Origin: Asanoa iriomotensis
Lineage (GTDB): Bacteria > Actinomycetota > Actinomycetes > Mycobacteriales > Micromonosporaceae
Direction: 5' to 3'
NCBI RefSeq assembly: GCF_016862515.1
Contig: NZ_BONC01000073.1
Location: 1 to 36,399, forward strand
DNA: 36,399 nt
In this document: piece after piece, positions 1 to 36,399 of the stretch
Layout: every line of letters starts with the position of its first letter
How positions within the stretch are numbered: the first letter of the stretch is position 1
The notes under the pieces: model-generated
The model's input: the letters and a program-made list of their open reading frames with translations, nothing else
Told to the model about the DNA's origin: nothing
The model's database searches: none
Made by a program: the position numbers and the translations under genes

Positions 1-7
1 ACGCCAG

Positions 8-304
8 CGCGACCTTCCCGGACCGTCCAACGCAACCCGGGAGCGCGACCAGGCTCGCACGGCATCACCGCGCGGCAGCACAGCCCGCCGCAGACCGCGG
101 CGGCAGCGCGGGGCAGCACGGGCCGACCCGGACCGCGCGCGGCAGCGCGGCCCTCCCGGACCGTGCGCGGCAACCCGGGAGCGCGACCGGGCTCGCACGG
201 CATCGCGGCGCGGCAGCACAGCCCGCCGACAGACCGCGCGGCAGCGCGACCTTCCCGGACCCGTCCGCGGCAACGCGGCCGCACGGCCGGAGTCGCACGG
301 CATC
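8..304. repeat. degenerate GC-rich tandem repeat at the left edge
   Basis: Three imperfect copies start at about 8, 146 and 245. Each opens with a CGCG-CC-TCCCGGACC segment and carries the landmark TCGCACGGCATC, seen at about 55, 193 and 293. The step from copy 1 to copy 2 is 138 bp and from copy 2 to copy 3 about 99 bp; the difference is an extra block of about 39 bp in copy 1. The third copy is partial. No gene is visible here; the open frames run on both strands only because stop codons are rare in such GC-rich DNA. Function unknown. The array reaches the window edge, which would fit an assembly break in a longer array. Confidence 0.7.
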
Positions 305-427
305 GCAGGCCTCTCTCGTGCGCGGCGCCATCAGCGCGGCGTGCCGTGGGCCTTTGCATGCGATCAACGGCTGCCTACGTCCGCGCATGCGTTGCGTTGG
401 TGGGTGGGGGCGCACAGAATCGGATGC

Positions 428-1198
428 ATGATCACGGGGACGGCTCTGGTTCGGGTGCCGAGTTCGCGGTTGGCCGATGGGATTGTCACGCACATCGCGC
501 GTACACCCGTGGATGTCGAGCTTGCCCGGCGGCAGCATGACGCCTACCGGGAAGCGCTCGCCGCCGCCGGATGGTCCGTCGTCGACGTCGCACCCGCCGA
601 CGACTGTCCGGACAGCGTCTTCGTCGAGGACACCCTCGTCGTCTGCGACGACCTCGCCGTCGTCACCCGGCCCGGTGCGCCGGAGCGCCGGCAAGAGGTC
701 AGCGGTGCGCGGGCCGCGGCCGAGGCGCTGCTCCTCGACGTCGTCGAGATCCAAGCTCCCGGCACCCTCGACGGCGGCGACGTGCTCCAGGTCGGCGACC
801 ACGTCTACGTCGGCCTCGGGGGCCGCACCAACAAGGGCGGCTTCGACCAGCTGAAAACCCACCTCGCCACCCGCGGCCGGACCACCACCCCCGTCACCCT
901 GCACGGCGTGCTGCATCTCAAGTCGGCCGTCACCGCACTCCCCGACGGCACCCTCGTCGCCCTGCCCAACCTGATCGACATCCAGGCTCTCCCCCAGCTT
1001 CTCCCCGTCGAGGAAGAGGCCGGCTGCCACCTCGTGCCCCTCGGCGACGAGCGGGTGCTGATCGCCGCCTCGGCACCACGCACGACGGACCTCATCGACC
1101 AGATGGGGTTCGCGCCGATCGTCGTCGACATCAGCGAGTACGAGAAGCTCGAAGGTTGCGTAACCTGCCTCAGCGTCCTGGTGCCGCCCATAAGGTGA
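428..1198 (+). CDS. ddaH: dimethylargininase (DDAH), amidinotransferase superfamily
   Basis: A 256-residue enzyme predicted to hydrolyse Nw-methylated arginines to citrulline and (di)methylamine in the cytoplasm. The start at 428 gives the usual family length; an upstream in-frame ATG at 341 would add 29 non-family residues. Family landmarks are FVEDT (about 65-69), LDGGDVL (114-120), the catalytic His in VLHLKSA (His163) and the catalytic Cys near the C-terminus in LEGCVTC (Cys247, with Cys244 beside it). The ribosome binding site is weak. The next gene is a drug exporter 33 nt downstream on the same strand, so the two may be co-transcribed, but no functional link is evident. Related arginine deiminases share the fold; the short length and the LEGCVTC ending favour DDAH. 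Confidence 0.88.
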   Translation: MITGTALVRVPSSRLADGIVTHIARTPVDVELARRQHDAYREALAAAGWSVVDVAPADDCPDSVFVEDTLVVCDDLAVVTRPGAPERRQEVSGARAAAEALLLDVVEIQAPGTLDGGDVLQVGDHVYVGLGGRTNKGGFDQLKTHLATRGRTTTPVTLHGVLHLKSAVTALPDGTLVALPNLIDIQALPQLLPVEEEAGCHLVPLGDERVLIAASAPRTTDLIDQMGFAPIVVDISEYEKLEGCVTCLSVLVPPIR

Positions 1199-1231
1199 AA
1201 AGCGGGCAATGCCATACACCGGGGGTGCGCG

Positions 1232-3301
1232 TTGGCGGTCACGACGGTTCCACCCGACGACGACGTCCGCCGGCCGCAGCTCACCCGGCGCCAGATCAAC
1301 GTCATCTACGGCACGGTCGCGCTCGGGCTGCTGCTCGCGGCGATGGACCAGACCGTGGTCGCGACCGCCCTGCCCACGATCGTCGGTGATCTCGGCGGCG
1401 CCAACCATCTGTCCTGGGTGGTCACCGCCTACCTGCTCACCCAGACCGTGGCCGCCGCGCTCGCCGGCAAGTTCGGCGATCAGTTCGGCCGCAAGCGGAT
1501 CTTCCAGGTCAGCGCCCTGATCTTCATCGTCGGCTCGCTGTTGTGCGGCGCCGCACAGAGTCTGATCTGGCTCGTCACCTCCCGCGCCGTCCAGGGCATC
1601 GGCGCCGGCGGGCTGCTGGTCACCGCCACCGCGCTCATCGGCGACGTGATCCCCCTCCGCGACCGGGGCCGCTACCAGGGCGGCCTCGGCGCCGTCTTCG
1701 GTCTCGCCACCGTGGTCGGCCCGCTGATCGGCGGCCTGTTCACCGACAGCGGCCTCGGCTGGCGCTGGGTCTTCTACATCAACGTCCCGCTCGCCATCCT
1801 GGTCATCCTGGTCGCGGCCCGCACGATCCCGGCGATCACCAGCGACCGGCGGCCGATCATCGACTACACCGGCATCGTGCTGATCGGCACCGGCGCGGCC
1901 GGGCTGACGCTCGCGACGAGTTGGGGCGGCACCGAGTACGCCTGGACCTCCCCGGTGATCATCGGGCTGTTCGCGGTGTCCGTCGCGCTGCTGGTCGCCT
2001 TCGGCTTCGCCGAGCGCCGCGCCAAGGAGCCCGTGCTGCCCATCCGGCTCTTCCAGTCGCGCGTCTTCGTGGTGTCGTCCGCGCTCAGCTTCGTCGTCGG
2101 CTTCACCCTGCTCGGCGCGCTCACCTTCCTGCCCACGTACCTCCAATGGGTCCAAGGTGTCTCCGCGACGGTCTCCGGCGTACGCACGCTGCCGCTCGTG
2201 ATCGGTCTGCTGGTCACGGCGGTGCTGGCCGGCAACACGGTCAGCCGGACGGGCCGCTACAAGGCCTTCCCGATCGCCGGCGGCCTGGTCATGGCGCTCG
2301 GGCTCTACCTGCTGTCGAGGATGGGCACCGACACGTCCGTCATGGTCACGTCGCTCTACATGTTCGTGTTCGGCGTCGGGATCGGCCTGTCCATGCAGAT
2401 CCTGATCATCATCGTGCAGAACACGGTCGCGTACCGGGACCTCGGCGTCGCCACCTCGGGCGTGACGTTCCTGCGCACCCTGGGCAGCTCGTTCGGCGCG
2501 GCCGTGTTCGGCACGATCTTCGCCAACCAGCTCAACGAGCACCTGACCGCCGCGCTGCGCCAGGTGGGCCCGCTGCCACCCCACGTCGTCGGCCTGCCGA
2601 CCGCGGTGCACAACCTGCCACCGGCACAATCAGGACCGATCATCGAGGCGTACGCGCAGTCGGTGCACAGCCTCTTCCTCTACGCGGTGCCGGTGCCGCT
2701 GGTCGCCTTCGCGCTCGCCTGGTTCCTCAAGGAGGTGCCACTGCGCGACATGGCCCGGGCCGCCGCACCCGACCTCGGCGAGGGCTTCGGGATGCCGGAG
2801 GCGCAGAGCTCCGACGGCGAGCTGGAGAAGGCGATCTCCCGGGTGTTCCGCAGCGAGGGACCGGCCGCCGCACCGACCGTGCTGGCGGCGTCCGGCACCG
2901 GCCTGAACCCCGCCGACGCCTGGTGCCTGGCCCAGATCCACCTGCGTACCCGATATGCCGGACCCATCGACCTGGCCGGCATCGGCCGCGCCTTCGAGAT
3001 ACCCGGCCCGGTGCTGCGGCCCGCGTTCGCCCAGGCGGCCTGGCGCGGCCTGGTCGCCATCGACGACGACGAGTGCCTGAGCCTGACCGGGCGCGGCGAG
3101 GAGTACTACGCCCAGCTCGCCGAGGCGTGGAAGAACTGGCTGCTCACCAAGCTCCCGGAACGCGACGGCCAGCGACCGACCCGCGCCGACCTGGACCGCG
3201 CCCTCAGCAACATCGCCACCCGACTCGTCGACAACCAGGGCACCCGTCCGCCGGGTCCGACCGCCGCGGTCGGACCACCGAGCGGGAGGATGGGGGGATG
3301 A
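1232..3301 (+). CDS. DHA2-family MFS drug exporter with C-terminal winged-helix-like domain
   Basis: A 689-residue proton-driven exporter of the EmrB/QacA (DHA2, 14-helix) family. It starts with TTG at 1232 behind GGGGG (1221-1225). The motif AAMDQTVVATALPTIV lies in the first helix, GDQFGRKR in the loop after helix 2 and a VxGPLIGG-type motif C in helix 5. The membrane part ends near residue 515. The remaining ~172 residues are cytoplasmic: residues about 559-640 read like a MarR-type winged helix (helical DLAGIGRAF segment, helix LRPAFAQAAWRGLVA, then a wing DDDECLSLTGRG and a long helix). The stop overlaps the next start as ATGA (3298-3301), so the dehydrogenase gene is translationally coupled. 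The substrate is unknown. Confidence 0.9.
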   Translation: MAVTTVPPDDDVRRPQLTRRQINVIYGTVALGLLLAAMDQTVVATALPTIVGDLGGANHLSWVVTAYLLTQTVAAALAGKFGDQFGRKRIFQVSALIFIVGSLLCGAAQSLIWLVTSRAVQGIGAGGLLVTATALIGDVIPLRDRGRYQGGLGAVFGLATVVGPLIGGLFTDSGLGWRWVFYINVPLAILVILVAARTIPAITSDRRPIIDYTGIVLIGTGAAGLTLATSWGGTEYAWTSPVIIGLFAVSVALLVAFGFAERRAKEPVLPIRLFQSRVFVVSSALSFVVGFTLLGALTFLPTYLQWVQGVSATVSGVRTLPLVIGLLVTAVLAGNTVSRTGRYKAFPIAGGLVMALGLYLLSRMGTDTSVMVTSLYMFVFGVGIGLSMQILIIIVQNTVAYRDLGVATSGVTFLRTLGSSFGAAVFGTIFANQLNEHLTAALRQVGPLPPHVVGLPTAVHNLPPAQSGPIIEAYAQSVHSLFLYAVPVPLVAFALAWFLKEVPLRDMARAAAPDLGEGFGMPEAQSSDGELEKAISRVFRSEGPAAAPTVLAASGTGLNPADAWCLAQIHLRTRYAGPIDLAGIGRAFEIPGPVLRPAFAQAAWRGLVAIDDDECLSLTGRGEEYYAQLAEAWKNWLLTKLPERDGQRPTRADLDRALSNIATRLVDNQGTRPPGPTAAVGPPSGRMGG

Positions 3302-4197
3302 GCGAGGCGACACGGCTGGCGGTCATCGGCATCGGGAACATGGGCGCCGCGCTGGTGAAGCGGCTCCGCGCCGTCGGCTACCCGGTGACCGTCTGGAACC
3401 GCACGCGGGAAACCGCCGAGGACGTCGCGGCCCGCACCGGCGCGACGGTGGCCGGCACACCACGCGAGGCCGCCGGCACCTCCGACGTCGTCTTCGTCTC
3501 GGTCGCCAACGACGCGGCGGACCTGGCCGTCCACGAGGGCCGCGACGGGATCGTCGCCGGCCTGCGCCGGGGCACCACGGTCGTCGACACCAGCACGATC
3601 GACCCCCACACCACACTGCGGCTGGCCGAGATGGTCCGCGGCGCGGGCGGCGTGCACGTCGACTCGCCGGTGTCCGGCAGCGGGTCCAGCGTCGAGGCCG
3701 GGACGCTGGCCGTGCTCGCCGCCGGCGACGCGGCCGACCTCGACCGGGTCCGGCCGATCCTCGACCACCTCGGCAAGGTCTTCCACATCGGACCCACAGG
3801 CACCGGCGCCACGATGAAGGTCGCGATCAACACGCTGCTGATCGCCATCAACCAAGGGCTTTCCGAGGCGTACGTGCTGGCGCAGGCGGCCGGCATCGAC
3901 CCCGCGACGGCGTACGACGTGTTCGAGGCCGGTGCCACGGGAGCGCCGTTCCTCAAGTACAAGCGGGCCGTGTTCGAGCACCCCGACGACACTCCGGTCG
4001 CGTTCTCGCTCGGCCTGGTCAGCAAGGACGCCGACCTCGTGCTGGCGCTGGCCGAGCGGGTCGGCGTGCCGGTGCCGCAGGCGCAGGCCAACAAGGCCGC
4101 GGTCGCCGCCGCGCTCGACGACGGCTACGCCGACCGCGACATCAGCACACTGGCCAAGCACCTGCGCGAGCTGCGGACGAGGTCGAGTCGCGGCTAG
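3298..4197 (+). CDS. NAD(P)-dependent beta-hydroxyacid dehydrogenase / imine reductase-like
   Basis: A 299-residue member of the 6-phosphogluconate/3-hydroxyisobutyrate dehydrogenase superfamily. The N-terminal Rossmann fold has GIGNMG (11-16). The substrate-binding segment VDSPVSGSGSSVEAGTL (121-137) and the catalytic Lys174 in MKVAINTLL are present, followed by the all-helical C-terminal domain. The likely reaction is reversible oxidation of a short beta-hydroxyacid or reduction of a related carbonyl or imine; the sequence does not fix the substrate. ATG at 3298 overlaps the exporter stop by 4 nt, with a GGGAGG-type ribosome binding site inside the exporter gene. Its TAG stop lies in a TAGGTT box that looks like the -10 element of the following gene. 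Confidence 0.88.
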   Translation: MSEATRLAVIGIGNMGAALVKRLRAVGYPVTVWNRTRETAEDVAARTGATVAGTPREAAGTSDVVFVSVANDAADLAVHEGRDGIVAGLRRGTTVVDTSTIDPHTTLRLAEMVRGAGGVHVDSPVSGSGSSVEAGTLAVLAAGDAADLDRVRPILDHLGKVFHIGPTGTGATMKVAINTLLIAINQGLSEAYVLAQAAGIDPATAYDVFEAGATGAPFLKYKRAVFEHPDDTPVAFSLGLVSKDADLVLALAERVGVPVPQAQANKAAVAAALDDGYADRDISTLAKHLRELRTRSSRG

Positions 4198-4200
4198 GTT
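4195..4200 (+). promoter_or_regulatory. -10 box TAGGTT of a leaderless promoter
   Basis: TAGGTT ends 7 nt before the ATG at 4208, the spacing expected when transcription starts on the start codon. No Shine-Dalgarno sequence precedes that ATG. The box contains the stop codon of the upstream gene. Confidence 0.5.
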
Positions 4201-4207
4201 GATCGCC

Positions 4208-4639
4208 ATGCGGGTCAACCAGATGCGACTTGTGGTCGAGGTCGAGGACTATGACGCGGCCGTGGCGTTCTTCCGGGACGCGCTCGGGCTCACCGAGGAG
4301 GCGGCGTTCAGCGGCGGTGGTGACGAGCGGGTGATGATCCTCGAGGCCGGCCGGGCCACGTTGGAGCTGGCCAACCCGGCGCACCACCGCTACATCGACG
4401 AGGTCGAGGTGGGTCGCCCGGCGGCGCCACGGTTCCGGATCGCGTTCGAGGTCGACGACACGACCGCGGGCACGGCCGAGCTGGTCGACGCTGGCGCCGA
4501 GCAGGTGGCGCCGCCGACGGAGACCCCGTGGCGGTCGCTCAACTCCCGCCTGGACGCGCCGGGCGACCTGCACATCACGCTCTTCCAGGAGTTGGACGCA
4601 CAGCCACCGCACAGCCCACCGCCAGCGACGGCGCAGTAA
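4208..4639 (+). CDS. VOC (glyoxalase/bleomycin-resistance fold) family protein
   Basis: A 143-residue cytoplasmic protein with the paired beta-alpha-beta-beta-beta layout of the vicinal oxygen chelate superfamily. The first half has VEVEDYDAAVAFFRDALGL (10-28) and the strand TLELANPAHH; the second has FRIAFEVDDT and a closing LDAPGDLHITLFQ strand (116-126), where E or H residues usually bind metal. Members include glyoxalases, dioxygenases and drug-binding proteins; nothing here selects among them. No ribosome binding site is seen and translation is probably leaderless. It may be transcribed separately from the dehydrogenase upstream. Confidence 0.82.
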   Translation: MRVNQMRLVVEVEDYDAAVAFFRDALGLTEEAAFSGGGDERVMILEAGRATLELANPAHHRYIDEVEVGRPAAPRFRIAFEVDDTTAGTAELVDAGAEQVAPPTETPWRSLNSRLDAPGDLHITLFQELDAQPPHSPPPATAQ

Positions 4640-4682
4640 CCCGACGAACTCTTGGGGCCACCGCAACCTAGGAGGCCGCCAG

Positions 4683-5459
4683 ATGCACCAGCACGATCAG
4701 GGACTCTCCCTCGACCTGCCGACGCTGCTCAGCCGGCGGAGACTGCTCGGCCTGCTCGGGGCCGCCGGCGCGGCGACGATCGCGGGGTGCTCGTCAGACA
4801 CGGCGACCGTGGCGGCGCAGGATGTGACCGCTGACGAGGAGATCCCGGAGGAGACCGCCGGGCCGTACCCGGGCGATGGTTCCAACGGCGTCAACGTGCT
4901 CACCGAGAGTGGCATCGTGCGCAGCGACATCACCCGCAGCTTCGGCACCGGCTCGGGCGTCGCTGCCGGTGTGCCGCTGACCATCGCGCTCACGGTGCTC
5001 GACGTCGGCAACGGCGGCGGCCAGCCGTTGACCGGCGCCGCCGTCTACCTCTGGCATTGCGACCAGGAGGGCCGCTACTCGCTGTATTCGAAGGGCGTCG
5101 AGCAGGAGAACTATCTCCGCGGGGTCCAGGTCGCCGACGCCGCCGGCAAAGTGGCGTTCACCAGCGTCTTCCCCGCCGCGTACGACGGTCGGTGGCCGCA
5201 CATCCACTTCGAGGTCTATGCGACGCTGGAGAAGGCGACCACGGCCAGTGACAAGCTGCGCACCAGCCAGCTCGCGCTGCCCGAGGACGCCAGCCGGCAG
5301 GTCTACGCCACCAGCGGCTACGAGCAGAGCGTGCGCAACATGCGCAACACCTCGTTGGAGACCGACATGGTGTTCAGCGACGGCTACTCGCTGCAACTGG
5401 GCACGGTCACCGGTGACGTCGACAGCGGGCTGACCGTCACCCTTTCGGTACCGGTCTAA
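4683..5459 (+). CDS. Tat-exported lipoprotein of the intradiol ring-cleavage dioxygenase family
   Basis: A 258-residue secreted protein. The N-terminus has a twin-arginine stretch SRRRLLGLLG (18-27) and a lipobox ending TIAGC with Cys36, so it should be exported folded by Tat and lipid-anchored outside the membrane. The rest resembles the catalytic domain of catechol/protocatechuate dioxygenases and keeps all four candidate Fe(III) ligands: Tyr132 (EGRYSLY), Tyr167 (AAYDGR) and His173/His175 (WPHIHFEVY). A strong AGGAGG site (4670-4675) sits 7 nt before ATG. The extracytoplasmic location suggests aromatic or lignin-derived substrates outside the cell; this is inference, since cleavage by the lipoprotein branch is less well studied than by the cytoplasmic enzymes. 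Confidence 0.85.
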   Translation: MHQHDQGLSLDLPTLLSRRRLLGLLGAAGAATIAGCSSDTATVAAQDVTADEEIPEETAGPYPGDGSNGVNVLTESGIVRSDITRSFGTGSGVAAGVPLTIALTVLDVGNGGGQPLTGAAVYLWHCDQEGRYSLYSKGVEQENYLRGVQVADAAGKVAFTSVFPAAYDGRWPHIHFEVYATLEKATTASDKLRTSQLALPEDASRQVYATSGYEQSVRNMRNTSLETDMVFSDGYSLQLGTVTGDVDSGLTVTLSVPV

Positions 5460-5475
5460 AAAATCTCCTCCGCGA

Positions 5476-5504
5476 TGTCGATTGCGGCCAGTTCGCTCGT
5501 CGTC
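5476..5504 (+). promoter_or_regulatory. ECF42-type sigma factor promoter upstream of the YCII gene
   Basis: TGTCGA (5476-5481) is followed after 16 nt by CGTC (5498-5501), repeated at 5501-5504. As I recall it, the published ECF42 promoter pattern is TGTCGA at -35 with CGA/TC at -10. The element sits about 50 nt before the DGPF gene start, and the ECF42 sigma gene is the second gene of this unit, so autoregulation is likely. Confidence 0.7.
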
Positions 5505-5551
5505 AGGATGAGAGGTGGTCACCGACCACCGCATGCCGAGGGAGAAAACCC

Positions 5552-5902
5552 ATGCGCTACCTGTTGTTGATCTACAGCGAGGAGAACCGCGGCACCCCGG
5601 ACCCGGCCGAGGCCGAGAAGGTGATGAACGAGTACTGGGCGTACTCGGAGGCCATCGAGAAGGCCGGCGTCAACAAGGGTGGCGACGCGCTGCAGGAGTC
5701 GGCCACCGCGACCACTGTGCGGGTGCGCGAGGGCCAGCGGATGGTCACCGACGGCCCGTTCGCCGAGACCCGCGAGGTGCTCGGTGGCTACTACCTGATC
5801 GACGTGCCCGACCTGGACGCCGCGATCGAGTGGGCCGAACGGTGCCCTGGGTCCAAGTACGGGTCCGTCGAGGTCCGGCCGATCATGGAGTTCGGCGAGT
5901 AG
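5552..5902 (+). CDS. YCII-related (DGPF) domain protein
   Basis: A 116-residue single-domain protein of the YCII/DGPF family, a small ferredoxin-like alpha/beta fold. The opening MRYLLLIYSEE and the signature TDGPFAETREVLGGYYLID (66-84) are typical. Its biochemical role is unknown; the family is habitually encoded next to ECF42 sigma factors and is their usual regulatory target, which is exactly the arrangement here. GAGGGAGA (5538-5545) is a good ribosome binding site 6 nt before ATG. The stop TAG is 3 nt before the sigma-factor start, so the two genes form one unit. Confidence 0.93.
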   Translation: MRYLLLIYSEENRGTPDPAEAEKVMNEYWAYSEAIEKAGVNKGGDALQESATATTVRVREGQRMVTDGPFAETREVLGGYYLIDVPDLDAAIEWAERCPGSKYGSVEVRPIMEFGE

Positions 5903-5905
5903 GAG

Positions 5906-7162
5906 ATGGGTACGGGCGCCGCCTCGGTCGAGGCCGTCTTCCGCGAGGAGTGGGGGCGACTGTTGGCGGCGCTCGTCCGTACCCTGGGCGATCTTGATCT
6001 CGCCGAGGAGGTCGCCGCCGACGCGGTGGCCGCCGCCGTGGCCCGGTGGCCGAAGGACGGTGTGCCCGACCGGCCGGGCGCGTGGCTGCTCACGGTGGCC
6101 CGGCACCGGGCGGTCGACCTGCTCCGGCGCGACAAGGTGTTCGCGGCGAAGCTGGCGCTGCTGCAGGTCGAGGCCGACCGCCGGGACAGCGCGCCGGCCG
6201 TCGATCCGGTGTGGAGCGACGACGCGCCCGACGAGCGGCTGCGGCTGTTCTTCACCTGCTGCCACCCGTCACTCGGCCTCGACGCCCAACTGGCGCTGAC
6301 CTTGACGTGCCTGGCCGGGCTGACCACGCCCGAGGCCGCGCGGGCGTTCCTGGTGCCGCCCGCGACGATGGCGCAGCGCGTGGTGCGGGCGAAACGCAAG
6401 ATCCGCGACGCCCGGATCCCGTTCCGGGTGCCGTCCGCGGCCGAGTTGCCCGACCGGCTCCCGGCGGTGCTGCGGGTGGTCTATCTGATCTTCACCGAGG
6501 GGTACGCGGCGACCGGCGGCTCGACCCTCGTCCGCGGCGACCTGGCCGACGAGGCGGTGCGGCTGGCCCGGATCCTGCACCGGCTGCTGCCGGGCGAGCG
6601 GGAGGTGGCCGGGCTGCTCGCGCTGATGCTGCTGGTCGACGCGCGCCGGCCGGCCCGGGTCGACCTGGCGGGGCGGCTGGTGCTGCTGGAGGACCAGGAC
6701 CGTTCACTGTGGTCGCTCGACAAGATCGTCGAGGGGCGGCGGCTGGTAGTCGAGGCGCTGACCGGCGGCCCGCCCGGCCCGTACGCCCTGCAAGCCGCGA
6801 TCGCCGCCGTGCACGACGACGCCGCGTCGGTCTCGACCACCGACTGGCCGCAGGTGGTGGCCCTCTACGACGTGCTCCGCGAGGTCGCGCCGTCACCGCT
6901 GGTCGAGCTCAACCGCGCGGTCGCGGTGGCCATGGTGGACGGTCCCGAGGCCGGGCTGGCCCTGCTGGACGGCCTCGTCCTCGATCGGCGGCTGGCCGGC
7001 TACCACCTGCTCCCGGCGGCCCGGGCCGACCTGCTGCGCCGGCTGGGCCGCACCTCGGAGGCGGCTGCCGCTTATCGGGCGGCGCTCGAGTTGGTCGGCA
7101 ACGACCCCGAGCGGGACTATCTGGCCCGGCGGCTCGAATCGCTACGATCGCCCGATGATTGA
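5906..7162 (+). CDS. ECF42-group RNA polymerase sigma factor with C-terminal TPR-like extension
   Basis: A 418-residue sigma factor, twice the size of an ordinary ECF sigma. Residues about 10-75 are region 2 (FREEWGRLL to [10 protein letters not shown]) and about 110-170 region 4 ([13 protein letters not shown] to RAKRKIRDA). The rest matches the DUF6596/TPR-like extension of ECF42: TEGYAATGG, then helical pairs ending in [15 protein letters not shown]. No anti-sigma gene is adjacent, as is usual for this group, where the extension is thought to control activity. Its partner is the upstream DGPF gene, whose promoter carries the expected motif. The AGGAG next to ATG is closer than usual, so a start a few codons later is possible. 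The last 8 nt overlap trmO. Confidence 0.93.
7143..7148 (+). promoter_or_regulatory. possible -10 box TACGAT of a leaderless trmO promoter
   Basis: TACGAT ends 6 nt before the trmO ATG and lies inside the last codons of the sigma-factor gene. It would allow trmO to be expressed without ECF42 activity. Confidence 0.35.
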
Positions 7163-7559
7163 GATCTCCCCGATCGGGGTCGTCTCCTCTCCGCTGGTCT
7201 CGGCCGCGAGCGCGCCCCGGCAGGGCGACGAGGGCGCGCCGGACGCGTGGCTGGAGTTCGACGCCGCGGTCGCGACCGGTCTTGCCGACCTCGCGCCCGG
7301 CCAGGAGGTGCTGGTGCTGACCTGGTTCGACCGGGCTGCCCGGGACGTGCTGGCGGTGCGCCCGCGGGGTGACGCCGACCGCCCGCTGACGGGGGTGTTC
7401 AGCACCCGCTCGCCGGACCGCCCGAACCCGATCGGCCTGCACCGGGTCACGGTCCTTGAGATCGACGGGCTGCGGGTCAAGGTCAACAACCTGGAGGCTC
7501 TCGACGGTACGCCGATCGTCGACGTGAAGCCGGTCCTCGGCGGTGTCGCCGAACGTTGA
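7155..7559 (+). CDS. trmO: tRNA (N6-threonylcarbamoyladenosine37-N6)-methyltransferase TrmO
   Basis: A 134-residue SAM-dependent enzyme of the TsaA/YaeB family that adds a methyl group to t6A37 in tRNA-Thr. The family signature [17 protein letters not shown] (82-98) is complete, and the opening IEISPIGVV and closing [11 protein letters not shown] are typical of the beta-barrel domain. The E. coli enzyme has an extra C-terminal domain that is absent here, as in many actinobacterial and archaeal homologues. Its ATG lies 8 nt inside the sigma gene. Its stop is part of the -35 hexamer of the next promoter. Confidence 0.88.
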
Positions 7560-7586
7560 CCTCAACCTGGGTTGAGGTGTGATCCT
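7556..7586 (+). promoter_or_regulatory. MerR/SoxR-type promoter with an 18-bp palindrome
   Basis: TTGACC (-35, 7556-7561) and GATCCT (-10, 7581-7586) are separated by 19 bp, the over-long spacing typical of MerR-activated promoters. The spacer region holds CCTCAACCTGGGTTGAGG (7560-7577), whose outer half-sites CCTCAA/TTGAGG and 6-nt centre are the same as in the SoxR box. The -10 lies 7 nt before the ATG at 7594. An almost identical element is at 16093-16123. Confidence 0.7.
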
Positions 7587-7593
7587 TCGTCGC

Positions 7594-8538
7594 ATGCGAG
7601 TCGTGTGGTTGACGCAGTACGGCGACCCGACGGTCCTGGCACCGGGTTCGGCGCCGGACCCGGTGCCCTCGCCGGGTCAGGTGCTGGTGGACGTGGCGTT
7701 CGCCAACATCACCTTCATCGAGACGATGTTCCGCTCGACGGGCTTCGGCCCCTACCAGGGCTCACTGCCGATGGTCCCTGGAAACGGGGTCGGCGGAGTG
7801 GTGAGCGAGGTCGGCGCGGACGTCGACCCGTCGCTGGTCGGCGCGCGGGTGGTGACCTCGACCGGCGGCTCGGGCGCCTACGCGTCCCGAGTCGCGGTTG
7901 ACGCCGCGGGCCTGGTGCCGGTGCCCGACGGCCTCGCCCTGGACACGGCCGTGGCGTTGCTCGCCGACGGGCGCACGGCGCTGCTGCTGCTGCGCGCGGT
8001 GGGGCCGAAACCCGGCGAACGGGTCCTGGTCGAGGCTGCGGCCGGCGGGGTCGGCACGCTGCTGGTCCAACTCGCGAAGGCAACGGGCGCGACGGTGCTC
8101 GGCGCCGCAGGCCCGGCGAAGCTGGGCCTCGTCGGCTCGCTGGGCGCGGACGAGGCAGTCGACTACACGGCCCCGGGTTGGGCGGCGGCCGCAGGCCCGT
8201 TCGACGCGGTCTTCGACGGCGTGGGCGGCGCGGTGGCCCGCGCCGCGTTCGACCAACTGACCCGCGGCGGCCGAATGATCAGCTATGGCCTGTCGAGCGG
8301 CGCGTGGTCGGACGTCACGGACGACGAGGCTGCCGCTCGCGGCGTGACCCTGCTCAGGGGCGCCACCGGCACCCCTGAGGAACTGCGCGCCCTGACAGCC
8401 GAGGCTCTGCGGCTCGCAGCCGCCGGCCGCCTGCGCCCGGTGATCGGCCAACGCTTCCCGCTGGAACAGGCCGCCGCCGCCCACGCGGCGATCGAGTCCC
8501 GCTCCACAGTAGGCAAGACCCTGCTGGTCGTGGACTAG
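7594..8538 (+). CDS. zinc-free medium-chain NADPH:quinone oxidoreductase
   Basis: A 314-residue medium-chain dehydrogenase/reductase of the quinone oxidoreductase branch. The GroES-like N-terminal domain reads PGNGVGGVV (62-70) where zinc alcohol dehydrogenases have the GHE zinc site, so catalytic zinc is absent. The Rossmann domain has AAAGGVGTLLVQLAK (148-162). It likely reduces quinones or reactive enones with NADPH. I prefer ATG at 7594 over GTG at 7579 because GTG lies inside the MerR-type promoter, upstream of the expected transcript start; the mRNA would then be leaderless. Control by a SoxR-like regulator suits a quinone reductase. Convergent with the next gene. Confidence 0.9.
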   Translation: MRVVWLTQYGDPTVLAPGSAPDPVPSPGQVLVDVAFANITFIETMFRSTGFGPYQGSLPMVPGNGVGGVVSEVGADVDPSLVGARVVTSTGGSGAYASRVAVDAAGLVPVPDGLALDTAVALLADGRTALLLLRAVGPKPGERVLVEAAAGGVGTLLVQLAKATGATVLGAAGPAKLGLVGSLGADEAVDYTAPGWAAAAGPFDAVFDGVGGAVARAAFDQLTRGGRMISYGLSSGAWSDVTDDEAAARGVTLLRGATGTPEELRALTAEALRLAAAGRLRPVIGQRFPLEQAAAAHAAIESRSTVGKTLLVVD

Positions 8539-8542
8539 CGTC

Positions 8543-8558
8543 AGCCCCGATCAGGGCT
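8543..8558. terminator. short hairpin between convergent genes
   Basis: AGCCC (8543-8547) pairs with GGGCT (8554-8558) around a 6-nt loop. It overlaps the stop of the minus-strand gene. The stem is short, so its role as a terminator is tentative. Confidence 0.3.
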
Positions 8559-9330
8559 TCGTGGCGGAAGGTAGCCATTCCGCGAAGGTTGGGCCGCGGA
8601 GGACCGCGTCCGGGCCCGGGAGGATGGCTGGGCTGTTGATGGCTCGGCCGGTCCTGCCCGGTAGGCGCACCGGGATCACCGTGCGGCGGTCGCCGCGGGC
8701 GCGGGACAGTTGGCGGGCCAGGTCCGGGAGGCGCTCCGGGCGTGGGCCGGCGATGTCCGGCACCCGGCCGCGCGGACCGTCCTCGACCACCTCGGCGAGC
8801 GCCCGGCCGACCTCGGCCGCCGCGACCGGCTGGGTCATCATCTGCGGCACCAGCGCGAACCGGCCGAACCGCAACTGGTCCATCGTCTGGCCCGCGAACT
8901 CGTGGAACTGCGTCGCCCGCAGCACCGTGGCCGGCACCGGGCCGTGCATGGCCGCCTGCTCCTGCGCCAGTTTGCCCGCGTAGTAGCCCAGCGGCACCTT
9001 GTCGACGCCCACGATGCTGAGCACCACGTGGTGCTTCACGCCGGCCTCCGAGGCGAGTCGGCCGAGCAGGGTCGTGGTCGCGCTGAACCAGCGGACCGCC
9101 GTCGACCTGGACATCGTGGCGACGTTCGCGCAGTCGACCACACAGTCCACGCCCGCCAGCGCCTTGTCCAGGCCGGCGCCCGTGGTGAGGTCGCCCTGGA
9201 ACGACTCCGTGCCGGCCGGGCCCGCCGTGCCGCCACGGCTGAGGATCGCGACCTGGTGGCCGCGCTGGGACAGTGCGCTCGCGGTGGGTCGTCCGACCAC
9301 GCCCGAGCCTCCGATGACGAGTACGCGCAT
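8551..9330 (-). CDS. NAD(P)H-binding NmrA-like/atypical SDR protein
   Basis: A 259-residue extended/atypical short-chain dehydrogenase. It opens with RVLVIGGSGVVGRPTASAL (GxxGxxG dinucleotide site at 7-13), then GDLTTGAGLDKALAGVDCVVDCAN, the usual strand-helix pattern of NmrA and complex-I-NDUFA9-like sugar-nucleotide-binding proteins. YYAGK occupies the position of the SDR YxxxK. It may be a reductase or a redox-sensing binding protein. ATG at 9330 is chosen because it immediately precedes the Rossmann strand; the frame extends 23 codons upstream with no family similarity. No clear ribosome binding site. Confidence 0.82.
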   Translation of the reverse strand: MRVLVIGGSGVVGRPTASALSQRGHQVAILSRGGTAGPAGTESFQGDLTTGAGLDKALAGVDCVVDCANVATMSRSTAVRWFSATTTLLGRLASEAGVKHHVVLSIVGVDKVPLGYYAGKLAQEQAAMHGPVPATVLRATQFHEFAGQTMDQLRFGRFALVPQMMTQPVAAAEVGRALAEVVEDGPRGRVPDIAGPRPERLPDLARQLSRARGDRRTVIPVRLPGRTGRAINSPAILPGPDAVLRGPTFAEWLPSATKP

Positions 9331-9435
9331 GAACTCACGACGAGACAGCCACCGCCGAACGTGACGGCGGATGGCGCCGGTCACACGGGAACCGGCCACC
9401 CACCGCGCGGCTCGTCACCAGCGGAGGTGGCGAAC

Positions 9436-10122
9436 ATGTCGAAAATCCTGCGTCACATGCTCGCGGCGGCCCTGCTCGCGGTGACCGTCGGCGCGATCGC
9501 CGCGCCGAGCCCGGCCCGTGCCGGTGGCTGGGCGGCGACGGTCCTGGAGCCGATGCCGGCCACGCTGCAGCCCGGGCAGACGTACACCGTGGGCATGTGG
9601 GTCCTGCAACACGGTTTCCATCCTTACGAAGGCAAGCTCGACGAGGTCGCGCTGCGACTGGTCGACGCCAAGGGCGTCGAGACGAAGTTCCCCGCGGTGG
9701 CGCTGCCGGAGCCGGCGCACTACGCGGTGTCCGTCGTGCTCCCGCATGACGGGCCGTTCACCGTGGTCGGCATCCAGGGCTGGTTCGCGCCGTACGAGAT
9801 CGGCACGCTCAGCGCGAAGCAAGGCCTCCGGCAGCTGCCGACGGTGACCCCGCTGACGAAGGAACACCTGGCCGAGTACTGGTCCGGCCCGGTCAAGCCG
9901 CCGGTGCTCCCGGTCGACGAGCGCCGCGACCCGTTCGTGGCCGCCGCCGCACCGCCGCCGGTCGACGAGGTCGTCGAGGCCGCGCCGGTCGCCAACACCA
10001 CACCGGATTCGGGTGCTTCCCCGTGGTTGGCCGTCGTCGCCGGCGCCACGGCGCTCGTCCTGGTCGGTTCGGTCCTCCTGGGCCGCCGGCGGCTCGGCAT
10101 CCCGCACCGCACCAACCCGTAG
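9436..10122 (+). CDS. secreted, C-terminally membrane-anchored YtkA/CopC-like beta-sandwich protein
   Basis: A 228-residue exported protein. It has a signal peptide (1-29, cleavage after SPARA), an Ig-like beta domain (about 30-135) and a Pro/Ala-rich linker (150-195). A C-terminal helix PWLAVVAGATALVLVGSVLL (196-215) is followed by basic GRRRLG, so it should be anchored with its domain outside. The opening GGWAATVLEPMPATLQPGQTYTVGMWVLQHG resembles the GGWA..TLxxLP proteins of the FixH/YtkA type found near copper and cytochrome genes; that match is from memory and moderate. GGAGGTGG (9423-9430) is a good ribosome binding site. A strong inverted repeat follows the stop. Confidence 0.75.
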   Translation: MSKILRHMLAAALLAVTVGAIAAPSPARAGGWAATVLEPMPATLQPGQTYTVGMWVLQHGFHPYEGKLDEVALRLVDAKGVETKFPAVALPEPAHYAVSVVLPHDGPFTVVGIQGWFAPYEIGTLSAKQGLRQLPTVTPLTKEHLAEYWSGPVKPPVLPVDERRDPFVAAAAPPPVDEVVEAAPVANTTPDSGASPWLAVVAGATALVLVGSVLLGRRRLGIPHRTNP

Positions 10123-10132
10123 CGGGCCGCGT

Positions 10133-10167
10133 CTTCCGCGGGGGATCATGAGGATCCCCCGCGGAAG
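10133..10167 (+). terminator. perfect 15-bp inverted repeat, terminator or attenuator
   Basis: CTTCCGCGGGGGATC (10133-10147) is the exact complement of 10153-10167, with a 5-nt loop. It starts 10 nt after the upstream stop. There is no T tract, as is common in high-GC actinobacterial terminators. The 3' arm contains the first part of the GGAAGGAA ribosome binding site of the next gene, so a read-through transcript would hide that site. Confidence 0.7.
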
Positions 10168-10178
10168 GAACGGCGCCG

Positions 10179-10787
10179 ATGATCCTCGACTGGCCGGACT
10201 GCACCAACGTGCGCGACCTCGGTGGCCTCACCACCACCGACGGCCGGCGGGTCCGAGCTGGAGCGCTGCTCCGGGCCGACTGCCTCGACCGGCTGACCCC
10301 CGCTGCGGTCGCGGACATCCGGGCGGGCGGCATCCGCCGGATCGTCGACCTGCGCTGGGCGCTCGAATGCGCCCTGCGCCCGAACCCGTTCGAGGGCGAC
10401 CCGCTCTACACGCACGCGCCGATGCTCGGCGACGACGACTACGACTTCCTGCCCGACAGCTACGGCGCGATGCTGGAGCACAACCGCCCACAGATCGGCG
10501 CGGCGTTCCGCGCGGTCGCGGAAGCACCACCCGGCGGCGTGCTGGTGCACTGCCTGGAGGGCAAGGACCGCACGGGCGTCCTGGTCGCCCTCCTGCTGCT
10601 GGTCGCGGGCGTCCCACACGACCAGATCGCCGACGACTACGCCCTGACGAGGGGCGTCGACCGCCAACTGATGGCCAACACCCTGGACTACCTGCACGAC
10701 GCACACGGCGAGGTGGCCAAATACCTGGCCGACTGCGGCGTCGACGCGGAAGCCCTCGCAGCGGTCCGCGCCCGCCTCGTCGACTAG
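10179..10787 (+). CDS. tyrosine/lipid phosphatase of the HCxxGKDRTG type
   Basis: A 202-residue single-domain phosphatase with the P-loop VHCLEGKDRTGV: nucleophile Cys125 and phosphate-binding Arg131. The lysine and aspartate in the loop (GKDRTG) are the signature of the MptpB/LipA-type dual-specificity phosphatases that act on phosphotyrosine, phosphoserine/threonine and phosphoinositides. The N-terminal TNVRDLGGLTT is also characteristic. The partner is unknown. The ribosome binding site GAAGGAA is partly inside a strong hairpin, so translation probably depends on initiation downstream of, or melting of, that structure. Confidence 0.9.
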   Translation: MILDWPDCTNVRDLGGLTTTDGRRVRAGALLRADCLDRLTPAAVADIRAGGIRRIVDLRWALECALRPNPFEGDPLYTHAPMLGDDDYDFLPDSYGAMLEHNRPQIGAAFRAVAEAPPGGVLVHCLEGKDRTGVLVALLLLVAGVPHDQIADDYALTRGVDRQLMANTLDYLHDAHGEVAKYLADCGVDAEALAAVRARLVD

Positions 10788-10810
10788 CAGCGGTGGCCTG
10801 GGTTGGCCGG

Positions 10811-10816
10811 TAGCGT
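10811..10816 (+). promoter_or_regulatory. -10 box TAGCGT of a leaderless promoter
   Basis: TAGCGT ends exactly 7 nt before the ATG at 10824; no ribosome binding site is present. Confidence 0.5.
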
Positions 10817-10823
10817 GGCCCGC

Positions 10824-11354
10824 ATGGAGATCGGCGCCCTGGCCAGTGCGTTCCTCGTCGGTGTCGCGTCCGGTGGGCGGAGCATGACCGGGCTCGCGGC
10901 GATCGCCCTGACCACCCGCCCGGGCACGGCCTCCCCTGTCCTGGACCGCGCGGCAACCGCGCCGGGCCGGGCCGTGCTCACGGTCGCGGCCGCCGGTGAA
11001 CTGGTCGGCGACAAGCTGCCCAACACGCCCAGCCGGCTGTTGCCCCTGGGCCTGTCCAGCCGGGTCGCGGCCGGAGCGGCCGGCGGTGCGGCGCTGGCGC
11101 TGCGGTCCCGGGGCAACCCCGGTCTCGCCGCCGTGTGCGGCGGGGTCGGTGCGGTCGCGGGCAGCTACGCCGGCGCGACCTGGCGCCGCTGGGCGGGCAC
11201 CGAGCGGGTCACCGCCTTCGCCGCCGCGGTCACCGAGGACCTGCTCACCGTCGCCACCGCGGTGCTCGCCTGCGCTCTGGCCCCGCAGCGGGACGTATCG
11301 GCGTCGGGTCGTAGTCGTAGAGCCAGCCTGTGGCGCGTTCGTAGAAACGGTTGA
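10824..11354 (+). CDS. DUF4126-like small membrane protein
   Basis: A 176-residue protein with four or so hydrophobic, Gly/Ala-rich segments and the pattern GVASGGRSMTGLAA near the N-terminus and AAAGELVGDKLPNTPSR in the middle. Both are typical of DUF4126-type integral membrane proteins of unknown function. ATG at 10824 fits a leaderless promoter; an upstream TTG at 10803 is unlikely. The last ~22 residues (Arg/Ser-rich) are encoded by the reverse of the neighbouring monooxygenase gene: the two convergent frames overlap by 110 nt. The family core probably ends near LACALAPQ, so the tail may be a consequence of a lost stop codon. Confidence 0.75.
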   Translation: MEIGALASAFLVGVASGGRSMTGLAAIALTTRPGTASPVLDRAATAPGRAVLTVAAAGELVGDKLPNTPSRLLPLGLSSRVAAGAAGGAALALRSRGNPGLAAVCGGVGAVAGSYAGATWRRWAGTERVTAFAAAVTEDLLTVATAVLACALAPQRDVSASGRSRRASLWRVRRNG

Positions 11355-12438
11355 AGAACACGGACATGCCGATCTCCGCGAGTCGGCGGCGGAGCGGGCC
11401 CGCCTGTTTGACCTCGCGGTTGTCGTCCGATGCCCGCAGCACGCGCGTCACCCGGCCGCGGCGGGCGGCCTCGTACCCGATCAGTCCCTCATGGACAGAC
11501 GTTGTGGCGCCGATCGAGGCTCCCAGGGCCACACCGTCCTCGATCGCCATCGACGCGCCCTGGCCGGCGCCGAGTGGGTGGGCCGCGTCGCCGACCAGGA
11601 CCGTGCGGTCGTCGTGCCAGACCCGGACCGGGTCGAGGACGTGGTTGACGCTCGGCCGGTGCAGCCGGGTCGTGGCCGCGATGATCTGCCGGGCGACCGG
11701 CTCCGCCGCATAGAGGTCGTCCAGCAGCCGCAGGCGCTCGGCGTCGGCCAGGGACGGCGGCGGTGGCTCGGCGGCGTTTACCTGCGCCTGCCACCACACC
11801 TCGCCCCCGCCGGCCGGCTCGACGTGGATGAACGCGCCGTGCGCGCCGACCGTCATGTTGAAGGTGCCCTCGCTGCTCGCGTCGCACACGACCGGCGAGC
11901 GGCCCGAGATCACCCAGACGCCCGCATAACGCGGCGTCGGCGCCGCCGGGTCCAGCGCGCGGCGGACCACGGATCGGATGCCGTCGGCGCCGACCACCAG
12001 GTCGCCGGTCTCGACCCGGCCACCGGCGAAGCGAGCGCGGCCGTCGGGCTCGACCGCCACGAGCCGCTCCCCCGTGCGCAGTTCGACGCCGGCCTCCTCG
12101 GCCGCCGCCCGCAGCTCACCGACGAGATGGCCGCGCATCAGCGTGACACTGTGGAGCGGGTCGCCGGCCCGCCGGCCGCGTGGCACGTCGGCGATCGGGC
12201 GTCCCTTGGCCGTCCACATCCGCTGCCGGGCGATCGCCCAACCACGCGCCCGCACCCGCTCGAGGCAGTCGACCGCCGCCAGGCCGCGCAACCCGTTGAC
12301 CGCCAGGCTGACGAACGAGCCGACCTCGCCACCCGGATCGGGATGCGCCTCGAACAGGGTGACCTCCGCGCCCGTCCGCCGCAGCGCCAGCGCGCTCACG
12401 GTGCCCGCCACTCCCCCGCCGACGACCAGAACCCGCAT
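11245..12438 (-). CDS. FAD-dependent monooxygenase (group A flavoprotein hydroxylase)
   Basis: A 397-residue PHBH-fold flavoenzyme. Motifs in order: GGGVAG dinucleotide site (7-12), DG motif VVGADGIRSVVR (about 148-159) and the GD motif VLVGDAAHPLGAGQGASMAIEDG (about 286-308). It is expected to hydroxylate an aromatic or polyketide substrate with NAD(P)H and O2, or to inactivate a drug, as TetX does. A TetR gene lies just upstream on the same strand, with a double palindrome in the 78-nt gap, so the regulator probably represses this gene. The C-terminus (PAAGPERRRAPRWRR) reads into the convergent DUF4126 gene and looks like an extension past the family end. Confidence 0.9.
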   Translation of the reverse strand: MRVLVVGGGVAGTVSALALRRTGAEVTLFEAHPDPGGEVGSFVSLAVNGLRGLAAVDCLERVRARGWAIARQRMWTAKGRPIADVPRGRRAGDPLHSVTLMRGHLVGELRAAAEEAGVELRTGERLVAVEPDGRARFAGGRVETGDLVVGADGIRSVVRRALDPAAPTPRYAGVWVISGRSPVVCDASSEGTFNMTVGAHGAFIHVEPAGGGEVWWQAQVNAAEPPPPSLADAERLRLLDDLYAAEPVARQIIAATTRLHRPSVNHVLDPVRVWHDDRTVLVGDAAHPLGAGQGASMAIEDGVALGASIGATTSVHEGLIGYEAARRGRVTRVLRASDDNREVKQAGPLRRRLAEIGMSVFFNRFYERATGWLYDYDPTPIRPAAGPERRRAPRWRR

Positions 12439-12456
12439 CGCGATCCCCCGAACCTC

Positions 12457-12479
12457 GATTCACTGAATCTCGATTCAGT
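12457..12479. promoter_or_regulatory. double TetR-type operator upstream of the monooxygenase
   Basis: Two overlapping palindromes: GATTCACTGAATC (12457-12469, 1-nt centre) and ACTGAATCTCGATTCAGT (12462-12479, perfect 8-bp arms, 2-nt centre). Together they give three alternating half-sites of GATTCA/TGAATC, about 20-40 nt before the monooxygenase start. The size and position suit binding by the adjacent TetR protein, possibly as two dimers. Confidence 0.7.
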
Positions 12480-12516
12480 ATTTGTCGTGAGCCGCCACCG
12501 CGTCAAGCGCGACGTG

Positions 12517-13074
12517 TCAGCGCAGGTCCGCGCGCGCCAGCTCGCCGAACAGCTCCATCGCGGCGTCCACTTCGGTCCGCTCGCCGCTCATCAGCAGGTC
12601 GAGCCCCAGCCCGCGGGTCACCGCCAGCCCGAGCCGCGCGTACGCGTCGGCCCGGCGCCCAGGAATGCCCGCCCGCCGGAACAGCTCGGCGAGCGGCTCC
12701 TCCCAGGCCCGGATCACCGACTCCCGAAACGCAGCCGTCCACTCACGACCGTAGAGCGCCTGCACGTACACCTCGAAGAACAGCCGCTGCGCGGGCAGCA
12801 CCTCCGGGCTGGTCAGCTGCGCCCAGAACGCGGCCGAGACGGCGAAGATGTCCGCGTCGTCGGTGACCAGGTCGGCGAGCAGCGCCCGCTGCGCGGCCTC
12901 CATCCGGCCGACGACCTCGGCGAGCAGCCCGTCCCGCGAGCCGAAGTGATAGATGAGCATCCGGTGGCTGGTGCCCGCTTCGGCCGCGATCTCGCGCAGG
13001 CTCAGGTGGCTGAACCCGTGCCGGCGCACGACCTCGAAGCACCGGTCGAGCAGCGTCTCGCGGGCGGCGCTCAC
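12517..13074 (-). CDS. TetR-family transcriptional regulator
   Basis: A 185-residue repressor. The N-terminal helix-turn-helix SHLSLREIAAEAGTSHRMLIYHFGSR (22-47) is canonical; the rest is an all-helical ligand-binding domain of the type TetR_C-like with LFFEVYVQALYG and LGLDLLMSGE. It starts with GTG at 13074, overlapping the SRPBCC stop as GTGA (13071-13074), so the two are co-translated. It is the obvious candidate to bind the palindromes at 12457-12479 and 13495-13512, which would give control of the monooxygenase and of its own operon. The two palindromes differ in sequence, so one protein may not bind both. Confidence 0.92.
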   Translation of the reverse strand: MSAARETLLDRCFEVVRRHGFSHLSLREIAAEAGTSHRMLIYHFGSRDGLLAEVVGRMEAAQRALLADLVTDDADIFAVSAAFWAQLTSPEVLPAQRLFFEVYVQALYGREWTAAFRESVIRAWEEPLAELFRRAGIPGRRADAYARLGLAVTRGLGLDLLMSGERTEVDAAMELFGELARADLR

Positions 13075-13496
13075 CCGCGTGCTTCGCTCGCGGCCTTGAG
13101 CCCGGCCACCTCGAGCGAGAGATAGCGCCGGTTGCGCCGGCCGAAGAGCAGGTGCAGCAGGCCGGCGAGCGGCCCGGTCTGCTCGAGCTCCAGCGTGATC
13201 ACCGTGGCGCCGTCGCCGGAGGATCGGAGAAGGTGGCGGCCGGTCGTGCGTACACCTGGCGAGTGGTTCGTCCACGAGAACTCGGCCTCGTCGGTGAACG
13301 TGGTGACCTCCCACACCAGGGGCTGCATGCCGGGCTGTTTGATCCGGGCCTTGCTGCCGAGCCGCAGCGGGCCGTCGTCTAGCCGCTCGACCGAGGTCAT
13401 CGAGCGCGTCCAGCGCGGCCAGTCGGTCACGTCGCGCAGCACCGCCCAGGCGGCACCGAGGTCGGCCCGCGCTTCGGCGCTGGTGGTCAGCATCAT
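13071..13496 (-). CDS. SRPBCC (START/Bet v1-like) family protein
   Basis: A 141-residue helix-grip protein. Landmarks are the opening strand and helix with [18 protein letters not shown] (16-33), strands with [17 protein letters not shown] and [18 protein letters not shown], and the long C-terminal helix. Such proteins bind hydrophobic ligands or act as polyketide cyclases; next to a FAD monooxygenase it could bind the same substrate. Start is at the ATG 13496 (a second ATG follows directly); no ribosome binding site is seen. TACCAT lies 7 nt upstream on the minus strand, so initiation is probably leaderless. An 18-bp palindrome overlaps both the start codon and this -10. Confidence 0.83.
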
Positions 13497-13512
13497 GTAC
13501 CAGATGGTACAT
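13495..13512. promoter_or_regulatory. 18-bp palindrome over the SRPBCC-TetR promoter and start codon
   Basis: ATGTACCAGATGGTACAT has perfect 8-bp arms and a 2-nt centre. On the minus strand it contains TACCAT 7 nt before the start codon, so a bound repressor would cover the transcription start. The divergent rnhA promoter is only a few bases away and could also be affected. Confidence 0.6.
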
Positions 13513-13516
13513 CCCG

Positions 13517-13522
13517 TAGGGT
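13517..13522 (+). promoter_or_regulatory. -10 box TAGGGT of the leaderless rnhA promoter
   Basis: TAGGGT ends 7 nt before ATG 13530. This supports that ATG rather than the upstream in-frame GTG at 13521, which overlaps the box. Confidence 0.55.
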
Positions 13523-13529
13523 GCCCGGC

Positions 13530-13979
13530 ATGAGCGTGGACATCTGGACGGACGGCGCCTGCAGCGGCAACCCGGGACCGGGCGGCTGGGGAGCGCTGCT
13601 GCGCTACGGCACGGTCGAGAAGGAGCTGTGCGGCGGCGAGGCGACCGCGACCACCAACAACCGGATGGAGCTGATGGCGCCGATCAGCGCGCTGGAGAGC
13701 CTCACCCGTCCGGTGGTCGTCCGGCTGCACACGGACAGCGTCTACGTCCGCGACGGCATCACGAAATGGCTGCCGCGCTGGAAGGCCAACGGCTGGCAGA
13801 CCGCAGCCAAGACCCCGGTCAAGAACGTCGACCTGTGGCAGCGGCTGGAGGCGGCGATGGGCGCGCACGAGGTGAGCTGGCACTGGGTGAAGGGCCACTC
13901 CGGACACCCGGAGAACGAGCGCGCCGACCGCCTGGCCAACCGGGGAATGCGCGAGGCCCGCGAGGCCGCCATCCACTAG
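13530..13979 (+). CDS. rnhA: ribonuclease HI
   Basis: A 149-residue RNase H1 that cleaves the RNA strand of RNA:DNA hybrids. The DEDD active site is complete: Asp8 ([14 protein letters not shown]), Glu47 (NNRMELMA), Asp69 (LHTDSVYV) and Asp133 (NERADRLAN). His123 in VKGHSGHP is the usual catalytic loop histidine. Length and motifs match the E. coli type with a full basic handle ([21 protein letters not shown]). The gene is divergent from the SRPBCC-TetR operon and read from a leaderless promoter. The stop sits in CTAGCTAG (13976-13983), beside the convergent small membrane-protein gene. Confidence 0.96.
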
Positions 13980-13989
13980 CTAGCGGCCG

Positions 13990-14154
13990 TCACCGGCTCG
14001 CGTCCACCGCCCACTCGACCACCGGCCCGACCGGCACCGGCGAGTAGTCCGCCACCGCCGGCAGCCGCCCGAGCACACCACCCGCGGTCATCCCCAGCAG
14101 CGCCAACAGCAGCAGTCCCGCGACTCGGATGCCCACTGTGGATCGTCCGCCCAT
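13990..14154 (-). CDS. small single-span membrane or secreted protein
   Basis: A 54-residue protein: basic start MGGRSTVGIR, one hydrophobic helix VAGLLLLALLGMTAGGVLG (11-29) and a short polar tail ADYSPVPVGPVVEWAVDASR. It is credible as a gene because GGGGGAG lies 5 nt before the ATG and no other gene occupies the interval. Function is not recognisable. The helix may be a membrane anchor or an uncleaved signal. The gene is divergent from the snapalysin-like protease, with a 208-nt intergenic region holding both promoters. Confidence 0.55.
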   Translation of the reverse strand: MGGRSTVGIRVAGLLLLALLGMTAGGVLGRLPAVADYSPVPVGPVVEWAVDASR

Positions 14155-14362
14155 CACCGCTCCCCCAGCCGAAATCGCGAACCCGTCAGCAACCACTCTC
14201 CCGGCCGGGCCGGTCCGGGTCACTGCCGCAGGTACCCCAACCAGAGGTAGTGCCCGCCCTACCATCGCGCCGCGGTAGGGCCCCTTTGCGATGACGCTCG
14301 AATCGACACTCCTCGATAGGCTACGGCGGCAGCCCCGTCCCCGCCCCCACGAGGAGACCCCG

Positions 14363-14902
14363 ATGGCGCTACGCCGCAGACTCTCCACCCTCATCCTGAT
14401 CGCCGCCGCACTGGTCGGCGCGCAACTGGCCACGGCCGGCGTCGCACAGGCCGCGGTCCGGGTGCTCTACTACGACGTCAGCCAGGCGCAGGAGTTCCAG
14501 CAGGTGGCCCGCCAGGGCGCGCTGAACTGGAACAGCCGGGTGACCAACGTCCGCCTGGAGCCCGTGCCGGCCGGCCGCACACCCAACATCCGCGTGTACG
14601 CGGACAACGGCTGGCCCCGCGCGTACACCCAGTCGCTCGGCAACGGCTACTGGATCATGGGTCGCCAGGCGGTCAACGAGGGCTACTACCAGCCGCGCAT
14701 CTCCACACACGAGTTCGGCCACCTGCTCGGCCTGCCCGACCGCCGCACCGGGCTCTGCAGCGACCTGATGTCGGGCAGCAGCGCGCCGGTCTCCTGCACG
14801 AACGCGTTCCCGAACAGCCGCGAAGCGACCGAGGTCAACAACCGCTTCGCGTCACTGACCTCGGCACCCGCACGCGAGTTCGTCTGGCAGCCGGCCGCGT
14901 AG
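14363..14902 (+). CDS. snapalysin-type (M7) extracellular zinc metalloprotease
   Basis: A 179-residue secreted protease. The signal peptide covers 1-30 (basic MALRRR, hydrophobic core, cleavage near VAQA). The zinc motif HEFGHLLGLPD gives ligands His116 and His120, catalytic Glu117 and third ligand Asp126, which is the HExxHxxGxxD form that defines the small M7 snapalysins of Streptomyces rather than the third-His metzincins. Two Cys (132, 145) may form a disulfide. GAGGAG (14351-14356) is the ribosome binding site. TAGGCT (14317-14322) is a plausible -10. Streptomyces snpA is driven by a divergent LysR activator; no such gene is here. Confidence 0.88.
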   Translation: MALRRRLSTLILIAAALVGAQLATAGVAQAAVRVLYYDVSQAQEFQQVARQGALNWNSRVTNVRLEPVPAGRTPNIRVYADNGWPRAYTQSLGNGYWIMGRQAVNEGYYQPRISTHEFGHLLGLPDRRTGLCSDLMSGSSAPVSCTNAFPNSREATEVNNRFASLTSAPAREFVWQPAA

Positions 14903-14910
14903 CAGCCGAC

Positions 14911-14956
14911 GACGGGAAGTGCGGGCGCGGCAAACCGGCCGCGCCCGCTCCCCGTC
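14911..14956. terminator. bidirectional terminator hairpin
   Basis: A perfect 11-bp stem (14921-14931 with 14938-14948, 6-nt loop) is extended by GACGGG/CCCGTC (14911-14916 with 14951-14956) across a small internal loop. It lies between the convergent protease and TIM-barrel genes and overlaps the stop codon of the latter. Confidence 0.75.
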
Positions 14957-15941
14957 AGAACTTCAGGTTGGCGAGGTAGTTGTAACCGACCCGGGCCGTG
15001 TCGATCGCCAGTGCCGGCTGGCGCGGCGGGGTGCCCGCGTCGTCGCGTTCCACGATGAACTCGTCGATGCCCGCTTCCCTGCCGTGCTGGAAGATCCGGG
15101 CGAAGTCGATCAGGCCGTCGCCGACGTCGGCGAACGAGCCGGCGTCGTTCATGTCCTTGACGTGGAACTGCTGGATCCGCCCGCGGTTGGCGCGGATCAC
15201 GTCGACCGGGTCGTGCGCACCGCGGGTGACCCAGAACAGGTCGACCTCGAGGTGCACCAGGTCGGGATCGGTCTCGTTGGTGAGGATGTCGAAACCGGTG
15301 GTGGTGCCACCGTCGAGCCGGAAGAACTCGAAGTGGTGGTTGTGGTAGCCGAACCGCAGCCCGGCCTTCTTGGCCAGCGCGCCGGCCTTGTTGAGGTCGC
15401 GGGCGAAGGCCCGGTAGGTCGCCGAGTCGCGGATGATGCCGTTGGCGCCGACGCCGAAGAACGGGTGGACGATGTAGCGCTGGCGCAGCAGCCGCGCGTC
15501 GGCCAGCGCGGCGTTCCACGCGGCGGCGTCGAACGGCTGCGGGATGCCGACGTGGCCCGAGGTCGCCCGCAGCCCCACGGCGTCGAGGGCGGCCTTGAAC
15601 TGGGCGGCGGTGCGGCCGACGAAACCGGCGTGCTCGACCCGGGTGTAGCCGATGTCGGCTAGCGCCCGCAGCGTGCCGGGCAGGTCGGCGGCGAGTTGGT
15701 CACGCAGGGTGTAGAGCTGCACGCTGATCTGGTCGCGCGGCACCCGGCCGGACTTGCCGCCGCCACGCGACGCGGCGCTCGCGGGGCCCGCACCGGCGGC
15801 CAGGCCGCCCACGGCGCCGACGGCCCCCGCCGCCGCAGCGACGGTCGCGGCCCGCAGCGCACCGCGCCGGGTCAGGGTGTGCAGTTGCTCCTCCGCCAGC
15901 GGCGCGACGTTCTGGTGTGCTTCGTGGTCGTTGACGCACAT
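14955..15941 (-). CDS. Tat-exported sugar phosphate isomerase/epimerase-like TIM barrel protein
   Basis: A 328-residue protein of the xylose-isomerase-like TIM barrel family. The N-terminus has a twin-arginine motif TRRGALRAATVAAAAG (24-39) and a cleavable signal ending near GPASA, so it is exported folded. The barrel starts at ISVQLYTLRDQLAADLPGTL and carries likely metal ligands in YHNHHFEF (His and Glu), VHLEVDLFWV (Glu/Asp), QFHVKDM (His) and IVERDD (Glu). Similar exported proteins work in soil sugar and inositol-type breakdown; substrate unknown. AGGAGG lies 9 nt before the ATG; an upstream in-frame ATG at 15986 lacks family similarity. A LacI-like palindrome is in the promoter. Confidence 0.85.
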   Translation of the reverse strand: MCVNDHEAHQNVAPLAEEQLHTLTRRGALRAATVAAAAGAVGAVGGLAAGAGPASAASRGGGKSGRVPRDQISVQLYTLRDQLAADLPGTLRALADIGYTRVEHAGFVGRTAAQFKAALDAVGLRATSGHVGIPQPFDAAAWNAALADARLLRQRYIVHPFFGVGANGIIRDSATYRAFARDLNKAGALAKKAGLRFGYHNHHFEFFRLDGGTTTGFDILTNETDPDLVHLEVDLFWVTRGAHDPVDVIRANRGRIQQFHVKDMNDAGSFADVGDGLIDFARIFQHGREAGIDEFIVERDDAGTPPRQPALAIDTARVGYNYLANLKF

Positions 15942-15981
15942 GGATGAATGCCTCCTGGGCGTTCGGGACGGAAACTCGACC

Positions 15982-15993
15982 AGCATCGATGCT
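15982..15993. promoter_or_regulatory. 12-bp palindrome, LacI-type operator candidate
   Basis: AGCATCGATGCT is a perfect palindrome with the central CG typical of LacI-family operators. It lies right after TTGACC on the minus strand (15995-16000), inside the expected promoter of the sugar isomerase-like gene. No lacI-type gene is in the window. Confidence 0.45.
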
Positions 15994-16092
15994 CGGTCAA
16001 GTTACCGCGCTCCGCACGTCGAGAGGAAGATCTCTTGACGCGATCTGCCGGCGGTCAGGCACCCGGAGCAGGGGTCCAGCGTCGAATTTCGA

Positions 16093-16123
16093 TTGACCTC
16101 AAGCGGGGTTGAGGTCCGATCAT
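16093..16123 (+). promoter_or_regulatory. MerR/SoxR-type promoter with an 18-bp palindrome
   Basis: TTGACC (16093-16098) and GATCAT (16118-16123) with 19-bp spacing; the palindrome CCTCAAGCGGGGTTGAGG spans 16097-16114. Its outer half-sites and layout are the same as in the element at 7556-7586. The -10 ends 6 nt before the GTG start of the exporter. Confidence 0.7.
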
Positions 16124-16129
16124 CGTGCG

Positions 16130-17479
16130 GTGACTGCCACCGCCACCGAACCACGCGCCCATCTTTTCGACCGCCGGTACGCGCTGGCCACCGCGGGCTC
16201 GACCAGCCTGGTGTTCCTCGCCGCCTTCGAGGCGCTCGCGGTCACCACGGTGATGCCGACCATCACCGCCGAGCTGGACGGCCGTGCGCTCTACTCGCTC
16301 GCGTTCGTGGCCACGACGGCGACCGGCGTGGTCGGTCTGGTCGTCTCCGGCGCGTGGTCCGACCGGCGCGGGCCCCGGCTGGCGCTGCTCACCGCGATCG
16401 GCGTCTTCGCGCTGGGCCTGGCCGTCGCCGGCACGGCGCCCACGATGCCGGTCTTCGTCGCCGGTCGGCTGTTGCAGGGCCTCGGCGCCGGTGGCATCAC
16501 GGTCGCGCTCTACGTGCTGGTCGCGGCCGTCTACCCGGCCGCGCTGCACCCGCGGATCTTCGGGCTGTTCGCCGCCGCCTGGGTGGTGCCCTCGATGGTC
16601 GGGCCGTTCGTCGCCGGGCTGGTGGCCGACGTGTGGAGCTGGCACTGGGTCTTCCTCGGCGTGCTCGTGCTGGTCGGCGCCGCGACCCTGATCACCCTGC
16701 CGGTGCTGCGCGGCGCGCTGCCCACCGGCGACCCGGCGGCGGCCCTGGACGGCAGGCGGATCGCGGCCGCGGTCGTCGTCGCGACCGGCGCGGTCACGGC
16801 CGGGCTGGCCAGCGATCTGGCCGACGCGCGCGGCTGGCTGCTCGCCGCGGTGGCGATCGCCGCCGTGGTGATCACCGTCCGCCGCCTGGTGCCGCCCGAC
16901 ACCTTCCGGGCGCGGCCAGGCCTGCCCGCCACGGTTCTGCTGAGCGCGGCCGCCGGCGCCACCTTCTTCAGCACGGAGGTCTACCTGCCGCTGCTGCTGC
17001 ACGACCGGTACGGGCTGCCGAGCTGGCTCTCCGGTTTCACGCTGACGGTCGGTGCGATCTCCTGGGCCGCCGGGTCGCACGTGCAGGGCCGCCTGGGTGA
17101 GCGGTGGACCGACGCGGCCGTGATGCGGCTGGGCGCGCTGTTCCTGGCCGCGGGCGCCGCCGCCGAGCTCGCGACCGCGCTGCTCACCCCGCACTGGCTG
17201 TTCGTCGGCGTCGGCTGGCTGCTGGCCGGCGGCGGGATGGGGCTGATCTACCCGCGGGTGAGCACGCTCGTGCTGGCGGCGTCAGCGCCCGGGACGCAGG
17301 GGTTCAACACGGCGGCCAAGAGCATCGCCGACGTGGTCGGCGGCAGCCTCGCGCTGGCGGTCACCGGTCTGCTCTTCCAGTCGCTGGCCGGCATCGGCGC
17401 GTGGTGGTCCTTCGCCGGCACGCTGACCCTGTCGACGCTGCTCGGCGTGGCCGCCGTGCTGGTCGCCCGCCGGGTCTAG
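16130..17479 (+). CDS. MFS transporter (drug exporter type)
   Basis: A 449-residue polytopic membrane protein. It begins with a short soluble stretch and TM1 containing FEALAVTTVMPTI, then SGAWSDRRGPR (motif A) after helix 2, GRLLQGLGAGGITVALYVLV in helix 4 and a motif-C-like VVPSMVGPFVAG in helix 5, as in DHA-type exporters. GTG at 16130 is preferred to the TTG at 16109 because the latter lies inside the promoter palindrome. The mRNA should be leaderless. Control by a SoxR-like regulator would make it an exporter of redox-active compounds; that is inference. The TAG stop shares CTAG with the convergent SRPBCC gene. Confidence 0.88.
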   Translation: MTATATEPRAHLFDRRYALATAGSTSLVFLAAFEALAVTTVMPTITAELDGRALYSLAFVATTATGVVGLVVSGAWSDRRGPRLALLTAIGVFALGLAVAGTAPTMPVFVAGRLLQGLGAGGITVALYVLVAAVYPAALHPRIFGLFAAAWVVPSMVGPFVAGLVADVWSWHWVFLGVLVLVGAATLITLPVLRGALPTGDPAAALDGRRIAAAVVVATGAVTAGLASDLADARGWLLAAVAIAAVVITVRRLVPPDTFRARPGLPATVLLSAAAGATFFSTEVYLPLLLHDRYGLPSWLSGFTLTVGAISWAAGSHVQGRLGERWTDAAVMRLGALFLAAGAAAELATALLTPHWLFVGVGWLLAGGGMGLIYPRVSTLVLAASAPGTQGFNTAAKSIADVVGGSLALAVTGLLFQSLAGIGAWWSFAGTLTLSTLLGVAAVLVARRV

Positions 17480-17925
17480 CCCGCCTTCGAGCGGTAGGAC
17501 TCCAAGACCGCCGTCCAGCCCGCGTCCGCGGCGAAGCGTTCGTGGTCGGCGGTCTGGTCCGGGTGCCAGCCCTCGTGCTGCAGGCGCACGGCGGTGACCG
17601 AGCCGTCGGGGGTGAAGCTCACGTCGACCAGGGTCGCCTCGGGCGTGCGCAGGCCGTGCGTCCAGCGCAGCGCGACCCGCTCGGCCAGCTCCCAGATGCC
17701 GACCACGCCCCAGTCCTGCTCGCCGCCGTCGCGCGCCCGCTCGTACACCCGTCCACCGACCCTGGGCTCCATGATCACGTCCGCGAGCGCGTCGCCGCTG
17801 GCGGTGAACGCGGGTGGCCACCACTCGCCGATCTTGGTCGTGAACAGGTCGAATGCCTCGGTCGGCCCGACCGGCACGACCAGCTCGCGGACGATGGGCG
17901 GCAAGGTGGGATCTTCGTGCGCCAT
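17476..17925 (-). CDS. AHSA1/SRPBCC domain protein
   Basis: A 149-residue START-like protein of the AHSA1 group. Landmarks are IVRELVVPVGPTEAFDLFTTKIGEWWP (11-37), the strand IMEPRVGGRVYERARDGGEQDWGVV and the closing helix DAGWTAVLESYRSKAG. It probably binds a small hydrophobic ligand; no catalytic residues can be assigned. No clear ribosome binding site precedes ATG 17925. The TAG stop is on the opposite strand of the exporter TAG, within the same CTAG. Confidence 0.85.
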   Translation of the reverse strand: MAHEDPTLPPIVRELVVPVGPTEAFDLFTTKIGEWWPPAFTASGDALADVIMEPRVGGRVYERARDGGEQDWGVVGIWELAERVALRWTHGLRTPEATLVDVSFTPDGSVTAVRLQHEGWHPDQTADHERFAADAGWTAVLESYRSKAG

Positions 17926-17991
17926 TTACCCAGCCTGCCAGTCCAAGGCGTGCGACGCTGGCCAGAGGCCAGCCCCAGCGTGGAGGTACCG

Positions 17992-19221
17992 ATGACCAAA
18001 ATCGGCGCCAAGGACGAGCTGTTCGGCGCGCAGACGCTGCGCACCATGGGCCACACCCCGTATGGGGGCGCCGACATCGGTGAATGCCTGGCGACGCTGG
18101 CCAGGGTGCAGGGCACAGACCTGAGCAGCTGGTACGACGAGTGGACGCTGACCGCCAACCGCCTGCAGGCGCTGGCCGAGTCCGAGGAGTCGGCGGGCCG
18201 CCTGGAGACCGCGCGGCTCGCGTACTGGCGGGCCTCGAACTACTTCCGCACCGCCGGCACGATGCTGCTCGGCACCCCGCTCGACCGGCGGGCCGTGGAG
18301 GCCAACCTGCGGCAGACCGACGCGTTCCGGCGCGGCGGCGCCCTGATGCCGGCGCCGCCGCAGGCGGTGGAGATCCCGTTCACCGACACCACGCTGCCGG
18401 GCTACCTCTTCCGCACCGGCGGCGACGCGCGCGACCGCCCACTGCTGATCTGCGTCGGCGGCTACGACAGCACCGCCGAGGAGCTCTACTTCTTCAACGG
18501 CGCGGCGGCGCTCGCCCGCGGCTACGACGTGCTGGCCTTCGACGGCCCGGGCCAGGGCTCCGCGCTGCTGCAGCGCGGCCTCGTCATGCGGCCCGACTGG
18601 GAGAACGTGCTCACCCCCGTGGTCGACTGGGTGCTCGATCAGTCGGGCGTCGACATCAACCGGATCGCGCTGATCGGCCTCAGCCTCGGCGGCTACCTGG
18701 CGCCGCGGGCGGCCAGCGGGGAGCACCGGCTGGCCGCGTGCATCGTCGACGGCGGCGAGTACGACCTGTTCGACACGGCTCTCCAGCGGATGCCGGGTCC
18801 GGTCGCGCGCGGGTTCGCCGAGGGTCGGCCGTCGTCGACCGCCTTCCTGCGCCGGGCCCTGCGCGGGCTCGAGCGGCGGCCGACCGCGGGCTGGTCGCTG
18901 CGCCGAGGCCAGCTCGTGCACGGCGCCGCGGACGCGGTGACCTACATCGACATGCTCCGGGACTACACGATGAAGGGCCGGGCGGGGCGGATCACCTGCC
19001 CGACGCTGGTCTGTCACGCGGAGGGCGACCCGCTCGGTGCCCAGGCGCCGCAGCTCTACGACGCGCTGACCACCCGCAAGCAGCTGATCACCTTCACGGT
19101 GGCCGAGGGCGCGGGCGACCACTGCGAGGCCGGCGCCCGCACGCTGTTCCACGCGCGCGCGTTGGGCTGGCTCGACTCGATCCTGCGCCCGGCCTCGGTG
19201 CTGACGGGGTCCGGTTACTAG
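17992..19221 (+). CDS. alpha/beta hydrolase, FrsA / dihydropseudooxynicotine hydrolase-like
   Basis: A 409-residue cytoplasmic hydrolase. A helical N-terminal part (about 1-125) precedes the alpha/beta core, as in FrsA and the C-C hydrolase that opens 2,6-dihydroxypseudooxynicotine. Catalytic residues are readable: nucleophile Ser231 in GLSLGG, acid Asp346 in CHAEGDPLG and His377 in GAGDHCEAGA. The strand RPLLICVGGYDSTAEELYF supplies the oxyanion region. The substrate is not determined; esters or beta-ketone C-C bonds are both possible. GGAGG (17982-17986) lies 5 nt before ATG. A long hairpin overlaps the stop codon. Confidence 0.87.
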   Translation: MTKIGAKDELFGAQTLRTMGHTPYGGADIGECLATLARVQGTDLSSWYDEWTLTANRLQALAESEESAGRLETARLAYWRASNYFRTAGTMLLGTPLDRRAVEANLRQTDAFRRGGALMPAPPQAVEIPFTDTTLPGYLFRTGGDARDRPLLICVGGYDSTAEELYFFNGAAALARGYDVLAFDGPGQGSALLQRGLVMRPDWENVLTPVVDWVLDQSGVDINRIALIGLSLGGYLAPRAASGEHRLAACIVDGGEYDLFDTALQRMPGPVARGFAEGRPSSTAFLRRALRGLERRPTAGWSLRRGQLVHGAADAVTYIDMLRDYTMKGRAGRITCPTLVCHAEGDPLGAQAPQLYDALTTRKQLITFTVAEGAGDHCEAGARTLFHARALGWLDSILRPASVLTGSGY

Positions 19222-19260
19222 GTCGTATCTCGCGGCGCCCTGATCCGCGAGACATGACCT
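19220..19260. terminator. bidirectional terminator hairpin
   Basis: AGGTCGTATCTCGCGG (19220-19235) pairs with 19245-19260 over 16 positions with one G-U and one A-C pair and a 9-nt loop. It covers the interval between two convergent genes and touches both stop codons. Confidence 0.75.
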
Positions 19261-19669
19261 AAGCCTCGTGGCCGGGGCGGCCTTTGGTGCGGCGACGCTC
19301 TTTCATCTCCGCCTCGTAGAGGTGGCGGCGGCCGCCGACGAGGCTGTCGCGGGCGCGGGCCTCCAGGTCGCGGAAGGCGGCGTAGTAGCCGGCGTCGTAG
19401 TCCTCGACGATCTGGTAGGTCCACCGGCCCTCGATGACGTTGCGGCCGATCAGCTCGTCGCGGACGGCGTCGGCGAGGTCGTCGTGGCCGGCCCGGCGCA
19501 GGAGGTCGACCGCCTCGTCGAGCATCAGGTCCGCGTGCCCGGTGAGCTGGTGCACCGAGTAGAGGTGGCCGCGGACCCGTTCCACCGTCTCCAAGGCCTC
19601 GCTGAGCTTGCCGAGCGCGGCGACGGTGTCGTCGTCGACGCCCGGCGGGCGGCGGTGCTGGTCGTTCAC
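19259..19669 (-). CDS. conserved hypothetical helical protein
   Basis: A 136-residue soluble, mostly helical, highly charged protein. A helix-rich first part (VAALGKLSEALETVERVRGHLYSVHQLTGHADLMLDEAV) is followed by a segment WTYQIVEDYDAGYYAAFRDLEARARD and a basic tail RRRTKGRPGHEA. It resembles small actinobacterial proteins that pair a DinB-like four-helix feel with a WTYQIVEDYD motif, but I cannot name a function. It begins with GTG at 19669 behind AGGAACGAG; the open frame upstream is not family-like. The gene is isolated, convergent with the hydrolase. Confidence 0.7.
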   Translation of the reverse strand: MNDQHRRPPGVDDDTVAALGKLSEALETVERVRGHLYSVHQLTGHADLMLDEAVDLLRRAGHDDLADAVRDELIGRNVIEGRWTYQIVEDYDAGYYAAFRDLEARARDSLVGGRRHLYEAEMKERRRTKGRPGHEA

Positions 19670-19754
19670 GATCTCGTTCCTACCCGGTCGGCGGTGCTCC
19701 CATGCCGGAGGTGGAGCCGCCCTGGTGCGGGCGGCTCCACCTCGGGGTCGGTGC

Positions 19755-20489
19755 TCAGGCCGCGTGCTTACCGCGGCGGCGGGTGCGGGTCGCGGCGACG
19801 ACCACCGCGCCACCGAGCAGCAGCACCAGGCCACCGGCGACGACCGGCACCGGGTCCGGACCCGGTGTGACCGGCAGCTGGCCGCCGGGCACGGTCAGGT
19901 TTTCGACCGTGGCGACGTCGTTGCCCGCACCGGGCAGGCTCTGCCGGGCGACGATGTTGTACTTGCCGGGCCGCAGGTTCGGCGAGATCGTGCAGGACCA
20001 CCAGCCCTCTTGGTTGACGGTGGTGTTGCAGGTGCCGGCCACGGCGCGGTCGCCGCTCTCGGGCTGGTTGCTGGGCCGCGGGTCGCCGTTGCCGGGACGC
20101 TGGTCGTTGCCCGGACGCTGGTCGTTGCCCGGACGCTGGTCGTTGTTGCCGGGACTCTGGCCGTTACCCGGACGCTGGTCGTTGCCCGGACGCTGGTCAT
20201 TGTTGCCAGGACGCTGGTCGTTGTTGCCAGGACGCTGGTCGTTGTTGCCCGGGCGCTGGTCGCCGTTGTTCCACTGGTGGTCGTTGTTCCGCTGGCTGAT
20301 CGCCTCGACCGCGACCCGGGCCCCGGGCGTGCCGAGCCCGCGGACCGTCGGCGCGTTCGAGATCGTCGAGCCGCTCTGCGGGCTCGTGATCTGGAAGCGA
20401 ACACCGTCCGCGTACGCGGGCGCGCTCAGTGCCAGACCGATCCCGACCACCGCCGCGCCCAAGCCCACCCTCGTGCGCAGTTTCCCCAT
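19755..20489 (-). CDS. surface protein with split Ig-like domain, DQRPGN repeats and C-terminal anchor
   Basis: A 244-residue exported protein. It has a signal peptide (1-28, cleavage after PAYA), the first half of a bacterial Ig-like fold (VRFQITSPQSGSTI to GTPGARVAVEA, 30-63), ten hydrophilic units of NNDQRPG/NDQRPG (about 68-140) and the second half of the Ig-like fold (GTCNTTVNQEGWWSCTI, 152-168). A sorting-signal-like end follows: LPVTP (205-209), helix VVAGGLVLLLGGAVVVAAT and tail RTRRRGKHAA. LPVTP differs from LPxTG in its last position, so sortase anchoring is doubtful and a plain membrane anchor is the alternative. GGGAGA lies upstream of ATG; TATATT on the minus strand (20527-20522) may be the -10. 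Confidence 0.82.
   Translation of the reverse strand: MGKLRTRVGLGAAVVGIGLALSAPAYADGVRFQITSPQSGSTISNAPTVRGLGTPGARVAVEAISQRNNDHQWNNGDQRPGNNDQRPGNNDQRPGNNDQRPGNDQRPGNGQSPGNNDQRPGNDQRPGNDQRPGNGDPRPSNQPESGDRAVAGTCNTTVNQEGWWSCTISPNLRPGKYNIVARQSLPGAGNDVATVENLTVPGGQLPVTPGPDPVPVVAGGLVLLLGGAVVVAATRTRRRGKHAA
20070..20288. repeat. 18/21-bp in-frame coding repeats (NNDQRPG units)
   Basis: About ten tandem units encode (N)NDQRPG with variants GQSPG and GDPRPS. Units of 18 and 21 bp differ by one Asn codon. The near-identity of neighbouring units shows recent expansion, so the copy number is likely to vary between strains. Confidence 0.85.
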
Positions 20490-20596
20490 TGGTTTCTCCC
20501 TTCACAACTCTCCCAGGGCCGAATATATGCAGGGAAACTTCGCATAAGAGTCGAATCTCGGAAGTTGGCGGAATCTGGGCGAGTTGGTCAGCGTGT

Positions 20597-20612
20597 CGCG
20601 CTTAGCTTTCTA
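20597..20612 (+). other. small inverted repeat before the DinB-fold gene
   Basis: CTTAG and CTAAG flank CTTT just upstream of the GAGAGAGG ribosome binding site. It may be an operator or a leader hairpin; positions are approximate to 2 nt. Confidence 0.3.
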
Positions 20613-20629
20613 AGAGAGAGGTGATCGCG

Positions 20630-21394
20630 ATGGCTATCGACACCCGGCCGCAGGGCCTCAGCCGACGCCGCGCGGCGGACGTTGCCGCGGCCGAGCTACG
20701 CGCGTTCGGCGCCGCGCTGACCGCCCTCGACGACGCCGACTGGGTACGCGCGACCGACTGCAAGGGCTGGACGGTCAAGGACGTCACGGCGCACGTCTGC
20801 GGCCAGTACGAGGAGATCGCCAAGCCGACCGTGCTGCTGCGCCGGCTGCGTACCGCCAAGAAGCGGTATCCCGAGATGATCGCGCTCGACGGCCACAATC
20901 AGGTGCAGCTCGACGACCTGGGCCGCCTGTCGCCGCAGGCGCTCTTCGACCACCTGGCCAAGCACGGCCCGGTGGCGATCCGCCGGATCCGCCTGATGCC
21001 GTCGATCTTCCGGCGCATCTCGACGGACCGCTTCTTCCCCGAGTCACCCCTGGCGGAGCCCAACCTGGGCTATCTGCTCGACGTGATCATGGCCCGGGAC
21101 ACCTGGATGCACCGCCTGGAGCTGGCCCGCGCGACCAGCCGGGTGTTCGACGTGGACGAACACGACTTCGAGATCGTCGGCCAGGTGGTCCGCGACCTCG
21201 ACCGTGGCTGGCGCCGCCCGCCGCTGCGCCTGGAGCTCACCGGCCCGGCCGGCGGGGTCTGGGAGATCGGCACGGGCCCACCGGTCGAGTCGGTCACGGC
21301 CGACACGCTGGGCATGATGCTCCACCTGTCGGGCCGCGACGGCGTGGACCTGCCACCCGACAGCCCCTTGGACGCCGCCCGCGTGGTGTTCTAG
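20630..21394 (+). CDS. MDMPI/DinB-fold family protein
   Basis: A 254-residue protein of the mycothiol-dependent maleylpyruvate isomerase N-terminal/DinB superfamily, a four-helix bundle that binds one metal. Candidate ligands are His55 (VTAHVCGQY), Asp157 and His161 (MARDTWMHRLELAR), matching the family pattern. The C-terminal part (PPLRLELTGPAGGVWEIG to MLHLSGRDG) is the small alpha/beta domain common in TIGR03083-like proteins. Members transfer or isomerise using mycothiol, but most actinobacterial copies have no proven reaction. ATG 20630 is preferred to GTG 20621 because GAGAGAGG is well placed only for the ATG. The stop shares CTAG with the convergent lipoprotein. Confidence 0.83.
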   Translation: MAIDTRPQGLSRRRAADVAAAELRAFGAALTALDDADWVRATDCKGWTVKDVTAHVCGQYEEIAKPTVLLRRLRTAKKRYPEMIALDGHNQVQLDDLGRLSPQALFDHLAKHGPVAIRRIRLMPSIFRRISTDRFFPESPLAEPNLGYLLDVIMARDTWMHRLELARATSRVFDVDEHDFEIVGQVVRDLDRGWRRPPLRLELTGPAGGVWEIGTGPPVESVTADTLGMMLHLSGRDGVDLPPDSPLDAARVVF

Positions 21395-21927
21395 GCGACC
21401 ATCCGCAGGAGGCGTTGGATCTGCGCGCGCACGGTCTCGTCCGTACGCGTGGCCAGGTCGCGGGTTTCGGGGTCCGTGCCCGCCGCGGCCTCCATCCGGG
21501 CCAGCTCCACGGCGCCGTGCTGGTGGCCGATCACCATCGTGAGGAAGGTGCTGTCGAACTCGCGCCCGGTCAGGCCGGCCAGCCGGAGCAGCTCGGCGTC
21601 GTCGAGCAGCGGCAGCCCGCCATGGGCCTCGTGCGCGCCCGCGTGCGCGGTCGAGACCAGCGGCTGGCCCCAGCTCGTCAGGCGGGACCGGATCGTCGCG
21701 GTCTCGGCCGCCTGGCCCGCGGCCAGCTCCGTCGCCACCGCCTTGACCGCCGGGTCGCTCGCCTGCCGCTCCCCCAGCTCCAGCAGCTTCCCGGCCGGCT
21801 CGTGGTGAGCGAGCATCATCTGCAGGAACATGACGTCGGTGTCGTTGTAGGACGCCGCCGATTCACCCTTGCCACACCCACCAAGCAGGACCACCGCCGC
21901 GGCGAGCGCAACAGCGAGCCGTCTCAT
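21391..21927 (-). CDS. DUF305-domain lipoprotein, possible copper-binding protein
   Basis: A 178-residue lipoprotein with signal LAVALAAAVVLLGGC and lipid-modified Cys18. The mature part is the DUF305 helical domain with its two His/Met motifs: FLQMMLAHHEPAGKLLELG (34-52) and MVIGHQHGAVELARME (131-146); an extra HAGAHEAHGG loop (95-104) adds three His. A cyanobacterial DUF305 protein, CopM, binds copper, so a copper role is plausible. A GGGAGGG site precedes ATG. It lies downstream of the AA10 gene on the same strand, beyond a strong terminator-like hairpin, so some co-transcription is possible. Confidence 0.87.
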   Translation of the reverse strand: MRRLAVALAAAVVLLGGCGKGESAASYNDTDVMFLQMMLAHHEPAGKLLELGERQASDPAVKAVATELAAGQAAETATIRSRLTSWGQPLVSTAHAGAHEAHGGLPLLDDAELLRLAGLTGREFDSTFLTMVIGHQHGAVELARMEAAAGTDPETRDLATRTDETVRAQIQRLLRMVA

Positions 21928-21949
21928 CGAGATCCCTCCCGAGCGCGAG

Positions 21950-21979
21950 GGCCCGCGCCACACGGCGGTGGCGCGGGCC
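21950..21979 (-). terminator. perfect 12-bp hairpin after the AA10 gene
   Basis: GGCCCGCGCCAC (21950-21961) is the exact complement of 21968-21979 with a 6-nt loop, starting about 10 nt past the AA10 stop on the minus strand. There is no T tract. It probably ends or attenuates transcription before the DUF305 gene. Confidence 0.7.
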
Positions 21980-21989
21980 GGTTCAGCGG

Positions 21990-22703
21990 TCAGGAACAGG
22001 CGCCCTGGTCTCGCCAGACGCCCCACTCGCCGGTGGTGCCGGGCGTCTCGCCCTGCGTCCACCACTGGGCCTGCCAACGCCGGCCGTTGTAGGAGACGAT
22101 CGCGCCGCCGTTGTAGACCGCGCTCGCGCTCCACGGGCTGCCGCACGTCGGCGGGGGTGGCGGAGGCGGCGGGTTCTCCCCACCACCGCCGCCGCTGCCG
22201 ACCTGCAGGTCGACGCAGGCGTAGAACGCCATGGCGGTGTCGGCGACGTTCCAGCGGGCCAGCACCGTGATGCGGCCGGTGCGGCCGCCCATGCTGACGT
22301 TGTGTGACTTCGTCGCGCCGGGTTGCGCGCCGCGGTCGTCGAAGACCGCGATCCGGGAGCCACCGACGAAGTACTCCCATGTGCTCGTCGCGTGCCGGGC
22401 GGTGATCACCCAGTTGAACGTGACGCTCTGCCCGACCGAGGTGGCGGGCCAGTTGCGGCTGTTGTCGTTGAGGACGGCGAACCGGCTGCCGCCGCCGTTG
22501 CACTGCATGGAGCCCTTCGGCGCCTCGACGCTCTGCGGCTCGTACACGATGTCGCCGCAGTTGGCGACCCGGCCCTGCGCGCACATCGCCTGCCGACTCG
22601 GCGGTGAGGAGATGTAGCCGTGCGCCTGAGCCGGCGCGGCCAGGAACATCGAGACCAGCAGGGCGGCGACGGTCAGCACCGGAAGCAGGATGCGTCTACG
22701 CAT
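21990..22703 (-). CDS. secreted AA10 lytic polysaccharide monooxygenase with C-terminal CBM5/12
   Basis: A 237-residue copper enzyme that oxidatively cleaves chitin or cellulose. The signal peptide (1-27) ends in AQA so that mature residue 1 is His28 (HGYISSPPSR), half of the copper histidine brace; the second ligand is His104 (TARHATSTWEYF) and the axial Phe is about 160 (AFYACVDL). A Gly/Pro8 linker (170-185) leads to a carbohydrate-binding module 5/12 with WSASAVYNGG, VSYNGRRWQAQWWTQGETPG and W at 228, a chitin-type module. AGGAGGA is the ribosome binding site. Tandem 16-bp repeats lie in its promoter. It is released outside the cell to attack insoluble polymers. Confidence 0.95.
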   Translation of the reverse strand: MRRRILLPVLTVAALLVSMFLAAPAQAHGYISSPPSRQAMCAQGRVANCGDIVYEPQSVEAPKGSMQCNGGGSRFAVLNDNSRNWPATSVGQSVTFNWVITARHATSTWEYFVGGSRIAVFDDRGAQPGATKSHNVSMGGRTGRITVLARWNVADTAMAFYACVDLQVGSGGGGGENPPPPPPPPTCGSPWSASAVYNGGAIVSYNGRRWQAQWWTQGETPGTTGEWGVWRDQGACS

Positions 22704-22758
22704 GAAGTCCTCCTCACTTCATAGAGCGATACCGATCCCTTCTTGGCCCCAAAGATAA

Positions 22759-22790
22759 GGTAAACAAACCTAACAGTAAATAGACCTAAC
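22759..22790. repeat. two 16-bp tandem direct repeats in the AA10 promoter
   Basis: Read on the minus strand the units are GTTAGGTCTATTTACT and GTTAGGTTTGTTTACC, identical at 13 of 16 positions and head to tail. They lie 56-87 nt before the AA10 start codon. Streptomyces chitinase promoters also carry direct-repeat operators, but this sequence is different and the binding protein is unknown. Confidence 0.65.
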
Positions 22791-22820
22791 GAAATTTCTC
22801 GATGTGTACGCGCGGCGGCG

Positions 22821-24596
22821 TCAGCGCCGGGGCCGGTCCTCCGGGTACGAGGCCCCGCCGTCGGACTCCCGCGAGAACGGCCGCGCGCCACCCTCCGGCG
22901 GTCCCGCGATCGACTGGGCGCCGGCCGCCAACTCCGGGAACTTCGCGTCGAAGGCCGGCCGCTCGGACCGGATCCGCGGCATGCGGTCGAAGTTGCGCAG
23001 CGGCGGCGGGGACGAGGTCGCCCACTCCAGCGAGTTGCCGTGCCCCCACGGGTCGTCGGCCAGCACGACGGGACCCGCCCGGTAGGCCTTCCAGCAGTTG
23101 TAGATGAACGGCAGCGTCGACGCGCCGAGGACGAACGCGCCGATCGACGAGATCTCGTTCAACGTGGTGAAGCCGTCGGACGGCCGGTAGTCCGCGTACC
23201 GCCGGGGCATGCCCTCGTTGCCCAGCCAGTGCTGCACCAGGAACGTGGTGTGGAAGCCGATGAACGTCAGCCAAAAGTGGATCTTGCCCAGTCGTTCGTC
23301 CAGCATCCGGCCGAACATCTTCGGGAACCAGAAGTAGACCCCGGCGTACACAGCGAACACGATCGTCCCGAACAGCACGTAGTGGAAATGGGCAACTACG
23401 AAGTACGAGTCCGAGACGTGCCAGTCGACCGGCGGGCTGGCCAGCAGCACCCCGGTGAGCCCGCCCAGCAGGAAGGTGACCAGGAAGCCGACCGCGAACA
23501 GCATCGGTGTCTCGAAAGTGATCTGCCCTCGCCACATCGTGCCGATCCAGTTGAAGAACTTCACCCCGGTCGGCACCGCGATCAGATAGCTCAGGAAGCT
23601 GAAGAACGGCAGCAGCACCTGACCCGTGGCGAACATGTGGTGCGCCCACACGCTCATCGACAGCGCCGCGATCGCGATCGTGGCCGCGACCAGTCCCTTG
23701 TAGCCGAAGACGGGCTTGCGCGAGAAAACCGGGATGACCTCGGTGATGATGCCGAAGAACGGCAGCGCGACGATGTAGACCTCGGGATGGCCGAAGAACC
23801 AGAACAGGTGCTGCCAGAGCAGCGCACCGCCCGTGGACGCTTCGTACACCTTGGCATCGAGTATTCGGTCCGCGCCGAGCGCGAGCAGCGTCGCGGCGAG
23901 CAGCGGGAACACGAAGATGACCATCACGGCGGTCAGCAGGATGTTCCAGGTGAAGATCGGCATCCGGAACATCGTCATGCCGGGCGCCCGCAGGGTGACG
24001 ATCGTGGTGATCATGTTGACCGCGCCCAGGATCGTGCCCAGGCCGGAGATGACCAGGCCGACGAGCCACATGTTCGGCCCGATGCCGGGCGAGTTCTCCA
24101 CGTCGCTCAACGGCGTGTAGGCGAACCAGCCGAAGTCGGCCGCGCCGCCCGGGGTCGCGAACCCGAGTAGCACCAGCGAACCGCCGAACAGGTAGAGCCA
24201 GTACGCGAACGCGTTGAGCCGCGGGAACGACACGTCCGGCGCACCGATCTGCAGCGGCACGATGAAGTTCGCGAACGCGAACACGATCGGCGTGGCGAAC
24301 AGCAGCAGCATGATCGTGCCGTGCATGGTGAACAGCTGGTTGTACTGCTCCGTCGACAGGAACTGCAGCCCGGGCCGGGCTAGCTCGGCGCGCATCAGCA
24401 TCGCCATGATGCCGCCGGCGACGAAGAAGCCGAACGATGTGGTGAGGTACAGGATCCCGATCGTCTTCGCGTCGGTGGTGCGGATCAGGCGCGTGAACGC
24501 GTTGCCGTGCACCTGCTCCCGGACCGGCCATGGACGCGTGACGATCGGCTTTGGAACTACGGACGTCAAAACGGGCCCCCGGGGGTCGTCTGCCAT
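22821..24596 (-). CDS. ctaD: cytochrome c oxidase subunit I, type A1 (aa3)
   Basis: A 591-residue, 12-helix subunit that reduces O2 to water and pumps protons. All cofactor ligands are present: heme a His92 (MHGT) and His405; heme a3 His403 ([10 protein letters not shown]); Cu-B His270, His319 and His320 (VWAHHMF). The Glu272 and Tyr274 of GHPEVY are the D-channel glutamate and the crosslinked tyrosine, typical of type A1 enzymes. The long soluble C-terminus (about 545-591) is usual in actinobacteria. No ctaC, ctaE, ctaF or qcr gene is nearby, so it is an orphan copy that must use subunits encoded elsewhere, probably as a second isoform of the oxidase. AAGG lies just before ATG. Confidence 0.97.
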
Positions 24597-24658
24597 TCAG
24601 CCTTGGGCCTAACGACCCGGGCTGGCCGGCAGACGCGCCCCGAACGGGTGAGGGTGCC

Positions 24659-25840
24659 TCAGGGGTAGTCGGGGAGGTCCGCCGACTTGGCGAGGGCGGT
24701 CGAGCTACTCACCAGTAGGCGGCGGACGGCGGCGCGGCGGAACATCGTGTTGCGGAACCACAGGCCTGGCCGGCTCGCCGGGGCCAGGAACCGGCCCGGG
24801 CTCGCGCCCTTCTGCCACCGGCCGGCGTACGACCGCATGCGCTGCTCGTAGGCCGGGAACGCGACCGTGACGTCGCCGCCGGTCCGGGCCAACTCCCCCG
24901 CCAGCACGTAGGCGCCGACCACACCGGTGCCCACGCCCATGCCGCCCAGGGTCACGCCCCATGCGGCGTCGCCGAGCAGCACCGACCGTCCTTTGTGCCA
25001 CGTCGGCACGGAGACCCGGCTGATCGCGTCGAAGTAGAGGTCCGGCGCGTCCGCGAGCCCGGCCAGCAGGCGCGGCACGTGCCAGCCCAGCCCGTCGAAC
25101 GCGGCGGACACGGCGCGCTTCTGCGCGGCCACGTCGTGCCAGCCGACGCCGAGCGGCCCGGACGCCCAGACGCACAGGGCGCCGGCCACGGCCGGGTCGC
25201 GCTCGTCCGCCGCGACGCTGGCCATCCGCCCCGGGACGTTGTATTGCTGCGCGAGCGGGATCGCACCCAGGTCGTTGGTCAGGTCCCAGCCCGCGATGTG
25301 GTAGCCGAGGTGCTTCACGAACCGGTCCTCGGGCCCGATCGCGAGCCGGCGGACCGTCGAGTGGATGCCGTCGGCGCCGACCACGGCGTCGTAGGTCGCG
25401 CTGCCACCACCGCGGAACGCGACCTCCACGCCGGCCGGTCCGTCGCGCAGCGCGGTGATCGAGTCGCCGAACACGTAGCGGACCCGGTCGGCGGAGCGTT
25501 CGTGCAGCACGGCGGTCAGGTCGCGCCGGCGCAGCTCGAGGTCACCGCCCGCGAACTCGGCCGGCAACTCGAAGATGGTCCGCCCGTTCGCGTCGACCGT
25601 GCGCATCGCGCCGCCGTGGGTCTGCACCGCCTCGAGCGCGGCGCGCACCCCGATTCGCTCCAGCACGCGCAGGTGGGTCGGGCCGCGGAAGTCCACGGCG
25701 AACCCGCTGGTGCGCAGCCTCGGCGCGATTTCCACCACGGTGGTCTCGGCGCCCGCGTCGGCCAGCCGGCAGGCCAGCGCCGGCCCGGCGATCCCGGCGC
25801 CCGAGATCAGCACTCGGAAACCGCTCAGTTCGCTGCCCAT
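24659..25840 (-). CDS. FAD-dependent monooxygenase, TetX/aromatic hydroxylase-like
   Basis: A 393-residue group A flavoprotein monooxygenase. The dinucleotide site is SGAGIAGPALA (about 13-23), the DG motif is AVVGADGIHSTVRR and the GD motif is SVLLGDAAWGVTLGGMGVGTG. The last differs from the common PxxGxG form, as in TetX-like enzymes. It could inactivate a drug or hydroxylate a secondary metabolite. GGAGG lies a few bases before the ATG. It is divergent from a TetR gene, and the 84-nt gap holds a perfect 12-bp inverted repeat. This is the classic layout of a repressor sensing the enzyme's substrate. Confidence 0.9.
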   Translation of the reverse strand: MGSELSGFRVLISGAGIAGPALACRLADAGAETTVVEIAPRLRTSGFAVDFRGPTHLRVLERIGVRAALEAVQTHGGAMRTVDANGRTIFELPAEFAGGDLELRRRDLTAVLHERSADRVRYVFGDSITALRDGPAGVEVAFRGGGSATYDAVVGADGIHSTVRRLAIGPEDRFVKHLGYHIAGWDLTNDLGAIPLAQQYNVPGRMASVAADERDPAVAGALCVWASGPLGVGWHDVAAQKRAVSAAFDGLGWHVPRLLAGLADAPDLYFDAISRVSVPTWHKGRSVLLGDAAWGVTLGGMGVGTGVVGAYVLAGELARTGGDVTVAFPAYEQRMRSYAGRWQKGASPGRFLAPASRPGLWFRNTMFRRAAVRRLLVSSSTALAKSADLPDYP

Positions 25841-25850
25841 GGAACCTCCT

Positions 25851-25895
25851 CAAAACTGTGTCCGTGAGATACGGTTTACGATAGACACAGTTTTG
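25851..25895. promoter_or_regulatory. perfect 12-bp inverted repeat between monooxygenase and TetR genes
   Basis: CAAAACTGTGTC (25851-25862) is the exact complement of GACACAGTTTTG (25884-25895), with a 21-nt gap that contains a smaller CCGT/ACGG pair. The left arm abuts the monooxygenase ribosome binding site; the right arm covers the expected -35 region of the TetR promoter. It is the likely shared operator. Confidence 0.75.
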
Positions 25896-25911
25896 GCGAG
25901 GCAGCAAGCCC

Positions 25912-25917
25912 TAGGGT
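25912..25917 (+). promoter_or_regulatory. -10 box TAGGGT of the leaderless TetR promoter
   Basis: TAGGGT ends 7 nt before ATG 25925, the same spacing as at rnhA; it favours that ATG over the GTG at 25916, which overlaps the box. Confidence 0.55.
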
Positions 25918-25924
25918 GGCGACG

Positions 25925-26632
25925 ATGGACGAGCTGTTGTGGGAGCCGGCACCCGTGCCCCGGCGTGGGCCGCGGCCGGCCTTCACGCTGGCCGACATCG
26001 CGCGCGCGGGCATCGCGATCGCCGACGCCGACGGGCTCGCGGCGGTCACCATGCAGCGCGTCGCCGACCGGCTCGGCGTGACCAAGATGGCCCTCTACCG
26101 GTACGTGCCGGGCAAGGCGGAACTGGTCGCGCTGATGCTGGACGCCGGCCTCGGCGGCCCGCCGGCGCTGTCCGGGCTTGGCTGGCGAGCGGCCCTGGAC
26201 ACCTGGACGCGCGCCCTTTTCACGGCCTTCGCCGCCCACCCGTGGGCGATCGAGGCGGCCGTCGGCGCCCGGGCGATCGGGCCCAACGAGGTCGGTTGGC
26301 TGGAGGCGGCGGTCGCCGCGCTGACCGGCACCGGCCTGCGCGGCGACGAGATGCTCGACGTGGCGGTGGTCCTCGTGGGTCACGCGCGCAACCTGGCGGC
26401 ACAGACCGCGCCGGAGGCGGATGCCGAAGGCCCGCTGGACGACGCGTTCGCCGCGCTGGTGGCGGGCCGGGAGGACCGGTTCCCCGCGCTGCACGCCGCG
26501 CTGAGCGAGGCGCGCGGCGGCGGGCACCAGAACGAGGCCCTCGACTTCGGGCTGGCCCGCATCCTCGACGGCGTGGCGGTGCTGGTCGCCGCACGCGCTG
26601 CTGGCGCCACACCGGCCCATCCCGTCGCGTAA
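25925..26632 (+). CDS. TetR-family regulator (TetR/TipAL-C type)
   Basis: A 235-residue repressor. The DNA-binding part includes FTLADIARAGIAIADADGLAAVTMQRVADRLGVTKMALYRYVPGKAELVALM (20-72), with recognition helix TKMALYRYV, close to TetR itself. The helical ligand domain has LDTWTRALFTAFAAHPWAIEA and LFTAFAAHPW, typical of the TetR_C class that controls drug-modifying or efflux genes. It is divergent from the TetX-like monooxygenase and should bind the inverted repeat between them and so repress both. Confidence 0.93.
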   Translation: MDELLWEPAPVPRRGPRPAFTLADIARAGIAIADADGLAAVTMQRVADRLGVTKMALYRYVPGKAELVALMLDAGLGGPPALSGLGWRAALDTWTRALFTAFAAHPWAIEAAVGARAIGPNEVGWLEAAVAALTGTGLRGDEMLDVAVVLVGHARNLAAQTAPEADAEGPLDDAFAALVAGREDRFPALHAALSEARGGGHQNEALDFGLARILDGVAVLVAARAAGATPAHPVA

Positions 26633-26809
26633 ACCGGCGAACGCCGTGCGGCCACCGGGCACGGTGAAATAGTGGGAATTGCGCACGTGTCGGGCGCTGT
26701 TTCCGGCGGCCCGATCGCCGCAGACCGGGTTGTGCACCGTCTCTTCCGCCATCGCTCGGCGCACGCCGCACGCGCGTCTGGTGCGTTGTCTGCTGAAGAG
26801 GGGGTCGCG

Positions 26810-27556
26810 ATGACCAGCCAGCAACCCGCGATGGGCGAACCGAACCGGCCGATGGGCCGGCCGGGCGACCCGCGCATGCCGATGACTTCGACGGCCGGGA
26901 GCCCCGAGGAGGTCCCGCCCGAGGCGCGGCCGCCGGGCGTCCTGGGCGGCGTCTCCGACGCCGTGCCGTTGGGCTTCGCCGCGTTCGCCCTGGCCACATT
27001 CATGTTCTCCGCGTTCAACGCGGGCTGGACGAGCGGCACGGTCGCCTGGCTGACGTTCGGCATCTTCGCCGGCGGCCTGGTGCAACTGCTCGCCGGCATG
27101 TGGTCGTTCCGCAACCGCAACCTGTTCGGGACGGTCGCCTTCTCGATGTACGGCGCGTTCTATCTCGGCCTGGCCTTGTACGTCATCCTGGTCGCGCCCG
27201 GCGCCGGCGCCGCGGCGCAACGCAACGACCTCGCCTGGATCTTCCTGACGTTCGCGTTGTTCAACGCCTATCTGACACTGTGGGCGAGCCAGGTCAACGA
27301 GGCCCTGTTCCTGCTCTTCTTCTTCGTGGGCGTCACGCTGGTCGTGCTCTGCGTCGGGTTCTTCATCGACAACAACCAGGTGGTCCGGATCGGGGGCTAC
27401 TTCGGCGTGATCGCGGCGTTGGTCGCGTGGTACGTGTCGTCGGCGGGTCTGATCAACGGGTTGCTGGGCCGCAAGGTCGCCAAGGTGGGCGGCCCGCTCA
27501 AGGTCGACCTGGACCGGTTGACGCGCCGCCGGACGCCGGCGACCAGCGCGCAATGA
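26810..27556 (+). CDS. acetate uptake transporter of the GPR1/FUN34/YaaH (SatP) family
   Basis: A 248-residue protein. After a Pro-rich N-terminal tail of about 75 residues come six transmembrane helices starting at VPLGFAAFALATFMFSAFNAG, the counterpart of the NPAPLGL signature, followed by FGIFAGGLVQLLAGMWSFRNRNLFGTVAFSMYGAFYL, which is highly typical. It imports acetate and other short acids with protons. GAGGGGG precedes the ATG at 26810; the upstream ATG at 26672 would add a non-family stretch. The stop overlaps the acetyl-CoA synthetase start as ATGA (27553-27556), so uptake and activation are made together. Confidence 0.93.
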   Translation: MTSQQPAMGEPNRPMGRPGDPRMPMTSTAGSPEEVPPEARPPGVLGGVSDAVPLGFAAFALATFMFSAFNAGWTSGTVAWLTFGIFAGGLVQLLAGMWSFRNRNLFGTVAFSMYGAFYLGLALYVILVAPGAGAAAQRNDLAWIFLTFALFNAYLTLWASQVNEALFLLFFFVGVTLVVLCVGFFIDNNQVVRIGGYFGVIAALVAWYVSSAGLINGLLGRKVAKVGGPLKVDLDRLTRRRTPATSAQ

Positions 27557-29412
27557 GCGCCCTTTGGGACCAGGACCCGGACGAGTTCTGGACCCGGGAG
27601 GGCCGCGCGCGCGTCGACTGGTTCACGCCGTTCCACACGCTGCGCGAATGGGACCCGCCCTACGCGAAGTGGTATCTCGGCGGCCGGCTCAACGCCTGCT
27701 ACAACTGCGTCGACCGGCACGTCGAGGCCGGCCACGGCGAGCGGGTCGCGTACCACTGGGAGGGCGAGCCGGTCGGCGACCGGCTCGCCCTCACCTATGC
27801 GGAACTGCAGCGGCGGGTGGTGCGGTTCACCAACACGCTCAAGAAGCTGGGCGTCGGCCGCGGCACCAACGTGGCCATCTACCTGGGCATGGTGCCCGAG
27901 CTGCCGATCGCGATGCTGGCCTGCGCGCGGCTCGGCGCACCGCACACGGTGGTGTTCGGCGGTTTCTCCGCCGACGCGCTGGCCAGCCGGATCGACGACA
28001 TGGGCTGCCAGGTGCTGGTGACACAGGACGAGGCCTGGCGGCGGGGCCGGACAGTGCCGCTCAAGGCGGTCGCCGACAAGGCCATGGCCGCCGCGCCGGG
28101 CGTGCGCCGGTGCGTGGTCGTCCGCCGCACGGACGGCCCGGTCTCGATGACGCCGGGCCGCGACGTCTGGTACCACGAGGCCAGCGCCCACGTCGACGAG
28201 GACCCGGCCAACTGCCCGTGCGAGCCGCTCGACGCCGAGGCCCTGCTGTTCCTCATGTACACCAGCGGCACGACGGCCAAGCCAAAGGGCATCGTGCACA
28301 CGACCGCGGGCTACCTGGTCGGCGTCGCGACCACCCACCGCTACGTCTTCGACCTCCAGCCCGACACGGTGTACTGGTGTGCGGCCGACATCGGCTGGAT
28401 CACCGGCCACAGCTACATCGTCTACGGTCCACTGTGTAACGGCGTGACCAGCGTGCTCTACGAGGGCACGCCGGATTTCCCCGACCGCGACCGTTGGTGG
28501 GACATCGTCGAGCGGCACGGCGTCACCGTGCTCTACACGGCACCCACCGCGATCCGTACCCACATGAAATGGGGTCCGGAGTTCGCCGCCCGGCACGACC
28601 TGTCGTCGATCCGCCTGCTCGGCAGCGTCGGTGAGCCGATCAACCCGGAGGCGTGGTCGTGGTACCGCACCCACATCGGCGCCGGCCGCGCGCCCGTCGT
28701 CGACACGTGGTGGCAGACCGAAACCGGGATGATCATGATCAGTCCGCTGCCGGGGTCGGGCACGCTCAAGCCGGGCTCGGTCGGGCGTCCGTTCGTCGGA
28801 GTCGAGGCGGCGACGCTGGACTCGCAGGGCCGGCCGGTCGCCAACGGGCAACTGGTGCTCGACCGGCCATGGCCGGCGATGCTGCGCGGCATCCACGGTG
28901 ACCCTCAGCGGTACGTCGACACCTACTGGTCGAAGTATCCGGGCCACTACCTCACCGGCGACGGCGCGCGAATCGACGAGGACGGCGACTTCTGGCTGCT
29001 CGGCCGGCTCGACGACGTGATGAACGTGTCCGGGCACCGGATCTCCACGATCGAGGTGGAGAGTGCGCTGGTCGACGACCGGAGCGTGGCCGAGGCCGCG
29101 GTGTGCGCGCGCCCGGACCCGCGGACGGGCCAGGCGATCGTCGCGTACGTGACGCTCAAGGGCGGCCGCGAAGGCTCGCCGGATGCCGTCGACGAGTTGC
29201 GGCAACACGTGGCTGACAAGATCGGGAAGCTGGCCGTGCCGGCGAACATCGTGTTCACGCCGGAGTTGCCGAAGACCCGGTCGGGCAAGATCATGCGCCG
29301 CCTGCTGCGCGACATCGCGTCGGAGGGCTCCCTCGGCGACACCACCACCCTGGCCGACCCGTCGGTCGTCGAAGAGATCCGCGCCCGCGCGGCCGCGTCG
29401 GTCGACGGGTAG
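27553..29412 (+). CDS. acsA: acetyl-CoA synthetase (AMP-forming)
   Basis: A 619-residue ANL-superfamily enzyme that makes acetyl-CoA from acetate, ATP and CoA through acetyl-AMP. Motifs: P-loop YTSGTTAKPKG (about 235-245), adenylate motif WWQTETG (387-393), hinge region LGRLDDVMNVSGHRIST and the PKTRSGKIMRR motif with the catalytic, acetylation-controlled Lys579. The N-terminal ACS domain (FWTREGRARVDWFTPFHTL, WYLGGRLNACYNCVDRH) is typical of acetyl/propionyl-CoA synthetases. Length is slightly below the usual ~650. ATG overlaps the transporter stop. The pair forms an acetate-scavenging operon. No Pat-like acetyltransferase lies nearby. Confidence 0.96.
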   Translation: MSALWDQDPDEFWTREGRARVDWFTPFHTLREWDPPYAKWYLGGRLNACYNCVDRHVEAGHGERVAYHWEGEPVGDRLALTYAELQRRVVRFTNTLKKLGVGRGTNVAIYLGMVPELPIAMLACARLGAPHTVVFGGFSADALASRIDDMGCQVLVTQDEAWRRGRTVPLKAVADKAMAAAPGVRRCVVVRRTDGPVSMTPGRDVWYHEASAHVDEDPANCPCEPLDAEALLFLMYTSGTTAKPKGIVHTTAGYLVGVATTHRYVFDLQPDTVYWCAADIGWITGHSYIVYGPLCNGVTSVLYEGTPDFPDRDRWWDIVERHGVTVLYTAPTAIRTHMKWGPEFAARHDLSSIRLLGSVGEPINPEAWSWYRTHIGAGRAPVVDTWWQTETGMIMISPLPGSGTLKPGSVGRPFVGVEAATLDSQGRPVANGQLVLDRPWPAMLRGIHGDPQRYVDTYWSKYPGHYLTGDGARIDEDGDFWLLGRLDDVMNVSGHRISTIEVESALVDDRSVAEAAVCARPDPRTGQAIVAYVTLKGGREGSPDAVDELRQHVADKIGKLAVPANIVFTPELPKTRSGKIMRRLLRDIASEGSLGDTTTLADPSVVEEIRARAAASVDG

Positions 29413-29459
29413 CGGGCCCGGCGCTCCTCGCCGAGAATGCCGGGTGGGGGTGAGCGCCG

Positions 29460-30197
29460 ATGGCCGACGAACCGATCCGCGTGACCGTGTGGGGCGAGGG
29501 CCGGCACGAGAAACGCGACGCCAACGTGGCGGCGCTCTATCCCGAGGGGATGCACGAGACGATCGCCGCCGGCATCGCGGAGTACGCGGCTCGCCCGGTC
29601 GTCGTGCGCTGCACCACATTGGACTCGGTCGACCAAGGGCTGCCGCCGTCGCTGCTGGAGTCGACCGACGTGCTCACCTGGTGGGGACACATGGCGCACG
29701 ACGAGGTGAGCGACGACCTGGTCGACCGGGTCCAGGCGGCGGTGCTCGCCGGGATGGGCCTGGTCGTGCTGCACTCGGGCCACTGGTCGAAGATCTTCAA
29801 ACGCCTCATGGGCACGAGCTGCGCGCTGCGCTGGCGCAACGGCGACGACCGCGAGCTCGTGTGGACGGTGGACCCGACGCACCCGGTCGCCGCCGGGGTG
29901 CCGAGCCCGATCGTGATCGACCGCCAGGAGATGTACGGCGAGTTCTTCGACATTCCCGCGCCCGACGAGCTGGTGTTCGTCAGCTCGTTCAGCGGCGGCG
30001 AGGTGTTCCGCAGCGGTTGCGCGTGGCGGCGAGGGCGCGGGCGGGTGTTCTACTTCAGCCCGGGCGACCAGGACTACCCCGTCTACCACCACCCCGACGT
30101 GCGGCGGGTCATCGCCAACGCCGCCGTCTACGTTGCCGGGGGCGCGGCGCGGGACGTGACGCCGATCGCGTACGCGCCGGTCGGTTGGTACGCATGA
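29460..30197 (+). CDS. ThuA-like (trehalose utilisation) glutamine amidotransferase-fold protein
   Basis: A 245-residue protein of the ThuA family. Landmarks are VTVWGEGRHEKRD (8-20), DVLTWWGHMAHDEVSDDLVDRV (70-91), LVVLHSGHWSKIFKRLMG (101-118) and YHHPDVRRVIANAAVYV. In rhizobia ThuA acts with the dehydrogenase ThuB in the 3-keto route of disaccharide use; exact chemistry is still debated. The downstream GFO/IDH/MOCA oxidoreductase overlaps by ATGA (30194-30197), reproducing the ThuA-ThuB arrangement. No transporter genes accompany them, so the substrate cannot be told. Ribosome binding site weak (GGGGGTGAG). Confidence 0.88.
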   Translation: MADEPIRVTVWGEGRHEKRDANVAALYPEGMHETIAAGIAEYAARPVVVRCTTLDSVDQGLPPSLLESTDVLTWWGHMAHDEVSDDLVDRVQAAVLAGMGLVVLHSGHWSKIFKRLMGTSCALRWRNGDDRELVWTVDPTHPVAAGVPSPIVIDRQEMYGEFFDIPAPDELVFVSSFSGGEVFRSGCAWRRGRGRVFYFSPGDQDYPVYHHPDVRRVIANAAVYVAGGAARDVTPIAYAPVGWYA

Positions 30198-31228
30198 CCC
30201 TGCGTGCCGTGCTGGTGGGTGCGGGTGCGATGGGCACGGAGTGGCTGGACGCCGTGGCCGCGAGCCCGGACGTGGAGTTGGCGGCGGTGGTCGACCTCGA
30301 CGGCGCGGCCGCCTCCCGGGCGGCCGGTGGTCGGGTTCCCTGGGCGACGGAGCTGGCGGCCGTCGCCGGCTCGGCCGATTTCGTCATCGACGCGACCGTG
30401 CCCGCGGCGCACTTCGAGGTGACGGCGTCGGCGTTGCGGTTGGGTCTGCCGGTGCTGGGCGAGAAGCCGCTGACGGCGACGCTGCCGCAGGCACTGCACC
30501 TGGCGGCGCTGTCGGAGCTGACGGGCACGCTGTTCGCGGTCAGCCAGTCGCGCCGGTTCGAGCTCGGGTTGGCGGGCTTCAAGAAGCAGATCGCCGGGTT
30601 GGGCGCGGTCGGGTCGCTGACGACGTCGTTCTACCGGGGCCCGAGGTTCGGCGGCTTCCGCGAGATGATGGAGCACCCGCTGCTGCTGGACATGGCCATC
30701 CACGCCTTCGACATGGCCCGGTATCTGCTCGACGACGAGCCGGTGCGGGTGTTCTGCGACGCGTACAACCCGCCCTGGAGCTGGTATGCGGGCGACGCGG
30801 CGGCCAGTGCGGTGTTCCGCTTCGCGTCGGGGGCGCGGTACTCGTACACGGCGTCGTGGTGCAGCACCGGTTTCGACACATCGTGGAACGGCGATTGGCA
30901 GGCCCACACGGCGGCGGGCACGGCCGCGTGGGACGGCGACCTGGCCGGCCCGGCGAGCACGCTGCTGGAGACGATCAGCGCGTCACTCGCCGTCTTCGTG
31001 GCGGCGCTGCGCACGGGCCAACGCCCGGCGACCCGCGTGCACCGCAACGTGCTGAGCCTGGCGATGGTGCTGTGTGCGGTCGAGTCAGCGTCTTCGGGCC
31101 TGCCGGTCCTGGTCGACGACACCCTGCTCACGGCACACGTGGCCGCGATCGCGTCGGCCCCAGCCGACGTCGCGGAGGTCCTCCGCGGCTGGCCCTCGGT
31201 CCGCGCGGCCCTACTCGAGACAGGCTGA
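30194..31228 (+). CDS. GFO/IDH/MOCA family NAD(P)-dependent oxidoreductase
   Basis: A 344-residue dehydrogenase. It has a Rossmann domain with LVGAGAMG (7-14), DATVPAAHFEVTASAL and the signature GEKPLTA (Glu90-Lys91-Pro92), where Lys91 takes part in catalysis. The C-terminal beta domain follows, with the HPLLLDMAIHAFDMARYLL helix carrying the conserved Asp and His. It likely oxidises a hydroxyl of a sugar or inositol. It is translationally coupled to the ThuA-like gene upstream and should act on the same substrate. The following ArsR gene has its own promoter. Confidence 0.9.
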   Translation: MTLRAVLVGAGAMGTEWLDAVAASPDVELAAVVDLDGAAASRAAGGRVPWATELAAVAGSADFVIDATVPAAHFEVTASALRLGLPVLGEKPLTATLPQALHLAALSELTGTLFAVSQSRRFELGLAGFKKQIAGLGAVGSLTTSFYRGPRFGGFREMMEHPLLLDMAIHAFDMARYLLDDEPVRVFCDAYNPPWSWYAGDAAASAVFRFASGARYSYTASWCSTGFDTSWNGDWQAHTAAGTAAWDGDLAGPASTLLETISASLAVFVAALRTGQRPATRVHRNVLSLAMVLCAVESASSGLPVLVDDTLLTAHVAAIASAPADVAEVLRGWPSVRAALLETG

Positions 31229-31256
31229 CCGTTGCGCTGGCATCGCCTCAGGGGGT

Positions 31257-31262
31257 TATCAT
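31257..31262 (+). promoter_or_regulatory. -10 box TATCAT of the sensor operon; overlapping inverted repeat
   Basis: TATCAT ends 6 nt before GTG 31269. The inverted repeat CATCGC-TTCGTG-GCGATG (31260-31277) overlaps its end and the start codon, and CATCGC also occurs at 31241-31246. This is a plausible operator for the ArsR protein encoded here. Confidence 0.5.
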
Positions 31263-31268
31263 CGCTTC

Positions 31269-31616
31269 GTGGCGATGAGTTGTGCGCATGAGTTGGAGCC
31301 GGCCGTGGCGTTGTTCCGGTCGCTGGGTGACCCGACCCGGCTGGCCATCCTCCACCGGCTCGCTCACGGGGAGGCGCGGGTCGTCGACCTGACCGCGCAG
31401 CTCGGGATGGCACAGTCCACTGTCTCCAAACACCTCGCGTGCCTGCGGGACTGCGGCCTGGTCGACTACCGCGTCGAGGGGCGGCAGTCGTTCTACGCGT
31501 TCACCCGGCCAGAACTGCTCGACCTGCTGCGGTCGGCCGAGTCGGTGCTCGCCGCGACGGGCAGTGCGGTGGCGTTGTGCCCGGTCTACGGTGATCCGGC
31601 CCGGGTGCGGGCATGA
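31269..31616 (+). CDS. ArsR/SmtB-family metal sensor, CmtR-like (Cd/Pb)
   Basis: A 115-residue winged-helix repressor: AVALFRSLGDPTRLAILHRL, recognition region MAQSTVSKHLACLRDCGLV and wing YRVEGRQSFYAF. Cys58 and Cys62 in the CLRDC segment of the recognition helix, with Cys104 near the C-terminus, match in spacing the three thiolate ligands of mycobacterial CmtR (Cys57, Cys61, Cys102), the Cd(II)/Pb(II) sensor. An extra Cys5 is present. Metal binding would release the promoter. GTG 31269 suits a leaderless transcript; ATG 31275 is the alternative. The stop overlaps the efflux gene (ATGA, 31613-31616). Confidence 0.88.
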   Translation: MAMSCAHELEPAVALFRSLGDPTRLAILHRLAHGEARVVDLTAQLGMAQSTVSKHLACLRDCGLVDYRVEGRQSFYAFTRPELLDLLRSAESVLAATGSAVALCPVYGDPARVRA

Positions 31617-32221
31617 CGGTGCTGACGCCGGCCCGGCGCGCCACCTTGTCGCGTCGCAGCCTGTGGCTGGCCTACGCGACGGCGGCGTACAACCTGGCAG
31701 AGGGCGCCGTCGCGATCCTGGCCGGCGTCGCGGCGTCCTCGTCCGCGTTGATCGGCTTCGGTCTCGACTCGTTCGTCGAGGTCCTCAGCGCTCTTGTGAT
31801 CATCTGGCAGTTCCGCGCGCGGGTCCCGGAATCGCGGGAACGCCTCGCCCTGAGGCTGATCGCCATCTCGTTCTTCGCGCTGGCCGCGTGGGTCGCGTTC
31901 GACTCGATCCGCGCGCTGACCTTCGGCGACGAGGCCACCCCCAGCCCGGTCGGCATCGGCCTGGCCATCGCCTCGCTGATCGTCATGCCGCTGCTGGTGG
32001 CCGCGAAACGCCGCACGGGTCGCGAGCTCGGCTCGGCCACGGTCCTCGCGGACTCGACACAGACGATGCTCTGCACCTATCTGTCGGCGGTGTTGCTCGC
32101 AGGCTTGGTGCTCAACGCTTGGCTGGGTTGGTCCTGGGCGGATCCGTTGGCGGCCCTGGTCATCGCCGGCGTAGCGGTGAAAGAAGGCGTCGAAGCCTGG
32201 CGCGGCGACGGGTGCTGCTGA
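31613..32221 (+). CDS. cation diffusion facilitator-type metal exporter
   Basis: A 202-residue membrane protein with six hydrophobic helices and no C-terminal cytoplasmic domain, a short CDF form. Metal-site candidates are Asp52 (GFGLDSFVE) and Asp147 (VLADSTQTMLCTY, with Cys154), the counterparts of the paired D/H sites in helices 2 and 5. The protein ends in a Cys pair (DGCC) that could catch soft metals. Position directly behind a CmtR-like sensor indicates export of Cd, Pb or Zn. ATG overlaps the sensor stop by 4 nt, and the stop overlaps the next start (TGATG). Confidence 0.88.
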   Translation: MTVLTPARRATLSRRSLWLAYATAAYNLAEGAVAILAGVAASSSALIGFGLDSFVEVLSALVIIWQFRARVPESRERLALRLIAISFFALAAWVAFDSIRALTFGDEATPSPVGIGLAIASLIVMPLLVAAKRRTGRELGSATVLADSTQTMLCTYLSAVLLAGLVLNAWLGWSWADPLAALVIAGVAVKEGVEAWRGDGCC

Positions 32222-32820
32222 TGGCGTGGTCCTGGTCCACTTTGGCGCTCTACACCGTGGCACTCGCGCTGGCCTTCGGCTGGCGCACCGTCGTCCACTG
32301 GCGACGGACGGGAGACACGGGCCTCCGCCTGGATGCGGGCCCACCCGGCACGATCCGCTGGTGGGCCAAGCTCCTCTTCGCCGCGGCCCTGCTCCTGGGT
32401 TTCGCGGGCCCGATCGCCGGCATCGTCGGCGTGCCCGTGCTGACGCACAACCTCCTCGTCCGGATGGCAGGCGTGCTCCTGGCCCTCGCCGGCCTAGCGG
32501 CGACGCTGATCGCACAACTGGCGATGGGCCCGTCGTGGCGCATCGGAGTCGACCCCGACGAACACACGCCGCTGGTCACCACGGGCCCGTTCGCGGTGGT
32601 CCGCAACCCGATCTTCACAGCGATGGCCCTCACCAGCCTGGGCCTGACCCTGATGCTCTCCAACGCCGTCGCGGTCGTGGCCTGGCTGACCCTCGTCGCC
32701 AGCATCCAACTCCAGGTCCGCGCGGTGGAGGAGCCCTACCTCCTCCGGGTGCAGGGCACGCCCTACGGCACGTACGCGCGCACGGTCGGCCGTTTCCTCC
32801 CCTACCTCGGTCGCCTATGA
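32221..32820 (+). CDS. isoprenylcysteine carboxyl methyltransferase (ICMT)-family membrane protein
   Basis: A 199-residue protein with about five transmembrane helices. The C-terminal half carries the ICMT/PEMT-type cofactor region: TTGPFAVVRNPIFTAMAL (120-137) and RAVEEPYLLRVQGTPYGTYARTVGRFLP (167-194), the SAM-binding pattern of membrane methyltransferases. The bacterial substrates are unknown, since prenylated CaaX proteins are absent. It is translationally coupled to the metal exporter, and ICMT genes often follow such exporters; whether it modifies lipid or metal-stressed thiols is open. ATG of the next frame overlaps its stop (32817-32820). Confidence 0.85.
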   Translation: MAWSWSTLALYTVALALAFGWRTVVHWRRTGDTGLRLDAGPPGTIRWWAKLLFAAALLLGFAGPIAGIVGVPVLTHNLLVRMAGVLLALAGLAATLIAQLAMGPSWRIGVDPDEHTPLVTTGPFAVVRNPIFTAMALTSLGLTLMLSNAVAVVAWLTLVASIQLQVRAVEEPYLLRVQGTPYGTYARTVGRFLPYLGRL

Positions 32821-33083
32821 GCGGCGTGACACTGCCCGACGGCCGAGTTGTCGAGTACTTCGACGGCGGCGATCCGTCGGGGCGGCCGATCGTCCATCCG
32901 GCGGCGGACCGCTCACCGTCGCGACGGCGGCAGTCGACCCCACCGCGGGTCCGCGCCGTCGGCGTGATCGCGGGCGTCGGACCGTGGCGGGACCTCGCGG
33001 ACCCGTCGACGGAACCAGAGGAGCGGGCGTGCCTGGCGCTGCTGGACCAAGGCGATCTGGCCCGCGCTCGCGCCGGCGCCTGA
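32817..33083 (+). pseudogene. internally deleted alpha/beta hydrolase remnant
   Basis: The 88-residue frame begins like an alpha/beta hydrolase, LPDGRVVEYFDGGDPSGRPIV (6-26), but then jumps to VRAVGVIAGVGPW (45-57), which in full proteins follows the nucleophile elbow and active-site strand. It ends after PEERACLALLDQGDLA, far short of the C-terminal catalytic His. Thus the oxyanion region, the GxSxG serine and the His are all missing, consistent with an internal deletion of about 100 codons plus loss of the 3' end. The joining segment SPSRRRQSTPP is low in similarity to anything. ATG overlaps the methyltransferase stop, so it is still translated in principle. Confidence 0.65.
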
Positions 33084-33085
33084 AC

Positions 33086-33103
33086 ATGGGTGTTGGCACC
33101 CAT
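33086..33103. other. 18-bp inverted repeat after the hydrolase remnant
   Basis: ATGGGTG and CACCCAT flank TTGG. It begins 3 nt past the stop of the remnant and precedes the antiporter genes. Either a terminator of the metal operon or an operator of the next one. Confidence 0.5.
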
Positions 33104-33189
33104 TGTCCGACGGCGGTGCGCTCTGTTTAGTACGAGCGGGACGCCCGAACCGCGGTGTCCGGTGGGCCGACGGATTCGGGGTTGCGGCG

Positions 33190-33420
33190 TTGGGCAGTGG
33201 TGTCAGGGTGCAGGAGCTGCCCGGTGTCGGCAAGCGCTATGACCTCGCCTTCGGGCAGGGTGGGCAACGGTTGTCCGTCGTGGTGCGGCGGGATGGCACC
33301 CGCGACCTGTACGCGTTCGCCGAGCGCGGTGATGACGAGCCGGCCGCGGTGATCGAGCTGACCGAGGAGCAGGCGCGGATTCTGGCCGCCGTGCTGTCCG
33401 CGACGTTCTTCGACGACTGA
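33190..33420 (+). CDS. short cation:proton antiporter regulatory subunit
   Basis: About 76 residues matching the N-terminal domain of the regulatory subunits that partner CPA2 antiporters: RVQELPGVGKRYDLAF, then RLSVVVRRDGTRDLYAFAERGDDEPAAVIELTEEQARILAAVL. Full-length subunits continue into a TrkA-C (RCK-C) ligand domain, which is absent here. The start is uncertain: TTG 33190 has GGGG upstream, GTG 33208 is a shorter choice and TTG 33103 a longer one with no family similarity. The gene ends 9 nt before the antiporter and surely forms one unit with it. Confidence 0.75.
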   Translation: MGSGVRVQELPGVGKRYDLAFGQGGQRLSVVVRRDGTRDLYAFAERGDDEPAAVIELTEEQARILAAVLSATFFDD

Positions 33421-33429
33421 GCGCGCGCC

Positions 33430-34902
33430 ATGCACGTTGATCTCATCGGTATCGGCGCCCTTGTGCTCATCGCCGGCCTGCTGGCCCGGGCCGGCCGCCG
33501 GTTCGGGATGCCGACCGTCCCGTTCTACATGCTCGCCGGCATACTGCTCGGTCCGGCGACGCCCGGGCCCGTGCTCGTCGAGCATCCCGAGGACCTGGCG
33601 CTGCTCGCCGCGCTCGGTCTGGTGCTGCTCCTGTTCCACCTCGGCGTGGAGTTCCCGGTCGAGCAGGTGCTCGGCAGCGGCCGCCGGCTCCTGATCGCCG
33701 CCGGCAGCTACATCGTCATCAACGTGAGCACCGGGTTCGGCATCGGTGCCATCCTCGGTTGGGGGCTGCGCGAGTCGCTGGTCATCGCCGGCGCGCTGGG
33801 CATCTCGTCGTCGGCGATCGTGACGAAGCTGCTCATCGAGCTGCGCCGACTCACCAACGCCGAGACACCGGCGATCCTCGGCATCATCGTCATCGAGGAC
33901 CTGTTCCTGGCCCTGTATCTCGCGCTGCTCACGCCCGTGCTCTCCGGCGGATCCGGTGGCGACCTCGCGTTCGACATGGCGACCAGCTTCGGCTTCCTGG
34001 TGCTGCTATTCCTCTTCGCGCGCTTCGGCGCCCGCGCGCTCGGCGGGCTGATCGGCAGCAACGAGGACGAGTTGCTCGCGGTCCTCGTCGTCGGTGTGGT
34101 GCTGCTCGTCGCAGGCACTTCTGCGGAGGTCGGGGTCTCCGACGCGATCGGGGCACTACTGATCGGCCTGGTCGTGTCCCGCACGAAGCTCAAGGCGCGG
34201 GTCGAGAAGCTGGTGCTGCCGCTGCGGGACGTCTTCGCCGCCGTGTTCTTCGTCGCGTTCGGGCTCAGCATCGACGTCGGCGCCCTCGCGTCGGTCGCGC
34301 CGGCGGTCGCACTCGCCGTCGTCGCGACGGTCGCGGCCAACCTCGCCGCGGGGCTCGTGACGGCCCGCCTCTTCGGTTTCAACCAACGCGCCGCGGCCAA
34401 CATCGGGCTGACGGTGCTGGGCCGCGGCGAGTTCTCGCTGATCCTGGCGACCCTGGCGCTCGCCGCGGGCCTCGACGAACGAATCGGACCATTCATCGCC
34501 TTGTACGTCCTGGTGTTGGCGATCGTCAGCCCGGTGCTGGCCGCCCGCTCCCGTCCTCTCGCGCGGGTGATCCCGGACCGGCTGTTCCGCTCCAACTGGA
34601 CGTACGTCCGCGAGCAGACCATGAGCACGGCCTGCACCCACCTCGACCGCGTCCAGGTCACGGAGACCGACGCCGACGAGTGCCCGCGGTGCGTGGAGAA
34701 CGGCGACGAATGGGTCCACCTCCGGATGTGCCTGACCTGCGGCGCCGTCGCGTGTTGTGACGACTCGGTCAACAAGCACGCGACCGCACACTATGAGCAG
34801 TTCGGCCATCCGCTGATCCGCACGATCGAGCCGGGCGAGGACTGGCGCTACTGCTACATCGACGGCGCCCTGGTCCAGGCGCCCATCGGCGCGTCGCGCT
34901 AG
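33430..34902 (+). CDS. CPA2 K+/H+ antiporter fused to a UBP-type zinc finger
   Basis: A 490-residue protein. Residues 1-385 form the KefB/CPA2 antiporter with about 12 helices, including PFYMLAGILLGP, GISSSAIVTKLL, IIVIEDLFLALYLAL and NIGLTVLGRGEFSLIL, typical of potassium or sodium/proton exchange. From residue 398 a UBP-type zinc finger follows in frame: Cys402/His404, Cys418/421 (CPRC), Cys434/437 (CLTC), Cys442, His450/454 and His460. Ligands are complete for a three-zinc fold as in eukaryotic ubiquitin-binding ZnF-UBP. An internal ATG at 34621 starts the finger exactly but lacks a ribosome binding site, so a single fusion protein is more likely. The stop shares CTAG with the convergent gene. 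Confidence 0.9.
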   Translation: MHVDLIGIGALVLIAGLLARAGRRFGMPTVPFYMLAGILLGPATPGPVLVEHPEDLALLAALGLVLLLFHLGVEFPVEQVLGSGRRLLIAAGSYIVINVSTGFGIGAILGWGLRESLVIAGALGISSSAIVTKLLIELRRLTNAETPAILGIIVIEDLFLALYLALLTPVLSGGSGGDLAFDMATSFGFLVLLFLFARFGARALGGLIGSNEDELLAVLVVGVVLLVAGTSAEVGVSDAIGALLIGLVVSRTKLKARVEKLVLPLRDVFAAVFFVAFGLSIDVGALASVAPAVALAVVATVAANLAAGLVTARLFGFNQRAAANIGLTVLGRGEFSLILATLALAAGLDERIGPFIALYVLVLAIVSPVLAARSRPLARVIPDRLFRSNWTYVREQTMSTACTHLDRVQVTETDADECPRCVENGDEWVHLRMCLTCGAVACCDDSVNKHATAHYEQFGHPLIRTIEPGEDWRYCYIDGALVQAPIGASR

Positions 34903-35837
34903 ATCCTCTCGCGGCGCCAGGACCGGCCGGCGATCGCCGGTGGGCCGGTCAGCGCCGGCCGGGTGGGATGCCACGTCGCATTCCACTTGGCTGGTGGCGC
35001 GGCGAGCGTGGCGTGCACCGCGCGGGCCAACTCCTCCGGACCGCGCCCGCGCCACGGCGTCGTCACGAAGACCTGGTAGTCGTCGCGGATCGTCAGCGCC
35101 ACGAGGAACCTCTCGGGGTAGCGGTAGTGGTTGGCCACCCACGACGGCTTCAGGCCAAAGGCGGCGAGTCTGTCGTAGTCGAGGTCCGTGAGGACCAGCC
35201 TTCCAGCGGTGCGTGCCGGCGTCTCCCAGGAGTGGTCTCGCGCCACCCGATCGACCTCGGCGTCGTAGTCGGCGGCCGCGAACGACACACCCCGGCCCAT
35301 CGGCATCTCGAGCAGCCAGTCCCAGTGCACGAGATCGCCGTCCCGGACGATGGCGATGTCCGTCGAACCGCAGCCATAGACGCCGCATCCGCAGCGAGCG
35401 ATCGGCGACCGCGTCGGCACGGCGGTGGCCACGAGGCGGTTGGTCGGGATCAGGATGTCGTACGGATCCATCCCGAGCCCGGCCCCGGCCGAGGTCATCT
35501 CGGCGCCGTTGACATGGACGCGCACCTGGAAGCTGCCGTCGTCCGCGGGACCGATGTCGAGACGCAGCACGTCGACACCGGGCCGACGGGCCAACGGACC
35601 GACAATCGTTCCCGGGTACGGGATGTCGAGCTCGGCCAACGCCGCGACGACAAGCTCGTGGACGTCGGTGGGCCGATCACGCACGGAAGCGCCGGCCAGA
35701 TCACGCAACGCCGGCGAGTCCAGCCCGTCGATCAGCGCCTGACAAGCCCCCTGAATCAAGGCAGCGTTGTCAGCGCCCCGCCGTGCGACCACGTCGAAGA
35801 GCGCCTGATCAGCCGCACCGAATCGCCGGCTACCCAT
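34899..35837 (-). CDS. protein of unknown function with CxCx4C motif
   Basis: A 312-residue soluble protein I cannot assign. The N-terminal half is helical (ADQALFDVVARRGADNAALIQGACQALIDGL), the middle is rich in strands with VDVLRLDIGPADDGSFQVRVHVNG, and at 148-159 the segment RCGCGVYGCGST supplies Cys149, Cys151 and Cys156, a likely metal site or structural knuckle. It is followed by VHWDWLLEMPMGRGVSF and a C-terminal domain ending in DYQVFVTTPWRGRGPEELA. No signal peptide or helix anchors it. ATG 35837 is chosen because the frame upstream is Arg-rich and not protein-like; no ribosome binding site is evident. The stop lies in the CTAG shared with the antiporter. Confidence 0.7.
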   Translation of the reverse strand: MGSRRFGAADQALFDVVARRGADNAALIQGACQALIDGLDSPALRDLAGASVRDRPTDVHELVVAALAELDIPYPGTIVGPLARRPGVDVLRLDIGPADDGSFQVRVHVNGAEMTSAGAGLGMDPYDILIPTNRLVATAVPTRSPIARCGCGVYGCGSTDIAIVRDGDLVHWDWLLEMPMGRGVSFAAADYDAEVDRVARDHSWETPARTAGRLVLTDLDYDRLAAFGLKPSWVANHYRYPERFLVALTIRDDYQVFVTTPWRGRGPEELARAVHATLAAPPAKWNATWHPTRPALTGPPAIAGRSWRRERI

Positions 35838-36399
35838 ACCGACATCTTCATCGTGGAGCCGCCGCGCGCGCGATCGATATTCGCCGACGCCGCCCACTGA
35901 AACCCTTGTGAACAAGCGCATTGTTTGCGCCGAGCGTCCGGCTCGCCGCAGCTTTCGTCGTGCGTCGGGCACACCGAGCCCGTTCGCGGACCGCGCGTCC
36001 CGCCTACGAAGCCGCTTTCCGACGCCATCGGCGCGACCGGAGGTCCGGGCGCAGGCGCACGCACAGGCCGGCTCCCACCGACGCCCTGCCGGCACCGCTG
36101 TCGTCGGCTGCCTTGCGTGAGCCCGTCTGAGGCCGGTGGATCTGGGGCTCAGAGATGAATGCTCCAGATCCGACGCCCTGAATGCTCACCGTTTCCTCAT
36201 CGAACACCTGCGTCCTGAGCAGGCGCCCCACGCCACGGATGTTGGAAAAAGATTGCTGGTACAGCAGCAAGGGACCACCAAGATCTGCGCCCACGGCCGA
36301 GCACAGCGGACCGCCCCGATTGAGCCCGTTAACGGAAGCCGACGGCAGTCCGGACATCCCGCGCACCGGGAGCGCCCGTCGACGGCCTCTAGGTCCGTT
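35838..36399. other. 562-nt right-edge region without a recognisable gene
   Basis: No supportable coding sequence. Two small inverted repeats, CTTGTGAACAAG (35905-35916) and GCGCA-TTGTT-TGCGC (35916-35930), lie 70-95 nt upstream of the unknown gene and could be regulatory. From about 36120 the DNA is visibly less GC-rich (for example TTGGAAAAAGATTG near 36243) than the rest. A 120-codon frame on the minus strand (36366 to 36004) is open there, but has no start signal or family resemblance. Confidence 0.5.

Follow-up and report, generated by a model that had tools for sequence, protein, structure and literature searches.

In Escherichia coli, SoxR exerts its effect by way of an intermediate regulator, SoxS. 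The available part of PMC4146615 refers to an intermediate factor in this context and describes the SoxR regulon of Streptomyces coelicolor, an antibiotic-producing actinomycete that serves here as a source of comparison; like the regulon proposed below for Asanoa, it consists of a few scattered soxbox genes including oxidoreductases, one of them a putative quinone oxidoreductase. In Stenotrophomonas maltophilia the MFS pump gene mfsA is under SoxR control, and its promoter, as given in the accessible text of PMC4411124, resembles the Asanoa promoters in having TTGACC and CATGCT separated by 19 bp, with CCTCAAN6TTGAGG between them.

Two promoters of this kind are found in Asanoa iriomotensis in the window, i.e. 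the whole stretch of DNA that was analysed (36,399 nucleotides, contig C73 of the genome). The family of Asanoa is taken by us to be the Micromonosporaceae. The first-pass annotation had claimed an identical layout for the two promoters, both with TTGACCTCAA-N6-TTGAGGT, a 19-bp spacer and a start codon 6-7 nt past the -10 hexamer, and this is how they read. Both 23-mers equal TTGACCTCAAN6TTGAGGT with zero mismatches, the spacer is 19 bp in both cases with the palindrome placed between -35 and -10, and the window has no exact CCTCAAN6TTGAGG site besides these two boxes (Table 1). In the box 1 promoter 7 nt (7587-7593) separate the -10 hexamer from the ATG at 7594, and in the box 2 promoter 6 nt (16124-16129) separate it from the GTG at 16130. 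The stop codon (7557-7559) of the upstream TrmO-like gene (7155-7559) falls within the -35 element of box 1.

Table 1. Features of the two promoters and their downstream genes, in window coordinates.
Feature	Position	Strand	Remark
SoxR-type box 1, TTGACCTCAACCTGGGTTGAGGT	7556-7578	+	Read from sequence; contains the -35
-35 of box 1, TTGACC	7556-7561	+	Read from sequence
-10 hexamer GATCCT (box 1 promoter)	7581-7586	+	19 bp from the -35
Zinc-type quinone oxidoreductase-like gene, 314 aa, ATG at predicted +1	7594-8538	+	Pfam PF13602, PF00107, PF08240
SoxR-type box 2, TTGACCTCAAGCGGGGTTGAGGT	16093-16115	+	Read from sequence; contains the -35
-35 of box 2, TTGACC	16093-16098	+	Read from sequence
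-10 hexamer GATCAT (box 2 promoter)	16118-16123	+	19 bp from the -35
MFS exporter-like gene, 449 aa, GTG at predicted +1	16130-17479	+	Pfam PF07690

The naming of the two downstream genes as a quinone reductase and an MFS exporter stands, at the "-like" level, by their Pfam matches, and the genes are unlinked as described earlier, being separated by about 8.5 kb in which both strands carry likely genes. The quinone oxidoreductase-like protein reaches the cut-off of none of the 18 NCBIfam models listed, TIGR02824 (PIG3 family) being its best match, and the MFS protein is under the cut-off of the NCBIfam models among the best 25 of 36. Orthologs of the MFS protein are found in the five other Asanoa genomes (5/5) with 82-91% identity; the best among named records are from Asanoa siamensis (91%), A. 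ishikariensis (83%) and A. hainanensis (82%). The window also encodes a second MFS exporter-like protein of 689 aa (1232-3301, start codon uncertain), which has no upstream CCTCAAN6TTGAGG match at up to three mismatches within the window, and a Na+/H+ exchanger with a C-terminal match to the zf-UBP zinc finger (33430-34902).

The search of the genome for CCTCAA-N6-TTGAGG that had been suggested gave four exact sites in 8.57 Mb, in a search that tallies each palindrome on both strands, and none for the reversed-pattern control. The full 23-mer TTGACCTCAAN6TTGAGGT was also found exactly four times, against 4.5e-5 predicted from the base composition of the window. With up to three mismatches allowed, the 23-mer gave 12 rows in the whole genome and the control gave two, while CCTCAAN6TTGAGG gave five matches in the window against a shuffle mean of 6.3, i.e. 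no excess. Because the window is at the level of the shuffles and the genome control is not empty, only close matches carry weight. The looser window matches are thus what would be expected if the palindromes had arisen by chance and had no regulatory role, but the four exact genome sites against the predicted 4.5e-5, and the exact retention of box 1 in 6/6 Asanoa genomes although its 6-nt centre drifts, leave such an origin a vanishingly small probability, and it was rejected on the genome count and the conservation.

The 23-mer of the quinone oxidoreductase promoter is exact in all six Asanoa genomes with variation in the 6-nt centre only, and its -10 hexamer is GATCCT in 6/6 orthologs. The MFS promoter has the exact 23-mer in four of the six genomes, with two mismatches in G001 and three in G005. 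Its -10 keeps its position in the orthologs and reads GATCAT in 4/6, CATCAT in G003 and CATAGT in G001. The other exact boxes of the A. iriomotensis genome precede a second zinc-type oxidoreductase (contig C8) and a short-chain dehydrogenase (C35). Boxes with two mismatches are found at an NmrA-like reductase gene divergent from soxR2 (C61) and on C106, the latter before a gene whose protein shares 69% identity with one that follows an exact box in the Asanoa genome G005; two further matches, with three mismatches, are on C25 and C116. From these sequences the C8 oxidoreductase, the C35 short-chain dehydrogenase, the C61 NmrA-like reductase and the C106 gene are candidates for further regulon members, and the quinone oxidoreductase-like and MFS exporter-like genes of this rare actinomycete genus are thereby assigned to a candidate SoxR regulon with six members. 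The start codon lies at offset 14 or 15 past the box in all six. The -10 hexamer of the C35 promoter is TTGTAT, without the usual A. At C35 (locus L002) the upstream ORF 584-1516 also ends inside the box, as at box 1.

Among 71 downstream proteins of the family set (at least 60 aa, Asanoa orthologs included), single-linkage clustering put 36 together with the quinone oxidoreductase-like protein of the window and 10 with its MFS protein, the remaining clusters having at most four members. The two genes of the window therefore represent the two largest target groups of the family set.

The proposal that both promoters answer to one SoxR-type regulator, with its gene outside the window, is well supported by comparison. 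The genome has 27 matches to the MerR_1 domain, none of them on the window contig, and two are in proteins with the SoxR cysteine cluster. The soxR search that had been recommended thus gave two SoxR equivalogs, SoxR1 on contig C41 and SoxR2 on contig C61, with 200 and 191 bits for the equivalog model TIGR01950 (cut-off 116.9). Both sequences contain a cysteine cluster of the 2Fe-2S type, and the best solved relative of both is E. coli SoxR (2zhg). Two SoxR matches are present in each of the six Asanoa genomes. A midpoint-rooted tree of 100 SoxR proteins from the family, with a bootstrap that had not settled, places SoxR1 in a clade of 55 rows and SoxR2 in a clade of 11 rows, each with a support of 100/100, and the two are read as old paralogs. 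Upstream of soxR2 a box with one or two mismatches is found in 5/5 Asanoa genomes (the soxR2 of G002 was left out), and soxR1 has no box at up to four mismatches in any of the six. On C41 (locus L010, 189-1268 and 1255-1776) soxR1 and another quinone oxidoreductase-like gene are oriented convergently, with a 14-nt overlap in the ORF list; the stretch examined around this pair contains no SoxR box at up to four mismatches.

The exact 23-mer was found in 29 of 396 Actinomycetota genomes, each at least 90% complete, and all 29 are among the 100 genomes with a SoxR match (99 over the cut-off), the lists of boxes and SoxR matches having been matched by eye. None of the 296 genomes of this sample without a SoxR match has an exact site. 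The co-occurrence has a Fisher p of 1.5e-19, a value that overstates independence, since relatedness among the genomes and their differences in size and G+C are confounders. The exact 23-mer is missing from 71 of the 100 SoxR genomes, and three of the 29 box-bearing genomes (G158, G461 and G481) have a SoxR match in which the tool counts a stop codon. In the family sample (n=121) the exact site was found in 46/110 genomes with SoxR and in 2/11 without, which is not significant (p 0.20); the two without a SoxR match are G029 (80% complete) and G079 (98% complete).

Boxes also occur next to soxR genes. Among 100 parsed soxR loci, 37 have a box with up to three mismatches within about 310 nt upstream, five of these being soxR2 of Asanoa, and no such box was found in 93 kb of sequence downstream of the same loci. 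The 101 loci (L295 remained unparsed) comprised 30 best hits, 60 hand-picked loci and 11 from Asanoa, so that 37% is no survey estimate. The upstream half-sites are altered in the three members of one SoxR clade (L290, L291 and L296), two with ACATCAA..TTGATGA and one with ACATTAA..TTGACGT, and the half-sites upstream of soxR in L305 are ACTTCAA..TTGAAGT. Such alterations possibly represent a drift of SoxR specificity.

A different member of the MerR family could in principle read the boxes in place of SoxR. Other MerR regulators also use similar long-spacer promoters, the genome has its 27 MerR_1 matches to choose from, and the 98%-complete genome G079 combines an exact site with no SoxR match. 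Against this, a box at up to four mismatches stands beside soxR2 only in the examined flanks of the 27 matches, and in the phylum sample box and SoxR go together, with boxes also preceding many soxR genes; we consider another owner very unlikely, and it was rejected on the absence of boxes from the examined flanks of the other MerR_1 matches. An approach through the recognition helix by way of PMC5045206, the available part of which covers metal-sensing MerR subfamilies, gave nothing specific to SoxR. The sites in the window are very probably SoxR boxes.

The -10 hexamer was outside the search pattern and was read for 103 distinct exact boxes, comprising 19/19 from Asanoa, 56/56 from the rest of the family sample and 28/40 further sites from the phylum. 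At the position given by a 19-bp spacer, A is found at position 2 in 97/103 and T at position 6 in 102/103, and this NANNNT at 19-bp distance fits a long-spacer promoter of the MerR type. When the coding frame was chosen by third-position G+C, 97 of the 103 boxes had a usable frame, and an in-frame ATG or GTG is found at offset 14/15 in 65 of these, starts that are non-independent because each ortholog is counted, against an average of about 2% for other single positions. By group the numbers are 16/19 for Asanoa, 30/52 for the other family genomes and 19/26 for the other phylum genomes. The 32 frames without a start at this offset include some that look like a wrong choice of frame, for example L186, where an ATG does stand at offset 15, and others that have none there. 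The leaderless mRNAs that had been predicted for the window genes fit the fixed distance from box to start, and the prediction appears to generalise, with 65/97 frames starting at the expected +1.

The accessible part of PMC3160421 describes TANNNT some 12 bp before the start as a mark of leaderless genes, and the start-site data for Mycobacterium tuberculosis in the corresponding part of PMC3898074 have TANNNT centred 7-12 bp upstream of +1. The -10 hexamers of the window begin 13 and 12 nt before the starts and are both GANNNT forms, the first T of TANNNT being absent. If SoxR binds but transcription begins further upstream or reads through from the preceding gene, the mRNAs would have leaders and the spacing of the start codons would be incidental. 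Read-through is possible at box 1, inside which the TrmO-like gene ends (stop 7557-7559), 32/97 frames have no start at offset 14/15, and mfsA of S. maltophilia has a 5' leader of 39-42 nt in the available part of PMC4411124, in contrast to the Asanoa MFS gene, which is predicted to be leaderless. The presence of a start at this one offset in 65/97 frames, when other single positions average about 2%, and the published TANNNT mark speak against leaders, which we find unlikely.

Our reading, which we hold to be highly likely as a whole, is that the two promoters are activated by SoxR, belong to a small redox-response regulon and give leaderless mRNAs. It is put at this level and no higher because it makes two claims at once, SoxR control and leaderless starts, and because in the phylum sample three of the SoxR matches contain a stop. 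We infer that an oxidised 2Fe-2S SoxR dimer, SoxR2 from C61 and/or SoxR1 from C41, would sit on the palindrome and, by the mechanism described for SoxR elsewhere, would distort the over-long 19-bp spacer such that RNA polymerase can start, with redox-cycling compounds as the activating signal. The transcription start would then coincide with the start codon to within one base, resulting in leaderless mRNAs.

Of the exact SoxR-type boxes with a usable frame in the sampled Actinomycetota, about two thirds (65/97) are at the distance expected for a leaderless mRNA. This spacing is a simple rule, open to checking, by which SoxR targets can be found and start codons corrected; it predicts that many such genes in the phylum have leaderless mRNAs under SoxR control, and it raises the question why redox-defence genes would use leaderless messages. 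The wider proposition is that in Actinomycetota the start codon stands at a rigidly fixed distance from the SoxR box, with SoxR-activated genes leaderless as a rule, and that two old SoxR paralogs coexist in the Micromonosporaceae, some clades (for example L290/L291/L296) having drifted half-sites; we give it an even chance. If it is true, the mRNAs under the control of this redox sensor are translated without Shine-Dalgarno initiation, and the altered half-sites would let SoxR paralogs run separate regulons.

The literature search, which had most subscription journals outside it, gave no leaderless statement for actinobacterial SoxR in the text that was available. The word is absent from the accessible part of PMC4146615, and in that of PMC4921905 it refers to sigE of M. 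tuberculosis, the mentions of SoxR being general. The box-to-start spacing itself is already in print for S. coelicolor, as Figure 3C of PMC4146615 gives the nucleotides to the start codons. For SoxR in Micromonosporaceae or Asanoa the same search, within the text available to it, found only a mention in a reference title (PMC5765111). What is described here is an ordinary candidate SoxR regulon with good support from sequence comparison, in a genus without one in the literature searched.

The parallel with Streptomyces drawn in the first-pass annotation is partly upheld: the oxidoreductase fits, but the transporter in the SoxR regulon of S. coelicolor is of the ABC type (SCO7008) according to the available part of PMC4146615, and the one in Asanoa is of the MFS type. 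The same text names one soxR in S. coelicolor (SCO1697), without autoregulation, whereas Asanoa has two soxR genes and a box upstream of soxR2. The mfsA gene of S. maltophilia shares its promoter region with soxR, as far as PMC4411124 was available, whereas the window with the Asanoa MFS gene has no soxR. The Asanoa box fits the E. coli SoxR box CCTCAAGTTAACTTGAGG quoted in the accessible part of that paper. SoxR1 and SoxR2 are of the same SoxR family as the E. coli protein, and where the latter works via SoxS, several direct SoxR targets are proposed for Asanoa.
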